This document shows, in pieces, positions 1-64,000 of a stretch of DNA of 64,000 bases. Position 1 is the first letter of the stretch, and each line of letters starts with the position of its first letter. Source of the stretch: Arthrobacter wenxiniae (GTDB lineage: Bacteria > Actinomycetota > Actinomycetes > Actinomycetales > Micrococcaceae); the NCBI RefSeq assembly GCF_013376105.1, contig NZ_JAAMFM010000026.1, forward strand, positions 1 to 64,000. The letters run 5' to 3'. A program made the translations under genes and the position numbers. The notes under the pieces are model-generated. The model was not told the origin of the DNA. It saw only the letters and a program-made list of their open reading frames with translations, and ran no database searches.

Positions 1-1
1 T

Positions 2-2275
2 CCACTCCGCTCACTGATCGTCGCGTCCACCTTCTTCGGGGTGAGAAGGCGAAGGAGTTGGGCCTCGTTCGCTGCTAAGTTCCCCGATGACGAACGATTG
101 GACCGCACGGTTCTCAATATCGCTAACGATGTACCAGATACAGGCGTTCGGGCGCTGGCGAATTTGTGGTTCGACAAGATATCGACAATGGAGATCGACG
201 AGATCCCACTTGCCTTGGTCGAGGGGTACAGTGGCATTGACGAGACTTCGGCTGACCGCGCTGCCGTCCTCGCCCGCGCCGTCCTTGACTCGCCTCGTGA
301 GCCTCAGGCCTTATTCGGCGATGTCACCTATGACCCCTACGGTACCGCCGCAGAGAAAATCCTCCGCACCGCTTTCCTTCGTTCATGTTCTCGCGAGGCC
401 ACGCACGGGCTGCTCGACCTCGCAGTCAGCGACGAGCGGCCTCGTCACCAGCACCCCGACCACCCGATGCGGGTTATCCAGGACATGGCACATTACTTAG
501 ACCCTGATCTAGGGCCCGTTGATACCTTGCGCGACCGAATCTTGAAATATGCTCTCGAGTGGTTCGATGAAGATCCCAACGCAGCCCGGTGGGAAATGCT
601 GGCAGAGGTCACGCATTATGTCTTCGACCCCCGTGTTGAGGGTAACTGGAGTGATCCAGGTAGCCACCTCACCGTCACCATGTCTCAGGGCGTGATGACG
701 CCGGAGGCCATGGGATCATTGCTCGCACACTGGAACAAGATCGATTCCAGAGTCCGGGGACATGCAGCTTCAAGCATCACCCATCGCGCAGTGGCAGAAT
801 TCTGCGAGATCTTTGATTCGTGGTCCGCGATTGCCGTAGGCAACACCAACCATGAGGGCGAGGCCTCGACCGAGCACAGAGTTGTCGGCGCGAGAGGAGC
901 TGAGCTGGTGCTGAGCACCCTGGCTGTGCTGGCAAAACGCTTCACAGGGGTGCCTATTCGGGTCAACAAACGACTAGCCCTCGTTTCGATGTGGAATAGC
1001 GGGCCTACAACGCTGGCCGAGCTCCCGGTCGAAGACGATCATCTGGCCCTCTTCGTGGGAGCGCAAGAACCCGACGACGACATCGACGTTTGGATGGCCG
1101 ACCGTCGAGAGCAGTTGACGTCCCTGGCCCGAGCACTGGATGCGTTAATGGCTGCGGAAGGGGTCGCTGAATACGGAAGGCTTGTGGCCGAGGCATCAGT
1201 TCTCGATGTCAACCATGAAGGTGCTCTGTTCGCGGGTACGCTCGCCGAGCATGTGACCAACCCTGGCGTATGGCTGGAAGCATCCATTAGTGCAAACGCG
1301 CGCCACCTCGTTGCGCCCTTGATCGCCAAGGCCCGCGCAGATGGTGCTGATATCGATGATCTCGTTATGTCGGCAATCGAGGTCCCCGAGCTACGACCTG
1401 AAGCTCTTCGCGCAATCACGCACGAAGACTGCGAGCTGGATGACTTGGCGCACACTGTAATCGACAGTCTGACCGACGGTGATGTCCCGTTAATCGGCGA
1501 CTTGTGGATCCAAGAGTCGGTGACCCCAATCCTGCGTGAACTACTCATACACAAACGCGCATCAGTACGTGCACTAGCTGCCGTCACCTTCGGAGAGGGG
1601 GTACGAGGTCGTGGACCGGCATTGCCTGAGGAACTCAGGCCCGCCTGGCGGACGGCACTGGTCGGGGCAGCTCCCGACGAGCTGCCACAGCACTCAAGAT
1701 GGCGCCTCGGCGAGATACTTAAGCACGCCGTCACCACCGATCCCGAACTCTGCGCTGACTGGTTCATCGCAAACGCGGAAACGCCTAGCTTCTCCTCACG
1801 TGCGCGCCGACTGGTGAAGTCATTCCCTGATGTGTTGAGGAACCTCCCGCAGGATCAAAAACGGCGGATCGTCACGACCCTTGATGCCGAGACGCTGATC
1901 CACAGTGGCTACGCAGGAGACGTGCTTGGTACTGACACGAAGCTTGCCCGCGATTTGCTGGCGGAGGGCGTTGTGGACGGAGAGGTTCTTCTCAGAACGA
2001 TGTCAGGCTATCGCGATCATACCGTCATAGCTCTCGCGCCGGCTCTCATGGCTGCACAAGTTTCTCCACAACGCATCGTCGCTGCCGCCTTGGGAAATAG
2101 CAGCGGGACCGGGGACGAGTCGGACGCGATTCTCGGTGATCTCGAGTTCTTCGCAAAGCTGCGCGAGCAACAGTCCGAGCTCGACGAAGTCTGTGCGTTG
2201 GCATCTGAAGTACTTGGCAGACAACTCGAGGCCGCACGTGCGAGGGAGAAGCAGGAGCGGCGTCTCGGCTGGTAG
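2..2275 (+). CDS. Large hypothetical protein, C-terminal part (5' end outside window)
   Basis: The reading frame is open from base 2 to the stop at 2273-2275, giving about 757 codons. The first possible start, GTG at 41, has no ribosome binding site and sits inside a continuous open frame, so the true start is probably left of the window. I do not recognise the family. The protein is soluble, mostly alpha-helical and rich in Leu, Ala, Asp and Glu, with repeated helix-turn-helix-like stretches that could be HEAT/ARM-type repeats; that is a guess from composition. It could be the C-terminal sensor region of a large STAND-type NTPase, which would fit a defence island, but no P-loop is visible here. 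Its C-terminus is charged (Glu/Arg/Lys-rich). It is followed by about 500 bases without a convincing gene and then a tRNA 3' fragment. Confidence 0.75.
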   Translation, partial: PLRSLIVASTFFGVRRRRSWASFAAKFPDDERLDRTVLNIANDVPDTGVRALANLWFDKISTMEIDEIPLALVEGYSGIDETSADRAAVLARAVLDSPREPQALFGDVTYDPYGTAAEKILRTAFLRSCSREATHGLLDLAVSDERPRHQHPDHPMRVIQDMAHYLDPDLGPVDTLRDRILKYALEWFDEDPNAARWEMLAEVTHYVFDPRVEGNWSDPGSHLTVTMSQGVMTPEAMGSLLAHWNKIDSRVRGHAASSITHRAVAEFCEIFDSWSAIAVGNTNHEGEASTEHRVVGARGAELVLSTLAVLAKRFTGVPIRVNKRLALVSMWNSGPTTLAELPVEDDHLALFVGAQEPDDDIDVWMADRREQLTSLARALDALMAAEGVAEYGRLVAEASVLDVNHEGALFAGTLAEHVTNPGVWLEASISANARHLVAPLIAKARADGADIDDLVMSAIEVPELRPEALRAITHEDCELDDLAHTVIDSLTDGDVPLIGDLWIQESVTPILRELLIHKRASVRALAAVTFGEGVRGRGPALPEELRPAWRTALVGAAPDELPQHSRWRLGEILKHAVTTDPELCADWFIANAETPSFSSRARRLVKSFPDVLRNLPQDQKRRIVTTLDAETLIHSGYAGDVLGTDTKLARDLLAEGVVDGEVLLRTMSGYRDHTVIALAPALMAAQVSPQRIVAAALGNSSGTGDESDAILGDLEFFAKLREQQSELDEVCALASEVLGRQLEAARAREKQERRLGW

Positions 2276-2790
2276 AAAACCTGCAGGCACGTGAGCGGTC
2301 GCAGCCTATTCTGTGCACCAACCCTTTTAACCGTTCGCAGTTTGGTTCACGAAATCGATCCAATTTCGGGCCCGTCAGAATAGCAAATCAGGGGCCGCAC
2401 GGAAGCTGTTACGCATTCGGATCACTGGCATTAATGGGTGTTTTCGCCTTGGAAACGTCACGACGAAGCAGTTCTCAGGCCACACCGGGAAGATTGAATA
2501 TCCGAGACGAATCGACCCCTTGAGCCGCAAAGTTTATTGGCATGCTACGTCCCGCTCTCGACAACCGGTGACATGCCGTCGATCATGCCGATGAACCTGC
2601 AAACGGCCATCAGAAAGCAGCCCTGGCGCTACGCAGCAACACCTCGTCACGTTTTACTCACGTTATTGAACGAAAACCCACGGCAATCCTTGGCATGTCA
2701 AAGGGGCCCTGTTGTTCCGCACTCCCCCGGAAACTGGCGGTTTTTGACCCTCAACAGAGGCTGTTGGCATGAGTCTCCTGAGTTTCTCTT
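2276..2790. other. Intergenic stretch without a supported gene
   Basis: No open frame here has a ribosome binding site or a recognisable product. A 99-codon frame starting at 2537 runs straight through the tRNA fragment and the start of its hairpin and was rejected. Lower coding signal than its neighbours fits the edge of an integrated element. Confidence 0.4.
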
Positions 2791-2819
2791 GGTCGTGGGT
2801 TCAATTCCCGCCCGGGGCA
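2791..2819 (+). other. tRNA 3'-end fragment (Lys-like T arm and acceptor strand), candidate att site
   Basis: A perfect T arm is visible: stem GTGGG (2795-2799), loop TTCAATT, stem CCCGC (2807-2811), then the acceptor 3' strand CCGGGGC and discriminator A at 2819. The complementary acceptor 5' strand (GCCCCGG) and the D and anticodon arms are missing upstream, so this is not a working tRNA. The fragment resembles the 3' end of actinobacterial tRNA-Lys genes. Tyrosine-recombinase elements that integrate in tRNA genes leave exactly such a duplicated 3' end. From the orientation, the element that made it would lie to the left. No matching full tRNA is present in the window. Confidence 0.65.
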
Positions 2820-2829
2820 CCCAAAAGGG

Positions 2830-2864
2830 CCTCTGACCTGCGGTTATGTTCCGCAGGTCAGAGG
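2830..2864 (+). terminator. Strong hairpin after the tRNA fragment
   Basis: CCTCTGACCTGCGG (2830-2843) and CCGCAGGTCAGAGG (2851-2864) form a perfect 14-bp stem with a 7-base loop. Only a weak T run (TGTTT) follows. It sits 11 bases after the tRNA 3' end, the usual place for a tRNA terminator, so it was probably duplicated or retained with the tRNA end. Confidence 0.65.
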
Positions 2865-2887
2865 TGTTTAAGGCCAAAAAGGGCCCA

Positions 2888-2968
2888 GGTCATCTTTTAC
2901 TCATCTAATTCAACAGAATTTTCCTGAATTTCCGGTCATCTTTTTCAGTGCTTCCTGGTCATCTTTTT
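2888..2968. repeat. Three direct repeats GGTCATCTTTT at 23-base spacing
   Basis: GGTCATCTTTT occurs at 2888-2898, and GGTCATCTTTTT at 2934-2945 and 2957-2968. Start-to-start distances are 46 and 23 bases. Such spaced direct repeats beside a tRNA-derived core resemble arm-type binding sites of a tyrosine recombinase. No integrase gene is in the window, so this role is inferred. Confidence 0.5.
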
Positions 2969-3447
2969 GCCTCAGCTGGTCCTAATACAGGCTCGGCGGG
3001 CGTTGAACCGTGGTGTTGGCAAGTGCCGGTGGCACGTAGCCTCTGATGGTAGCGCTTGTCTGGGTACGTGGTAGGTATGTGGTGTGTAACCTCGCGGGTT
3101 CTCGGTAGCGCTGGCCAGGTATTCGTGGATTTCTGTCAATTGGCAGGGGCGCGCCCAAGTAACACCCGATCGGATCGCCGCAGACTCACTGGGCACCCGG
3201 CTCGCGGGCAACGTCTGGATCATCAAGCCCTGCGAGGTTGACCCGCGCCGCTACCGCGACCAAGAAACGCGAAGTACCGCCGGATTTTGGAAACAGCGCC
3301 GGGGCAGCCACTGCTGGGACTGTCAGTGGCGCCTGAACCGTGCCACTTTGGTGTCGCGTGTGGGGCCTGGAGTGGTCAGGGAATTGCCGTTTGATTGACG
3401 CAACTGGCGGACCTTACGTTCTGTCGAGGTAAATTTTGCCGCTGATG
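2969..3447. other. Non-coding or decayed stretch
   Basis: A plus-strand frame from about 3163 to 3400 reads as protein-like (it contains GFWKQRRGSHCWDCQWRLN) but has no start or ribosome binding site, so it may be the debris of a lost gene. Nothing else is supported. Confidence 0.3.
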
Positions 3448-3792
3448 TCATTTGTTGGCCGAGGGCAACGTGGGCAGCTTCCAGATCTGGGCGAATTCGT
3501 CGGCAACCTGAGGCCAGACTCGTCGAAGCCCATCTTCAACTGAGTCAATTTCATCGGCTAGTGGCCCGAAGACCACGAAATCATGTGGGATCATTCTGCC
3601 GGCCCTGTCTCGGCGCCCCAAAGGATCCGGGAAACGCAGCGCCCCCTTGTCGCCGACGCGGCGCCAGATTTCCGATTCGTCTCCGACACCCGAGAAGACG
3701 TCATCGTAGACCGGAAGCGGATCCGTGAAACCACCAGTACGAAGAAACCGCAAACCCCAGAAACGCCCACGAGTTGCCCACATGAGGCTCAT
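3448..3792 (-). CDS. Small conserved-looking partner of the upstream GTPase
   Basis: 114 aa, Trp- and Arg-rich, with a compact hydrophobic core and no membrane segment. The motif-like stretches FPDPLGRRDRAGR and WPQVADEF suggest a conserved soluble domain; I do not know its function. Its ATG overlaps the stop codon of the upstream GTPase gene as ATGA (3789-3792), so the two are translationally coupled and probably act together. Small partners encoded next to TRAFAC-type GTPases are known from predicted NTP-dependent conflict systems, which makes a defence or stress role plausible but unproven. It is the last gene of the minus-strand run. Confidence 0.8.
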   Translation of the reverse strand: MSLMWATRGRFWGLRFLRTGGFTDPLPVYDDVFSGVGDESEIWRRVGDKGALRFPDPLGRRDRAGRMIPHDFVVFGPLADEIDSVEDGLRRVWPQVADEFAQIWKLPTLPSANK

Positions 3793-4955
3793 CGACGGCT
3801 CCTGAGAAGAATGTGCTCCTTTTCGCCCTCGTCCAAATCCATTCGGAAGCCCGTCAAGATAGCCGTCAGGTAGTCGCGCTTAGCCAGCGCATCGGCGTTC
3901 ACCTGCCTGACTTTGTCCCCGGCCAGTTTGGCCGCAATGTCCACAAGATCGGGACCGACAAATTTTTGCAGAACACCAAGCTTGCCAGGAAGCTTAACCT
4001 TGGCTGCGACAAGACCCGCAGCCAGAGCTCCGGCACCGACCAGCAGCTTGTCCGCAACTTTCCTGGGAATTAGCTTCGCCTGCTCCCACCGAATGTGTCG
4101 CTCGAACGGGAGCATAGCGGCCAGCGGCGGGACCAGATCAAGTCCAACGCGCTTCATCACCTCAATCTTGTTCGCATCGAACTTCGCTGACGAAAGCAGC
4201 ACGAAGTCTTCACCCACCGACAGCGCATCGTTTCCTTCCACGAGCCCAGCGAGCACCTTGCGCAGTTCCTCTATTTCATCGCCGGCCTTATCTATAAGTA
4301 GATCCCTGAACATGAATACGTCCAGATTGGGCAAGAGATCGGACTTCGACAGGGCCATCATCCAGATAAGGGGGAACTCGACGAGAGGCTTGCCATCCAA
4401 CAACAAGTCATCCTTGAGTGTCAGCAGACCATTTCGGAAATTGCTGAACAACGACTTCAGGTACCGTTCCTCTTCTCCGGAGTTGTCGAGCAGCCTTTGA
4501 CTGTCCACCAGCAAGAGAGCGACATCAGAGCCCAGCAAAGTCTTGAACGTGTCTACCCTGCGCTGGGCTTCCTCTGGACCGCTCACATCCTGCTCGAACC
4601 AATCCCCCGGGTAGTCATGCCAGACGAGGCGCAGGGCGTCAAAGGGCCGGGCCTTAACCGCCTTCGCATCGAGACCGTTCTTAAGCTTCATTGTGAAGGA
4701 GTAGGACGTGGCGGCAAAATTGGTGGGCCCGGGCAGACGCGCGGAATCTCGCATGCCAAGGTAGTTTCGATGCAGTCGATTGCCCTGGCCAATATTGTCG
4801 GCCACGACATTGAACAGATTCTTATTCAGATACTGAGGCTCCTGCGTGGCTCCGTAAAACGATGAAACCATGACGGTCTTGCCGCTGCCACTCTCGCCAA
4901 ACACTGCAATGTGCTGATCCAGGGCTCTACTTAGTCGCATAAGAGAAGCGTACAC
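3789..4955 (-). CDS. TRAFAC-type P-loop GTPase-like protein
   Basis: 388 aa. The Walker A motif GESGSGKT is at residues 20-27, close to the N-terminus. A switch-II/Walker B-like DYPG follows in VWHDYPGDWF (about residue 113), then VALLLVDSQ, and a guanine-specificity-like SKSD in ALSKSDLL. This order matches TRAFAC-class GTPase domains used in predicted bacterial conflict systems. A C-terminal Ala/Val/Leu-rich segment (KLLVGAGALAAGLVAAKV) may touch a membrane. The GTG start at 4955 has no clear ribosome binding site; ATG at 4940 is an alternative and still precedes the P-loop. The gene overlaps the 114-aa partner by 4 bases. Substrate and partners are unknown. The GTPase assignment rests on motifs only. 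Confidence 0.75.
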   Translation of the reverse strand: MYASLMRLSRALDQHIAVFGESGSGKTVMVSSFYGATQEPQYLNKNLFNVVADNIGQGNRLHRNYLGMRDSARLPGPTNFAATSYSFTMKLKNGLDAKAVKARPFDALRLVWHDYPGDWFEQDVSGPEEAQRRVDTFKTLLGSDVALLLVDSQRLLDNSGEEERYLKSLFSNFRNGLLTLKDDLLLDGKPLVEFPLIWMMALSKSDLLPNLDVFMFRDLLIDKAGDEIEELRKVLAGLVEGNDALSVGEDFVLLSSAKFDANKIEVMKRVGLDLVPPLAAMLPFERHIRWEQAKLIPRKVADKLLVGAGALAAGLVAAKVKLPGKLGVLQKFVGPDLVDIAAKLAGDKVRQVNADALAKRDYLTAILTGFRMDLDEGEKEHILLRSRR

Positions 4956-5200
4956 AACATGACGCTTCTAAAAAGCCAAATCAAGACCGGCACACTGACA
5001 AAGGATTATACCCGTTCCAGCGCGCTCAAATTTATCCGATCTGGGTTCAGATGCGTCTCTGGCCTCTGCCCTTGGCTCCCCGTCACAACGTGGTTGTTGC
5101 GCCTCCACAAGTTCATATTCCGACTTGAAGCACAAGGCGCGCAGGCGAAGCCAATCTATTAGGCCGTCCGTGAAAAGCCGCAGGGTGCCTTCGAGTAAAG

Positions 5201-6052
5201 CTAACCGCTACAGGAAATCGTAGGCAATTCTTCCCTGACTACGCTCAACTCAGGCAATTTTCTAGGATTTCCACTGAGATTTAGCAAGGGGCCAAATTCA
5301 TGGATGAGCCGGACTTCTGTTTCGTGGACCTCTCGGTCGAACGCCAACCACGAAACTTCCAGGTTTAGGTTGATCCAACGAATGATTGCGACTTCGACGG
5401 CCGGAGCAAACGTGTAGTTGTGCTTGTTGGCCATTCCCGCCAGAGAACCACGCATTGGACGGTGACCGATGACCGCACCGATACTCCGGAAGAACGTACC
5501 ATGTCCCGTTGCCCATAATTCCTGGCCTAGACGCTTACGGAGGCTAATCTTCGCTTCGCCGATGTAGATGAGTCGGTCGTTTCGACGTTCTGCATGTACA
5601 CGGAATGGCTCCGGGAGAACGGCGACGTCGACAACTCGAATGGCATACACGCCGGGTTGTTCTGGCACTAAATTAACGACGTCCCCGGCCAAGCGATAGT
5701 TCAAGTCGTTTAAAAGCGCCGCTGAATCAATTGACATGTTCCCAGACACTGGATCCGGAATGGTTCCATTGTTGGGCCGCCGAGTTTGAGGAGGCTGTTG
5801 AGTTCTTGGGCTCGTCGCAGGACGCAGACCAGCGTTGACCACGAGAGACATCTGGTTGCCCACTTTGTTGAACAAGGCAGGATACTTTCGGAGGCGCGCG
5901 CTAACCTGTGAGGTCGGAACGGGCTGGCCATCTGCACGAGCATAGAGTCCATGAGCATTGACAGCATCCGCGATTTCTCGAGTCGTCAGCGACCTTCCAG
6001 CGTCAGCGAGGATGCGTTCAATTGCGACATGTAGGGTCAATGTTTCGCTCAT
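5201..6052 (-). CDS. HARE-HTH / GIY-YIG-like nuclease domain protein
   Basis: 283 aa. Residues about 5-75 look like a HARE-type winged helix (SLTTREIADAVNAHGLYAR), a DNA-binding module often joined to restriction or helicase proteins. After a Pro/Thr/Gln-rich linker (about 78-105) comes a GIY-YIG-like domain: PGVYAI, then RLIYIGEA, LRKRLGQEL and a late Glu in EVRLIHEFGPLLNLSGNP, a typical end of this fold. That order suggests a DNA endonuclease targeted by its N-terminal domain. Start ATG 6052 has GGAAGG six bases upstream. It has 245- and 328-base gaps on its two sides, so it may be its own transcription unit in the defence block. Confidence 0.75.
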   Translation of the reverse strand: MSETLTLHVAIERILADAGRSLTTREIADAVNAHGLYARADGQPVPTSQVSARLRKYPALFNKVGNQMSLVVNAGLRPATSPRTQQPPQTRRPNNGTIPDPVSGNMSIDSAALLNDLNYRLAGDVVNLVPEQPGVYAIRVVDVAVLPEPFRVHAERRNDRLIYIGEAKISLRKRLGQELWATGHGTFFRSIGAVIGHRPMRGSLAGMANKHNYTFAPAVEVAIIRWINLNLEVSWLAFDREVHETEVRLIHEFGPLLNLSGNPRKLPELSVVREELPTISCSG

Positions 6053-6380
6053 GATGCCTTCCAGATGTAAGTACCGACCTATTCATTTCGGGCCGTTTTG
6101 GTCGCTGTCGATTAATACGCCCATTGGCCAAGATCAATGGAATACGCGCCCGATTGCAAGTAAAGATCGCGTCGGTCAATTCCTCGTTGTTATGGAGCCA
6201 GTGAAGCATTGGCCTTGAATCTTCAAGTCGGCCGCGGTCATGGCGGTTCCTCTCTCTGGGTTACACCATGTCCTTGACTTTCAGCTTGTATGTCAATTGA
6301 GGTGTCCGGGGCTGGCACGGCTGGACGCTTATAGACACAGGGCCAGTTCCCAAGCGCGACGCAGTGTATCAATGGGACTT
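6053..6380. other. Intergenic gap with no gene seen
   Basis: About 330 bases between two minus-strand genes. It probably carries the promoter of the HARE/GIY-YIG gene. Overlapping frames lack ribosome binding sites and are shadows of the DUF6308 gene. Confidence 0.35.
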
Positions 6381-7061
6381 CTATGCCCCGTCGCCGACCG
6401 TTTCGCGAGTCTTCTCGGCGCCGTGCCCTTCCATCCACAAAACGATGTCCAGAACGCGAAGCAGCGACAAGTGGGTTTGGCCTGAGCCAGTTCGGATGGT
6501 GTCCAGTCGTTGGCTGAGCTTTCGGCCTTCGTCGCCCTGAAAAGCATGCCACCAACGGCGCCATTGCCGGCCACTGTCGCGCATGCCGACCTGATTCGCG
6601 ATGACGGAATCGTAGATGGGAACGAGATGCGGCCGCTTGCGTGCGAGGATCTTGCTGGTCGTGGTCGGGCCGATGCCCCAGACGTCCCTGCGCTGGCGTA
6701 GCAACTGCCAGATGCAATCGGTTGGAGACCCGTCATCAAGGAACTTCTTGAACTCTTCCTCGTTAAGGTCTTCAAGCCGCACGTCATTGGGCACCTGGAC
6801 CAGAAGGCGTTCGATCTCTCCGTCGAGCTCCTCGATGATTCCTAGGGCTGCTTGACCCGGCACATGGACCGAGAGCGTCGAGACGGCTATCAAGTCCGCT
6901 GCCGTGATCCGGTTCGGTTCCACGACGTCCCCTCCGCCGGCGAAAGTCTCGAACCGGGATCCCGTGTACGTCGGCCGCCCGTTGGCACTGGCCTCGAAAT
7001 ACTTCTTGATGTGACTGACGGCAATCTCGTTGGTGACGTTTTCCATTGCGTGAACCGGCAC
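6381..7061 (-). CDS. DUF6308-like protein with helix-hairpin-helix segment
   Basis: 226 aa. The stretch GIGPTTTSKILARKRPHLVPIYDS has the look of a helix-hairpin-helix DNA-backbone contact as in DNA glycosylases, followed by a Trp-rich helix. The overall pattern matches what I know as DUF6308, common in actinobacteria and without an assigned function. The likely start is GTG 7061, preceded by GGGGGAA; ATG 7046 is the alternative. It lies 92 bases behind the helicase gene on the same strand and may belong to that operon. A role in recognising or processing damaged or foreign DNA would fit, but that is inference. Confidence 0.7.
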   Translation of the reverse strand: MPVHAMENVTNEIAVSHIKKYFEASANGRPTYTGSRFETFAGGGDVVEPNRITAADLIAVSTLSVHVPGQAALGIIEELDGEIERLLVQVPNDVRLEDLNEEEFKKFLDDGSPTDCIWQLLRQRRDVWGIGPTTTSKILARKRPHLVPIYDSVIANQVGMRDSGRQWRRWWHAFQGDEGRKLSQRLDTIRTGSGQTHLSLLRVLDIVLWMEGHGAEKTRETVGDGA

Positions 7062-7153
7062 GTTTCCCCCTTATTTTCAAAAGCGTTATTCGGTTTGCCT
7101 GAGCAACCCGATGCGTTCAGCCAAGCTAATTAGCATAACCATATCGGAGCCCG

Positions 7154-10100
7154 CTATGGGCTCAGATCCAGCGGCTTCATTGCCGTGTTCCGCAGGGTTT
7201 CCAGCAAGTCGTCCTGGCGCGCCTGCCCCAAGGCCAGCCGGTATTCCGCCAGCCCGGACAGCATCCGCTGCGTCCGCGGCACGTCACGGCTAAGCGGGTG
7301 GTCCAGCAGCCTGCGCTCGATCCTGTGTTCACCGGGATGTATCCAGTAGGGGGCGAACTCTCGAACCGCCTGCGGCCTTGAAGCAGCCGCTGCCTCCGCG
7401 CGCTTGAAAAGTGCCTCCCAGGGATTTCGGACACCGGCTGACAGCACCTCTTGCCAGTGCGCTGCGGCTACGTTTTTGCGCACCGCGTGCCCCATATACC
7501 GGTGCACGCGTCCCTCGCGCTGTTCGAAGTCCACCGGGTTCGTCGGAACGTTCCAGTGGATCACGGAGTGGCTCCACCAGTGGAAGTCAATCCCTTCCTG
7601 TCCTACCGAGGTCGATGTCAGCACGAAAGGCCAGAATGGGCTGTTGAAGGCCGTTCGGACATCCGACATGCGCACTCCTCCCCCGTCTTCGCTGCGCCCA
7701 CCGCCGTAGCGCACTGCAAACCGGGTGCCCATCGCCAAGCCTCTGTCAGCTTCGCCTGGGTCTTTGGCCCACAACGTGGCCGAGGTAAGGGAAAGCGAAC
7801 GGCGCATGGTGTCTGCGATGTCCCACAATTGACCGGAGGTGATCCGCCCGCGTGGTTGCTGGCTGCGCAGCTGGAACACATACTCGTCCAAGACGGCCTG
7901 AAGGTTGCCGTCCGCACAGTAGCGAAGAATAGCCTGCCAATAGTCCAGCTCCGGATGCAGATGACTAATGAGCGCTGTCGCATCTTGGCGATTGAAAAGC
8001 GTCCTGAGGCCTTCAGTTGCAAGGAGCGCGGCCTGCCAGTGTTCTACAGGTTCAAACGATGCCGGCAAGACTCGCCCCAGCGCCCGGTACACGCAATTCG
8101 CGGGCGAATTCAAGGCAAGCTCGCCGACACCTTCGCGCCAGGCACCCCCTCCCTCAACCGCGGTCTCGAGCATCCGTGTCACGTGGGACATGAAGTTCGT
8201 TTCGTCGAGTTCGTCTGAGGAAACGGGCGCACCGGCCAACCCGCGTTCGGCGACCAAAGCAATGCCCTTGCGGGCGGCCACAGGGTCACTCTTCCAGGCA
8301 CGGGGCAAGGGGTTTCCCATCCCGAAGTAGGCTGCCCAAATGCCTCGTTCGTCGATGGAACCGCCAGATTGCCAATGCGCTTTCCCCACCAACTCGGCAG
8401 CTTGGCGCATGCCTTCTGGGCCTACAGGGACGCCTTCGTTGACATCGGCCGCCAGCCGCAATGGGTCCACTGAACCGGCCAGCCCGGCGTGGGGTACGAA
8501 GAGCGCCATGGCAGACATGGCCGTCGGGTCTCCTTCACGCATGCGCCAGGCCAAACGCGGGGTGAACCGCGCCCGTGCTTCGGCAGAGTTTTCGACGTCT
8601 CCGTTGGTGAGAGTCATAATGAGTCGCTCAGCCTCGTAGGACAACAGCGTGCTCACCGCATTCGGTGTCGCGTTCCATGCAGAAAAAAGTACCTGTTTCG
8701 TGGCCGCTGTTCCGACCCCGGCAAACGGCCCGGCGGGTTGCGTATAGGGGCACGACGGCGGCATCCACAGTAGTTGCCACCAGCCGTCGCCCAGTACGTG
8801 GCTCTCTACGGCACGATATTTCGCGTTGTCGCCCTCCAGTCGTTCGAAGCGACGGTAGCCATCGCGGCCAATCGTCGTGAGAGTAGGGAGGTGCGTACGG
8901 ATGTCGCCGTTCTCGGGCCTGCTGTCGATCGCCCGGCCCAGCTGGTAGTCCCCTAGGAAGTTCGCGAAGTAGGGCACTGACTTCCAGTATTCGATCGGGT
9001 TTCCGGCCCCGGCTGCCTTCGAAAGCCGCGTCAGGGCCGTAAGGCTGCGCAGGTCGGCCGACCGGACGTCATTGGAAGCCATCTTGTGCACGCGCAACAT
9101 GTCGTCCTCGCCCAGCTGTGGCCGTTCGGTGCGGCACATGTACTGCTTTAAATGCCGTTCAACAGAGGCCGCATTGTCACCAGGTTCGATGCCGGCAAGC
9201 TGCTGCCTGCGGCGGTTCAAGAGCTTCTGGAGCTTGCCCATCCATCCGGGCTCGCCCTGCGAGAGGAATCCCATCAGTTCGGTGAACTCGCTCGCGTGGT
9301 CCTCGCCGCCGTCGTCCTTACCGGACGTGTGGGCCTTGTACGGCGTTGCCGAGAGCAACAACAGCTTGGCGCCTTCGTAATTGAGGAACTGCCGGGCCAA
9401 CTCTGCTGCCCCACCTGCCTCAGACTCACCCTTCGGACCGTGCAACAGGTCTTGGAAGCGCTGGAATTCGTCGAGAATGATCAGATCGGGTTCCAGACAT
9501 TCGAGTCCTGCTTCGGCCAAAACAGTGCGGAATTCTCGAATCAAATCAGGCATGTCCGTCCGCAATTTCTCCATCGGCTCGGTTGATCGGAGAGCCTTCT
9601 TGAAGCGCCGCATCAGGTTCCGTTCCGTGGCGTTTTTTTGGAAGTACTCGCGCACGTGCAGCGTGAAGCCTTCCGGGTGACGCTGGCGGAACTTGTTGAC
9701 TTCGTACAAGAATCCGTTGGTACCGGCATTGCCCCGCAGCAACTCCACAATCTTTGCTTCTACCTCGAAGGGGAAGCGCTTGGGTTCCTTCCTGTCCTCC
9801 CGTTGCCCAAGCAGCGCCTCGAGCATGAGGAAGAGAACGGCCCGCTCTTCTGAGTTTCCGAGGCGTTGTCCGTCACTGAAGGACGTGCCGGGGGTGAGGG
9901 AAATAAAGTTGACCCGCTTGCCCGTGTTTTCCCCTGGTGCGGCGTTCAGACGGCGCAGTTCCAGAGGGAGCAGCGTCAATCGACCGGATTCAATGACGTC
10001 GGCCTGCCGGGTGACGTTGATGCGGTCGATGTTCTGTTTGGCCAGGTCCGCATTGGAGCACATGTAGACGACGTCGATCCGGTCCACACCGTCGACGGTC

Positions 10101-10291
10101 TCAAGGTGTTCGATCGCCCGTGCGACGACGCCGGCCGCCACTACCGACTTGCCGAGCCCAGTTTCGTCGGCCACCAGGAAACGGTCGGTGGTCTGGGCCG
10201 CGGTGTAGAAGCGCTTGAATACGTGGTTCACAGTGCGTTTCTGAAAGGGCTTGAGACCCGCCAATGTCCCTTTGGCACTGAACGCGGTCAT
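7154..10291 (-). CDS. DEAD/SNF2-type helicase of a four-gene defence-like operon
   Basis: 1045 aa from ATG 10291. An in-frame extension upstream is only open by chance, because 10291 overlaps the previous stop as ATGA. Superfamily 2 motifs: KPFQKRTV, Walker A DETGLGKS (about 42-49), Walker B variant DEFQ (274-277), motif III SATP (314-317). Near the C-terminus STSVGQEGIDFHWW and FEQREGRVHRYMGH are motifs V and VI, so both RecA lobes are present. A long insertion between the lobes is unassigned. DEFQ rather than DEAH or DEAD is typical of some defence helicases. Directly upstream lie PLD, DUF6361 and GIY-YIG genes, so it probably moves on DNA to license a nuclease. The DUF6361-PLD-helicase trio may correspond to the Azaca defence family; I recall this from memory only. 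Confidence 0.85.
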   Translation of the reverse strand: MTAFSAKGTLAGLKPFQKRTVNHVFKRFYTAAQTTDRFLVADETGLGKSVVAAGVVARAIEHLETVDGVDRIDVVYMCSNADLAKQNIDRINVTRQADVIESGRLTLLPLELRRLNAAPGENTGKRVNFISLTPGTSFSDGQRLGNSEERAVLFLMLEALLGQREDRKEPKRFPFEVEAKIVELLRGNAGTNGFLYEVNKFRQRHPEGFTLHVREYFQKNATERNLMRRFKKALRSTEPMEKLRTDMPDLIREFRTVLAEAGLECLEPDLIILDEFQRFQDLLHGPKGESEAGGAAELARQFLNYEGAKLLLLSATPYKAHTSGKDDGGEDHASEFTELMGFLSQGEPGWMGKLQKLLNRRRQQLAGIEPGDNAASVERHLKQYMCRTERPQLGEDDMLRVHKMASNDVRSADLRSLTALTRLSKAAGAGNPIEYWKSVPYFANFLGDYQLGRAIDSRPENGDIRTHLPTLTTIGRDGYRRFERLEGDNAKYRAVESHVLGDGWWQLLWMPPSCPYTQPAGPFAGVGTAATKQVLFSAWNATPNAVSTLLSYEAERLIMTLTNGDVENSAEARARFTPRLAWRMREGDPTAMSAMALFVPHAGLAGSVDPLRLAADVNEGVPVGPEGMRQAAELVGKAHWQSGGSIDERGIWAAYFGMGNPLPRAWKSDPVAARKGIALVAERGLAGAPVSSDELDETNFMSHVTRMLETAVEGGGAWREGVGELALNSPANCVYRALGRVLPASFEPVEHWQAALLATEGLRTLFNRQDATALISHLHPELDYWQAILRYCADGNLQAVLDEYVFQLRSQQPRGRITSGQLWDIADTMRRSLSLTSATLWAKDPGEADRGLAMGTRFAVRYGGGRSEDGGGVRMSDVRTAFNSPFWPFVLTSTSVGQEGIDFHWWSHSVIHWNVPTNPVDFEQREGRVHRYMGHAVRKNVAAAHWQEVLSAGVRNPWEALFKRAEAAAASRPQAVREFAPYWIHPGEHRIERRLLDHPLSRDVPRTQRMLSGLAEYRLALGQARQDDLLETLRNTAMKPLDLSP

Positions 10292-12162
10292 TTTCCCTCC
10301 CCCACAGCGGCAACAGCTGCGTCCCACAGCAATCGCACTTCCTCGATCTCCGAATCGTCCGAGATCTGGTACAGCCTGTCCATGACGGGTTTCAGACCAG
10401 CGAACAGCTGTGGCGCGTCCGCGCTGGTCGCCGCTGCAGCGATGGCCTCGAACAACCCCGCAAAGGAGCCGCTGGCGCCCGCTGTCCCGAACCAACCAGT
10501 GAAGAGTCCCCCGCCCACCGGTGTCTGGTCCTCAGGGGTTAGGAACAAAAGCAGGAACTCACGCAGTTTCTCCACAGTGTCCAGTTGGCTGGCGATTATG
10601 TGCTCTATCCGCCCGTCCACGTCCGTTCGCAACATGCCCTGAGCGACGGTGGAGCGCACCATCCCGGTCGCAGTGTCCCTGAGTTCTACCAGCACATACG
10701 GTGTGACCATGGCCAGTGGCAGTCCTTCGAATGTATGCCGGTGAGTTCCAATGGACTGCGGTACGTCCGTGAGTTGTCCGGGCAGCGTCAGTAGCCCGAT
10801 GCGGGCTGTCATGTTCGACGGCGGTGAATAGTCGTGCACCATGGCAACCGTGTACTTGTCGCCTTCGCGGGCTGGCACGGCATCCAGTGTGTAGGTCTTA
10901 GTGGCCGCGGCGATGAGTGCGTTCTGGAGACGCCATTCAGCCTCCTCGGTGGCTGCCGTCTCAGTTCCCCCGGCGCCTGTGAATTCGACGAAGGGCAAGT
11001 CTTTGAGCGACTCGACGATCTTTTCCGTACCAATCCGGTTCTTAGGACCGGTGAGTTCCACGGAGAATTCCACATTTTGGCCGAACGCGGCACGGGTGGC
11101 ATTGGCCGAGCCGATCAACGCGTGGGTCGTGTGGTCGTAGTCGGTGAACAGGGCCTTGGCATGCAGGCCCCGCAGGTCCCCGAGCTCCTGTACGTTCCCG
11201 GTATCCGGTTCTTCGTCGAGAGCAAGACCGGTTTCGTCGATGGCGTTGAAGACCGCCTTCGGGTTTCCCAGCGTATCCGGGGAGAGCCGGTCCAACTCCT
11301 GGCCGCGCCCGTAAACTTGCAAGGTCCTTGCTCCTGAGCCTGCGAGAATGTCGAGGGTTTCGTCGTCGACAAACGGTGCCACCAACAGCCGGTTTCCGCC
11401 GAAGTTTCGACGGTCGCCTGCCAGTCCATTAAGTCCGACGGCGGAGTTCGGGTTCTGGAGCAGCCCCACCAGGGAGTTGGGCGAGTGGGCTTCCCCGGTG
11501 CCCAGTGCCCGGAACGCCAGGGTGCGGATGTCCTGCGGCAGTTCCCAGCGCACCGCCGCCACCCGGTGTGCGAGTCCACGGATCGCTTTCTCTCTCGCAG
11601 CGGTCAGAGGAATAGTGGAGAGCTCCGGCAGTGCTTGCACGAAGCGCGACAATGGCGCGTTGTCGACTGCGAATTCATACGTATCTGCCGCTGCCTCGGC
11701 GTTGTCTGTTTCCGGGATCCGCCCGTCGAGGCGGACAAGCAGGTCCCAGCTGGCGTCGGGGGTGAGGTTGCGGCTGCTGCACAGGACCCGGTACAGGTAG
11801 TCAGCCTCGGATTCATATTCCAGCAGCCAGATTTTTGGATGAAATAGTGCGCCTGACGCGGGTACGCGAACTTGATGAATGATTGGCTCGAGGACCGCCA
11901 GCAGGTCGTTGGCCTGACGTGGCATGCGGATCAGGCCGGCTTGGCAGAAGATGTCGACGCGATCGGACACCTTGCGGACGGCGTTGAGGAGCGCGACGGC
12001 GTTGCTTGGGTCTTCGCCGGAGCCTCGGACAAAGCTGAGCGGTACCGCGAGGGCACTGATCATGTCCAGAGTGAACGTAGTGCCGACGGCATGGCTGAGC
12101 TTATAGCCGGCAGGTGGACGGAGTTGTTCGGTGAGTGCCTCGCGGGCGCCTGGATCAAGCAC
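10288..12162 (-). CDS. Phospholipase D-fold nuclease-like protein
   Basis: 624 aa. Two HxK motifs are visible. The first is FHPKIWLLEY (H108, K110), followed by SSRNLT. The second is HAKALFTD (H334, K336, D341), followed by IGSANAT. This paired arrangement is the catalytic pattern of the PLD superfamily, whose bacterial defence members act as nucleases. The C-terminal 250 residues are unassigned. It starts at GTG 12162, overlapping the DUF6361 stop by 8 bases, and its stop overlaps the helicase start by 4 bases, so the three genes are translationally coupled. The likely job is DNA cleavage guided by the helicase. Confidence 0.85.
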   Translation of the reverse strand: MLDPGAREALTEQLRPPAGYKLSHAVGTTFTLDMISALAVPLSFVRGSGEDPSNAVALLNAVRKVSDRVDIFCQAGLIRMPRQANDLLAVLEPIIHQVRVPASGALFHPKIWLLEYESEADYLYRVLCSSRNLTPDASWDLLVRLDGRIPETDNAEAAADTYEFAVDNAPLSRFVQALPELSTIPLTAAREKAIRGLAHRVAAVRWELPQDIRTLAFRALGTGEAHSPNSLVGLLQNPNSAVGLNGLAGDRRNFGGNRLLVAPFVDDETLDILAGSGARTLQVYGRGQELDRLSPDTLGNPKAVFNAIDETGLALDEEPDTGNVQELGDLRGLHAKALFTDYDHTTHALIGSANATRAAFGQNVEFSVELTGPKNRIGTEKIVESLKDLPFVEFTGAGGTETAATEEAEWRLQNALIAAATKTYTLDAVPAREGDKYTVAMVHDYSPPSNMTARIGLLTLPGQLTDVPQSIGTHRHTFEGLPLAMVTPYVLVELRDTATGMVRSTVAQGMLRTDVDGRIEHIIASQLDTVEKLREFLLLFLTPEDQTPVGGGLFTGWFGTAGASGSFAGLFEAIAAAATSADAPQLFAGLKPVMDRLYQISDDSEIEEVRLLWDAAVAAVGEGK

Positions 12163-13336
12163 GGGCCAGGCCCTCCTTCAGGTCAACCATCATGTTGCGG
12201 ACCTGTATCCAACGGAAGGTCTGCGGACTAATCCGCACCGGAGGCACCCATGCGCGCAGGCGTCGCTCGTTAGTGAATCGCGAGTTGGCACCCTTGGCGC
12301 GTTTTTCGCGTTCCTGGACCATAGTGTGCAGCACGTTATTTGCGGCCAGGTCGGTATCGGAGAGCAATTCCTTAACCGCCCGGGTGAGGAAGGTGACGCT
12401 GTGCGGCTGGATCCGCGGGTTTACGCGTTTTGCACGGACTATGAATTCGTCCACGTCCCAATCATGGAGCAGACGCCTGTAGCGATCGTCCGCGCGCCAC
12501 TGCTCAAGCAGATTGGTGGTATCTCCTTCCGGCTCGGCGCCGAATCGGCGGGTGGCTTCGGCGGTGACGAGGTATGAGTAGACTGCGTCCAGCCCGTGCT
12601 GGAAAGCAGAATATGCTTCCGCGTGTTGGAGCCATTCTGACGCCCCTCCCGTCGCCGATATTGCGGCCGGGTCGGCCCACGGAGTGGGGCTGGTCTTTAG
12701 AATCAGCTGCGGTTTCGCCACAAGGTGCGCGAGCAGCGTCCCAGATTCGGTGGCCAGAATTCGGTCCCGTATCCACTCGGCCTCGGCGCGGCCGAGATCG
12801 ATTCCGTGTTCTTCAGTGCCCGGGAACCCTGCGGGAGCCGGCGGCAGCCCGGGATTCCACACGGGATCCTGCGGCATCCCGTCCCTTCGACCGGCGGCCT
12901 CATCGATCATTGCGTCGCCGATGGAATTGCGTTCGACGTCGCTGCGGACAATCCCCCAAGCGCGCAGCGCGGACCAATACGCGGCCGAAGGCAGTTGGGC
13001 GACTCGGTCCCCGGCAGAACTTCCAATAAACCGCAAAACGTCCAGTTCCTGAAAGCGACGGATGAGCCTACGCTCTGCCTGTTCAGCCCAGGCTCCAAGC
13101 TGCTCACCAGTCTTGGCTTGGCCGGCAGATTGGAAGCACCATGGGATCAAGAGCAGGTAACGCGCAGCCACATGCAGGACGGACGTACCAGGAAAAAGCG
13201 AGTTGCTGATCGTTTCCCGGAACTGTCCCAGGGCCAGATCATCGATGCTTTCAGGCATTTCGAACAGGCGGATCAATTCGCGCATCCGATTCGTCTCGGC
13301 GGAACTGGCATCGAGCCAGGAAATCAAGGAAGTCAC
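12155..13336 (-). CDS. DUF6361 family protein
   Basis: 393 aa from GTG 13336, which has GGGAGG five bases upstream; the longer open frame to 13402 lacks a binding site. The N-terminus has the pattern of DUF6361: ISWLD, then RMRELIRLF, then SNSLFPGTSVLHVAARYLLLIPW. The function of this domain is not known to me. The protein looks soluble and helical, with several Trp-containing motifs. Its stop overlaps the PLD gene by 8 bases, and the upstream GIY-YIG gene ends 16 bases before it. Constant linkage with PLD and helicase genes would suggest an adaptor or target-recognition subunit. Confidence 0.8.
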   Translation of the reverse strand: MTSLISWLDASSAETNRMRELIRLFEMPESIDDLALGQFRETISNSLFPGTSVLHVAARYLLLIPWCFQSAGQAKTGEQLGAWAEQAERRLIRRFQELDVLRFIGSSAGDRVAQLPSAAYWSALRAWGIVRSDVERNSIGDAMIDEAAGRRDGMPQDPVWNPGLPPAPAGFPGTEEHGIDLGRAEAEWIRDRILATESGTLLAHLVAKPQLILKTSPTPWADPAAISATGGASEWLQHAEAYSAFQHGLDAVYSYLVTAEATRRFGAEPEGDTTNLLEQWRADDRYRRLLHDWDVDEFIVRAKRVNPRIQPHSVTFLTRAVKELLSDTDLAANNVLHTMVQEREKRAKGANSRFTNERRLRAWVPPVRISPQTFRWIQVRNMMVDLKEGLARA

Positions 13337-13352
13337 GGTTCCCTCCCCACCG

Positions 13353-14264
13353 TCACGAGTACTCAGGCAGTGGCGGAGCCAGCTGCTCTTGCCACTGGGC
13401 AAAGGTCAGCCCTGAAGAAGGGACCTTCCACGCAGTTCGTCCGTTCGCATTGCGGCCCGACACTACGGCAGCGGCGGCACTCGGGCTGTTAAACGCGTAG
13501 CTGTCCACGAAGACACCCTCGCCATCGACAACGCTGAGAGTACCCGCCTTACGCAACCGCTCATAAAGCAGCCCGTAGTTGTGGCCAGATCCCGTCCACG
13601 TCGAACGGGCACTGGAACCGGCGACGACCACGAATTCGCCGTTGATGTCTTGTCCCCGAGCAATGCCCTGTTCGGCGGGCACCTTCATCTCGAAGACTGG
13701 CGAGAGGTGATCTCCCGTGCTATTCGTCGTCGCGGTTGTCGGAATTGGCCTTCCGCGGAACGCGTCCAGCCCAAGGACCGGCAGGACAATCTGAGCTTGG
13801 CTAATGAAATACTCCATGTCAGAAACGTCTGCTTCCGGAAGATTCACGGTCGGCGGACGGTTTCCGTTCTCAAGGGCATAGCGATCAGTGGCAGCAGCCA
13901 GCGCAATGAACCGACTTTCAAGGTATCTCACGTGCGCCTTGGTTAGGTTCGCATCCTTGCTCGTCAAAAAGACCACACGATTCCAAAATTCCTTGCCGGT
14001 GCTGGCACTGTTGTGTTGCCGCAGCCTGGCCGCCACGTCGTCCGCTTCACCAACATAGAGCAGCCCGCGATCCGCATCCTCCGGATTATCACCGAGCAAA
14101 AAATACACACCCGGCGAATTCGCCTCTCCCCGCCCCAGCAAGTCATTCAATTCGGACCTGGAACCAGAGACGACCCTGCCCGTCCAATTCATGATTTCCG
14201 CCGTCAAGATGCCAGTCGGCGACCCATCTACCAAAAACAGACGAACCTGCTTACCAGTAGCCAA
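13353..14264 (-). CDS. GIY-YIG nuclease with C-terminal DUF4357
   Basis: 303 aa. The GIY-YIG domain occupies about residues 50-150: GVYFLLG, LLYVGEADDVAARLRQH and, later, ARYLE-type YLESRFIALA, which carries the family Glu. A C-terminal DUF4357 follows, with FVVVAGS, SPSAAAAVVSGRNANGRTAWK and a final W-rich helix. DUF4357 commonly follows GIY-YIG or restriction domains. The start is TTG 14264 with AGGGGA five bases upstream. It is the first gene of the operon that continues with DUF6361, PLD and helicase, so the operon encodes two separate nuclease folds. A TATATA box just upstream (about 14275-14280) could be part of its promoter. Confidence 0.8.
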   Translation of the reverse strand: MATGKQVRLFLVDGSPTGILTAEIMNWTGRVVSGSRSELNDLLGRGEANSPGVYFLLGDNPEDADRGLLYVGEADDVAARLRQHNSASTGKEFWNRVVFLTSKDANLTKAHVRYLESRFIALAAATDRYALENGNRPPTVNLPEADVSDMEYFISQAQIVLPVLGLDAFRGRPIPTTATTNSTGDHLSPVFEMKVPAEQGIARGQDINGEFVVVAGSSARSTWTGSGHNYGLLYERLRKAGTLSVVDGEGVFVDSYAFNSPSAAAAVVSGRNANGRTAWKVPSSGLTFAQWQEQLAPPLPEYS

Positions 14265-15178
14265 GATATCCCCTATATACGATTCGAACCCTCTCCACTG
14301 GTTGTATCACCAAACACCGACAATTGACGTTGATCCCACGCTTCGCCGCTCGGCTGGCTTCGCCAATGGCAACGAATTTGACGGCCTCTACTCGGTCACT
14401 CGCTTCGCTTTGCGATCAATGTGGGAAACAACCAACTGCAGTATCAGGCTGAGCTTATTCACGAGCCTTGGCATCACCTACTGGCGGGAGGCAATGGGTC
14501 ACGTGCACGTCAGTGCTGACACCGCCCACCCTTGAAGCTGACCAAAGATCAAGCTCACACAGCTCAGGAGCCAAATATTGGGCGCCGGCATCGTCGCTCC
14601 CTGGGCCGTGGACAAAAACGTCGCCTACCAGCTCCCATTGAGCCGCAGACCACGGACCGAAGGGACGGTGACGGCGTAGCAGGAATCCTGACAAGCGAAG
14701 AGTCCCCGTTGGAAGGCTAGAATCCATGAACTCTAAAACCACGCTTACCAGCCGGATGGCATTTGGGTTCATGTCCCCCAAGGGGCCTTGGTCAGTCACA
14801 CGAGGTTAGACCGGGAGGGCCGTAGGTTGGCACATCCGAGACTGAAATGACCCACGAACGTGTAAGGACACCCATGTGGCCACCCGGTTCGAAGAACTCA
14901 TCAAGGACGAAGCCACCCACGATTCGTCCACGGCAAAATCTTCCTCAGCGCCGTCGACCAGGCCTTGGATCTCCGCCGTTGAAACCGGATCAAATAGCTC
15001 GTTCGTCGTCGAGCAGCATTTCCCCTTCCCCAGCGCCCGGACACTGGGATCTCCCAAGTGAGGATAAAACTATTTGCCAGCCCTGACGTGCCGGCGGCCC
15101 CGCTAGACATGATTGAGGCAAGCGACTGAACCGCACTATGGGAGCAACTCGCCGCCAAGGCACGGCCGACTATCGCAC
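14265..15178. other. Long intergenic region with possible gene debris
   Basis: No frame here has a ribosome binding site and a recognisable product. Around 14874-14995 a plus-strand frame reads ATRFEELIKDEATHDSS and then continues, after a one-frame shift, as HGKIFLSAVDQALDLRR before a stop, which looks like a short frameshifted remnant. It is otherwise empty as far as I can see and separates two defence units. Confidence 0.35.
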
Positions 15179-18100
15179 TCATCCAGCCAGATATACAACG
15201 TCACCTCGGAGTTGAAGTCGCCCGTTGTCAACTCCATACTGGAGGCCTTCGTTCAGCCGGGCAGTTATGCCAGCAGTTCGCCGTTTCCCACCAAAGAGCC
15301 GAATGGTTTCCACCTGCAGCTCGGTGACCGAGATGCCGCCTGATCGACGGACTATATCGATCATGGCATTGCGGAGCTCCACTACACTGACGTGTTCAAG
15401 CTTTCGCTCGACGTCTAGTCCATTCACTCGAAATTCCGTCCATTGCTCCGGATCAATACTGCCCTCCCAAATGAATCCATCCCGATCGCACTGATGGGCT
15501 GATGAATCCAACGCATCCAAGACGGAATTGGCCCGGTCCGCGTTCACTTTGTTTAGCTCAAAAGCGGCGCAGGCTAGTTTTGCCAACCGCACTTGGTGGA
15601 CAGGGCCCTCCGCTTCAACAATAGCCCTGAGAGCTTCACGGACGGCCAGCACGGAACGCCGGGATGGCAACGCATCCAGAATGTCCCTGCCGCCAAAGCG
15701 GCGAACTGTCCACGGCTTGTAACCCGGATGTTCCTGCTCGACGAAATCTGTCGTAGACCGGGGCCCGCTATCGACCGAAGCCAGCAGTGACGACGGCGCG
15801 TCAGATTGTCCAACTTCGGAAGCCAGCGGCAGCGGGCTGTACAAAGCAGACATGGTGTTGGAAACAGCAGGTTCATCCTTCAAACCTTCCGTACCAGCGG
15901 ACCGAACCGGCTCGGCATCTGGCCCAGGCACGCCCGCAGTCGTTTCAGCGAATACCCTCTCTAGCTTGTCCAACACGGCTTCGCGGTCACTGATCCAAGC
16001 TGGCAGCCACACCCGCTGGACCGACGGCCAGCGCATCATTCTAGTCAGAACCTCCCCTGGCAGGCCGTCGCGATCCCCGGCAGTACGCCGTGCCGCCCAA
16101 GTCGGACCGTCCAAGAGGATGGCCATGGAAGGTCTGTCTGGGGCGTCCGCCAATGCCACGCTGATGTCGACCTTGAAGTCCGAGAGCCCGACGTCGGTGG
16201 CGACGGCATATCCGCGGTCCCGGAGTCCGTCTGCGATTTCCTCGCGGTGGAGGTCCACTAAGTGGGCGCGACGACCGTCATACGGCAGCGCGCCGGTCCC
16301 GCGCTCGGCGAGATCCAGGTAGGACCGCAGGTGCTTGATTCCGATTGAGCTCGTCTCCTCTGATCGCAGTTCGGAGGGGCTGAAGCTGGAGAAGACGATG
16401 ACCTGCCGTCGGGCACGAGTCACAGCCACATTGAGCCGCCGTTCTCCGCCAGCCCGGTTTAGCGGACCGAAGTTCAGTGGGAGGTAGCCCTTGTCGTTCT
16501 TACTGAAGCCCGTCGAGAAGAGAATGACATCACGCTCGTCACCCTGAACGTTCTCCAGGTTCTTCACAAAAAGGCCCTCGGGGTCATCATCCAAGGCCTT
16601 GACGATTCGGGGGTCATCAGTGTCGCGGAGGAGGCTTTCAATCAACGCGCGTTGTTGCAGGTTGAAAGTCACCACTCCCACCGACGGGGACCCACTGCTG
16701 GCGTCAAACCGACGCCGAATCTCAGCCACGACGGCTGCCGCCTCGATGGGGTTGGTCCGCAAAACCTTCGAGGTTCCGGATCGGTAGAACTGACCGTTCA
16801 AGCGCACGAAGTTCACACCGTAACCGCGCAGCCCGGGGTTCGGGGCTCCGTGGGATGGCCCGGGGAAGGAAGAGAGCTTGCTCTCGTAGTATTGCTGGTT
16901 GCTGAATGCGATGAGTGATTCATCCTGGCTCCGATAATGCCAAGACAGCCATTGGCGCTGCACGCGTGCCTCAACGCATTCGGAAAGGATGGACTCCATA
17001 TCCTCGACGGGAACGACGTCGTTGCTCACGTCATCCAGAGAATCGCCGGACGATTCGGCGAACGAAGTTGGGGGCATCTGTTTACTGTCGCCTACGACCA
17101 CCACGGACGCGCCGCGGCCCATCGCGCCGACAGCGTCTGCCACGCGGATCTGTGAAGCCTCATCGAACACCACGATGTCGAAGAGACCCGCTCGTGCCGG
17201 GAAGAACCGCGCAACGGAGTCCGGGCTCACGAGCGTGCACGGCATGATCTGCGTTATGAGGTCGGCGTAATTTTCCATCAGCTTGCGGACGGTGAGGCCG
17301 CCGCGTTGGCGGGTAAGTTGACGCTGCAGCTCCCCGATCCGTCCAGTAGTAGATGACGACGATACCCGCCGCGAACTCACGACGTCGGCAGCAAGGTTCC
17401 CCTTCAAGAGCTCACGAACCAACGCGGTCCGCGTGGTGAACCGCTCGATGGTCCGCTCGTGGACCTGAGCGTCAAAATCCTGCAGTCCGGTCGCCAGTCG
17501 GCGTTCTTCCAAGGAGCTCTCGGCCAGACCGCGTTCGAAAGCCGTAGCGGCATCATCCGCATCGAGCTCACCATCCAAAATTGCGGTGCGAACGTCGTGC
17601 AAGCCCACCGATCGGAGAAGTTCCACATGAGAGAGCAGTTCCTGCCAACGTTGCAAAACCAGGGACCCCGAGGGGTCGATGCCTCTAGCGGCCCGCGTGG
17701 CGGACCAGACCTCCATGAATCCCTTGTTTCCGGTCCACCCAGCAATTTCCGAGTATTCCATGGCTGCGGTACCCACAAGTGATTCCCAGGCCGATGCGAG
17801 CTCGTAAACCCAGGCGATGATGTTCACGTGGACATGCTGACCATCGTTGAGGAAATCACGCAAGGCCGTTTGGAAGCGGGCCCTTCCGTCGCCGTCGATT
17901 GGCTGTACAGCCTGCGCTGCCCACCGTAGCCATCCGAGCCGACGCTCCAGCGCCTGTTGTCCATTCTCGGTCAACGGATTCCAACCCTGTGGGACAGCCA
18001 TGCCAGGAACGGCTTGAGCTTGGTCCTGAAGTCCGCGGATTTCTTGCTGCGCGGCAACCAGACTCAGCATCAACGGCACCAGCTCCTTTGGCCGGACCCT

Positions 18101-21100
18101 CGCTCCCTGATGCACCACAGCGTTCAGCTCCGCCACTACTGTCAGCAACCGCTTCTTGCGACCAAAGAAGCCGCTGGCCGCAGCCTGCTGTGCCCGACCC
18201 AGGATCTCTTCAAGTGGGAGATCCATGGCCGCGGGACCCACCTTATCCAGGCCGGGGTGATTCACCGCTGCAAATGCCGACGCCAGCTGCTCTAGATGCT
18301 GAGCTCCTGCGGACCACGGGCTGGACCTTACGACGTCGAGAGTCTGCACCGGGACGCTGCGATCCTCAAGAAGAGCAGCAAGCGTGCGAACTTCGGCCGG
18401 GGACGTGGCGCTGCCGATAACGGCTGGCAGACCTTCAACGGACCTGATGGCGTCCAAAGCCTCGTCGATTCGACGTCCAACGCCGGTGAGTTGAGTCATT
18501 TCCTCGGTACCCGCGGAAAAAGTCACGAACCGCCAGGGATGGTTCGCGGCGGGGCGAGCCCGGTCGGTGTATTCGGGCAGCTCACGCAACAGGGTTCGAA
18601 TGGACTCAAGGATCGTACCTTTTACTGAGGAGACAAAGTCCGAGCCAAGAGACAGCCCGGGAATATCGGAGTCAAAGGTCAAGGACTTAGTCCGGGAGCT
18701 GTAAAGGGAAAGCTGAGCGTCGTTCTCCTCATGCAGACGGCCGGCGTAACGAATGAGAGTGCGCCGAGCAGAGGCGAGGTCGGTTGCGGCGGTGTCCAAT
18801 TGCTGGCTGTCGGAAGCCAAACGCAGCTCAAGCGCTTGTTTGATTTGCGCCCGAACCGCTGCCGGTTTGCTCCCCTTGTCGTGCAAATCCAGAGAGAAAG
18901 GACCCATGCCTACCTCTTCCAGCCGTTTCTGCACAACGTCCAGGGCGGCGCGCTTCTCGGCGACAAACAAGACACGCTTACCTTCTACGATCGCGCGTGT
19001 AAGCAAGTTGGTGATCGTCTGGGACTTACCCGTGCCGGGAGGGCCTTCCAACACGAAGGTCTCTCCAGCAACTGCCGATGCGACAGCTTGCAGCTGCGTC
19101 GAGTCGGCCGGGATGGGGCACAGGGCAGACAAGGCATCGAGGTCCGTCCCCTCTGCGCGCTTCACGGGGTCGTTGAAAAGTTCCGTCGGGCTGGTGATGA
19201 GGTGATCGACGAGGCGGTTCTGGGCAAACTGCTCCCAGCTCTCGTCCAGATCTTTCCAAAGACGGAACTTCGCAAACTGCAACATGGACAGGTCCACAGT
19301 GTTCTCCACGCGGAAAGCCAGCCCCTTGGCTGATACTGCTTCCCTAACTGCGTTGAAAGCAGCGTCCAGGTCTATGCCGGAGCCATCTTCGGCCGGCTCC
19401 GCCAAGCCGGGAATTCGAAGTCCATGGCTTTGAGCGAGCTTTTCCAACAGGCAGTAGTTGGGTGTTGACTGGCCAGCCTCGTCCAGCGTGACCCGGTAAA
19501 GTCCGTTCTTTCCCGCCGACGTCAGGGTAACGGGGATGAGCACCAGCGGCGAGCGGAGTGCTCGGCCGTCGAGTTCCCACAGCAAACTACCGAGGGCCAA
19601 ATACAGGTTATTGGCGCCCGTTTCTTGTGTCTGGGTTTTCGCTTTGTAGGCCAGGCTTCGCATTTTGGCGTTGTAGGCCTCAACGGATACCTCGGCAAAA
19701 ACGGACTTCTTCGTGCTGAGCATGCTAATCAGTTCGTCCAGTGGCAGGTCTCTGCCGAAGCGGATACCGCGCTCTTGGTGGATGGCACTGATCTGGTTGG
19801 ATGGGATAAGGCTGATGGGAGTGCCGTTGTTGACGAGATCTTCGAACGCGCCAATCCACGTACTGGGGACCGCAAGGGGGAAGCGGGCTGTGTCTGTGAA
19901 GTTGATCAACCGGTTTCGCAGGCTGAGATCTAGCAGTGCATTCTTCCACTGTGTGACTCGCGGTGGCACATCGGCAGCGCTCCGCTCGTGCGGCGCTCCC
20001 TTACCTCTTTTCTCAGGTAGGACCGGAGCCACTTTGGCCTCCGGGACGTAATTTGTGACGACCAGCTCTCCTGAAACAGCGATAGTACGTGCCGGTAAAG
20101 GGTAAATGCCGTCAAGTCGGGCACGTCGAATGTCGGTGACTGCTTGAATTTTGTCGTGACCCGTTTCGATGTACGTCGCTTCCGGGCTGCCTCTGAGGAT
20201 GAGCGGGCTGATGGGTTGGCTACCTGTCAGCAGCGTTGTTTCGACCAAGCCGATGAAACCTCGCTGAACAAGACTGACGAGCTCTGCGACATCGTCATAA
20301 GCGGCGGTTGGAAGCGTGCCTTCCTCCCGCCAGTAACCGAGGAAGGCGTGTCCGTCGACGATCCAGACGAGCGGAGCGATCCCGCAGAACTCAAGCGCAG
20401 CGGCCATGACGACCGTGGTGTCGAGGCAGGTACCAAGACGATCTTCCAGTACCTGAGCCGGCGTCCGCACCTGCTGGCCCTCCACCCCCCAGCTCGTAGG
20501 CGGCATGCTATATCGGATGTCGCGCTGGCTGGCGGCTTCGGACAGCGCGAAGACAATCTCGTCCACACGTTCCGGGCCGTCCATATAGCCATCCAGGCTG
20601 CTGCTGCCAGTCCTTTTCTTCAAAAGGTCCGCGGCCTCGGAGACAAGCGCGGAAATAGCGGGATGATGGGGTTGCACAAAGGCTGCTAGGAATTCGTAGG
20701 AGACAAGACCTCTGCCAGCGATCCACAGCTGTGCTGGTAGCAGGTCTAGACGCGCTTCTGCCTTGCCAATTTCCATCGACTCCGCACCTGCCGCGCCGGA
20801 CTCGACAGATACAACCGCTCGACCGGACCGCTTGTCTGAAAGTTCATACATCGTAGTGGCAGACACGTGGACATTGATGTCGTCCAGGACTATGGACTGC
20901 CCGGCAGCGAGGTCCACGTACTGCTGGAATTCCTCTGAAATCCTGGCTGCACTGGAAAACACCTCCACGCGGACCACGGCACCGCGGATTTCCGCCCCCG
21001 GATTCGTGATTCGTATTTGCCTGACGAACTTGAAACCGTTGTGCACCATTGCATAACTGAGAGACTCCGCTGTGGTGACCTCCACGCTAACGAGGTGCTT

Positions 21101-21622
21101 CATAGCGGCGGGCTCAGCTGGCTGGGGCGAGACGGTTTGTACTTCTTTGCTGCCGCTGCCAGTCCCTGTGGATTCCGTGGTGGCCTTGGCTGCTCCCCGC
21201 ATCGTGTACTCGTTGAGCAATGTGTTAAGTACCTGTACGGCCTCGGACAGCTCCAGATTTTTGGCCAGCCTCCGGGTCGTGTCCAGCGCGCGGAACGTAT
21301 CTGCTCCATCGAAGGTCTCATTGTGGGCCCAAAGGTTGCGGGTCTGGCGCAGCTCTGAGGTGTAGCTGCGTGTTTCGTGGTTCAAGTTGAAGGGGTAGCC
21401 GAGGGATCCCAAGGCCTCTGTCATGACACGGAGCTGAGCGCTTAGGTCCGCGGACGAGTATTGTATCGGCGCCCTGCCGGCGCTGGCGTCCTTGTGCTCT
21501 AAGAGCTTGGGCCAAGAAATGCCTGGCGCAACACTCTCTAGGACCGACCCAATGTAGGAGTCTAGGCCGCTTGCCAAAGTGTCCAGAGCACGACCGACGT
21601 ACTCGCGGTTGGAAATACCCAT
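15179..21622 (-). CDS. Giant HEPN / DUF4011 / SF1 helicase / restriction-fold protein (Hhe-like)
   Basis: 2147 aa from ATG 21622 (GGGGGA upstream; GTG 21658 is a weaker alternative). Domains in order: a Swt1-like HEPN domain with the RNase-type R-x4-H motif RNLWAH (about 95-100); a transglutaminase-like region with GTCLD (Cys about 399) and VDGHAF (His about 425); DUF4011 starting near 555 (WKNALLDLSLRNRLINF); an SF1 (Upf1-like) helicase with GPPGTGKS (about 860-867), Walker B FDEAS and motif VI RLNVAVTRARR; a Vsr/MTES_1575-like endonuclease fold (KVDISVAL, AILLDGPTW); and a C-terminal DUF3320-like part. Single proteins with DUF4011, helicase and Vsr-type nuclease are known as Hhe anti-phage systems, and this fits. 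The usual Glu before the second Asp (ECDG-type) is Leu here, so the nuclease may use a variant site. Confidence 0.88.
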   Translation of the reverse strand: MGISNREYVGRALDTLASGLDSYIGSVLESVAPGISWPKLLEHKDASAGRAPIQYSSADLSAQLRVMTEALGSLGYPFNLNHETRSYTSELRQTRNLWAHNETFDGADTFRALDTTRRLAKNLELSEAVQVLNTLLNEYTMRGAAKATTESTGTGSGSKEVQTVSPQPAEPAAMKHLVSVEVTTAESLSYAMVHNGFKFVRQIRITNPGAEIRGAVVRVEVFSSAARISEEFQQYVDLAAGQSIVLDDINVHVSATTMYELSDKRSGRAVVSVESGAAGAESMEIGKAEARLDLLPAQLWIAGRGLVSYEFLAAFVQPHHPAISALVSEAADLLKKRTGSSSLDGYMDGPERVDEIVFALSEAASQRDIRYSMPPTSWGVEGQQVRTPAQVLEDRLGTCLDTTVVMAAALEFCGIAPLVWIVDGHAFLGYWREEGTLPTAAYDDVAELVSLVQRGFIGLVETTLLTGSQPISPLILRGSPEATYIETGHDKIQAVTDIRRARLDGIYPLPARTIAVSGELVVTNYVPEAKVAPVLPEKRGKGAPHERSAADVPPRVTQWKNALLDLSLRNRLINFTDTARFPLAVPSTWIGAFEDLVNNGTPISLIPSNQISAIHQERGIRFGRDLPLDELISMLSTKKSVFAEVSVEAYNAKMRSLAYKAKTQTQETGANNLYLALGSLLWELDGRALRSPLVLIPVTLTSAGKNGLYRVTLDEAGQSTPNYCLLEKLAQSHGLRIPGLAEPAEDGSGIDLDAAFNAVREAVSAKGLAFRVENTVDLSMLQFAKFRLWKDLDESWEQFAQNRLVDHLITSPTELFNDPVKRAEGTDLDALSALCPIPADSTQLQAVASAVAGETFVLEGPPGTGKSQTITNLLTRAIVEGKRVLFVAEKRAALDVVQKRLEEVGMGPFSLDLHDKGSKPAAVRAQIKQALELRLASDSQQLDTAATDLASARRTLIRYAGRLHEENDAQLSLYSSRTKSLTFDSDIPGLSLGSDFVSSVKGTILESIRTLLRELPEYTDRARPAANHPWRFVTFSAGTEEMTQLTGVGRRIDEALDAIRSVEGLPAVIGSATSPAEVRTLAALLEDRSVPVQTLDVVRSSPWSAGAQHLEQLASAFAAVNHPGLDKVGPAAMDLPLEEILGRAQQAAASGFFGRKKRLLTVVAELNAVVHQGARVRPKELVPLMLSLVAAQQEIRGLQDQAQAVPGMAVPQGWNPLTENGQQALERRLGWLRWAAQAVQPIDGDGRARFQTALRDFLNDGQHVHVNIIAWVYELASAWESLVGTAAMEYSEIAGWTGNKGFMEVWSATRAARGIDPSGSLVLQRWQELLSHVELLRSVGLHDVRTAILDGELDADDAATAFERGLAESSLEERRLATGLQDFDAQVHERTIERFTTRTALVRELLKGNLAADVVSSRRVSSSSTTGRIGELQRQLTRQRGGLTVRKLMENYADLITQIMPCTLVSPDSVARFFPARAGLFDIVVFDEASQIRVADAVGAMGRGASVVVVGDSKQMPPTSFAESSGDSLDDVSNDVVPVEDMESILSECVEARVQRQWLSWHYRSQDESLIAFSNQQYYESKLSSFPGPSHGAPNPGLRGYGVNFVRLNGQFYRSGTSKVLRTNPIEAAAVVAEIRRRFDASSGSPSVGVVTFNLQQRALIESLLRDTDDPRIVKALDDDPEGLFVKNLENVQGDERDVILFSTGFSKNDKGYLPLNFGPLNRAGGERRLNVAVTRARRQVIVFSSFSPSELRSEETSSIGIKHLRSYLDLAERGTGALPYDGRRAHLVDLHREEIADGLRDRGYAVATDVGLSDFKVDISVALADAPDRPSMAILLDGPTWAARRTAGDRDGLPGEVLTRMMRWPSVQRVWLPAWISDREAVLDKLERVFAETTAGVPGPDAEPVRSAGTEGLKDEPAVSNTMSALYSPLPLASEVGQSDAPSSLLASVDSGPRSTTDFVEQEHPGYKPWTVRRFGGRDILDALPSRRSVLAVREALRAIVEAEGPVHQVRLAKLACAAFELNKVNADRANSVLDALDSSAHQCDRDGFIWEGSIDPEQWTEFRVNGLDVERKLEHVSVVELRNAMIDIVRRSGGISVTELQVETIRLFGGKRRTAGITARLNEGLQYGVDNGRLQLRGDVVYLAG

Positions 21623-22139
21623 TCTGTTCCCCCATCTGCGGCGGATGCCACGCCCCACATCAACTCAGCTCAGACTAGTACTGTGCCGACTAACACCCAA
21701 ATGGGGTAATTTTAAGTTGGATCGTAGGAGCGGCCTATAAACGGCTTTCTGACGGTCTTTTTCATCGTGGATTGCGTTGGTACCTAAATTTTCCGAAAAA
21801 CATTTGCACGCATGCGGGCAGCCCCAAGACATGGGATGTCACAGAAGTCTTATGGCTGATGCGCTCAAATACCAAACAAGCAGGTCGCAGACAGGCAGAG
21901 CCAAGTGGTGGCCAGAAACCCAAGGACAGCTGGAACCTAGGGAGCCCGGCTAAATTCGAGACCGCCAAAACGACGATCAAAATATCTACATGTTAGTCTG
22001 CGGCGTCGCCACCCGGCCAACCATCAATCCCGTATCCTTCTATGACGAGCCGCCACGCTAGGACAGCCTCTTGAACTTGTACCAAGCAACCGGCAATCAT
22101 CATCACGGAACGCGAACAATCTAAGGGGACTAAGAAATT
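21623..22139. other. Intergenic region between divergent genes
   Basis: About 500 bases separate the divergent Hhe-like gene and an orphan gene. Two overlapping frames near 21762-21996 have no binding site or recognisable product. It should hold both promoters; I cannot place them with confidence. Confidence 0.35.
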
Positions 22140-22733
22140 ATGAGAGCAGTCACAGATAGCGGCAAAGTCGTTGACCTGAATTCGAATGGCACGTGGAGCA
22201 CATTTGAGACGCCTCCGAGCGTGGCAAACGAGGGGTTTCGCAAGGCAAGCTGGGGCAGCTCGATGGGGCAAGTTCAATCCATCGAGACCGGCGATCCAAG
22301 GCTTTCCGAGTCTGGATACCTTGATTTTGAAGTTAAATTGGGTGAACTTAATTGTCTCGCCGTATATATATTCATCGACGATCAGCTCGTGAGGGGGAAA
22401 TATGTCGTAAATGACACTACTGCGAATAATAATACATATTTAACGAAGTTCGATGAATTATCTGCCAACCTTACAAAGAAATACGGTACACCAGTGGAAC
22501 AAAATACTTACTGGTCAAACGATCTGTATCAAGATGACCCGCAGCAGTGGGGCATGGCAGTTAGTATTGATCATCTTTCAAAATTTACCAAATGGAATGC
22601 TCGAGAGTCATCTATTCTTTTGTCACTCTTTGGCGATAATTATGAGATAGATTTATCTATCGAGTATTCTAGCAATCTGCATCAAGGTTTAGAGAAAGCT
22701 TTCCGCGAATCAGCAATTATCGAAGATCTTTAG
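22140..22733 (+). CDS. AT-rich orphan protein
   Basis: 197 aa from ATG 22140 with AAGGGGA ten bases upstream. The N-terminal part carries FRKASWGSSMGQVQSIE, a pattern I have seen in assorted bacterial proteins of unknown role, then an alternating beta-rich region (YLDFEVKL, LAVYIFID) and a helical tail. There is no signal peptide or membrane helix. The second half of the gene is clearly richer in A and T than its neighbours and uses rare codons such as ATA and AAT freely, pointing to separate acquisition. It stands alone between two defence systems. No function can be assigned. Confidence 0.75.
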   Translation: MRAVTDSGKVVDLNSNGTWSTFETPPSVANEGFRKASWGSSMGQVQSIETGDPRLSESGYLDFEVKLGELNCLAVYIFIDDQLVRGKYVVNDTTANNNTYLTKFDELSANLTKKYGTPVEQNTYWSNDLYQDDPQQWGMAVSIDHLSKFTKWNARESSILLSLFGDNYEIDLSIEYSSNLHQGLEKAFRESAIIEDL

Positions 22734-23387
22734 TCCCCATTTTTGCTGCCCTATCTGCGGCGGTTCTACGTTAGTGGGCCACAATCGGACTGCAACCGAT
22801 TCTGCCGGTGTCAGCTCGGACCAGAGCTCATGGCTGTGAGGTAAATGTTGTGGGGACCAGGTGGGTGCCCGGGTCCTGTGTATTGGTGGCGATGAGGCGT
22901 TCGCTGGGCTCGTCGGAGCCGCTTTTGTCGCCTAGTCGTCAGCCTCGATTTTTCATGAGGCGGGGTTTCTGGTGGATCAGGGCTGACTGTCTGTCTGATG
23001 TTTTCCATTGCGGTTTTTAGGTGTGACATTTTGACCGCTGGCCTGGTGGCGGTGGTCGGTGACGGGTTCCACGCCGGTCGGGGCAATACTGGAGTTTTCT
23101 GGATCACTGGCGGACGAGCGGTAGCTTCGCCTATGGCAGGCTCCGTGCCGCAACAAGTTTCATTCGCTTTAGCAGCAGATGTACATCCGGTGCTGTGGAG
23201 GCCAAGTGCGGGATTGTTTGACGGGCGTGGCTAGCGATTTTCCCGCCGATTTCAAACAGCCTTGCCCTGAGAGATGTGCAGCGGGCATTGCCGGCCTCAC
23301 ATCCAAATCGGCTGTTCATGGATGTCCCTGCATCCGCTGAGGTCCGCCACCCCTTTTCTACGTTTGGGCCAGCGGGGCTAACTAATA
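22734..23387. other. Intergenic region with no supported gene
   Basis: About 650 bases. A minus-strand frame at 22811-23107 reads as a Pro/Arg-rich peptide with no binding site and may be the debris of a mobile element. No hairpin with a T run and no RNA gene was seen. Confidence 0.3.
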
Positions 23388-24419
23388 ATGTCCGAGGCTA
23401 CTGATAGGAATATGACCATGACAACAACAACTGAGCTAAACCGGGAACAACGCGACGCTGCAATGGTGGAGCGCTACGCTGACGGCGAGACGCTCGATGC
23501 TATCGGCCAAAGCTACGGCATCACACGTGAACGCGTCCGCCAGATCATTGCAAAGGTGGGCGGCGCAAGTGCCGAAGAATCGCGGCAGAAGCGGATGGCA
23601 GCCAGGGAATCGACCGCGAGGGCCGCCAGTGAGGCATTTTTGGCGGAATACGGCGAGGTCTCGCGCCGGATGGCCCGAAAGGGCGTTGTTCGATCGGACG
23701 TAATCTTGAAGCTGCAAGCTCTCTATCCGGCGATCGACGTCGACTTGGCCGAGGATGCGCTGCGGGAGTCGAGCATCGTCTTTGACAAGATCCAGGTCGA
23801 TGACATCTTCTCCAAGGAGGCTGTCGCCGCGGGTGTCTGGTACTTATTTGGCGCCGACATCGGGCTATCGCCTGATCCTGCATGGGCAGTGGTCAATCTG
23901 GATCTTTCATTGATGAGCGAGCTGCGGGCAGCACTTGGCTCGGCTGAAGCAACCGACAACGACATCGCCACGATACTGGGTGTTATCGGAGCTGCACAGA
24001 GGCATCTATCCAGCAATCCCGACGCCAGCATCACCGGTAAACGCTATGGGGAGCTCCGTGATGAGCTGGTCGTTGCGCTCGGTCTCGTATCGCGTCAGGG
24101 TGCTTTCCCGTGGCCACCGACCCGTCAAACCGTCATGAAGCGCTTTGGCGGCTGGAACGAAGCTCTGGACGAGATGGGCATCGGCACCACGACTCAAGGC
24201 CGCCCCAAGGGGCTATTGAAGTTCACCCGAGACGACTACACCGATGCGGTGCGAGACTACTATGCCTTCGCAACTGACGCACAAACCAATGCCACATACG
24301 CGGCCTACGAAGACTGGGTGAAACAAGATGTTGCCATGGGACGATCCCGGCCCTCCGGCGCTTCCGTGCGAAACGTATATGGCACCTGGGCAGACGCAGT
24401 CCGTTCGGTTCAAGATTAG
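23388..24419 (+). CDS. Sigma-region-4-like HTH regulator with C-terminal homing-associated repeats
   Basis: 343 aa. Residues about 28-60 (YADGETLDAIGQSYGITRERVRQI) match a sigma-70 region 4 helix-turn-helix, the fold that reads -35 boxes; no region 2 is present, so it is not a complete sigma factor. Two C-terminal segments, PPTRQTVMKRFGGWNEALDEMG and PSGASVRNVYGTWADAVRSV, resemble the small DNA-binding repeats found beside homing endonucleases. So both ends look DNA-binding. The start is uncertain: ATG 23388 has no binding site, while ATG 23418 has AGGAA eight bases upstream. It lies 2 kb from the DISARM end and could regulate a nearby defence gene; that is inference. Confidence 0.75.
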   Translation: MSEATDRNMTMTTTTELNREQRDAAMVERYADGETLDAIGQSYGITRERVRQIIAKVGGASAEESRQKRMAARESTARAASEAFLAEYGEVSRRMARKGVVRSDVILKLQALYPAIDVDLAEDALRESSIVFDKIQVDDIFSKEAVAAGVWYLFGADIGLSPDPAWAVVNLDLSLMSELRAALGSAEATDNDIATILGVIGAAQRHLSSNPDASITGKRYGELRDELVVALGLVSRQGAFPWPPTRQTVMKRFGGWNEALDEMGIGTTTQGRPKGLLKFTRDDYTDAVRDYYAFATDAQTNATYAAYEDWVKQDVAMGRSRPSGASVRNVYGTWADAVRSVQD

Positions 24420-25238
24420 CTTCGGTATTATTCGGATCGTCAGTTGCCCTTGTACCGCTGGCAGGCTCAACGTTCATCGGATGCCATGAAGTGTGTCAAG
24501 GTGGGACTCGCGCTTAGCAAGGGTCGCGAGCTGAATCCCGAGGTTATGCTTTGTTGTTTTCTCGGTAGTGGCTATCCATGTAACTGCCGTGATTGCAAGG
24601 TTGTAGCAGTACATTCTGACTGGGCCTGGAAGATTCCACTGGTCCCCGCCGCATTTTCGGTCCATTTTGCCAAATATTCCCGTATTTCAGGGGGCAATGG
24701 TCATTCGCTGGGCAGAAGAACAGGAGCAGCAGTTGAGAAGCGCGCACGACACACGCCACAAATTCACCTTTATTTGAGCCGATCCGGCCCCAACTTCCCC
24801 GGAATCACGGCAGCGACATGGATAGCCACTTTCTCGGTACCTTTTTCCCGCGCGCTCGGTACTTTTTTCCAGCGCGGCTCTAATTATCTCGATTCATAAC
24901 TCCCGGGAGACTCGAGCGTATAAGGATCCGGCGTGTCCGCCTTCACTGCTGATTGAGGGCAACTTCAAGTCGTCTAATGTGACCACCCAATCTGTCGCCA
25001 CAGCACCGGCACCACAACATCCCTAACGAATTCAGCTACCTGCTTCTAGGCCAAGACGAAACCGCAGCCGCAAGCGACATCAACATCAGCGAATCCAGCA
25101 ACAGTCAACGAGATTTCCAGGCCGGGGCAGCATAGACTCGACCCATGTGGCCGATTTGCGGATACAACTCGTGGCAGCGCCGCGGTAACACGGACAGTTC
25201 GCGATCCCCACTCTTGACCGCACACCAAGGACTAGTTG
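24420..25238. other. Intergenic region, about 800 bases
   Basis: No frame has a binding site and a recognisable product. Apart from the short tandem repeat at 24833-24876 I see no structure. It probably contains the promoter of the following gene near its right end. Confidence 0.35.
24833..24876. repeat. 22-bp tandem direct repeat, two copies
   Basis: Copy one is 24833-24854 and copy two 24855-24876; 20 of 22 positions agree. Each begins CTCGGTAC, has a T run and ends GCGCG. It could be a duplicated operator or replication slippage. Confidence 0.6.
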
Positions 25239-26438
25239 ATGCTTGAGACAAACACTGAGTCACCTGCACCTGACAGATTCCCTTCGGATCTACACACCAG
25301 GTACCTTGCTGCGGGGAAGCTTGGCTTTCACGCTTATCAGAACAGCCCAGATGGCTCATATCTATTGGTTGCAGGGTATGGACCCCCTAACCAGGAAATC
25401 GAAGTCACACTTTTTCTAATTTTGCACGATCAGTGGTTGAGACGCGCATTAGGAACATGGTTGCCCGTGGATGATGACCAGATCGTTGGCGACCATGGAG
25501 AGTTTCGAGGAAATCTCATAAGTCCGCTACTTGAAGACTTGAGCGTGCGCTGGTGGGATTCTCTGAAAAACGCCCCAACATTGGAACAAGCACTGAAATT
25601 TTGCGCGTGTTTTCCGATGTTTCGTCTTGAGGTCGATGAGGAATCCGATGCTTTGCAACTCCTCCTGCAGACCGAGGGCGGAACATGGTATGCCGACCAG
25701 TACACAGGATGGCGATTAGGAAAATCGACATCAGGAGTGGTGCTCTCCAGGAAATCTCAAATTGAGAATGACTTTATTCAGTTGGAACTACAACGGGAAG
25801 CGACTTCAGAACCGATTCAAACAACAGAGGTGCCATCGTTCGACGTCGTGGACAATGCGCTCAAATCAGGGATAATGTCACGAATCATTCCAGCGCTTGC
25901 CGCTGAAGCGCATGCTTGGTACGTAGCCAACGCAAGAGGGCTGTCCCCTCAACAGAACCAACAACTGGCTGGTACCGATTTCATTGAGGCATTAAGCTGC
26001 GCTTCCCTTCTTGTAAGCCTTGATGGTGTTGTCACCGACATAATAGTCAGTACTAACGAGTCTGTTTGGCGGCGTGACCACAGGCAGTGGATTCAATCAT
26101 CGGAGACACCTATGCCCCCTAATCTTGCAGAATCGCGCCGCCCAATCGAAATGAGCCGTCTCGTTGAAATCACCGCATGGTGGGACGAAAACCAGCGGCG
26201 GCAGCCTCATTTCGATAAAATCCCAATAAGCTACACCCGTCCCCACGAACCATTAGGGTTAGCCGTGGACCATTCGAGTCCGGAGTTGACGAATCAAGTC
26301 GACATATTTGATGGCCACTTCACATGGACACATACCGGGTCTATTTGGACAATTGAGGCTGATGAGGGTAGCTTTGCTGATTCTTCGCCAGATGAGCCCT
26401 GGGCGGAAGAACAACTGCCTGATTGGTTTTACAGGTAA
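25239..26438 (+). CDS. Hypothetical protein next to DISARM
   Basis: 399 aa from ATG 25239, with AAGGA seven bases upstream; TTG 25236 is in frame but too close to that site. The protein is acidic, Trp-rich, and has no signal peptide or membrane helix. Two halves may be related: the N-terminal half begins FPSDLHTRYLAAGKLGF, and the C-terminal half ends in an acidic, Trp-rich tail (PDEPWAEEQLPDWFYR). I do not recognise the family. Its base composition is more AT-rich than the DISARM genes. It converges on drmC with about 90 bases between the stops, so it is not in the DISARM operon. It may be an unrelated passenger gene of the island. Confidence 0.7.
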   Translation: MLETNTESPAPDRFPSDLHTRYLAAGKLGFHAYQNSPDGSYLLVAGYGPPNQEIEVTLFLILHDQWLRRALGTWLPVDDDQIVGDHGEFRGNLISPLLEDLSVRWWDSLKNAPTLEQALKFCACFPMFRLEVDEESDALQLLLQTEGGTWYADQYTGWRLGKSTSGVVLSRKSQIENDFIQLELQREATSEPIQTTEVPSFDVVDNALKSGIMSRIIPALAAEAHAWYVANARGLSPQQNQQLAGTDFIEALSCASLLVSLDGVVTDIIVSTNESVWRRDHRQWIQSSETPMPPNLAESRRPIEMSRLVEITAWWDENQRRQPHFDKIPISYTRPHEPLGLAVDHSSPELTNQVDIFDGHFTWTHTGSIWTIEADEGSFADSSPDEPWAEEQLPDWFYR

Positions 26439-26453
26439 CCGAGGGCGCCGTTC

Positions 26454-26478
26454 GGCGGGCCTTTACCGGCGACCCGCC
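26454..26478. terminator. Possible bidirectional hairpin between convergent genes
   Basis: GGCGGG (26454-26459) pairs with CCCGCC (26473-26478) over a 13-base loop, between the stop of the 399-aa gene and that of drmC. There is no T run on either strand, so termination is only suggested by position. Confidence 0.3.
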
Positions 26479-26528
26479 CACAGCTGTCGGCGATTCTCCC
26501 CGACTGACAAGTTGCGCGTGCGTCGACG

Positions 26529-27287
26529 TCAATGTCTTGCCCTACTCACTCGTTCATAGAGGAAAGATTCGGCCACGCGAAGCTCACCTTCAACGCGCTC
26601 GGCCAGATGTCCGTCGTCGATGACAACTCCCAGCTCGACGTTGCCATACTCGGCGCTCCAGCTAAAGTTTGCACTTGTGACAACGAGGAAGCGGTGGTCG
26701 ATTGCTACAAACTTCGCATGGTTACGGACTGGCTTGCCATCAAACCGTTTGGTTTGGAGCACCGCTCCCGGCGCGAGCCACTCTGCCACGTCATCCGCGC
26801 TCGGGCCTCGTCCACCGGCGCTGGCTTCCGCATCGATGTAGGCTCGGACCGAGACTCCAGGTCGCATTGCGACATCGTGGAGCGCCGTCCACATGCCGGA
26901 GGTCTTCTGGAAATTGAAGGTCGAGCACACCACCGACTGTCGTGCACCCTCGACCATCGATACCAATGACGTCGTCAATGCACCGGTCCCGAAGACGTGC
27001 CCAGGCGACGTCCAGAGTGTATCCACCGCGCGTGTCGCGGACCGGGCACCTTCAACGCCGCGTAGGACCGCCGCAATGAGCTCACCGTCGAAGCGTAGCC
27101 CCGCTGCTCCAAGTATCTGGGCGATTTCAGACCGCTTGGCGACGTCGATTGCTCCGACTGCCGACGTCAGGCTTTCTCCATCTTCTAACGCTTCGGCAAC
27201 AAGTCCAGCTTCAGTTCCTGTTAGCAGTACTCCGAGTTGTCGGAATGCCTCTGAATTAGCAGAAGACCAATCAGCTAAAGAAGCCAA
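26529..27287 (-). CDS. drmC: DISARM protein DrmC, PLD-fold nuclease
   Basis: About 252 aa if translation begins at TTG 27287. The frame is open to 27434, but that would overlap drmB by 164 bases, so the shorter start is preferred; it is not certain. A PLD signature is present in the C-terminal half: NHAKFVAID (H-x-K-x4-D), followed by VVTSANFSW. An earlier helical N-terminal half matches the size of DrmC proteins. A single HxK motif suggests the active site forms in a dimer, as in other short PLD nucleases. It is the last gene of a class 1 DISARM operon and overlaps the 3' end of drmB. DrmC is a DISARM component found in all classes. Confidence 0.82.
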   Translation of the reverse strand: MASLADWSSANSEAFRQLGVLLTGTEAGLVAEALEDGESLTSAVGAIDVAKRSEIAQILGAAGLRFDGELIAAVLRGVEGARSATRAVDTLWTSPGHVFGTGALTTSLVSMVEGARQSVVCSTFNFQKTSGMWTALHDVAMRPGVSVRAYIDAEASAGGRGPSADDVAEWLAPGAVLQTKRFDGKPVRNHAKFVAIDHRFLVVTSANFSWSAEYGNVELGVVIDDGHLAERVEGELRVAESFLYERVSRARH

Positions 27288-29289
27288 GTCCCACCGACCC
27301 CGGCAGGTCGACCAGAAACCTGCGGTCAAGGAAGCGGTTGGCCCGCTCACAGGAGGTCTCGGAAGCCATGGCACATGTGTGGCACGCAGCACCGTGTAGG
27401 AATTCTTCGGGATCCTTGGGAGTCCGGTGCGCACATACCGGGTCAGACGAGCAACGGAGAGCGCGTTCCAGTGCCCGGCTCATCACCCGTTCTAGGTTAT
27501 CGCGTGCACTCAGCTGGACCAGCCCGCCGAGCGTTCCGTCGGAGTCCGACGCCGTCGTCACGATCAGCAGGCCGGCAGCCGCAGGTCGTTCCGCCTCCGG
27601 TTTCCAGGCGTAGATGCGCTCGGATAGCGAGGCCGCCGAGTATCCAGCGTACATAGCCATCTCGCGGATGAGCACGTGGGCGAGGGTATGCATGAGCCAG
27701 TAGCGGGCGGGGCGGAAGCGACTCTCAGGATCGACTTCTTTGGCTGTCTCGGAGAATCGTGCCAGAAAGTTGCGTTCGTGCGCGGCGCGATGGGCCTCCC
27801 ACAGGTCGGTCTTCTCGATTTTCTCCTCCCAGGCAGCGACGACCTTCTCTTCAAGCTGCAGATAGATCCCTTCGCCTCGGTCTTCTGTGGCGACCGTCCA
27901 TTTCGGGCGGCCGCTACGGCTCAGGTGGACTAGGCGCTGGCCAATGTCGTTAGCCCGTTCCATCTCATCGATACGGGTGAAACCGAGGACGGCATTGACC
28001 TTGCGAAGCTTGTCAATGGCCATGACACGGGTAACGTGCTGGGCAGTTAGATCGGGATGCACTCCTCCGACAGGCGGAGACAAGACCAAACCGCTTTTCT
28101 CGTCTGCCTTATGCAGTTTGCCGAGGGGATCGCGCAACAAGAAGTTCCATTCCGGCACGAGCAGCGAGATTGGATCGAAATTGCGTCGCTGTTCGGCAAG
28201 TTCCTCCTCCGATGGCGGTGGCTCCATCAGCTGCGCGATCGCTGCAGCCAGATCGTCATCTGAAAGTTCAGTAAGGGGAGAATCGTCATCGTCCAGAAAT
28301 TCACGCCATTTGGCGAGATCGCTCCCATACTTCTCAAGGCGTTTGTTTCCCGCAGCATTGAGAAGGTCGGCCGCCACCATCGCATGAGTCTCGGAAGTGG
28401 CCTCTGGCATGACAACGATCGAGAGACTGGCAGGGAACCAGAGATTTGACGCACCAAGCAGCATGAGCTTAGTCGCGTTAGGGCAGCCGCCTTTGTCGAA
28501 CAGACCGAGGTGCGGGTGCCGACCACGGCACCGCGGAAGTTTCGAGGCTCCGGCTTCACCCTGTGCCTGGTTCATTGGGCGTTTTAGGCCGCAAGCCCCG
28601 CACTCGATCGTGGCCGATGCCCCCTTACCCACTGAGCGGTCATGCATCGCAAGACTTGGGACTTCCGCGGCCGTGCACTTGGCACCCTCATGGACCCACC
28701 AGTTGTAGGGGAATTCGTCAAGGTGACCGTCGGGACAAGCGAGCAGATAGCGAGCCGGGACAGCCGGCATTGGCCTTTTAGAGATGCGGCCCTTGCGGCC
28801 GGGGCACTTCTCATGCTCGAACCGGGCTTGGTCAGGTCGATAGGGGTTGGTGTTGCGGTAGGCGAACCTGGTGAGCGGGGCGAGCATGTCGCAGTGAGTG
28901 CAGCGCAGCCACTGCGGGAACACGCGAGCGGGCACGCCAAGGTCGTCACCTTCTCTACTATTTGACGACGGCTTCGGCGCCCATGGGAACGGCCGGAGCT
29001 CGGATATCTGCGGTCCAAGGTGAACCTTGACGGCATCCAACAGTCGCGGAGCATGAACCGTTGGCACCGAACCTCTACGAGCCCATACCCGTTCCCAATC
29101 GTCAAGACCAGCGGGCATAATCGTGAACGATGGAAGGTCCATCGTGGCACCGGGGCCATAGGTGTACAACAAGGATGACGGCCGCGCTGAACCGACCTTT
29201 GCTCGATTCTTAGTCGCCGCTTGAGAGTCGCCGGCTTCCAAGTCACCAACCGGGTCCAAAATCCCGCCAGTTTCAAGAATTTCAGTCAT
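27271..29289 (-). CDS. drmB: DISARM protein DrmB (DUF1998)
   Basis: 672 aa from ATG 29289; the open frame continues upstream, but this start overlaps the drmA stop by 8 bases, as expected in the operon. The C-terminal DUF1998 domain is clear: YWLMHTLAHVLIREMAMYAGY, then LLIVTTASDSDGTLGGLVQL, and a Cys cluster (CSSDPVCAH, then CHTC and C) that probably binds zinc. Another Cys pair lies near the N-terminus (CTHCDML, later CPGRKG). DrmB pairs with the DrmA helicase; the DrmAB complex has been shown in other bacteria to bind DNA and to use ATP. The longer N-terminal extension of the open frame is very Arg-rich and unlike coding sequence. Confidence 0.9.
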   Translation of the reverse strand: MTEILETGGILDPVGDLEAGDSQAATKNRAKVGSARPSSLLYTYGPGATMDLPSFTIMPAGLDDWERVWARRGSVPTVHAPRLLDAVKVHLGPQISELRPFPWAPKPSSNSREGDDLGVPARVFPQWLRCTHCDMLAPLTRFAYRNTNPYRPDQARFEHEKCPGRKGRISKRPMPAVPARYLLACPDGHLDEFPYNWWVHEGAKCTAAEVPSLAMHDRSVGKGASATIECGACGLKRPMNQAQGEAGASKLPRCRGRHPHLGLFDKGGCPNATKLMLLGASNLWFPASLSIVVMPEATSETHAMVAADLLNAAGNKRLEKYGSDLAKWREFLDDDDSPLTELSDDDLAAAIAQLMEPPPSEEELAEQRRNFDPISLLVPEWNFLLRDPLGKLHKADEKSGLVLSPPVGGVHPDLTAQHVTRVMAIDKLRKVNAVLGFTRIDEMERANDIGQRLVHLSRSGRPKWTVATEDRGEGIYLQLEEKVVAAWEEKIEKTDLWEAHRAAHERNFLARFSETAKEVDPESRFRPARYWLMHTLAHVLIREMAMYAGYSAASLSERIYAWKPEAERPAAAGLLIVTTASDSDGTLGGLVQLSARDNLERVMSRALERALRCSSDPVCAHRTPKDPEEFLHGAACHTCAMASETSCERANRFLDRRFLVDLPGSVGLGFFS

Positions 29290-32200
29290 TAGATTCTCCG
29301 TCCAGAGGAGGAGCAGGTACCCACTCCGGTTCGTCTTGGAGTTCCCATGACATGAGATTCTCCTTCTTGGGGGTGACGAGCAGATTGATCTCCGGCTGCA
29401 CCTCGCGCATCGAGTTGGCCACCGAGAACGGCGGGCTGTCCACCATTCCGACGTCGGCACGCTGGTTCTCCGGGGAAAGCAGCAGAGCGCTGAACTCACC
29501 GTCCTTGCCGTCCGGAATTTTCTCATACACCAATTGATGGTGCTTCTTCTGAACGAAGGCACGACGTTTAGACCACTGGTCACGACGATTCTTCAGACGT
29601 TCCTCAACTACATGGGCGGCCTCCTCGCCGCCAGCAATCTTGGCCCGACCTACGATCTGTTGAATCAACTGGTCGAGGCGGCCCAGGGCGTCGTCGATCC
29701 GCCAAGCACTGCGCTCGTTTGAAAGGCCATCGGCCCGTGTCGCGTCCGATACCCGTGCCGCACTGACAAGTACGCCATCTAGGGATCTGTCAATTGAAGT
29801 GTAGGAGTACGGAGTGACCGACAGCGGCTCCACTTGGGAGTAAAAGGTCTCATGGTAGTGACGGAATTGTTCGAAATGGGCCAGGTCCCTGGGGCGCGCC
29901 CAGTTGCCCAACGTGACCACCAATCCTGGCCGGGAGGCGTCACGCCCCACCCTAGAAGATGCCTGAATGTACTCGGCAGTGTTCTTTGGCTGACCGATCA
30001 TCAACATCAGCCCCAGTCTGGTAACGTCCACGCCCACTTGGAGCATCGAGGTCGCAAGAACAACGTCGTACGGGTCAGGCTTGCGGTAGGCGTATCGTTT
30101 GCCAGCCTCTCGCGCGGTCCGTGACTCGACAGCTCGTACCTTTTTACCCTCATTGGAATCCCAGCGCGGGTCAAAGGCGGCACCCATCTGATCCAGAGTT
30201 CCGGTGATGTCCGACGATGAAACTCGCGAGGTCAGCTCCGCGACGTTTAGACCCGTCGGCTGGGTACCGTACCGGGGCGGAAAATTCTTTCCCGGCCTCC
30301 GCTTCTTGATCGTGGTCTGCACATCGTCCGCAATATAACGGGCCATGCCCGCCAGCTCCCGGGTGGCGTTGAAATAGCCCACCAAGGTCATATATGGATC
30401 TGCCGAAACCGGCTCGCCCACAACAGGCGCACTGGCCTGATCCATGAGCACTTGGCCCGCCGACAGCAACGTGCTGGCAACCACGATCTCAGCCGAAGTC
30501 AGCCTGACACCCGTCGTGCTGATGCCGATGTAACGGCGTCCGGGTGTTTTTGGTGTAACCGGGACCTCCGTGGAGAAGTAGGTGTCAGATACGTCCAAAA
30601 CTTGCGGTGGGAAGATCGTCACGCGACGCCCGTATAGCGCTTTGATCTGTTCGGCCGCGTTGCGCACCGTCGCCGTGGAGGCCACCACCAGCGGGCGGAT
30701 TGAATTCCCGGCATCGTCCTTCCACGTGGTTAGGACGTCGACCGCCAGCTCGAATGCCCCCACGGCTGTGCCAAGGGCACCCGTAATCAGGTGCAGCTCG
30801 TCCTGGATAATCAGATCCGGTGGCCGCAACCTGTCCACGGCTCGTACCGAAGCGGATGGCACGCCATTTCTCGCAGGGTGCTTTCCCCCAATATCAATCT
30901 TGCAGAACTTATGTTGGTCGTCATGGACATAGCCGTGCCGCTCACACCACTTGCGCACGTACCCGAAAAGTGCCGCGGCCTCACCTTCACGAGCCAGCCG
31001 GGCAAATTTATCTACCGTCGCGATGACAAACGACGGAGCCAGCCGATAGATTTCCTCGTCGACCGTCAAGACCGGAAGACCCTCGCTGCTGCCCTTCGCA
31101 CCTTCAGAGAAGGGGCAGCTGCCGAAGTCGTCGCCACAATAGACACGAATTCTCCGCTGTACGTCATCGCCTTTGACGTTCTTCGGCTCAATCGGCGTCC
31201 CGCACCATGGACAACGCTGCAGCTGCAGCACTGTCAGACCGTACTTGCGTCCCTCGTTGGCCTCGGCAAGCTGTTCAGCCGCCTCATCGTACCGCTTGGG
31301 CGAAACTGCGGTACCGACCCAAAGGCCAATGCGGAACGGCTCGGTCCCCCAGGTCGCCTCATCCTTACGCCTAGCAACCTCAGCTGCACATACGAGTGCC
31401 GTCGCGCGCTGGAACTGCTGGGCGGTCAGCAGGCGCAACGTGTATCGCATCAGAACCGCAACTCCAGAGTTACCGTCGATTCGCCCGTCTGCACCGTCGA
31501 TGACGCCCTGCCGACGCCGGATCCCGAACGTAAATGCGGCGAGGCCGAGGTAAGCTTCGGTCTTGCCACCACCGGTTGGGAAGAACAACAGCTCCGCTTT
31601 GGCCATTGGGGAGGAACGGCGCTTGAGTTCCGGGCGTGCCAGCGCTTCAAGCTGCATTAACACGAACGCCAGCTGGAACGTAAACCAAGAATGCGCACGC
31701 GGGCCGAGATCAAGCACCTGATCACGGGCAGCATTCAGGCTGAGTTTCCGGTTCGATGCACGTAGTTCGGCAACCTGCGTCTGTATACGTTGACTGGCCA
31801 TGACCTGGTTCATGAATCGGAAACAGCGCAGCGCTTCGTCGTTGCCGAGCAGGAAGTCCAACCCGCGTTCGAGCTGTTTGGCCACCACTCCGGCGTCCTG
31901 GATAGCTTCTGCAGCGACGTCCTGGAGGTGGTCGGGCAGCACTGCGGCACGCGACTTCTGCCCGTCCAACCACTCCTGATAGCCTTCCACAATTGGACGC
32001 AACCCAGCGGCCAAGTCTTCGACACTCGCAGTGGCGAGTTTGGTCATGTCCAGCAGAACTCCGTCGATGTCACGGGCATTGGTCTGCGGCGTTTCGGACA
32101 AAGGCAACCAAGTGGTCCGCACCTGCGACGCCCGACGATCCCCTTCGGCCACGGTCCAGTCAACCGAGCAGGTGCGCCCAATACCGAACTCCAGCCGATC

Positions 32201-33055
32201 CCGGTACTGCAACTGAAGACGGGCAAGCTCCGGTTCACTGTCCAAATACGGCCCTTCCAGTGCGTCTACCACCGGGAGAAAGACGTCTTTCTGCGGCGCA
32301 TTGGCAACGGCCTCGACGTACAGCTTGGTTTGATAGAGCCAAGCATCCACAGGGATCTGACGCGGGGTCTCGCGATCATTGCAGAGCGCGGCTTCAACGA
32401 TCCGTTTACCCTCGTAGTTCATGACGTCCACTCGGATGAGGATCGAATCCTCCAAGGTGAAGTCCGCAGTCTCCCCCGTTTGCAAGGAACCGACGGGTAC
32501 GACCACCGGGTAGGTGTGCTGGGTTCGACGAAACTTGCGCTTTGGCCGGCCCGAAACCGTGACCTCGTCGGTTTCTTCCGACCGGTAAGTTCCCCACTCA
32601 GCACGGATCACGACGTTTTCTACGTCAAGACTCACCTGAAAGCGCAGCCCCATTGAGGCCGGAATCATCATCCCCCGGCGAAGGGGTACGTCTTCAGCGC
32701 CTTCGTCATCCGAACCGGCAGTCTCGTTCTCTTGCACCGCTGGAACACCGCGGCCAAGATCCGACTCGCTCGCAGCCACGACATCCTCATCAGCAGCGTT
32801 CTCGGCATCCTCGGCAAGTGTCACTCCGCCCTTGCCAATCAATTTTGCGGGAGCGATGCGGCCCACGAGGTACAAAGCATCCGGCACGGCGTCCAAGAGC
32901 TCGTCATCCCCATGGGCGGGGCCAAGGAGCTCTCGTTCCAAGATGTCGGTTAGGTTTTCACGATCAGTCCACGAAGTACCGTCCGGCTCACTCGTCAGCT
33001 CATAATCCGAAAAAGGCATACGCTGCGTGCCCGCAGCCCCAGTCTCAACTGTCAT
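29282..33055 (-). CDS. drmA: DISARM helicase DrmA
   Basis: 1257 aa from ATG 33055, which overlaps the drmMI stop as ATGA. A long N-terminal region (1-480) precedes a superfamily 2 helicase core: Walker A PTGGGKT (493-499), a zinc-finger-like insertion with CPWCG (about 615) and CGDDFGSC (about 640), Walker B DELH (752-755), motif III STAT (793-796), motif V MLQVGVD (about 1004-1010) and motif VI QASSRVGR (1031-1038). This order, and the DUF1998 gene next to it, identify DrmA. In DISARM it acts with DrmB on incoming DNA with free 5' ends. The region at 90-125 is highly acidic and likely disordered. Confidence 0.92.
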   Translation of the reverse strand: MTVETGAAGTQRMPFSDYELTSEPDGTSWTDRENLTDILERELLGPAHGDDELLDAVPDALYLVGRIAPAKLIGKGGVTLAEDAENAADEDVVAASESDLGRGVPAVQENETAGSDDEGAEDVPLRRGMMIPASMGLRFQVSLDVENVVIRAEWGTYRSEETDEVTVSGRPKRKFRRTQHTYPVVVPVGSLQTGETADFTLEDSILIRVDVMNYEGKRIVEAALCNDRETPRQIPVDAWLYQTKLYVEAVANAPQKDVFLPVVDALEGPYLDSEPELARLQLQYRDRLEFGIGRTCSVDWTVAEGDRRASQVRTTWLPLSETPQTNARDIDGVLLDMTKLATASVEDLAAGLRPIVEGYQEWLDGQKSRAAVLPDHLQDVAAEAIQDAGVVAKQLERGLDFLLGNDEALRCFRFMNQVMASQRIQTQVAELRASNRKLSLNAARDQVLDLGPRAHSWFTFQLAFVLMQLEALARPELKRRSSPMAKAELLFFPTGGGKTEAYLGLAAFTFGIRRRQGVIDGADGRIDGNSGVAVLMRYTLRLLTAQQFQRATALVCAAEVARRKDEATWGTEPFRIGLWVGTAVSPKRYDEAAEQLAEANEGRKYGLTVLQLQRCPWCGTPIEPKNVKGDDVQRRIRVYCGDDFGSCPFSEGAKGSSEGLPVLTVDEEIYRLAPSFVIATVDKFARLAREGEAAALFGYVRKWCERHGYVHDDQHKFCKIDIGGKHPARNGVPSASVRAVDRLRPPDLIIQDELHLITGALGTAVGAFELAVDVLTTWKDDAGNSIRPLVVASTATVRNAAEQIKALYGRRVTIFPPQVLDVSDTYFSTEVPVTPKTPGRRYIGISTTGVRLTSAEIVVASTLLSAGQVLMDQASAPVVGEPVSADPYMTLVGYFNATRELAGMARYIADDVQTTIKKRRPGKNFPPRYGTQPTGLNVAELTSRVSSSDITGTLDQMGAAFDPRWDSNEGKKVRAVESRTAREAGKRYAYRKPDPYDVVLATSMLQVGVDVTRLGLMLMIGQPKNTAEYIQASSRVGRDASRPGLVVTLGNWARPRDLAHFEQFRHYHETFYSQVEPLSVTPYSYTSIDRSLDGVLVSAARVSDATRADGLSNERSAWRIDDALGRLDQLIQQIVGRAKIAGGEEAAHVVEERLKNRRDQWSKRRAFVQKKHHQLVYEKIPDGKDGEFSALLLSPENQRADVGMVDSPPFSVANSMREVQPEINLLVTPKKENLMSWELQDEPEWVPAPPLDGESND

Positions 33056-36000
33056 TTGTGGTCAGCCTCCACTGAATTGTCCAACGAAACTTCCCCACTT
33101 TGACGGGCAGCACGACGGTGGTTCTCTTCGAGCAGGCGGTCGAGTATCTCGACGCGAGCTGCCGGGCTTACCGTCCAGCGCTCCATCTGACGGTAAGTAT
33201 GGAATCCGTGGTCGAGCGAGACGTCATCCCAGCCATAAGCTGTCATGACGGCGTAGTCGAGTTCAACATGAATTTCACGCAGTCGCGCCACATCTACATC
33301 TGATGAGTCAGCAATCTCCGGGTCGTTGACCAAGTTGTACAACTTCGTCAGACCGAGATCGCGACGATGCATTATCTCGCGGCGCTCGGTTTCGAGAACC
33401 CTGCCAGACCTGGCTAGGCGCTCGGTAGGTGCAGGGCGGGGAAACGTCTCGAAGACATCCGACGGCGTGTAGCGGACCCGAGTCTCAAGTGTTGAGCCGT
33501 AAGTTATTGCCCACAGCTGGTGTAGTGATGAAGACAATACAGCCTGATCGGCATACTCCACGGTTACAAACACCACGACTGCGTCGCTAAGGATTTGGCT
33601 GGTCGGGACCCGCATCGGCATGACGGACTTCGAAACGCGTGCAGTGACTAGAATTTCGTCAAGACCAGCGATGACTCGGCGGAGCTTGGGACGCTTGTCG
33701 GCATATTGCCACCATCGCTGTGGCAACGGCTTTCGAAGCGCATACTCGCCGTTCGGTTTGACGCGCTGGCGTTCTGGCTTGACGCTCTCGAGGAGACGAG
33801 CGTACGGAAGTTTGTATTCCCTAGCCCTCTCTTCCGTCCAATCGTTGAAGTCGATAGCCCACCGTGACGCTGAGCCGTCCGGACGCTGGTTGAGGTCCTC
33901 GCCGTTAAGATAAGGGAACAGCACATCACCGTTCCTAGCGTCATCAGTGATCCACAGTTGAGCTTCGTCGGGTTCAAGGACAAACCCCATGCCCAGAACG
34001 TAGCAACCGATATATGCCACATCATCGTTTGCTTCGAGTCGCGCGGGGGTACCTGCCGCCCGCCCAGCCGGCTCCAGAAGCGTGGATATCGCCGGCACTA
34101 CTATGTCGTCGGACACTTTCTCCGCCGCTTCGGATATTGGCCCGGCACTACCCCACACTGCGGCGTACTCAAGTTTGGCCGACTTTGCCGGCCACGGCCT
34201 CGATTGAATAGCACGCGTGATCGTGAACCCAGCCTCCACCATCCGATCCAGCCCTACTTCACGTGTGTCACCCTGCGCGATGGTATTGGTCGCAATCAGC
34301 CCGAGCGTTCCATCGCCGCGCAACAGTGCAAGAGCCCTTAGGAAGAAGTACCCAACGAGGTCAGTATTTCCGGTCGCTCCATGGGCGAGAACGTTCACGA
34401 ACCACTCGCGGACATCAGTACCCATGGCACCAGAAACCTTCTTTCCGCCCAAGAAGGGTGGATTGCCAATAATGGCATCGAACCCGCCCCGCTCCATGAC
34501 ATCGGGCACGGACAGCGCCCAGTGCAGAGGCATCCACCGCTCGTAGTCGGTCTCGACTGTCGGAGTCAGCCCTCGGGCGATGATGCCGTCAAGCATCGCG
34601 CGGTCGCCCGCTCCGTTGGCGGCGAACGCCAGGTCTACTGCGATCCGGAGGTTCCCAAACTGTTCGTCGAGTTTCTTCCCCGGCTTTCCACCCTCGATAA
34701 GACCAGCAGCGATGATGCCGTCCGCCACATCGCTCAGCTGCCAGATCAATTCCTGATACTCGTGCCAAATCCTTCTTTTGGTTTTGGTTGATCGTGCCGG
34801 GTCATTCTCGTCGACGACGTTGGCTAGGCCTTGCCGTAGCCTAACGGCTTTTTGGACCACCGTTTTGACGTCAATTATGTGAAGGCCATGAGCTTCTGAG
34901 CCCTCGCCAAAGAGTGTGCTCGTAGAATACTGAACGCCCCCTTTGAGGGTCTTCACTCGGGACGGATCGATGTGTGCAGCCTCAAGTTGGCGAAGATCGG
35001 TGATGCCAAGCAGGGAGTTACCGTGAAGCACCTTGTCGTCTACGAAGGAGAAAGGGAGCTTAGGATCCAGCGAAACAAGCCAGAGGGAGATTTTGCACAT
35101 TTCCACAGCCATGCCATTGATGTCGGCCCCGTAGAGGCATTGGGCTACGACCTGCCGCCTGGCCTTGGTCTCTAGCTCGTGAGGAGAGCCGGTTACCCCT
35201 TCCGCGTGCCAAGCTTTGAGCACCTTCTCAGCCAAATACTCGGCCGCGGCAACGAGGAACGCTCCGGAACCACACGCGATGTCTGCAACCTTGAGGTCGA
35301 GGATCTCATTGGAGTCCAGCAGACTCCACTGTGACTCGTCGGCCGTCTGGTGCGGTCCGGGTTGGAAGACAAGCGGCTCGAGTGCGTAGCGCACGACTTC
35401 CTGGGCGAGCGACTTGGGTGTGTAGTGCGCTCCGGAGTTTGCACGTGATGGTGTCTCGACGACCGCAAGCCCGCCGGGCTGGATGACCACCGGTCGCTCA
35501 CGCAAGTCACGGCGGATGATGCCCAGGAACGGGCGCAGCCTTGCCAGCAAAGCCTCATCGCGCGTCACGGACAACAGTGCACGCTCGCCGTCCTCAACAT
35601 CGTCGCCCAGCAGCTTCGGCAAGGCGGCGGCCGACTTCGTTGTGGCCGCCGGCTGGTTTTTCTTGACCCACGCGATGACCGCAGCAGCGAATTTTGCGGG
35701 GACTGGGTTGGCCTCGGCGAGCACTTCGAGCACCCGCAGCGGCATCTCAGGCTCTTCACCGTCCTTGCCGACGAGACCCACAACAATCTCGTCGACGTCG
35801 TCGGCGGTGTACCCCAGCAGCCCCTCGTAGATGTAGCCGATCTGCTCGACGTCGACGTCACGGAAGGACACCCGGCGACGCTCGGCCGATTTGCCCGTGC
35901 CGATGACCGCGTACTGCACGGCTCGCAGCACCTCGAGCATGACACGATCGCTGACGGCAACTGACAAGGCCCCACGGTCGTCGACACCAGTGAGGAATGG

Positions 36001-37155
36001 GAAGCGTTCCGGGTCGAAGAGCGATCCACCATAGGCGGGCAGCCGGATGTCCTCGGATGTCACTCCCCCGTACAGCGCCTTGGACGTGGCCAGCAGGCGG
36101 TGCCATGTGTAGTGCGTGGCGTCAAGGGCTTCAGCGCCCTCATCGCGTATGCGTTTGTCCAGGTCGTCCAGCAGACCGCTGACACCGTAGGCCTCTGTAA
36201 ACAGGGGCGACTGGGGCATCATCGAGCGCTCCTCGGCGAAGAGCAGGAACACCACACGCATCATCGCGGTGACCGCCCCCTCGTAGACGAGCTCGCGGTC
36301 GGCCGGCAACGGGTCGGGCCAGCCGGCGTCCCGCGCCTCGAACGCCTCCTCGGAGAAGGCGGTGACCAAAAGCTCCACGGCGCGGCGCACCTGGGTACCC
36401 AGGGCAACGGTGATGTCTTCCGCCGCGGTGATCGACTCTTTGAACAACTCCGACAGACGGTCGCTTTCGCTGCCGCCCGTCAGACGCTGGGGCGAGATGA
36501 GCTCAAGGAAGGCGTCACGGACGTCTGATTCTTCGATCCATGTCTGTGCGTCGACAATGCCCGAGGCCGTCATGACTCCGTCCTGGGCACCGACGATGGC
36601 CCACCAGCGTCCGTCGGTGACCACGCCGACCTTTTGCTCTGACTTGCGCAGGAGCGTATCCATCCGGTCGATCGGGCTCGCGGTCCATGAATCGTTCATC
36701 GGATCGCGCAGCGAATCTACAGGATCAAAGACCATCACGAGGGCGGCGGCAACACCGTCGCGAACGAACTGACCGGATGCCTTGACGCCGGCCATCAGCT
36801 TCGCGGATGACCCCTGAGAGTGAACCCCTCCGAGCTCCTCGTCGTCCCATACGAGGTGGGCATCCCAGCGGGCGACGTCGCGCAGCACGGCATCGATCCA
36901 CTTGTTCCGGGCACCACGGTACGACTCAACTGCGGCGTCGTCGTCCGAAGCGGCTTTGTTCCAGTCGTCCCAGGCCCGGTCGAAGTCTGGCTTGGCGTCG
37001 CGCAAGGCGGCCTTCGCGTTCGCCCCCAGCTGGGGCATTCCCTGGGGCCAGACCCGCTTGATCGCGGGGATCGCAACGAACGGGCCGTCGCGGTCCACGA
37101 GTTCGAGCCAGTCCCGATGCTCTCTGGTGCGCCGCTGGGTCCCGCGTGGCCTCAT
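33052..37155 (-). CDS. drmMI: DISARM class 1 adenine-specific DNA methyltransferase DrmMI
   Basis: 1367 aa from ATG 37155, overlapping the drmD stop as ATGA. The S-adenosylmethionine site is ADIACGSGAFL (about 624-634) and the catalytic motif IV is NPPF (898-901), as in N6-adenine methyltransferases of the Type I/IIG-like group. The N-terminal 550 residues and the C-terminal third, with YKLPYARLLESVKPERQ, probably carry target recognition. In class 1 DISARM this enzyme marks host DNA so that it is spared. No restriction-nuclease motif is seen in it. The gene lies between drmD and drmA, the usual class 1 order. Confidence 0.92.
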   Translation of the reverse strand: MRPRGTQRRTREHRDWLELVDRDGPFVAIPAIKRVWPQGMPQLGANAKAALRDAKPDFDRAWDDWNKAASDDDAAVESYRGARNKWIDAVLRDVARWDAHLVWDDEELGGVHSQGSSAKLMAGVKASGQFVRDGVAAALVMVFDPVDSLRDPMNDSWTASPIDRMDTLLRKSEQKVGVVTDGRWWAIVGAQDGVMTASGIVDAQTWIEESDVRDAFLELISPQRLTGGSESDRLSELFKESITAAEDITVALGTQVRRAVELLVTAFSEEAFEARDAGWPDPLPADRELVYEGAVTAMMRVVFLLFAEERSMMPQSPLFTEAYGVSGLLDDLDKRIRDEGAEALDATHYTWHRLLATSKALYGGVTSEDIRLPAYGGSLFDPERFPFLTGVDDRGALSVAVSDRVMLEVLRAVQYAVIGTGKSAERRRVSFRDVDVEQIGYIYEGLLGYTADDVDEIVVGLVGKDGEEPEMPLRVLEVLAEANPVPAKFAAAVIAWVKKNQPAATTKSAAALPKLLGDDVEDGERALLSVTRDEALLARLRPFLGIIRRDLRERPVVIQPGGLAVVETPSRANSGAHYTPKSLAQEVVRYALEPLVFQPGPHQTADESQWSLLDSNEILDLKVADIACGSGAFLVAAAEYLAEKVLKAWHAEGVTGSPHELETKARRQVVAQCLYGADINGMAVEMCKISLWLVSLDPKLPFSFVDDKVLHGNSLLGITDLRQLEAAHIDPSRVKTLKGGVQYSTSTLFGEGSEAHGLHIIDVKTVVQKAVRLRQGLANVVDENDPARSTKTKRRIWHEYQELIWQLSDVADGIIAAGLIEGGKPGKKLDEQFGNLRIAVDLAFAANGAGDRAMLDGIIARGLTPTVETDYERWMPLHWALSVPDVMERGGFDAIIGNPPFLGGKKVSGAMGTDVREWFVNVLAHGATGNTDLVGYFFLRALALLRGDGTLGLIATNTIAQGDTREVGLDRMVEAGFTITRAIQSRPWPAKSAKLEYAAVWGSAGPISEAAEKVSDDIVVPAISTLLEPAGRAAGTPARLEANDDVAYIGCYVLGMGFVLEPDEAQLWITDDARNGDVLFPYLNGEDLNQRPDGSASRWAIDFNDWTEERAREYKLPYARLLESVKPERQRVKPNGEYALRKPLPQRWWQYADKRPKLRRVIAGLDEILVTARVSKSVMPMRVPTSQILSDAVVVFVTVEYADQAVLSSSLHQLWAITYGSTLETRVRYTPSDVFETFPRPAPTERLARSGRVLETERREIMHRRDLGLTKLYNLVNDPEIADSSDVDVARLREIHVELDYAVMTAYGWDDVSLDHGFHTYRQMERWTVSPAARVEILDRLLEENHRRAARQSGEVSLDNSVEADHK

Positions 37156-40100
37156 GACAGTTCTCCCTGCTTGGCGTCCTGCTCGGTCAGCGCGAACACC
37201 ACGGCAGCAGCTGATACGAAGGGACGGATGTCGGTGTAGCGCTCGGTGATCGCCGCGATCTCGCGTTCTTCTTCCTCGGCGAGATTGGCCAGGCGATTCT
37301 CCATCGACCGGATGTCCAGCCTGTACTGCTCAGCCTGCCTGGGGTCGAGGTCGAACAGCATTCCCTCGAGTTCCTGTTGGTTCTCCCGCCGATCCCGCAG
37401 GGAGTCCTGCAGGTTGCGGCGGAAATTGGCGAAGATCTGCCGGGCCCGATCGGTGTCTGCGTCCCTGCGCTTCTCCAGGTCCGCGGTGACCGACTCCTGG
37501 TGCTTGACCGCGCGGTTGCGCATTTCTGTCTCCAGACGGGAGCGCAACCGCCCACCGTCGGCGTTCCACTCCTGGGCCAGCCGCGTACGTATCCGTTCGT
37601 CAGCCACGGTGAGGTCCGTGGTGTCGAGAGTCTTCTCGAGCAGAGCATCTGCCTTGGACTCGGCCAGTCGCTGCCCCTTGACACGGATGCCGGTCACGAA
37701 GACTTCCTCGTGCAGGCGCAACCCGCCCCGCCCGACAAGCACAAGGCGGGAGATCGCCGCGACGCAGGACTGCTCGATGCCGGGCACGACCACCGCGGTC
37801 ACCCGGTTGATGGAGGACTCGGCGCTGAACAGCGACGCGCGCAGAATGCGTGAGGCCTTCTGCATCAGACCGTGCCCGAGGTGCACGTGCACGACGTCCT
37901 CGAATCCGCCTTGGAGCACGGAGTCGTCGAAGGTGATGGGCCGGTACACGCCCGGTTGAAGGCGGGTGTCCAGGCCTTTGACGGCATCCTGCCAGGACCG
38001 GCCGAGGATCGGCACGCGGAAGACCTCGGCGTCGTAGTCCTGCGAACCCTCCTCGACCAAGGTGGGCTGGTTGGTCAGGGTGAGTGCCGTGTCGATTACG
38101 CGGCGGGAGTTGTACGGCGTCAGGTGCATGCGCTCCTTCTGCACGTCGTAAGTGTTCGCCAGCTCGGTCAGGACCCGGTTGACCTCCTGGTCTCCGGCCA
38201 TCGCCTTGTTGATGATGGCATTGTCATCGTCCTTGAGCCCCTGGGACCGCGTGGTGACCCTGATCCGGCCGAAGTGGTTCTGGATGTCGGCGTCGATCAC
38301 CGGGTTCACCGAACCCAGGTCGTCGGCGACCGTGGCGACCTTCTCGGCAATGCGGCGCATGAAGTCCATGTCCGCCCCGTAAGTGCCGGCGGTCTGGTCT
38401 GGCAGGAACTGGAACACTTGGGGAACCTCGGCCTGCCCGTATCGGTCGATGCGGCCGATGCGTTGTTCCAGACGCGAGGGGTTGAACGGGACGTCGAAGT
38501 TCACCAGACGATGGCAGTAGGCCTGGAGGTCGATTCCCTCTCCCGCGGCGTCGGTGGCGACCAAGACGCGGATGGGTTCGCGGCTGGGGTCGGCGTTGAA
38601 TCGGGCGCGGGTCAGCTCGCGATCCTCGGTTCCGATCGAGCCCTCGATCGTGGCAAGCCGGGTTTCGTCGTAGCCGCGCTGGCGCAGGTTCTCCACGATC
38701 CAGTTCAGGGTGTCGGCGTACTCGGTGAAGATCACCACGCGCTCGTTGGTCCATGTCTTGCCGTCGGGCCTGCAGATCGCGTTCAACCACTCAATCAGGG
38801 CCTTCAAACGCGAATCCGGCTTGGACTGGTAGCCCAGCCCCCAGTCCACGAGCCGTCCGATCTGCTCCGGCGTGGCCGTCACGAGCGGGTCGGTCGCCTT
38901 GGAGTGGCGCAGTGTGTCGAACTCCGGGTGCTCGGCGCCGCCTTCCTCCTCGTCCGACTGATCTGAACCGAGCACCTCGGCGTAGTACTCGTCCTCGTCA
39001 TCCCATTCCCTCTGGGCCCCCGAGGCGGCCTCGCGGTAGCCGGCCAGAGTGGATCCGAACGCGTACGGGCTGGACAGAAACCGCTTCTTCAACAGCATCG
39101 AGACGATGTCGCCAGAGCGCTTCTGCCCGTTGGCCCGGGCGCTCGCCTCCAAGATGCCGTCGAGGGTCTCGAACGCCTCCTGCTCGTCCTTGCCAGGTGC
39201 GAAGTGGATCGTCTCGAGCTGGCGAGCTTTGAAGCCCTTCTCCTTGATGTCCCGCTTGAGCCGACGAACCGTCACTTCCTTGAGCGCCTGGGCATCGACC
39301 GTGGCGCCGCGGGAGAAGCGGCGGTTGTCAATCATCTCCAGCAGCGCCGTGAACGACTCCGAGTGCCCGTTGTGCGGTGTCGCCGACAGGAAAAGCCGGT
39401 GCTCACATACCTTTGCCAGTTCACGAACCGCGGCCGTGCGCTGGGAATCCACCGCGTATCCCCGGGCTCCGCCCAGCGACGTCGGGCTCGATGGCGCAAC
39501 GTGGTGGGCCTCGTCGACCACCAGCACGTCGAATGCGTAACGGCGGGCGCTGTTGACCTTGCCGGCCTCGGAGTAGACGTCCCGCATAAGCCTCTGGGCG
39601 CGAAGCCCCGGCAACCACGCCATCGACACGATCACGCGTGGGAACAGTCGGAAGGGATTGGCATTCAGGCCATGCGTCCGACGCACCTCGGCCATCACGT
39701 CTGAGTTGACGATGACGAAGTCCAGACCGAACTTCTCACGCATCTCGTCCTGCCACTTGAGCGACAGGCTCGGCGGGCACACGATCACGACCGAGCGGGC
39801 ACGGTGCCGCAGCAAAAGTTCCTGGATGACCAGACCCGCCTCGATCGTCTTGCCCAAACCGACGTCGTCAGCCAGAAGCAGATTGGTTCGGGGGGCTTGC
39901 AGAGCTCGACGCAACGGTTCGAGCTGGTACGCCTCGACGTTCGCTCCTGAGCGGAATGGAGCCTGGAATGCACCCTCGTTCGCCGAGGTCACCGCACCCC
40001 ACCGGACAGCATCAACAAACGCCGCCAGACGGTTCGGGTCATCAAATCCTTCCGAGGTGATGATCTCTGGAAGACCCTGATCTGGGGCAACTGATTGGCC

Positions 40101-40319
40101 AACCTCCAGCTCCCAGATGACGTTGAGTTCCTCGCCCATCCGATCCTCGGCCAGGGATTGAAGTGAGATTACATGGTTGAGTTGAGGGACGCCGTCGTCG
40201 GCCGAGCTACGCGGGAGACCCTGCTCACGGACGTCCGCGACGGCCCAGTTCGCTCCACGAACCTCGACGATGTCCCCCGGCTTCGGAAGGCGCGGCATCT
40301 CAGCCAGCTGGGCGGTCAT
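37152..40319 (-). CDS. drmD: DISARM class 1 SNF2-type helicase DrmD
   Basis: 1055 aa from ATG 40319, with GGAG seven bases upstream. SNF2/RapA-like motifs: Walker A DDVGLGKT (151-158), Walker B DEAH (269-272), motif III SATP (312-315), motif V ATDAAGEGIDLQ and motif VI RLEQRIGRIDRYGQ (about 640). The C-terminus after about 880 is charged and coiled-coil-like (repeated Arg/Glu heptads such as QQELEGMLFDLD). DrmD defines class 1 DISARM and opens the operon. It is encoded with drmMI and probably moves on or remodels DNA for the DrmAB complex. It is the first gene after a 760-base promoter region. Confidence 0.92.
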   Translation of the reverse strand: MTAQLAEMPRLPKPGDIVEVRGANWAVADVREQGLPRSSADDGVPQLNHVISLQSLAEDRMGEELNVIWELEVGQSVAPDQGLPEIITSEGFDDPNRLAAFVDAVRWGAVTSANEGAFQAPFRSGANVEAYQLEPLRRALQAPRTNLLLADDVGLGKTIEAGLVIQELLLRHRARSVVIVCPPSLSLKWQDEMREKFGLDFVIVNSDVMAEVRRTHGLNANPFRLFPRVIVSMAWLPGLRAQRLMRDVYSEAGKVNSARRYAFDVLVVDEAHHVAPSSPTSLGGARGYAVDSQRTAAVRELAKVCEHRLFLSATPHNGHSESFTALLEMIDNRRFSRGATVDAQALKEVTVRRLKRDIKEKGFKARQLETIHFAPGKDEQEAFETLDGILEASARANGQKRSGDIVSMLLKKRFLSSPYAFGSTLAGYREAASGAQREWDDEDEYYAEVLGSDQSDEEEGGAEHPEFDTLRHSKATDPLVTATPEQIGRLVDWGLGYQSKPDSRLKALIEWLNAICRPDGKTWTNERVVIFTEYADTLNWIVENLRQRGYDETRLATIEGSIGTEDRELTRARFNADPSREPIRVLVATDAAGEGIDLQAYCHRLVNFDVPFNPSRLEQRIGRIDRYGQAEVPQVFQFLPDQTAGTYGADMDFMRRIAEKVATVADDLGSVNPVIDADIQNHFGRIRVTTRSQGLKDDDNAIINKAMAGDQEVNRVLTELANTYDVQKERMHLTPYNSRRVIDTALTLTNQPTLVEEGSQDYDAEVFRVPILGRSWQDAVKGLDTRLQPGVYRPITFDDSVLQGGFEDVVHVHLGHGLMQKASRILRASLFSAESSINRVTAVVVPGIEQSCVAAISRLVLVGRGGLRLHEEVFVTGIRVKGQRLAESKADALLEKTLDTTDLTVADERIRTRLAQEWNADGGRLRSRLETEMRNRAVKHQESVTADLEKRRDADTDRARQIFANFRRNLQDSLRDRRENQQELEGMLFDLDPRQAEQYRLDIRSMENRLANLAEEEEREIAAITERYTDIRPFVSAAAVVFALTEQDAKQGELS

Positions 40320-40423
40320 CGGGTCGACTCCGCTTCGACCGATTCCGACGTATTGTTCAGTTCTCTGGCATTAGGAACAGAAACCGCAACCACTTACACT
40401 CCCCCATGTCATTCGAGCCAACG

Positions 40424-40444
40424 AAATATAGCACTCCACTGTCA
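40424..40444 (-). promoter_or_regulatory. Possible DISARM promoter elements
   Basis: On the minus strand, an extended -10 box TGCTATATT (40424-40432) lies about 105 bases upstream of drmD. A perfect TTGACA (40439-40444) sits only 9 bases before the -10, too close for a normal -35, so it may instead be part of an operator. Assignment is tentative. Confidence 0.35.
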
Positions 40445-41081
40445 AACTTAGTCCATTGACAAACCGGGCCTAAAAGGTGTCGAAGGCACTCGGAACGGAT
40501 GACGCGGCTAACCCCGGCGAGTCTGCTGCTATATCACGGCAGCGCCCCTACCCTCCGGTCGTATTCCGCCGTTTCTAACCCCAGTACCTTGCCACTGACC
40601 AAGGCCTACAGCCGCCATCACGGCGAGTCACTCGCAATGTCCTCATCGAAAGACCGCCTTCTCGATCTGATTAGGCCAGTCACGTAGTAGGGCCCGGCCA
40701 GCACCATGAACGGGTGTGGAAACAAACTTGAGCAGTCCCCGCCGAATTGCCGTTAGGCCTTCACTGGTCAGCCCAATAGAGCACATCGGTCGATGGACCT
40801 GTATGAACACCTGCCGAACCGCGTTGTGCCTTCTGGTACGCCATCATCGCTGGGCGGGTCCTCCACGCAACCAGGGCGCTACGCGCCGGCCACTCCCCCA
40901 AAAATTCTTCCTCGGCGCTCCTTCGTCGCTTATTTCCTCGAAACAATTTTTGCCCCGTGCCCGGTAGCCCAAGTTGCCCTCCGGCCCCTAACACCCAGCG
41001 GTGATTCCTCTTACCAGAAGGCACCAACAGAGCAGGCGGCCGCGAACAACCAGCCACCGTTCACACAGGAGGAGCAGGACA
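40445..41081. other. Intergenic region between divergent DISARM and DUF4192
   Basis: No frame here has a binding site and a recognisable product; a 62-codon frame at 40499 was not accepted. The last 20 bases carry the strong AGGAGG site of the DUF4192 gene. Confidence 0.35.
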
Positions 41082-42104
41082 ATGGAACCGATCAGAATCA
41101 GCAGCCCGGCCGACGCGATCAGCTACATGGGACACAGCCTAGGCTACTGGCCCAAGGAAAGCCTCGTCTGCGTCGCACTCGAGGGCAAGGCCCTCGGCCC
41201 CACCCTTCGGGTGAACCTCCCCGCAAACGTGGATTACGTCGAAACCTATACGGAACGCGTCTCCCACTACTTCGGCATCGACCACGACGCCACCGCCGTC
41301 CTCATCGCCCTGTTCACCCACCAGCCCTGGGGCAAGGGACACCAAAAGCCATTTGCTCCCCTGATTCAGGGACTCAAGCGCCACTTCCAGACCGCGGGAC
41401 TGCACGTCCGTCACGTGTGGATTGTCGGCCCGGCATCCTTTGCCGCGTACGACGGCGCCGACCCCGCCTCCTGCGGCAAGGAGGTCCCGCTGGAAGCCCT
41501 CGATTCCAGCGTCCTGAATGCCGAGATGGTCTACCGGGGCAGCCTCATCGAAGAGAACGACACACTCCCCATCCCGGAGCTGGCGGCCACCCGTGCTACG
41601 CAGGACGCCGTCGAAGCAGCCATGCGCAACATGGCCGCAAATCCGGCCCAGTGCCTGGACGCCGCCTACCGGCTGTGGATGGACCTCCTTGACGGCGGCG
41701 CCGAACCCACCGATAACGAACTCACCGAGGTCCTGGCCGGTCTCCAAAATGTCGGGCTCAGGGACCATGTCCTGGCCGACATGCCCGGCCTCAACGAGCC
41801 CATGGACGCAACACTCTTTGGCGCCACGGACCAGGCCCCTCAGTGGGGCCGGATTGACAGCGCCGAAAAGCTGCTGAAGCGGCTGCTGACCATCGCCTCC
41901 CCGGCCCATGCGGCCGCACCGTTGACGATGCTGGGGCACATCTGCTGGTGGAAGGGCAAGGGAACAACTGCCGCCAACTACATGCACGTTGCCCTGACGT
42001 TTGACCCGGACTATCACCTGGCCAAGTTGCTCGACCAGCTGCTTGGCGCCGGCGTCGTCTCGGGCTGGGCGCAACGCAAAGAGACCTGTTACCGGAACCG
42101 CTGA
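41082..42104 (+). CDS. DUF4192 family protein
   Basis: 340 aa from ATG 41082, with a strong AGGAGGAG site ending about eight bases upstream. The N-terminus has the family pattern: SPADAISYMGHSLGYWPKESLVCVAL, then a second beta-rich segment (TAVLIALFT) and a helical C-terminal part ending with LTFDPDYHLAKLLDQLL, where an Ala/Leu-rich helix pair resembles a tetratricopeptide-type unit. DUF4192 proteins are frequent in actinobacteria, including on plasmids and phages; their role is unknown. It precedes a redoxin gene by about 50 bases in the same direction, so the two may be one operon. Confidence 0.85.
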   Translation: MEPIRISSPADAISYMGHSLGYWPKESLVCVALEGKALGPTLRVNLPANVDYVETYTERVSHYFGIDHDATAVLIALFTHQPWGKGHQKPFAPLIQGLKRHFQTAGLHVRHVWIVGPASFAAYDGADPASCGKEVPLEALDSSVLNAEMVYRGSLIEENDTLPIPELAATRATQDAVEAAMRNMAANPAQCLDAAYRLWMDLLDGGAEPTDNELTEVLAGLQNVGLRDHVLADMPGLNEPMDATLFGATDQAPQWGRIDSAEKLLKRLLTIASPAHAAAPLTMLGHICWWKGKGTTAANYMHVALTFDPDYHLAKLLDQLLGAGVVSGWAQRKETCYRNR

Positions 42105-42153
42105 CCCCGGCCACGGGATCCGCAACGAACTGATTCGAATCCAGGCGATAGCA

Positions 42154-42390
42154 ATGGACATTACCGTTTACAGCAAGCCGGGCTGCCAGCAATGCAAGTT
42201 CACCTGCCGCAGCCTGGAGAAGGCCGGCATCCCCTATGCCGTCGTCGACCTGACCACCAACGATGCCGCGCTCGAGTATGTCCAGGACCTCGGCTACTCC
42301 CAGGCGCCCGTCGTCGTGGTGACCGAGCACCACCACTGGTCAGGATTCAAGCCCACCGAGATCGAACGGCTCCGGCTCGCCATCCAATAA
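42154..42390 (+). CDS. nrdH: NrdH-like glutaredoxin
   Basis: 78 aa from ATG 42154. The redox site is CQQC (residues 10-13 of MDITVYSKPGCQQC), with the NrdH-typical cis-Pro region YSQAPVVVV and the closing HHWSGFKPTEI, which marks NrdH redoxins rather than classical glutaredoxins. NrdH donates electrons to class Ib ribonucleotide reductase, reduced by thioredoxin reductase. No nrdI, nrdE or nrdF gene is nearby, so here it is a stand-alone copy, as is common on actinobacterial plasmids and phages. It may supply deoxynucleotides together with the DNA polymerase encoded next door; that link is inferred. Confidence 0.88.
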   Translation: MDITVYSKPGCQQCKFTCRSLEKAGIPYAVVDLTTNDAALEYVQDLGYSQAPVVVVTEHHHWSGFKPTEIERLRLAIQ

Positions 42391-42412
42391 CCACCCGCAA
42401 CAGGAGATCCCG

Positions 42413-42437
42413 TGCCGCATGAAACCCTCATGAGGCA
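42413..42437. terminator. Hairpin between convergent nrdH and dnaE2
   Basis: TGCCGCATGA (42413-42422) and TCATGAGGCA (42428-42437) form a 10-base stem with one mismatch over a 5-base loop. No T run follows. A site like AGGAG with a GTG lies just left of it, so a short truncated gene cannot be excluded. Confidence 0.35.
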
Positions 42438-42497
42438 CTCCCCTGCATGTGAAAAAGGCAGCGGATTGCGCCTGCTCTATTGGCTTCAACCTTGTTT

Positions 42498-45400
42498 TCA
42501 TCCATCGCGTGCAGCCAGTGAAATCTCTGTGAGGTCTGTGGCGTTGGTGGCTTGGAGGGACATGCCGCGCGGGCCGGTGCGGCGGGTGGTGCCCTCGATC
42601 AGTAGCAGGCGGGTGTTGAAGAGGATGGGCGGGGCGACGTTTTCCTGGGCGTCGGCGAAGAAGGTCGCGTCGATGCAGCCGGTGCCGTCGTCGATGCTGA
42701 TGAACACGACGCGTTTGCCTCCGTGCATGGGCGGGGTCTGGGTGGCGACCCTGACTCCGGCGACGCGGACGAAGGTGCCGTTGCGCAGGCCAAGGAGGTC
42801 TTTGGCCTTGGTGACCCGGAGCTTGTCCAGGAGGGGTTGGTGGGAGTCCATGAGGTGGTGGGTGACGTCGAGGGAGAGGATGTCCAGCTCCGCCCGGGTG
42901 ACATCGGTGGCGGTCATGTCCGGCTCGCGGGCGGTCATGGTGGCGGCGTCGATGGCGGGCAGGGGCAGGGCGAGTTGGCCGGGGATCACGTGGGCGCGTT
43001 TGCTGTGGCGGGTTGCCTGGTTCCAGGCGGCCAGGTCGCGCCGGCTCCGGTGGTGGTTTCCGGTGTAGAGGGAGTCGAGGGCACCGACCAGGGCCAGGCT
43101 CTCAATCGTGGAGACCCGGAGTCGGGCGCGTTGTTTGAGGTCGGCCAGGGAATCGAAGGGGCGCTGGCCGATGATGCGTTCGACTTCCTTGGCCTGGATG
43201 CCTTTCACGTCCGCCAGGGACATGCGGATCCCCAGGCCGCCAGCGCCTGCCGGTTCCACGACGTACTCGTCCGTGGAGGTGTTGACGTCCAAGGGCAGGA
43301 TGGGGATGCCGAGCCGGCGGGCTTCGGCCACCAGGAGCCGTTTGGGATACATGCCCGGGTCATGGGTCCAGAGCCCGGCCAGGAACTGGACCGGGTAGTG
43401 GGTTTTCAGCCATGCCGACTCGTAGGTCGGGACGGCAAAAGCGGCCCCGTGGGCGCGGCAGAATCCGAAGGAGCCAAAGCCCTTCACCACTCCCCACACC
43501 TTCTCTATGGCTTCGGGGGTGTAGCCGCGCTGGGCGGACCGGTCCCGGAAATAGGATTCGACTGCCGGGAGTTTGTCGTCGTTGCTCAGGTGCCGCCGGA
43601 GGACGTCGGCGTAGGCGAGGCCGCAGCCGGTGAAGATGTCCAGGATGCGCATGAGTTGTTCGTGGAAGACCACGATCCCGTAGGTGCCCCGCAGCACCGG
43701 TTCCAGGTCGGGGTGGAGTTGGGCGACGGTTTCCCAGCCGCCGCGCCGGTTCAGGAACGGCTTGACCATGTCGGCCTGCATGGGGCCGGGGCGGAAGAGG
43801 GAAATGTCGGTGATGAGGTCGTCAAAGACTGCCGGTTGGAGCTTGCCGATGAGTTCGCGCTGCCCGGGCGATTCAATCTGAAAACACCCCAGCGTCTGGG
43901 TGGAGCGGATCAGCTCAAAGGTCGGCCCGTCATCCAGCGGCACAGCCTCCAGGTCGATGGCCTTGCCTGTGGTGCGGCGGATTTCGGTGATGGCGTAGGC
44001 CATGGCGGATTGCATCCGCACGCCCAGGACGTCCAGCTTGATCAGGCCCATGGGGTCCATGTCGTGTTTGTCGTACTGGGACATGGGCAGGCCCATCCCG
44101 GAGGGCTGGACCGGGGTGCGATCCAACAGCGAAGCGTTGCTGAGGATGACGCCGCAGGGGTGCATGGAGATGTGGCGTGGGAGCCGGTCGAGGCGCTCGG
44201 TGATGTCCACCAGAAGATCCAGCTGCCGGTTCCCCTCGACCCGGCCGGCCAGGTCGCGCAGTTCCGGCTTTTCATCCAACGCTTCCCGGAACTCGCTCGC
44301 GGAAAACCTCCACAAACCTTTGGCGATCCCGTCAATGTCCCCCGGCGCCATGCCCAGCGCCATGCCAGCGTCCCGGGCCGCGCCACGGGCCCGATACCCG
44401 GCCTGCATCGACATCAACGTGACCCGTTCCGGGCCGAAGCGCTCGAAAATGCGGTGGTAGATTTCATGCCGCCTCGCCGACTCCACATCAATGTCAACAT
44501 CCGGCAGGGTCTGCCGCTCGGTGCTCAGGAACCGCTCGAACAACAGCTCGTGCCGGATGGGGTCGACCTGGGAGATCCCCAGGGCATAGTTGACCAGGGA
44601 CCCGGCCCCGGAGCCGCGGGCGGCGGAACGAATCCCCATCTCCCGAATCAGCCGGGTCACCTCCGCCACCGTCAGAAAATAGGATGAGAAACCGAGCTCG
44701 GCGATGGTTCCCATCTCCGCCCGCAACCGCTCCTCCACAGCCGCCCGGGATGCGAGGCTGACTCCCGGATACCGGCGTCCCACGCCCGCCTGGGCGCGTT
44801 CCCAGAGCTCGGCCAGGGGGTCGCCGGTGATGCCGATGATGGAGGCCTCCGGCATGACGGGAACTCCCCAGCCGGTATCGGTGACCGGATCGATCCGGCA
44901 CCTGTCCGCCAGCGCCTTGGTCTGCGCAAGGAGCGTCCTGGCCGCCCCCGCCCCGAACTGGCCCAACACCGCAATTTCCGAGGCCAGCGCCTTCATGGCC
45001 GCTACCGGTTTGAGCCACCCTTGGGCTGTCGGCTGCACGCCCACCTCATCCAGGCAGGCCAGTGCCCGTGCCGCGTCAAGGACATCCGCGGTGACCGCCC
45101 CATCAGGCTCGGCATACCGGACCATGTTCGTCAGCACGGGCGTGGTCCCGGACCGGGCGGCCAGGCGGAGCATGCGAATGGCGTGCGGGTGGCTGAGCGG
45201 CTGCCCGGGCTCGGAAAGATGCGACACCACCTCAACATGCAGCGCCTCGGCCGGCAGCACGGTCTGCCAGGCACGCAGCAAGGGCAGGCCCTCGCGGCGT
45301 GCCCCGACCCGCCGTCCGACATCCGAGAGCGGCCCCAGCAACATGGTCCCGACCGGCCCGGACCCGGCCAGCAGATGGCCGGCAATCTCTTCCGGGCTCA

Positions 45401-45728
45401 CCCCGACCGGCGACCGGGTGTGCGCTGTCGACACCAGCCGGCACAACGCCGCATACCCCGCCCCCTCGTTGTGCCCGTGGGCCAGGACCACAACCCGGCC
45501 GGTCACCCCGCCGTCGCGGTCCAAGGTGGCAAGTTCCACGCCAAGGATCGCGTCAATCCCCGCGCGCCGGCAGGCCGCAATGTGCTTGGGCACCCCGTAC
45601 AGGCCATCACGGTCGGTGATGGCCAAGGCATCGGCGCCGCCATCCCTGGCAGCGGCGGCCAGCGTGTCGGGCCAGTCCACCCCGTAGTGGGCGGAGAAGG
45701 CGGAGGCAACATGCAAGTGATTGAACAT
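42498..45728 (-). CDS. dnaE2: Error-prone DNA polymerase III alpha subunit (DnaE2/ImuC type)
   Basis: 1076 aa, the usual DnaE2 length and shorter than replicative DnaE. The N-terminal PHP domain begins HLHVASAFS and continues with ITDRDG. The polymerase catalytic acids are in PDVDIDVE (409-416) and IKLDVLG (563-569). A helix-hairpin-helix region and an OB-fold (GTFVRVAGVRVATQTPP) follow near the C-terminus. DnaE2 carries out SOS mutagenic translesion synthesis with ImuA' and ImuB; neither partner gene is in the window. It lies 6 bases behind a DUF6504 gene that starts behind an SOS-like box. It sits beside a relaxase, so this copy is probably carried by mobile DNA. Very high GC creates long antisense frames here. 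Confidence 0.9.
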   Translation of the reverse strand: MFNHLHVASAFSAHYGVDWPDTLAAAARDGGADALAITDRDGLYGVPKHIAACRRAGIDAILGVELATLDRDGGVTGRVVVLAHGHNEGAGYAALCRLVSTAHTRSPVGVSPEEIAGHLLAGSGPVGTMLLGPLSDVGRRVGARREGLPLLRAWQTVLPAEALHVEVVSHLSEPGQPLSHPHAIRMLRLAARSGTTPVLTNMVRYAEPDGAVTADVLDAARALACLDEVGVQPTAQGWLKPVAAMKALASEIAVLGQFGAGAARTLLAQTKALADRCRIDPVTDTGWGVPVMPEASIIGITGDPLAELWERAQAGVGRRYPGVSLASRAAVEERLRAEMGTIAELGFSSYFLTVAEVTRLIREMGIRSAARGSGAGSLVNYALGISQVDPIRHELLFERFLSTERQTLPDVDIDVESARRHEIYHRIFERFGPERVTLMSMQAGYRARGAARDAGMALGMAPGDIDGIAKGLWRFSASEFREALDEKPELRDLAGRVEGNRQLDLLVDITERLDRLPRHISMHPCGVILSNASLLDRTPVQPSGMGLPMSQYDKHDMDPMGLIKLDVLGVRMQSAMAYAITEIRRTTGKAIDLEAVPLDDGPTFELIRSTQTLGCFQIESPGQRELIGKLQPAVFDDLITDISLFRPGPMQADMVKPFLNRRGGWETVAQLHPDLEPVLRGTYGIVVFHEQLMRILDIFTGCGLAYADVLRRHLSNDDKLPAVESYFRDRSAQRGYTPEAIEKVWGVVKGFGSFGFCRAHGAAFAVPTYESAWLKTHYPVQFLAGLWTHDPGMYPKRLLVAEARRLGIPILPLDVNTSTDEYVVEPAGAGGLGIRMSLADVKGIQAKEVERIIGQRPFDSLADLKQRARLRVSTIESLALVGALDSLYTGNHHRSRRDLAAWNQATRHSKRAHVIPGQLALPLPAIDAATMTAREPDMTATDVTRAELDILSLDVTHHLMDSHQPLLDKLRVTKAKDLLGLRNGTFVRVAGVRVATQTPPMHGGKRVVFISIDDGTGCIDATFFADAQENVAPPILFNTRLLLIEGTTRRTGPRGMSLQATNATDLTEISLAARDG

Positions 45729-45734
45729 CTGTGG

Positions 45735-46019
45735 TCAGCCAAGGATCCTGGCGAGGCGCCACCCGGAATCCTCGCGGGTCAGCTCAAACACGCGCTCCGC
45801 CGAACGGCCGTGCCGCGTGGCTGTCAGGCGCCACACCTCGGTCTCGAGAACCTGGGCGCCAATGCCCTTGTTGACCCGTTCCTGTTCAGTCCACCAGGGA
45901 CGGCGCGTGAAGAACCGCATCGGCAGCTCCGTCATCCGGTACCGTCCCGACCGCCACGCAAACCCCAACGGACTCCCCGCCGGCGTCGTCCACACGTCCA
46001 CACGTTCACCAACCACCAT
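45735..46019 (-). CDS. DUF6504 family protein, first gene of the dnaE2 operon
   Basis: 94 aa from ATG 46019, with GAGG about nine bases upstream; the longer frame to 46106 has no binding site. The pattern GERVDVWTTPAGSPLGFAWRSGRYRM followed by WWTEQE matches DUF6504, small proteins commonly encoded next to dnaE2 or imuB in actinobacteria. The function is unknown; the compact beta-rich shape with many Arg and Trp fits a nucleic-acid or polymerase contact. It is separated from dnaE2 by 6 bases and shares its SOS-like promoter region. Confidence 0.82.
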   Translation of the reverse strand: MVVGERVDVWTTPAGSPLGFAWRSGRYRMTELPMRFFTRRPWWTEQERVNKGIGAQVLETEVWRLTATRHGRSAERVFELTREDSGWRLARILG

Positions 46020-46049
46020 CGAACGCACCTCTACACACAACTTCGTTAA

Positions 46050-46065
46050 TAGAATACGTGTTCGA
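46050..46065 (-). promoter_or_regulatory. LexA/SOS-box-like palindrome upstream of DUF6504-dnaE2
   Basis: On the minus strand the sequence is TCGAACACGTATTCTA. The left half matches the actinobacterial LexA half site (TCGAAC) exactly; the right half matches GTTCGA in four of six positions, with a 4-base spacer. It lies 31 bases before the ATG at 46019, a normal operator position, and in front of an SOS-type polymerase. Confidence 0.65.
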
Positions 46066-46080
46066 CAATAGAATGCGCCA

Positions 46081-46260
46081 CTGACATCTTCAGCCGACCA
46101 CCCCACCGAGCCAAAAACTAGGCCCCTGCCACCACAGCCCTCCCAGCACTACCGCCACCCCCGCAACCATCGCCTGACGCCAACCCAAAGCCAGCCCCCA
46201 CTGCCACTTCACCCCCACCCCGCTGCCGCAACCAGAAAATCCTTCACACGTCTGGCATCC
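46081..46260. other. Strongly C-biased tract upstream of relaxase, candidate transfer origin region
   Basis: For about 170 bases the plus strand is dominated by C and A with very little G and T, unlike its surroundings. Transfer origins of MobF relaxases usually lie just upstream of, or near, the relaxase operon. No nic-site consensus could be verified by eye, so this is only a position-based suggestion. Confidence 0.3.
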
Positions 46261-46327
46261 AAGGTTCGGGCGTCGATTTCGGACACGTCGTTCACTCACG
46301 TCGTCGAGCCTGGCTGGCCCCATGAAC

Positions 46328-46341
46328 TGGTATGAATACCA
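46328..46341. promoter_or_regulatory. Perfect inverted repeat across a start codon
   Basis: TGGTATGAATACCA has two 6-base arms and a 2-base centre. It contains the ATG at 46332, so a protein or an RNA structure here could block translation of the relaxase operon. Confidence 0.45.
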
Positions 46342-46889
46342 AAAATTGCAGGCAATGTGGAACCGCCTTTGAACCGAGGCGCATGTCCCAACAGTATTGT
46401 TCCCCCTCATGTTCACGCCGTCATCGGGACGCGGCGTGGCAGGACCGGAGACACACGCAGACGTCACACCGGTTGAAGACTCAGCTGGCCGCCGCCGTCA
46501 CCGAAAACCGGGTTCAGTTAGAAGCCGCCACCGCTAAATGCCAGCGGCAGCTGGCCGAGGCTAGGCACACAGCGCGAAAGCAACTGGAGGTCCAGACCAA
46601 CTGGCACGAGCAAGAACTCGACAAGCTTCGTACCCGTTTGCGGGACCTTGCCAGCATCAACGTCGACATTGCTTGCGAGATGCCGGAATTGAAGGCCCAG
46701 ATCACCGAGCTACAGCTGGAGAACGCCCGGCTTTTCCACGGCCAGCATGCCGACTACCAGGAACTGATGCAGATCGCCGGCAGACTGTTTGAGCTATCCT
46801 CGCGGCTTGGTCTCCCGCTCGACAAAGCCACGAAGGAGATCTTCCAACGCCGCGGCTGGCGAACCAACACCCTCGTGCCCGAACAATGA
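46332..46889 (+). CDS. Zinc-motif and coiled-coil protein preceding the relaxase
   Basis: 185 aa. Residues 6-27 hold a CRQC...CSPSC-type pattern (four cysteines, two CxxC/CxxxC pairs) typical of a small zinc ribbon. Residues about 45-150 form an extended coiled coil rich in Leu, Ala, Gln and Glu (TARKQLEVQTNWHEQELDKLRTRL). The stop overlaps the relaxase start as ATGA (46886-46889), so they are co-translated. Such small proteins next to a MobF relaxase often act as transfer accessory or origin-binding proteins, but I cannot name a family. No usual ribosome binding site is seen; the start lies in a perfect inverted repeat. Confidence 0.75.
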   Translation: MNTKNCRQCGTAFEPRRMSQQYCSPSCSRRHRDAAWQDRRHTQTSHRLKTQLAAAVTENRVQLEAATAKCQRQLAEARHTARKQLEVQTNWHEQELDKLRTRLRDLASINVDIACEMPELKAQITELQLENARLFHGQHADYQELMQIAGRLFELSSRLGLPLDKATKEIFQRRGWRTNTLVPEQ

Positions 46890-49800
46890 CAGTCTCCATG
46901 GCGCGGCTGACCGCCGGCGCCGGACTGAAATACCTGCTTAAGACCACCATGCAAGCCGACCTCATCAAGCCCATCAACGACGCCACCAGCTACTATGCCA
47001 AGGCTGGCACTCCTCAGGGACGCTGGCTCGGCCAAGCACTTACCGGCATAGACCGCCAACAACTGCAGCCGGTCACGGCCGCAGAGGCCAAAGCTGTCTT
47101 CTCCCTCGCCCAGGATCCCGACACGCAGGCGATCCTCGGACGGCCCCACAGCCAGACCACCGTTGCTTCCCGCAGCGGCGAGAGGCAACAACGCGACGCC
47201 GTCGCCGGCTTCGACCTGACTTTTAGTGTCCCGAAATCAGTCTCCGTCCTCTGGGCCGTGGCCGACAACGATGTCCGGCAACAAATCCTTGATGCCCACC
47301 ATCGAGCCGTCAGCACCGTCCTTGCCTGGCTTGAGCAGGAAGCGATCCATACACGAACTGGACGCAATGGCGTCGCCCACGTCGGCACGAAGGGAGCGAT
47401 TGCCGCCGCGTTTGACCATTGGGAGTCCCGCGCTGGCGATCCTCAACTCCATACGCACTTGGTCATCGCCAACCGGGTTCAGCGCCGCAGCGACGACGCC
47501 TGGGCAACCATCGACTCACGGGCCTTGTTCAAGGCTGTCGTCGCCGCCAGCGAGCATTACAACGGGCTCCTCTTCGACGAACTACGCCGTAGCCTCGGCA
47601 CCGAGGCAGATTTCCGCTCCCCCACCGCGGTACAACGAAACCCCAGCCACGAACTTAGCGGCGTCGACACCGCGCTCATTATGGAATTCTCCAACCGCAG
47701 TCGGCTCATCGGCGCGGAAACCGACAGGCTCACCCAAAACTGGACCTACGAGCACGGCAAGAAGCCGACTGCCACAACGATTATCAAGCTGCGTCAGATC
47801 GCCACACTGTCCACACGCCAGGCCAAGGATGAATCCCCCACACCGCTCGATGAGTTGCGGGTCAGCTGGCGAGATCGGGCACGTGCCGCAGGGCAGAACC
47901 CGGGAACCGTCGTCGAACGCACCATCCACCGCTCCCGGCAACGACCCGTCCGTGCCTCGGATCTCTCGCCCGCATGGGTTGATTCCGCCGCCGCCCTGAC
48001 TCGCGACGGCGTCGCCCGGCGCAGGGCCACTTGGAACCGCTGGAACCTCCTGGCAGAGGCTGACCGCACCTGCGCCGACATCCGCTGCCACTCCTCCGCC
48101 GACCGCCGCTTCATCATCGACGCCGTTACCGCCGCCGCGGAATCCCAATCCGTTCCGCTGAGCGCCGACCGCTACCGGCTCCCCGTCAACGCCGCCGAGG
48201 ATCTCGCCTACGCCGGGAACAGCGCCTTCGACTTCCCCGGCGCACGCCTCTACACCGACGCCAGCACACTCGCCAACGAACAACTCATCATGCAGGCAAG
48301 GCACGACGGCGGCGGGCCAGCCGCGCGTTCAGCTGAGACTTCCGCCCAACTCACCACCTACCGACACCGGGCCGGCTACCAGCTCACAGCGGACCAGCTC
48401 GCAGCGGCACTTGCCGTCCTCACAAGTGGCAACAGACTCGACGCCATCGTCGGCCCTGCCGGGTCGGGCAAGACCACCACCATGGCGGCCATCAAGGCCG
48501 TCTGGGAAGAGGCACATGGTGCGGGCAGCGTCGTCGGACTTGCGCCTGCGGCGGCCAGCGCCGGAGTCCTCGCGAGGGAACTCGGCATCACTGCCGAGAA
48601 CATCGCCAAATGGCTCTACGAAAGTCTCGGACAGGGGGCCAACAACAGGGCCGACCGCTTCCGTGCACTGGAGTCGACCCCGCGAGGCAAGCACGGCGCT
48701 GTGACAACGCAGCTTGCCCGCCTGTCCCTCCAGCAGTCCCTGTGGCAGTTCAAAAAGAACCAGCTCATCATCGTCGATGAGGCATCCATGGTCTCGACCA
48801 TCCAGCTCGCCGGTCTGGTCCACCAAGCCCGGGACGTGGGAGCCAAACTCCTGCTCGTCGTCGATCCAGCCCAGCTCGACGCCATCGACGCCGGCGGCAT
48901 GCTTGGCTGGCTGCACCGAGACGGCAAGGCCGTCGAGCTGACCAGCATCCACCGCTTCACCCACGATTGGGAGGGTCCGGCGTCTTTGCAGCTTCGCGAA
49001 GGCAACATCGACGCCGTCAACCTGTACGCCGCCCACGGCCGCATCCAACACGGTGACTTTACGGACGTGGTCGAGAATGCCTACGCGGCATGGGCAGGCG
49101 AGCAACGCGACGGCAAATCATCCATCCTCATCGCCCCCGACAACGACACCGTGACCACCCTGAACGAGCGGGCGCACGCCGCCGTGGTTGAATCGGGAAT
49201 CGTCGATGCCGAGCACACCGTCGCCCTCGCCGATGGCCTGACCGCCGGCCGCGGCGACATCATCATCGCCCGCAAGAACAACCGCAAACTGACCGACAGC
49301 AATGGCGACTACCTGCGCAACGGCACCCTGCTGCGAATCGCCAAGCGACCGCACAGAGACGGGACCATCACGGCCCGCCGCGTGGACACTGGCGCCACCA
49401 TCACCCTCGACGCCGTCTATCTCAGTACTTCTGCCGAGCTGGGCTATGCAACCACCGCACACCGTTCCCAGGGCATCACCGTGGACACCAGCCACATCGT
49501 TCTCACGCAAGGCTGCCTCACCCGCGAGCTCTTTTACGTCGGCATGACCCGCGGCCGCAACAGCAACACTGTCTACGTCTGTGAGTCCAACCTCGCTCTC
49601 GACGAACCTCATGTGCCCGTCGCATCCTCGAGCTGGCGCCAAATCCTCGGTGAAGTCCTGGCCGCCGAAGGAGCCGAGCGCACCGCCCACGAAGTCCGCG
49701 AGTCTGAATCCGCCAAGGCAGACACGCTTCAGCGTCTCGCCGCCGAATACGATTACCTTGCCCAACTGGCCGCCGCTGAACACCTCACCTCGGTCATCGC

Positions 49801-50434
49801 TAAGCTGATGCCCGACGTCGTCACCCACCTCCATGAGTCCCCCTCCTGGGGTGCCGGGGTGGCTGTCTGGCGCCACGCCCATGCCATCAATCCCGCAGCC
49901 GCGCAGCGGGTCTTGGATGGCGCGCTACGACCCCCGGGCGACGCCCAGGACCACATGGCCGTCATCCACGCGCGGTTGCGCCGGGTTACAGGCGACGGCG
50001 TCTGTGAGCCGCTGGGAACCCTGAACGAGCAACTGTTCACAGAGAGGCCAGACCTCCAGGACATGTTGGATCAGGTGCGGACCCGCACGATCAACCGCCG
50101 GGCCCTCGTGGCCAGGATGGCCCTGATGGACAGACCCGCTTGGGTACAACGACTGCAAGCCACAATGGGAGCCACGATCCCCGCTGATCACTGGGCCGCC
50201 GTCATCAGCGATGTCGCCGCATACCGCGATCGCTGGGACATCGAAACCTACGTCGACCCACTCGGACCGGTTCCGTCCAACTATGAATGGGAACAGACAC
50301 AAGAACGTGCCGGGCTTCAGAGGCAAATCGAGTTCGTGCTGCACGTAAACGCTGGCGCTCCGGGGAGGGATCAACCCACGCTGCCGGTACCGGTTGTGCA
50401 CAAGCCACTTACCGCCGTCGGACCCTCGCTCTAG
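46886..50434 (+). CDS. MobF-type conjugative relaxase-helicase (TraI/TrwC-like)
   Basis: 1182 aa. The N-terminal relaxase domain has paired tyrosines Y36 Y37 and the histidine triad FDHWES...LHTHL (about H178, H189, H191), which holds the metal for cutting and joining DNA at the transfer origin. A RecD-like superfamily 1 helicase follows, with Walker A GPAGSGKTTT (522-531), Walker B VDEAS and motif VI VGMTRGRN. This fusion is the MobF family used by conjugative plasmids and elements. The tail after about 900 is coiled-coil-like. The gene overlaps the zinc-motif gene and shows that this part of the window is or was mobilisable. No coupling protein or type IV secretion gene is in the window. 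Confidence 0.93.
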   Translation: MTVSMARLTAGAGLKYLLKTTMQADLIKPINDATSYYAKAGTPQGRWLGQALTGIDRQQLQPVTAAEAKAVFSLAQDPDTQAILGRPHSQTTVASRSGERQQRDAVAGFDLTFSVPKSVSVLWAVADNDVRQQILDAHHRAVSTVLAWLEQEAIHTRTGRNGVAHVGTKGAIAAAFDHWESRAGDPQLHTHLVIANRVQRRSDDAWATIDSRALFKAVVAASEHYNGLLFDELRRSLGTEADFRSPTAVQRNPSHELSGVDTALIMEFSNRSRLIGAETDRLTQNWTYEHGKKPTATTIIKLRQIATLSTRQAKDESPTPLDELRVSWRDRARAAGQNPGTVVERTIHRSRQRPVRASDLSPAWVDSAAALTRDGVARRRATWNRWNLLAEADRTCADIRCHSSADRRFIIDAVTAAAESQSVPLSADRYRLPVNAAEDLAYAGNSAFDFPGARLYTDASTLANEQLIMQARHDGGGPAARSAETSAQLTTYRHRAGYQLTADQLAAALAVLTSGNRLDAIVGPAGSGKTTTMAAIKAVWEEAHGAGSVVGLAPAAASAGVLARELGITAENIAKWLYESLGQGANNRADRFRALESTPRGKHGAVTTQLARLSLQQSLWQFKKNQLIIVDEASMVSTIQLAGLVHQARDVGAKLLLVVDPAQLDAIDAGGMLGWLHRDGKAVELTSIHRFTHDWEGPASLQLREGNIDAVNLYAAHGRIQHGDFTDVVENAYAAWAGEQRDGKSSILIAPDNDTVTTLNERAHAAVVESGIVDAEHTVALADGLTAGRGDIIIARKNNRKLTDSNGDYLRNGTLLRIAKRPHRDGTITARRVDTGATITLDAVYLSTSAELGYATTAHRSQGITVDTSHIVLTQGCLTRELFYVGMTRGRNSNTVYVCESNLALDEPHVPVASSSWRQILGEVLAAEGAERTAHEVRESESAKADTLQRLAAEYDYLAQLAAAEHLTSVIAKLMPDVVTHLHESPSWGAGVAVWRHAHAINPAAAQRVLDGALRPPGDAQDHMAVIHARLRRVTGDGVCEPLGTLNEQLFTERPDLQDMLDQVRTRTINRRALVARMALMDRPAWVQRLQATMGATIPADHWAAVISDVAAYRDRWDIETYVDPLGPVPSNYEWEQTQERAGLQRQIEFVLHVNAGAPGRDQPTLPVPVVHKPLTAVGPSL

Positions 50435-50463
50435 ACTGAATCTCGAAAGGAAGCGAGGCGGTC

Positions 50464-50979
50464 ATGAACCCTATGATCAAACCGGCAGTAGCCTCAACGC
50501 CCCTCCTGGTGTGGAGCGTCCTGGTAGGCCTGTGCACGCTGTACATGGTGCCAGCGACCATCGCGAACTGGCCGGCGCCGCCCTGGATGACGACCATAGC
50601 TTCGATACTTCTTGCCTTAGCTGTGGTTGTGGCGGTCCGTTGGATCGTCAAAGTCCGCCGAGCCAGCCGTTGGAACTCGAACGCGCAACGGCTGTGGCAG
50701 GAACTCGAAGCTGCAAAACGGAATGGCACCACGACAACCGAAGTCACCGTCCTCAGCGTCCAGGAAGTACAACTAACGGGCGCGTGGGTGACGATCAGCT
50801 GGGACCAATTCGGCTATCGGCAGCAAGCGTGGATCGAGGGCGCCGGCGGCACGTACTGGCCAGGCTCCGTACTGCTCATCACCCCCGATCCAAACCAGGT
50901 CCACGTCGGTCAGCCTTGGCCTCCAGCGTATCGGATTGCTGAGTCAGATTGCGTAGCCATTGCCCCGTCCTTTAGTTAG
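50464..50979 (+). CDS. Small membrane protein after the relaxase
   Basis: 171 aa. Two hydrophobic helices span about residues 12-35 (LLVWSVLVGLCTLYMV) and 42-65 (TTIASILLALAVVVAV), then a cytosolic-looking basic stretch and a beta-rich C-terminus ending near the cell interior. ATG 50464 has GAAAGGAAG about 10 bases upstream. It lies 29 bases after the relaxase gene, on the same strand, so it may be in the transfer operon. I do not recognise the family. Confidence 0.75.
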   Translation: MNPMIKPAVASTPLLVWSVLVGLCTLYMVPATIANWPAPPWMTTIASILLALAVVVAVRWIVKVRRASRWNSNAQRLWQELEAAKRNGTTTTEVTVLSVQEVQLTGAWVTISWDQFGYRQQAWIEGAGGTYWPGSVLLITPDPNQVHVGQPWPPAYRIAESDCVAIAPSFS

Positions 50980-51395
50980 CCAAAGTTGGCCTACGGCAAC
51001 CGCAGTGAGTCGTTTCAAACGCAATCCCATCCAGGTGGGTTGCATGTGAACTTGCTGCCAATGAGCTGGCTGAATCGCAAGGATGTCTAGTTACTGACAT
51101 TGCTGCGGCGGACCGCGGCAACACGCTGCCATGCCAAGCACGATCCTGCATCACATTTTATGGCTTGTCGATAAAGACAGTCACGGGAGGCGGAGCTGCC
51201 CCCAACTTTCGTTGTAGGAAGTTGCTCTTCATTGGCTCTTAACTTCCTGAGTACCGAAACGCCCGACAAAACCATAAAATGCGAAGTGCACTTCTTGTGG
51301 TGCTCAGGCAGTGCGAATTGCCCAGTCCATTCGTACCCCCAAATTGTAACGTGATCTCCAACACAGCTTCCCCAGCGAGCAACAAGGAGATACGG
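50980..51395. promoter_or_regulatory. Upstream region of the catabolic operon with nested inverted repeats
   Basis: About 416 bases without a gene. Outer arms ATTTTATGGCTTGTCG (51155-51170) and CGACAAAACCATAAAAT (51264-51280) are near-perfect inverted repeats. Inside them AGGAAGTT (51216-51223) pairs with AACTTCCT (51241-51248) over 17 bases. Next to the outer right arm is the perfect 12-base palindrome GAAGTGCACTTC (51283-51294). This is consistent with a regulator-binding region, possibly for the PucR-type protein encoded downstream. Confidence 0.55.
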
Positions 51396-53447
51396 ATGAC
51401 ACGTTATAGGGTGTCGATGGACATCGGCGGAACGTTCACGGATATTGTCGCGTACGACCAACAAAATGGTTCCTACACGGCAGCGAAGGCATCAACCACG
51501 CCGGGCAATCTTAGCGTCGGCGTGATTGCCGGCTTGGAGTCAATAGTCCCGGATCTGTCTGACATTGATTTCCTCGTGCATGGAACGACGCAGGGATTGA
51601 ACGCATTCCTCGAACGTCGCGGCGTGCCGGTGCTGTTGCTCGCCACGGCCGGCATTGAGGACACTTACCACATTGCCCGCGGACCACGCACGGAACTTTA
51701 CAACGCCCAGTACCGCAAGCCGAAACCGCTCACCGAACGCAAGGACGTGGTCGGAATCGGGGGACGACTGGATGACCAGGGTCGTGAAATTCGGGCTCTG
51801 GATGAAGTGGGTCTGCGCCGGGCGGGACGCCGGGCGGCCGAAGAAGGCTACGGCGCCGTCGCTGTTGCGTTCCTGTTCAGCTACAAGAACCCGGCCCACG
51901 AACTGCGGGCCCGCGAGATCCTGTTCGAAGAGCTGGGCGACGACTTCACCGTCTCACTCTCCCACGAGGCCGCCAAGGAATGGCGCGAATACGAACGCAC
52001 TTCCTCCGCAGTGGTCGAAGCGTACACAGGTCCGGTTGTCCGAAATTACCTCTACGATCTCGAGCAGAAGCTCGACCAGCGCGGGGTCGAGGCACCGCTG
52101 CACATCATGCAGTCCTCCGGCGGGGTGCTCACCGCGGAGTCAGCCCGCAAGCGGCCGCTGCAGACTCTGTTGTCGGGGCCTGTCGGTGGCGCAATGGGCG
52201 GCGTGGAATTGTCGGAGGTGTCCGGCAGGGCGAACCTGATCGGCGTTGACATGGGCGGCACGTCATTCGATGTATCGCTGGTGGTTGACGGCAAACCCGA
52301 CGTCGCGACCGAGGCCGTGCTCGAAGGTCTGCCAATGCTGATGAGCGTCGTCAATATCCACACCGTCGGGGCTGGAGGCGGGTCCGTGGCCTGGCTTGAG
52401 GCCGGGGGCTTACGAGTCGGCCCCCGGTCGGCCGGTGCGAACCCAGGGCCTGCCTGCTACGGCCGCGGCGGAACCGAGCCAACGGTGACGGACGCGAACC
52501 TGGTATTGGGACGTGTCGATCCTGGCTGGTTTGCCGGCGGCCAGGTCTCCCTGGACCGTAGCGCTGCACTTCAGGCCCTGCGCACGGTGGGTGACCAGCT
52601 CGGCCTGGACCCCATAGCCATGGCGGAAGGTATTTGCGATGTAGCCAATTCCCAGATGGCACAGGCCATCCGGACTATCACCATTTCTCGTGGCATTGAG
52701 CCCCGAGATTTCTCCCTGGTGGCGTTCGGCGGTGCCGGCCCCATGCACGCGGTTTTTCTGGCCAAGGAACTGGGCATCCCGGAAACCGTTGTTCCCCGCT
52801 TCCCAGGCGCCTTCTCGGCTTGGGGCATGCTGCAGACCAACATCCGCAAGGACTTCTCCGAACCATACTTCTTCCTCGATCAGGATATCGATGTCGCCGA
52901 CATGGCCGGTGTTCTGCGCGACATGGAGCTGGAGGGGCTGGAGTCGCTGGTCTCGGAGGGTGTCCCCCCGGAGAGCCGGAGAACGGTTGCCTCCGTGGAC
53001 GTCCGCTACGAGTCCCAAGAATTCACCCTGAATGTTCCGCTGTTGTCGGCGGAAGAACCGGCGTCAGAGAACTTCTTGGAGGACCTGGGCGTCCGATTCT
53101 CGGTGATGTACATGGAACGCTACGGCCATTCCAACCTGGGCGCCCCCATCGAGGTCGTTACCCTGCGAACGCAGGCGGAAGGGGACCTGGGCAACCTGGT
53201 CGCTCCGCGCTTTGAAATGGCACAAAGTACCGAGTTCAAACATGAAATCCGTTCCGTCGTCTTTGACCACGCCAATCACCAGACAATCATTGTCCGGCGC
53301 CACGATTTGGCAGCCGGCCACGTCTTCAGTGGCCCTGCCATCATCGTCGAGGAAACCGCAACGACCGTGGTGCCCCCGGGCTTCAACGTTGTTGTTGACG
53401 AATTCGGTTCGCTTGTAATCCGCAACGACGATGCACTAGAGAACTGA
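51396..53447 (+). CDS. hyuA: Hydantoinase/oxoprolinase subunit A
   Basis: 683 aa from ATG 51396, with AAGGAGA six bases upstream; an in-frame ATG at 51279 lies inside the palindromic region and was rejected. The actin-like nucleotide fold begins MTRYRVSMDIGGTFTDIVAYD, with a second conserved site at GVDMGGTSFDVSLVVDG, and a conserved middle stretch GPVGGAMGGVELSE. The family opens cyclic amides (hydantoins, 5-oxoproline) or carboxylates ketones using ATP; the substrate cannot be decided from sequence. It is the partner of the HyuB subunit encoded 8 bases downstream. Both run with an importer, so the operon serves uptake and breakdown of one compound. Confidence 0.9.
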   Translation: MTRYRVSMDIGGTFTDIVAYDQQNGSYTAAKASTTPGNLSVGVIAGLESIVPDLSDIDFLVHGTTQGLNAFLERRGVPVLLLATAGIEDTYHIARGPRTELYNAQYRKPKPLTERKDVVGIGGRLDDQGREIRALDEVGLRRAGRRAAEEGYGAVAVAFLFSYKNPAHELRAREILFEELGDDFTVSLSHEAAKEWREYERTSSAVVEAYTGPVVRNYLYDLEQKLDQRGVEAPLHIMQSSGGVLTAESARKRPLQTLLSGPVGGAMGGVELSEVSGRANLIGVDMGGTSFDVSLVVDGKPDVATEAVLEGLPMLMSVVNIHTVGAGGGSVAWLEAGGLRVGPRSAGANPGPACYGRGGTEPTVTDANLVLGRVDPGWFAGGQVSLDRSAALQALRTVGDQLGLDPIAMAEGICDVANSQMAQAIRTITISRGIEPRDFSLVAFGGAGPMHAVFLAKELGIPETVVPRFPGAFSAWGMLQTNIRKDFSEPYFFLDQDIDVADMAGVLRDMELEGLESLVSEGVPPESRRTVASVDVRYESQEFTLNVPLLSAEEPASENFLEDLGVRFSVMYMERYGHSNLGAPIEVVTLRTQAEGDLGNLVAPRFEMAQSTEFKHEIRSVVFDHANHQTIIVRRHDLAAGHVFSGPAIIVEETATTVVPPGFNVVVDEFGSLVIRNDDALEN

Positions 53448-53455
53448 GGAATGAA

Positions 53456-55129
53456 ATGACAACTGAGGCTATCAGAACACTGGACCCCGTCACTGTGGAA
53501 ATTATTCGCAACGCACTAACCAGTGCCGCTGATGACATGAACGCAACGCTTATCCGCTCCGCCTACTCGCCCATCATTTATGAAGGCGGGGATTGTGTGG
53601 TGGCCCTGATGGATTCGGAGCACCGGGTGCTGGGCCAATCCGCCGGATTACCCTTGTTCCTGGGAAATCTGGAGACTTGCTCGCTCGCAGTCGAGGAGAA
53701 ATACGGCCGTGGGGTATGGGCCGACGGCGACATTTGGGTACTGAACGATTCCTACCTGGGCGGGACGCACCTGAACGACGTGACCATATTTGCCCCCGTC
53801 TTCGAGGCGGGCGACGTTATCGGTTTCGCAGCGACCCGCGCCCACTGGATGGACATGGGCTCCAAAGATGTCGGCGGTTCAATGGACTCGATCGACATCT
53901 TCCAGGAAGGCTTCCGAATGGGACCGGTGAAACTGGTTGAGGCTGGCGTCGAGACATCGGTGGTCGACCTGATCCGCACCAACGTGCGTTTCCCGTACCA
54001 GACCATCGGTGACATGCACGCCATGATTGCGGCGCTGCGCATGGGCAAGACCCGCATGACGGAGCTGGTGGCCCGGTTCAGTTTGGACCAGCTCAACGCC
54101 GCCCGTGACGAGATTTTTCGGCAGACGGAAGTGATCGAACGCGAAACGGTACTCGGAATTGCCGATGGCGTTTATGCGGCCGAAGGGGTGCTGGACAACG
54201 ACGGAATCAATTTGGACACTCCCATCCCGATCAGGTTGACGATCACCGTGGCTGGAGACACGATTGACTTCGATGTCAGAGAATCCGCGGACCAGACAGT
54301 CGGCCCGGTGAACTGTGGGATTGCTCAGGCAGTCTCCGCCCTTCGTGTCGGCTACAAACTGCTAGTCAGTCCCCATTCCAATTCGAATGGTGGGTCCTTC
54401 CGCCCGATGACCACGCAAGTCCGGGAAGGATCGGTCTTGGGCGCAGTGGCGCCCGCCCCCTGTCAGTGGTATTTCTCCCATTTGGGTCTCCTAATCGACT
54501 TGGTGTCCAAGGCGATGGCAGTGGCCATGCCAGAGCAAGTCGCCAGTGCCAGCCACGGCGACTCCATGATCATCACGACGGCAGGCTTCGACCCTCGATT
54601 TGGCCGGAACTTTGTGACCATGGAGGGTACCGTAGGCGGCTGGGGCGCCTGGCAGAACAGCGACGGCGAATCCGCCATGATCAACAACGTCAACGGTTCC
54701 CTGAAAGACCTTCCAATTGAGATGTTGGAAACCCGCTACCCGTTCCGGATCAACGAGTATTCCATCCGGCCCAACTCCGGCGGTCCCGGACAATGGCGCG
54801 GAGGCAACGGTGTGGTGCGTGAGTACGAGTTCCTCGCCGATTGTTCGGTGGGCCTTTGGTTTGAGCGCTCCAAGACACCAGCGTGGGGCCTTTTTGGCGG
54901 ATCAGGTGCCCGGGGGCCGGAGGTTGTCATCAACCCTGGCCGCACCGATGAGATTCATACCTTGAAAGCCAATGCCCGAAAAGTAAAAGCGGGTGACATT
55001 GTCCGACTAGCAGTGGGGGGAGGCGGCGGCTTCGGCGACGTGGCCAAGCGGTCGCGTGCGGACATCGACGACGACATTACCAACGGCTACATCACAAAAG
55101 ATTTCGCCAAGTCACACTACGGCTACTAA
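53456..55129 (+). CDS. hyuB: Hydantoinase/oxoprolinase subunit B
   Basis: 557 aa from ATG 53456 with GAGGA seven bases upstream. The family mark NDSYLGGTHLNDV is present (residues about 96-108), as are the N-terminal LDPVTVEIIRNAL and the later PGGPGQWRGGNG-type loop (NSGGPGQWRGGNGVVREYEF). HyuB joins HyuA to form the ATP-dependent hydrolase or carboxylase. It lacks a signal peptide and acts in the cytosol. It follows hyuA by 8 bases and is followed after 24 bases by the binding-protein gene, so all are probably in one transcript. Confidence 0.9.
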   Translation: MTTEAIRTLDPVTVEIIRNALTSAADDMNATLIRSAYSPIIYEGGDCVVALMDSEHRVLGQSAGLPLFLGNLETCSLAVEEKYGRGVWADGDIWVLNDSYLGGTHLNDVTIFAPVFEAGDVIGFAATRAHWMDMGSKDVGGSMDSIDIFQEGFRMGPVKLVEAGVETSVVDLIRTNVRFPYQTIGDMHAMIAALRMGKTRMTELVARFSLDQLNAARDEIFRQTEVIERETVLGIADGVYAAEGVLDNDGINLDTPIPIRLTITVAGDTIDFDVRESADQTVGPVNCGIAQAVSALRVGYKLLVSPHSNSNGGSFRPMTTQVREGSVLGAVAPAPCQWYFSHLGLLIDLVSKAMAVAMPEQVASASHGDSMIITTAGFDPRFGRNFVTMEGTVGGWGAWQNSDGESAMINNVNGSLKDLPIEMLETRYPFRINEYSIRPNSGGPGQWRGGNGVVREYEFLADCSVGLWFERSKTPAWGLFGGSGARGPEVVINPGRTDEIHTLKANARKVKAGDIVRLAVGGGGGFGDVAKRSRADIDDDITNGYITKDFAKSHYGY

Positions 55130-55153
55130 CCTCCCACCCTGAAAGGCCCCACC

Positions 55154-56179
55154 GTGAAGAAAATTACGCGTCCCGCCCTTGCCGCCGCCGTTCTTGGCAT
55201 CAGCTTGTTGATGGCGGCCTGCTCGCCGCCGGCCCCATCGGCTAACCCGGCGGCCAATGTCGCCGTCGACCCGGCCAAAACACTGGCAGTTGGCTATTTC
55301 GGATTCGCCAAGTCGAATGCTTTTGCTCAAGGAGTGTTTGTTGGCGTTCAGCAGGCCGCCAAGGCAAACAACGCCCACGCCACGTTCGTCGACTCAAATT
55401 TTGATGCCCAGAAGCAGGTACAGCAGATCCAGGATGCCGTCACCTCGCACCAGTTCGATGTCATGGTGGTCCAGGCAAACGACAACCAGGCGCTGATTGC
55501 CCCACTGACTCAGGCGGTCAAGGCCGGCATCACCGTGGTGACTGAATTTTCCATCGTTGGGACGAAGTTCGACACAATCGAACCTCAGATCCCCGGCACC
55601 ATCAGTATTGTGGACTTGCCGACCAGCAACGGCAAGGCCCTTGGGGAAATGGCGAAGCAGGCGTGCGGCACCGTCGCCGGGGACACCTGCCAGGTCGCCT
55701 ATCTTGAGGGGTTCAAGTCCCTTCCGCTGGACAATGCCAGAACAGACGCCGTCAAGGCCGAACTCGCCACCGACCCGCGGATCAAACTCGTGGCCAGTGT
55801 CGAAGGCGGTTATACGGCTGACCAAGGCCGAAAGGCGTTCCAGGACGTGTCCCAGGCGAATCCGAAACTGAACGTTGTGATCGGGTCATCCCAGGCCATC
55901 ACCGGCGCAGCGCAGGCGGCAGGCCAAACTGACATTAAGTTCATCGGAAACGGCTCGTCGAAATCCGATGTGGAGGCCGTCAAGTCCGGAAAATGGTTCT
56001 CCATATACATCAATGACACCGTCAAGGACGGGGAAAAAGCCACGGAGCTGGGCCTGGCACAAGCCAGGGGAAAAAAGGTCGAGACGGCCATCAATGAAGC
56101 TGCCTTGGCACCCAACAACGGGATCGGCACCAAGGAAGCCTTGGAAAAGTCCAACTTCGTTTCCGCATACAACGACTGA
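55154..56179 (+). CDS. Ribose-type ABC importer, substrate-binding lipoprotein
   Basis: 341 aa from GTG 55154, with GAAAGG seven bases upstream. The N-terminus is a lipoprotein signal: basic start, hydrophobic helix and lipobox LMAAC (Cys at about 23). The mature protein has the pattern of periplasmic-binding family 4 (RbsB-like), for example VGYFGFAKSNAFAQGVFVGVQQAAK and AVTSHQFDVMVVQANDNQAL. It binds the transported compound outside the membrane and delivers it to the permease encoded downstream. In other operons of this type the ligand is often not a sugar; with hydantoinase genes here, a cyclic amide or nitrogen compound is plausible. Confidence 0.87.
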   Translation: MKKITRPALAAAVLGISLLMAACSPPAPSANPAANVAVDPAKTLAVGYFGFAKSNAFAQGVFVGVQQAAKANNAHATFVDSNFDAQKQVQQIQDAVTSHQFDVMVVQANDNQALIAPLTQAVKAGITVVTEFSIVGTKFDTIEPQIPGTISIVDLPTSNGKALGEMAKQACGTVAGDTCQVAYLEGFKSLPLDNARTDAVKAELATDPRIKLVASVEGGYTADQGRKAFQDVSQANPKLNVVIGSSQAITGAAQAAGQTDIKFIGNGSSKSDVEAVKSGKWFSIYINDTVKDGEKATELGLAQARGKKVETAINEAALAPNNGIGTKEALEKSNFVSAYND

Positions 56180-56204
56180 CCTGTCTCGAACAATAAGCGT
56201 GAGC

Positions 56205-56243
56205 GGTTGCCTGGTCCGGTGGACGCTGGTGGTCCAGGCAACC
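56205..56243 (+). other. Perfect 10-bp stem between binding-protein and ATPase genes
   Basis: GGTTGCCTGG (56205-56214) and CCAGGCAACC (56234-56243) can pair fully over a 19-base loop. No T run follows, so it is probably an mRNA stabiliser or partial terminator that lets the binding protein be made in excess over ATPase and permease. Confidence 0.6.
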
Positions 56244-56295
56244 GAAATCGCAAACAACACAAAATTCAAGTTCATTTACAGAGGTCGGCAAAGCT

Positions 56296-57828
56296 ATGAA
56301 TTCGTTGATGGTAGACGTTGGTGAAAGATCTGGTGAGGACATGGACCCAATCCGGGGAATCTCCGTGACTGGAACCGGAAAGCGATACGCGGGCATCCCC
56401 GTCCTCAGCGACATCAGCCTGAAGATCGCAGAAGGAGAGATCCACGGGATCCTGGGCGAAAATGGAGCAGGCAAAAGCACACTATTGAAGATCATTGGTG
56501 GCGCGGTGATGGCGGACTCGGGCACCCTTCGTCTGAACGGGATGCCGATCAAGATCTCATCTCCCCGGGACTCGATCGCGCATGGAATCTCGTTGATCTC
56601 CCAGGAACTCTCCCTCATCCCCAACCGGACAGTGCTGGAGAACGTCTTTTTGGGACGTTGGGCCAATACGGCCGGACTGGTCAAGGGACGACGCGACAGG
56701 GAACACTTCACCGCCTTGATTCGAGAAACCGGCTTCGAGCTGGATCCCGACATGGTGGTTTCCCGGTTGTCCATAGGCCAAGCCCAGCAAGTGGAAATCC
56801 TCAAGGCGTTGGCGCGCGGCGCAACCATCCTCTGCATGGACGAGCCGACGGCGGTTTTGAACGAGATGGAAAAGGCCAACCTGTTGCGGGTCATCCGCCG
56901 CCTATCCGCGGCCGGTACGACAATCATCTTGGTTTCCCACTATCTGGAGGAGGTCCTGGATATTTGCGACCGGGTCACCATCTTGCGCGACGGCCACCAT
57001 ATCTCCACGGCCGATGCGAGCGGCCACACCCCCGAATCGCTCGTGTCGCTGATGGTCGGGCGTGAGGTGGACTTCCTAATGCCCGATATCCCTCCGGTTC
57101 GACCGGGAGCTGTCACTGTGCTGGAAGCAAGAGGTATTTGCAGCAACTCCGTCCAGGACATATCGATCGTCGTGCGGCGGGGCGAAATTCTCGGCTTGGC
57201 CGGGCTCGTTGGCAGCGGACGTAGCGAAACACTACTTGCTTTGTTTGGGGCCGACAAGGTGAGCGCGGGCAGCGTGGCGATCAATGGTCAACGCGTCCAA
57301 CCCAATTCCATTCGCGACGCCATCAAAGCGGGCATCGCCCTCGTCCCGGAATCCCGGAAGGACCAAGGCCTGGTCATGTCGCGGTCAGTGGTGGAAAATA
57401 TCGCCTTGGCAACATTGGGAATCCGGTCGGCGGCCGGCTTTGTGCGCGGTGTCGCCGAGAACCGGGCGGTCGCAGATATAAGCATCGCTGTCGACTTGCG
57501 GGGAGTTCGGGCAGGCTCACCCATTGCCGCGTTGTCCGGCGGGAATCAGCAAAAGGCCCTGTTCGCCAAATGGCTGCTCGCGCCTCCGGAGGTACTGCTC
57601 GTCGACGAACCCACCCGCGGAGTCGATGTTGCGGCAAAATCCCGTATCCACAGCATGATCATCGAATTGGCAGCCAAAGGTACGGCTGTCGTCGTCGTCA
57701 GTTCCGAACTTGAGGAAGTAATTGGCCTCTCCCACCGAGTCAACGTGATGCGGAGGGGACGCATAGTGGCCGAATTCGACCGGAATGCCTCCCGCGACGA
57801 CGTCATGGCCTCCGCATTTCTGAAATAG
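56296..57828 (+). CDS. Ribose-type ABC importer, double ATPase
   Basis: 510 aa. The first ATP-binding domain has Walker A GENGAGKST, signature LSIGQ and Walker B CMDEPT. The second has a degenerate Walker A (GLVGSGRSE), signature LSGGNQQK and Walker B VDEPTRGVD. This tandem arrangement defines the CUT2-type (RbsA/MglA) ATPase; usually only one domain hydrolyses ATP, here probably the first. The start is uncertain: ATG 56296 is used here, and ATG 56341 (MDPIRG) is a good alternative, since the conserved core begins right after it. The protein works at the inner face of the membrane with the permease encoded 9 bases downstream. Confidence 0.9.
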   Translation: MNSLMVDVGERSGEDMDPIRGISVTGTGKRYAGIPVLSDISLKIAEGEIHGILGENGAGKSTLLKIIGGAVMADSGTLRLNGMPIKISSPRDSIAHGISLISQELSLIPNRTVLENVFLGRWANTAGLVKGRRDREHFTALIRETGFELDPDMVVSRLSIGQAQQVEILKALARGATILCMDEPTAVLNEMEKANLLRVIRRLSAAGTTIILVSHYLEEVLDICDRVTILRDGHHISTADASGHTPESLVSLMVGREVDFLMPDIPPVRPGAVTVLEARGICSNSVQDISIVVRRGEILGLAGLVGSGRSETLLALFGADKVSAGSVAINGQRVQPNSIRDAIKAGIALVPESRKDQGLVMSRSVVENIALATLGIRSAAGFVRGVAENRAVADISIAVDLRGVRAGSPIAALSGGNQQKALFAKWLLAPPEVLLVDEPTRGVDVAAKSRIHSMIIELAAKGTAVVVVSSELEEVIGLSHRVNVMRRGRIVAEFDRNASRDDVMASAFLK

Positions 57829-57837
57829 GTGAAGCAA

Positions 57838-58833
57838 ATGACACTAACCACATCCACCGCGCCGGCAACATCCGTTGATACACCGGCAAGACGAAAATTC
57901 GAGCCCAACCTGAGGGATTTCGGTATTATCTTCGGGCTCGCGGCCATCATTCTGTTCCTCGCGCTGAACACCACCACGTTCCTTACCGGACAAAATTTCA
58001 TCAACCTTTTTGACCAGGCCACCGTTGTCGGGCTGCTGGCTGCTGCCGCCAGCCTGTGCATCATCAGTGGCGTTTTCGACCTCTCATCGACGGCGACGCT
58101 GGCATCATCAGCGATCATCGGCGTCATGATCACCGAGCGTTTTGGTGTAGCGGCCGGTTTTTTCGGCGCACTCTTGGCAGGCACGGTCCTCGGCTGCATT
58201 ACGGGTCTGGTCGTTGTCTCGACAAAGGTCAACTCGTTCATCGGCACCCTGGCCATCAGCATCATTTACAGGGGGTTGGCCATCGTGCTGACGGGCGGGG
58301 CGATCGTTTCCCCAAAACCCGAGCAGATCCTTGCATTTCAGACTTGGACATGGCCGAGCCTGTTCGGGCTGACTGCCGGATCCGTCTTGATGCTCGTCAC
58401 CACCATCGTCCTCGGGGTCGTCCTGTGGCGCACGACCTTCGGACGGCGCATCTACGCCGTCGGTGGCAATCAGGAAGCGGCCCGGCTGAGCGGCATTCGT
58501 ACAGGTACCATCCACGTTGCCGTGTTTGCGATCAGCGGGCTGTGCTCGGGCATGGCAGGCATGATCCTGGCATCTCGCGCTGGTTCGGCACAGCCATCCA
58601 TGGCCCTCGGTGTCGAACTCACGGCGATCGCCGCTGTTGTGATCGGAGGTACCAGCATTCTGGGCGGACAGGGAGCAATGTGGCGTGCCTTCGTCGGCGT
58701 AATGGTACTCACCGTGATTGGCAACGGCTTCAACCTGCTTCACTGGGATACGACTTATCAGCAAGTCGTTACAGGGGCTTTGATCTTGACTGCGGTGGCA
58801 GCCGACGGGTTGTTCCGGAAACGGAACAGATAA
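57838..58833 (+). CDS. Ribose-type ABC importer, permease
   Basis: 331 aa from ATG 57838, with AGGTGA seven bases upstream; the GTG at 57829 belongs to that site and is less likely. About eight to ten hydrophobic helices, for example FGIIFGLAAIILFLAL near the N-terminus and AAVVIGGTSILGG, a conserved cytosolic loop of the RbsC family that contacts the ATPase. Only one permease gene is present, so it forms a homodimer. It follows the ATPase stop by 9 bases in the same operon. Confidence 0.88.
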   Translation: MTLTTSTAPATSVDTPARRKFEPNLRDFGIIFGLAAIILFLALNTTTFLTGQNFINLFDQATVVGLLAAAASLCIISGVFDLSSTATLASSAIIGVMITERFGVAAGFFGALLAGTVLGCITGLVVVSTKVNSFIGTLAISIIYRGLAIVLTGGAIVSPKPEQILAFQTWTWPSLFGLTAGSVLMLVTTIVLGVVLWRTTFGRRIYAVGGNQEAARLSGIRTGTIHVAVFAISGLCSGMAGMILASRAGSAQPSMALGVELTAIAAVVIGGTSILGGQGAMWRAFVGVMVLTVIGNGFNLLHWDTTYQQVVTGALILTAVAADGLFRKRNR

Positions 58834-58902
58834 GCGACCATTGGTCTTGGACTACATCCTAGGAAAACTACCGGCCCTGACGCCACATAGGAGCATCGAA
58901 GA

Positions 58903-60219
58903 ATGCGCATTGGACTGCGGCTGGAGGAACACGCGTGCCACGGGGTGATGTTGGCCGGACGGACCGTCGTGGCTGCTGCCGCTGTACTGGACGCGGGATC
59001 ATTGACCGAGGCGGCAGAACAGGCTCTGTTCCGGCTGGGCCAAATCAAGGCGGCCACGGTCAGCGAGATCGTCGTGGACGTGGGCCGCGTCCTCACTTCC
59101 CGGCGCCTGTCCAGCGTTGCGGTCATCCGTGTTTCGCCGCGACCACCGGCGGACGCCTTCCATACTTCCCGGCTCCCCCGAATTGTAGAAGGTGCAGCCA
59201 CCCGGATCCTACATGTGCGCGGTGGCCACGACATCCGCGCACGCGAGTTGGCCCCGCTTGACCTGGCCTCATTCAAGAAGAACGTGGCGACCGTTGTTGA
59301 AGGACATAGAAATGTGGCCATCACGGCCCTGGGAGCCACCTCGACCGACGAGCACGAGGCCAGGATCGCGGACGCCATTCTGGCCCATGACAGCAGTGTG
59401 AGGATCAGCATTTCCCATGATTTCTTTGCCAACGCCTTCCGGGACAGGGACTTCACAACAACCCTCAATAGTGCGCTGATGGAGACTGGGGAATTTCTTG
59501 CGATAACCCTTGAGCAACTATGCCGCCGTCATTACCCGGGAGCCGAAGTTTCCTTTGTGAAGAACGACGGCGGCAGGGCACGCATACGTCAGCTTGCAGG
59601 GACGCCCGTCCATGCCCTGCATCCGGAGCCGGCATCGCAACTTCTCGGACTGGCGCTGCTGGCCACTGAACCGGATTGTGAAGTCATCATGGCTGACGAC
59701 AAGGCAATGACGGTGGGTGCGACCCGGGGCGGAATCCCCGCGTCCTCAAGCCTGATTCGTGCGGGGTACGAGGCAAGCCTGGCAACGAACGCTGCTGCCG
59801 TCGAAAACTACACAGCCAATCACCCCATACATCCGCTCGCTCCAACTGTCGTGGCAGACCTACGCAAGGATCGTGGCGAGCCGCTGCCGTTTGGTCTGAA
59901 CGCAACATTCAGCACTCACGAGGACGCTGCCCTGATCGGCTGTGCCGCGGCTCCCTGGACCGCATGGATAGATCGGCTCGAAAACGTCGACAACAAGGAG
60001 GATCTCCAACAGGTACAGCGGTTGGCGGAAGAAGATGCCAAATCCATCGTCATCCAGTCTGGAGGGAGCCCCGCACTGACCCGAATCATGGAATCAAACG
60101 CCTACGCGTTGCCCTATGGTAATCCCGGGATTGTGCGTGTGCGCGTGCAGGCTGCGGATGAATCAGACCACGGAAATGGCGTCCAGCCGCCCCACCAACA
60201 ACAGCGGGTGGCCACATGA
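58903..60219 (+). CDS. Degenerate HyuA-like protein
   Basis: 438 aa. The pattern at the N-terminus, MRIGLRLEEHACHGVMLAGRTVVAAA, aligns with the HyuA start (RIGIDVGGTNTDAVLL-type) but the DxGGTxTD nucleotide-binding motif is replaced by RLEEHACH. The middle has the HyuA-type stretch SFVKNDGGRARIRQLAG followed by LLGLALLA. The protein is shorter than the roughly 510-aa relatives that accompany DUF917 genes. It overlaps the DUF917 gene by 4 bases (ATGA), so it is likely its partner. It probably no longer uses ATP by itself, and may be a scaffolding or sensing subunit; that is inference. Confidence 0.72.
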   Translation: MRIGLRLEEHACHGVMLAGRTVVAAAAVLDAGSLTEAAEQALFRLGQIKAATVSEIVVDVGRVLTSRRLSSVAVIRVSPRPPADAFHTSRLPRIVEGAATRILHVRGGHDIRARELAPLDLASFKKNVATVVEGHRNVAITALGATSTDEHEARIADAILAHDSSVRISISHDFFANAFRDRDFTTTLNSALMETGEFLAITLEQLCRRHYPGAEVSFVKNDGGRARIRQLAGTPVHALHPEPASQLLGLALLATEPDCEVIMADDKAMTVGATRGGIPASSSLIRAGYEASLATNAAAVENYTANHPIHPLAPTVVADLRKDRGEPLPFGLNATFSTHEDAALIGCAAAPWTAWIDRLENVDNKEDLQQVQRLAEEDAKSIVIQSGGSPALTRIMESNAYALPYGNPGIVRVRVQAADESDHGNGVQPPHQQQRVAT

Positions 60220-61292
60220 GAACCCTGACCAGCATCGACGTCGGGCATTTCAGTACTGGCGCCAACTTCCTGGCCTGCCACATCGACCCGGCCGCCGTAT
60301 TCGCCTACGAAGACATGATTCAGCGCGCCCTGCCCACTGGGGACGTGCGGCTGCTGTCGGTCGGTGAGCTAGACCCCGAGGACCTGGTAGTTGCGCTCGG
60401 ATTCGTGACCCAAGGCCTGGCCATTGCAGACATGCCTCCGGTGGGGGACGAGTTCATTGGCTGCATCCGGGAAATTGAGAAGAAACTGGGCAGGAAGGTC
60501 AGTGCCCTGTATTCATTGGCGGCCGGAAACATCAACGGCATACTTCCGCTGATGGCGGGTCTGCAGACGGCTCTTCCGATCGTTGATTCCGACCCGATGG
60601 GGCGCGTGCTGCCGCTGATCAGCCAGACCACATTAAGTCTGGGCGGTGTCGACATCAGCCCAATTGCCGTCATGGGTGTTACGGGCGAGCGCGCAACGTT
60701 GGACGTCAAGGACCCACACCGAGCCGAAACCCTGGTCCGCTCCCTCGTGATCGAACTGGGAGGGTGGGCCGCGACCGCCATGTACCCCTGCACAGCGAAG
60801 CAGCTGCGGGAGCACGGCATCCACGGAACCATGACCCGGATGATCAAGATCGGTGAAATTTTGGATGCGGAAGAGGCGGTGGAGAGGAAATATGTGCAGC
60901 TGGTCGACCTGCTAAACGCGACCCGTGTGGCCCGTGCCCGAGTCAGGCACATGGAAAGTTTCTCACGGGAGAGGGAACTGGGCCTGCCTACCCAGACAAC
61001 CAGCCTGACGCTCGTCGACGAGGTGACGGGACATATAATCCGGCTCGAGATCGAAAACGAAATACTCCTCGTCCTCGTCGACGGTGCCGTGGCGGCAGCC
61101 GTCCCTGACATAGTGACGCTGCTGAGTGCAGAATTTGGCCGTGTCGTGAACCTTGACGACGTCCGCGTCGGGCACCTACTCGACGTCGTCGTGACGCCGG
61201 CGGCACCGATCTGGTACACGGACGCGGGGCTCAACTTGGCCGGGCCGCCCGCCTTCGGACTGCCGCTGCAACACCCGAGACGTCATGACTAG
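60216..61292 (+). CDS. DUF917 family protein
   Basis: 358 aa from ATG 60216. Characteristic segments: VGHFSTGANFLACHI near the start, GELDPEDLVVALGFVTQ, PIVDSDPMGR, and a late PAAPIWYTDAG. DUF917 proteins usually sit next to HyuA-like genes and have no assigned reaction; their co-occurrence suggests a second amidase-type activity acting on the same group of substrates. It overlaps the preceding HyuA-like gene by 4 bases and the following PucR gene by 8 bases, so the three are strongly coupled. Confidence 0.82.
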   Translation: MRTLTSIDVGHFSTGANFLACHIDPAAVFAYEDMIQRALPTGDVRLLSVGELDPEDLVVALGFVTQGLAIADMPPVGDEFIGCIREIEKKLGRKVSALYSLAAGNINGILPLMAGLQTALPIVDSDPMGRVLPLISQTTLSLGGVDISPIAVMGVTGERATLDVKDPHRAETLVRSLVIELGGWAATAMYPCTAKQLREHGIHGTMTRMIKIGEILDAEEAVERKYVQLVDLLNATRVARARVRHMESFSRERELGLPTQTTSLTLVDEVTGHIIRLEIENEILLVLVDGAVAAAVPDIVTLLSAEFGRVVNLDDVRVGHLLDVVVTPAAPIWYTDAGLNLAGPPAFGLPLQHPRRHD

Positions 61293-62784
61293 GCCAAACA
61301 GGGCGACACGTCTGGATGTCGCCAGCGTCGTCGCGCACGGGTCCCTACGTACCGTCACCACTCTTTACGCGGCCGCAGCCAAAGCTGTGATCGACGGCGT
61401 CGTCATTGTTACCGATCTGGAGACCATTAGACGGGTACCTCCGAACACCGTTGTGGTCTTGTCCGCCCACATGGGGTCCGGCGGATGGCAGGTTTCCGCG
61501 GCTTTGCGCCATGCGTGGGAAAGGCGGGCGAGCGCCGTGATCATTCCGTACAGCACATATGCGGAGTCGGTTATCAGCCTAGCCGAGAGGCTGGACATCA
61601 ACTTGATGGCCGCCGAGCAGGACCCGTCAACCGTCGCCTTGGCCTTGGCCGCCGAAATCGGTGCCGTGAAATCGGTTGCCGAGGTGGACCTGGCCCAGTT
61701 CGCCCGGGCGGTGACTAGGGAATCAACTGTCAGCAATGTTCTAAAGACAATTTCGTACCGGCTTGGCACATTGCGGGTTACGTTGGAACACGATGGAACC
61801 GTCCTAGCAGCAGCCGGAGGGGCCGATCGAGACGGGGTGCCGGTCCACGTTGACTTGCCGGCGATTGAGAACTGGGTCCGGGTCAAGCTGGTTGCGCTCG
61901 TGCCAAAAATCAGAGGATACGGCCCCGACGAGGTCCGGACATTTCTGGAGGTCGCCGCCCCGTCCGTCCAGGCGGCCTGGATGGCCGGGGAGATCAACGA
62001 CATGGCGGCCAGCGCCCCCACCCTGGCGCTCGCGGAGCTAAGCCATGCCGTTATGGGGGATGCCGGGACGATCGATCAGGTGTACCCGAACCTTTTGGCT
62101 ACGTTGGGGTGGCACGCCAATCAGTCGTACGTGGCAGTCTGGATCAGCCATCCTCGGCACCAACCACACCGGGTGGGAAGAACGGCGATCGTTCGGCTGT
62201 TGTGGCGGAAGGTGTGGGCACGGCGGCCCCTGGCGGAAGTTCTGGGCGGCTGGTTATCTGTCATCCCGGTTAGTGACGAGGAAGGACCCGGCTGGATCGA
62301 GATCCGCATTCGAGAGAAGATTGGTTCTTCTCTGGCCGAGCTCGGATTCTCCGCCGGTACGTCCAGACGGCAGTCTGGCATCGATGACCTGCCAGCGATG
62401 GTTCAGGAGGCGCGGGTGGCTGCCGAATACGGTATCCGGGTGGCTCCGGGCGCTGTGACGTCGTTTGGACAGCTTGGCGTAGGGGCGGTTTTGGCATGCA
62501 CCGACGACGCCGCGGTTACGTTGGTAGCCGGTCTGACACTGCCAGAGCTTTTGTCAGCTCCGGACCGGGACCAGATCATCCGGGACACGCTGGCATTTCT
62601 TGACAACCAGAGCTCAATGACGCTGGCCGCGAAGTCGCTGAAACTTCACCGGAACACCCTGCAGCAACGAATGAACCGGGTCCGGGACGTCGGCATTCAC
62701 CTCGACGACCCCGCACAGCTACTCCCGATCCACATCATCCTCACTGTATTAAAAAGGGGCCTTCGGGTCCCGGACACCGACTAG
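61285..62784 (+). CDS. PucR-type transcriptional regulator
   Basis: 499 aa from ATG 61285, overlapping DUF917 by 8 bases. The N-terminal third (about 10-150) is a PucR sensor domain with VVIVTDLETIRRVPPNTVVVLS and a following Ala-rich helix. The C-terminal 60 residues are the PucR HTH: TLAAKSLKLHRNTLQQRMNRV. PucR proteins activate genes for purine, ureide and hydantoin breakdown when their ligand is present. Encoded inside the operon it may control, it probably regulates that operon positively, binding the inverted-repeat region before hyuA. The sensor ligand is unknown. Confidence 0.85.
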   Translation: MTRPNRATRLDVASVVAHGSLRTVTTLYAAAAKAVIDGVVIVTDLETIRRVPPNTVVVLSAHMGSGGWQVSAALRHAWERRASAVIIPYSTYAESVISLAERLDINLMAAEQDPSTVALALAAEIGAVKSVAEVDLAQFARAVTRESTVSNVLKTISYRLGTLRVTLEHDGTVLAAAGGADRDGVPVHVDLPAIENWVRVKLVALVPKIRGYGPDEVRTFLEVAAPSVQAAWMAGEINDMAASAPTLALAELSHAVMGDAGTIDQVYPNLLATLGWHANQSYVAVWISHPRHQPHRVGRTAIVRLLWRKVWARRPLAEVLGGWLSVIPVSDEEGPGWIEIRIREKIGSSLAELGFSAGTSRRQSGIDDLPAMVQEARVAAEYGIRVAPGAVTSFGQLGVGAVLACTDDAAVTLVAGLTLPELLSAPDRDQIIRDTLAFLDNQSSMTLAAKSLKLHRNTLQQRMNRVRDVGIHLDDPAQLLPIHIILTVLKRGLRVPDTD

Positions 62785-62797
62785 AAAGGTCGAAGCA

Positions 62798-63250
62798 ATG
62801 GAGCAATTCACATCGTTTGACGAGATGTACGAGTTCGTTCAGAACGGCATAGGCGCCCGCGTTTTCACCGTTTCTGTGATCGCTGATGGTGGCACCAGCA
62901 TGGCCCGCGTCTACACCACCCATCCCGAGGTCTACCCAGTGGGCGGCAAGAAGTCATTTGCTGCGGACACCAACCCTGTATGGATTGAGCAAGTCGTCGA
63001 AGGACACCAACCGTTCCTCGGGCAGGACAGCGCCGCTGTACGGTCCTTCTTCTTCGACCACGAAACCATCGAGTCACTCGGCTGCGGAGCCATCGTCAAC
63101 GTGCCGGCGGTCAAACACGGTGTCACGATCGGTTCCATTAACTTCCTTGACGTTGAGGGAAGTTACGACGGGCATTCCGCCACGGCCGCGATGGAAGTTG
63201 CGGCCCGCTCCATTGGCCTTCTTGAGGAATTGCTCACCGCCTACGCCTGA
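62798..63250 (+). CDS. GAF-domain protein
   Basis: 150 aa from ATG 62798 with GAAAGG eight bases upstream. The whole length reads as one GAF domain: FTVSVIADGGTSMARVY, a central binding-pocket region, then CGAIVNVPAVKHGVTIGSINFL and a C-terminal helix. There is no output domain. It may bind the pathway compound or an inducer, or be a small enzyme of the GAF fold. It follows the PucR gene by 13 bases, so a joint sensing role is plausible. Confidence 0.75.
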   Translation: MEQFTSFDEMYEFVQNGIGARVFTVSVIADGGTSMARVYTTHPEVYPVGGKKSFAADTNPVWIEQVVEGHQPFLGQDSAAVRSFFFDHETIESLGCGAIVNVPAVKHGVTIGSINFLDVEGSYDGHSATAAMEVAARSIGLLEELLTAYA

Positions 63251-63330
63251 CCCCGCTTGGCGCGGTATCCCGCCACCACACACATCGCTAATTCAGGACG
63301 CACCGTCCAGGAATCTAAGGAGACTTCGCC

Positions 63331-64000
63331 ATGCTAAACACCGACACCCAGCTGTCGACAATTACAAATGCGCTGATCTTTGACGGGTCTTCGCCGGAGC
63401 TCATCGAAGGCTCAATGGTGATGCGCGGCGGCGTCATAGAGGCCGTAGGGGACGTGGCTCCCGTTGGTGAAGTCATCGACGCCGGCGGTAAAGTCGTGGT
63501 CCCAGGCCTCATCGACGCCCACTTCCACGCGTACGCCGTCGGGCTGGGTGGCTTTGAGGTCGAAAGAGGCCCGCTGAGCTACGCTGCACTGGTCGGTGCA
63601 CAGCGCCTGGGATCGGCACTGAAGCGTGGTTTCACCACTGTGCGGGACGTTGCCGGCGGCGACATCGGCCTGGCGAAGGCGGTGCGCGGCGGCGTGTTCA
63701 AATCCCCCCGCTACCTCTTCACCGGCCCGGCCATGAGCCAAACCGGCGGACACGGCGACCCCAGGGAGGAAGACCTTGACGTGTGCTTCAGCCACGGCCA
63801 CATGTGCTCGGTGATCGATGGGGTCGACGACCTTCGCAAAGCAGTCCGAGACAGATTCCGCACAGGCAGCCACGCCATCAAGATCATGACCTCCGGTGGC
63901 GTCGTCTCTCTGACAGATCCCATCAGGGTCCCACAGTATTCGGCGGCAGAAATCCAGGCAGTCGTTGAGGAGGCCAGTCGACGGAACAGCTACGTGGCCG
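63331..64000 (+). CDS. Amidohydrolase, 3' part outside window
   Basis: About 223 codons visible from ATG 63331, with AAGGAGA eight bases upstream; the frame remains open at the right edge. The metal site HxH is in DAHFHAY, and a Lys in HAIKIM is placed like the carboxylated lysine of binuclear amidohydrolases. SQTGGHGD is typical of the imidazolonepropionase/prolidase-like branch. The N-terminal DGSSPELIEGSMVMRGGVIEAVG is the usual beta-sandwich. It probably hydrolyses a C-N bond in the compound handled by the hydantoinase genes. The exact substrate cannot be told from the visible part. Confidence 0.85.
   Translation, partial: MLNTDTQLSTITNALIFDGSSPELIEGSMVMRGGVIEAVGDVAPVGEVIDAGGKVVVPGLIDAHFHAYAVGLGGFEVERGPLSYAALVGAQRLGSALKRGFTTVRDVAGGDIGLAKAVRGGVFKSPRYLFTGPAMSQTGGHGDPREEDLDVCFSHGHMCSVIDGVDDLRKAVRDRFRTGSHAIKIMTSGGVVSLTDPIRVPQYSAAEIQAVVEEASRRNSYVA

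What the first reader, a model, noticed from the sequence alone, without database searches (positions are those of the whole stretch)
7154..14264. Tightly coupled GIY-YIG/DUF4357 - DUF6361 - PLD - helicase operon: candidate under-described defence system
Four minus-strand genes overlap or nearly touch (16-base gap, then 8- and 4-base overlaps). They combine two different nuclease folds, a DEAD/SNF2-type helicase and an unassigned DUF6361 protein, next to other defence genes. The DUF6361-PLD-helicase core may correspond to a family I tentatively recall as Azaca; the GIY-YIG/DUF4357 member leading the operon would then be an unusual addition.
Basis: partly seen in the sequence, partly recalled or inferred. 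Interest (0 to 1): 0.75.

Follow-up and report, generated by a model that had tools for sequence, protein, structure and literature searches.

The report
Azaca defence operon plus GIY-YIG gene
These four genes are a copy of the already described anti-phage system Azaca (zacA-zacB-zacC), led by a small nuclease gene that elsewhere sits mostly in type I restriction operons; having that gene directly in front of Azaca appears to be a one-off, so the locus is mostly ordinary.

Summary
Three are a textbook Azaca system: PADLOC ZacA (8.6e-100), ZacB (1.1e-139), ZacC (1.9e-300), in the order found in nearly every relative examined. The leading GIY-YIG/DUF4357 gene is also catalogued, as PADLOC candidate PDC-S14. 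In 27 of 53 loci examined it lies in a type I restriction operon (HsdM/HsdS/HsdR). Of 93 zacA loci (a few duplicated) only this window has it directly upstream of zacA; genome surveys show no co-occurrence beyond chance, and the zac-neighbouring GIY-YIG genes are not one lineage. Best explanation: a complete Azaca operon in a defence island (ProA, class 1 DISARM), with a promiscuous accessory nuclease gene captured in the leading position and probably co-transcribed. ZacB models as a Tdp1/PLD3-like two-lobed phosphodiesterase with both HxK half-sites intact; ZacC keeps the SF2 motifs, so the core probably works as motor plus nuclease. ZacA has a confident all-helical model without a clear match among solved structures. 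Whether the GIY-YIG protein works with Zac is untested.

The parts
13353..14264 (-). GIY-YIG + DUF4357 protein, 303 aa (PADLOC PDC-S14), leading gene
   Evidence: PDLC04923 1.7e-117; DUF4357 2.1e-14; Y54, Y70, G72, R80, H84, E116, N133 invariant or nearly so in 48 homologues and present here
12155..13336 (-). zacA, DUF6361 protein, 393 aa
   Evidence: PDLC03828 8.6e-100; DUF6361 4.6e-26; AlphaFold2 model pLDDT 88.6
10288..12162 (-). zacB, PLD-family protein, 624 aa
   Evidence: PDLC03829 1.1e-139; half-sites H108/K110/N132 and H334/K336/N354/E365 invariant in 45 sequences; residues 1-408 model as a two-lobed PLD fold
7154..10291 (-). zacC, SF2/SNF2-like helicase, 1045 aa
   Evidence: PDLC03830 1.9e-300; motifs GLGK, DEFQR, SATP and QREGRVHR invariant or nearly so in 34 sequences (positions)

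Best explanation
A complete Azaca (ZacABC) anti-phage operon in a defence island, led by a PDC-S14 GIY-YIG/DUF4357 gene. That gene family is most often found in type I restriction operons and sometimes alone; here it was captured just upstream of zacA and is probably transcribed with it. Likely working of the core: ZacC, an SF2 motor related to DrmD/DpdE, moves on DNA; ZacB, a single-chain two-lobed PLD phosphodiesterase of the Tdp1/PLD3 kind, cuts it; all-helical ZacA acts as adaptor or sensor. The GIY-YIG protein is a catalytically intact nuclease that most likely acts on its own or as a loosely coupled extra DNA cutter, not as an obligate Zac subunit. Shown: gene identities, order, intact motifs, rarity of the GIY-zac link. 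Inferred: DNA as the target, cooperation of motor and nuclease, ZacA's role, co-transcription, and the capture event.
For: PADLOC hits for all four proteins. zacA-zacB-zacC contiguous in nearly all complete loci from many phyla. PDC-S14 directly upstream of zacA in 1 of 93 loci; elsewhere at 2.9 and 4.4 kb or beyond zacC on the other strand. PDC-S14 within type I restriction operons in 27 of 53 loci, next to one Hsd gene in 4 more (annotated examples). Tree: the window gene lies in a clade of 26 (100/99), 18 of them type-I-linked; zac-neighbouring copies do not group. Co-occurrence at chance, Fisher p 0.71 and 0.22. ZacB fold and invariant half-sites; ZacC motifs.
Against: The 16-base gap with a ribosome-binding-like run suggests co-translation with zacA, which would fit a functional subunit. 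In two other genomes PDC-S14 also lies within 5 kb upstream of zacA. Azaca activity was not tested for this copy, and no promoter or transcript data exist.
Confidence: 0.75

Rival explanations
1. A four-gene Azaca variant: the GIY-YIG/DUF4357 protein is a real fourth subunit that adds a second nuclease to the ZacC motor, as the same family may do for HsdR motors in type I restriction operons.
For: Same strand, 16-base gap, plausible ribosome-binding site; active-site residues intact; the family recurs beside SF2 motor genes: HsdR in type I operons, and within 5 kb of zac in L017 and L078.
Against: No other locus of about 93 has it adjacent to zacA; no co-occurrence above chance; the zac-neighbouring copies are not one lineage; in L017 the gene belongs to a type I operon.
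Confidence: 0.16
2. The GIY-YIG gene is a stranded remnant of a lost type I restriction operon, without present function next to zac.
For: Its clade is mostly type-I-linked, and L017 shows HsdM-HsdS-GIY-HsdR, an EcsC-family gene, then zacABC in one stretch, so loss of Hsd genes could leave such an arrangement.
Against: The frame is intact and all family-invariant residues are kept; no Hsd gene was detected in the first 25 kb of the window, and the two small ORFs upstream match nothing.
Confidence: 0.08

Closest known systems
Azaca (ZacA-ZacB-ZacC; listed under Millman et al. 2022 in PMC10952713)
   Same: All three proteins, their order and their tight overlaps.
   Different: A PDC-S14 gene directly upstream of zacA, not seen in any other zac locus examined. 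Identity to the nearest relatives found is only about 36-41%.
PDC-S14 (PADLOC phage defence candidate), often in type I restriction operons
   Same: Full-length match, conserved active-site residues.
   Different: No HsdM, HsdS or HsdR beside it here.
DISARM (DrmC PLD protein and DrmD helicase)
   Same: ZacB's second half-site region resembles DrmC (3e-5) and ZacC's C-terminal helicase motifs resemble DrmD (1e-9).
   Different: No methyltransferase, DrmA or DrmB among these four genes; a separate full DISARM lies at 26529-40319 in the same window.

Membership tests
Azaca | ZacA (DUF6361) protein | tested here: met
   PDLC03828 8.6e-100, residues 24-413 of the ORF on model 2-395 of 396
Azaca | ZacB PLD protein | tested here: met
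   PDLC03829 1.1e-139, full length
Azaca | ZacC helicase | tested here: met
   PDLC03830 1.9e-300, model 3-999 of 1019
Azaca | The three genes contiguous in the order A-B-C | tested here: met
   8- and 4-base overlaps; same order in relatives
Azaca | Protection against phages | not testable with these tools
   Needs phage challenge of a host
PDC-S14 | Full-length match to the PADLOC model | tested here: met
   PDLC04923 1.7e-117, model 21-313 of 320
Type I restriction-modification | HsdM, HsdS and HsdR beside the GIY-YIG gene | tested here: not met
   No Hsd match in the first 25 kb of the window by profiles built from annotated plasmid genes
DISARM | DrmA/DrmB plus methyltransferase within this operon | tested here: not met
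   None among the four genes; the DISARM set is separate at 26529-40319

The most novel reading that the evidence does not exclude
PDC-S14 is an interchangeable accessory nuclease for SF2-motor defence systems: usually coupled to HsdR in type I restriction, here coupled to ZacC, giving a four-gene Azaca variant with two different nuclease chemistries.
Probability: 0.16. Interest if true: 0.45.

Novelty: new member of a known kind. Interest (0 to 1): 0.2.

Why it matters
It settles that the locus is a known system and that the GIY-YIG gene is a recurrent neighbour of type I restriction genes rather than of Azaca; I found no description of that type I link in the papers searched. Two by-products may help with the still unknown Azaca mechanism: ZacB looks like a complete one-chain PLD phosphodiesterase of the Tdp1/PLD3/PLD4 kind with two intact half-sites, and ZacA has a confident all-helical model without a clear match among solved structures.

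Tried and rejected
ZacA fold search: Foldseek best E 0.5 at probability 0.08, best second-look Z 3.5 (rmsd 5.0, 135 aligned): no usable match; this does not show that the fold is new. PDB sequence searches with the ZacA profile, ZacB and ZacC gave nothing meaningful. ZacA in viral contigs: none confirmed; in phage records one weak match of 21.5% identity. Megablast of 24 kb of the window against plasmids: only a 37-base match. Housekeeping-paralogue idea: rejected, since zacABC is conserved as a unit. Type I remnant upstream of the GIY gene: none found. No promoter or terminator signal above the shuffled background. GC content does not clearly separate the GIY gene (58.2%) from zac (61.2-62.1%). 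The Paenarthrobacter lasiusi paper mentions PDC-S14, but its table of systems lists no DISARM or Azaca, so it is probably not this strain. Structure prediction of the GIY protein was not run: both jobs went to ZacA and ZacB.

Full report
Observation. ZacC most likely starts at ATG 10291 rather than at the far upstream TTG 10495, because homology to the ZacC model begins near residue 71 of the longer frame.

Identity. PADLOC names the proteins PDC-S14, ZacA, ZacB and ZacC with E-values of 1.7e-117, 8.6e-100, 1.1e-139 and 1.9e-300. Pfam agrees on DUF4357 and DUF6361 and gives weak GIY-YIG, PLD and helicase hits. ZacABC is the Azaca system; PMC10952713 lists Azaca under Millman et al. 2022 as carrying a PLD-like domain, and PMC10482375 lists it among systems of unknown mechanism enriched in Actinobacteria. 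So the core is known.

How common is the GIY-YIG lead gene? A ZacA alignment found 60 loci in bacterial genomes from Actinomycetota, Chloroflexota, Cyanobacteria, Pseudomonadota, Verrucomicrobiota, Bacteroidota and others. Further loci came from surveys of 396 genomes of the phylum and 396 of the order (stretches fetched). Profile searches showed zacA-zacB-zacC contiguous in nearly every complete locus. Of 93 zacA loci (a few are the same genome held twice), 85 hold at least 1.2 kb upstream of zacA. PDC-S14 was found upstream in three: this window (adjacent), L078 at 2.9 kb and L017 at 4.4 kb. A fourth genome, G617, has it about 4.6 kb beyond the 3' end of zacC on the other strand. In L017 the gene lies between HsdS and HsdR; in L078 it follows a large protein with a MADS mad8 match.

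Co-occurrence. In the order survey, 25 genomes other than the home genome have a clear ZacA (three very weak matches left out) and 32 have PDC-S14; one has both. In the phylum survey the numbers are 7, 14 and 1. Neither exceeds chance (Fisher p 0.71 and 0.22). Among plasmids, 40 records carry ZacA and 108 carry PDC-S14; in the rows listed, only the Methylocystis parvus plasmid (two entries) carries both, tens of kilobases apart.

Where PDC-S14 usually lies. In 27 of 53 loci two or more of HsdM, HsdS and HsdR lie nearby on the same strand, and 4 more have one (the set includes the zac-linked loci, and some contigs are short). Annotated plasmids show the order M-S-GIY-R or R-M-S-GIY, also in one whose HsdS is interrupted by insertion elements. 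The viral-collection contig L233 reads like a type I operon too, judged only from the starts of its reading frames. In a tree of 48 sequences the window's gene falls in a strongly supported clade of 26, 18 of them type-I-linked, and the zac-neighbouring genes do not group. The window gene keeps the residues conserved in the family, including those expected of a GIY-YIG active site (their assignment to catalysis rests on general knowledge of GIY-YIG nucleases).

Mechanism. ZacB residues 1-408 model as a two-lobed PLD fold (pLDDT 84.9). The closest solved structures are a phospholipase D, human PLD4 with ssDNA, PLD3 and Tdp1 (Z about 19-22, rmsd 3.5-4.9, about 290-330 residues aligned). Both HxK half-sites are invariant in 45 sequences. 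ZacC carries the SF2 motifs, invariant or nearly so in 34 sequences, and its C-terminal motifs score against DrmD, DpdE and BrxH families. ZacA has a good model (pLDDT 88.6) without a usable structural match. From this I infer a motor-plus-nuclease core acting on DNA, with ZacA as adaptor or sensor; target and trigger are not shown.

Setting. The window also holds an NCBIfam anti-phage protein ProA, a class 1 DISARM operon and a TrwC-type relaxase, so the locus is part of a defence island on a contig with a conjugation gene.

Verdict. A new member of the known Azaca kind, with a known candidate gene in an unusual position. That position is real but a single case, and may be incidental.

Noticed in passing
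26529-40319 (-): A complete class 1 DISARM operon: DrmD (37152-40319), DrmMI (33052-37155), DrmA (29282-33055), DrmB (27271-29583) and DrmC (26529-27434), by PADLOC matches.
   Followed up: partly
15179-21658 (-): 2159-aa protein matching NCBIfam 'anti-phage protein ProA' above its cut-off (1698 bits against 1500) and PADLOC PDC-S37; related to Hhe.
   Followed up: no
5201-6052 (-) and 6381-7061 (-): Just downstream of zacC: a DUF6308 protein and a second, different GIY-YIG family protein (GIY_YIG_2 with a weak HARE-HTH match), neither in PADLOC. A DUF6308 gene also lies near the type I/PDC-S14 operon of plasmid pDF01.
   Followed up: no
3448-4955 (-): A 388-aa protein with a P-loop and a weak DO-GTPase2 match (3.8e-5, under the cut-off), overlapping a 114-aa ORF without any match.
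   Followed up: no
46886-50434 (+): TrwC-type relaxase-helicase, suggesting that the contig is, or contains, a conjugative element carrying the defence island.
   Followed up: no
L024, L026, L029, L043, L158, L159: Several zac loci in other genomes have a second SNF2-type defence helicase gene within 10 kb (best matches DrmD, HmaA or an 'HKD+Snf2' model), so zac tends to lie beside related motor-based systems.
   Followed up: partly
L075:3499-5112: Aeromicrobium contig with a ZacA remnant (56% identity over part) broken across frames and without zacB or zacC: a decayed Azaca locus.
   Followed up: no
L078:614-7080: In Geomobilimonas luticola, PDC-S14 directly follows an 1830-aa protein with a MADS mad8 match at its C-terminus and weak DndH/SspH matches: another non-type-I partner.
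   Followed up: partly
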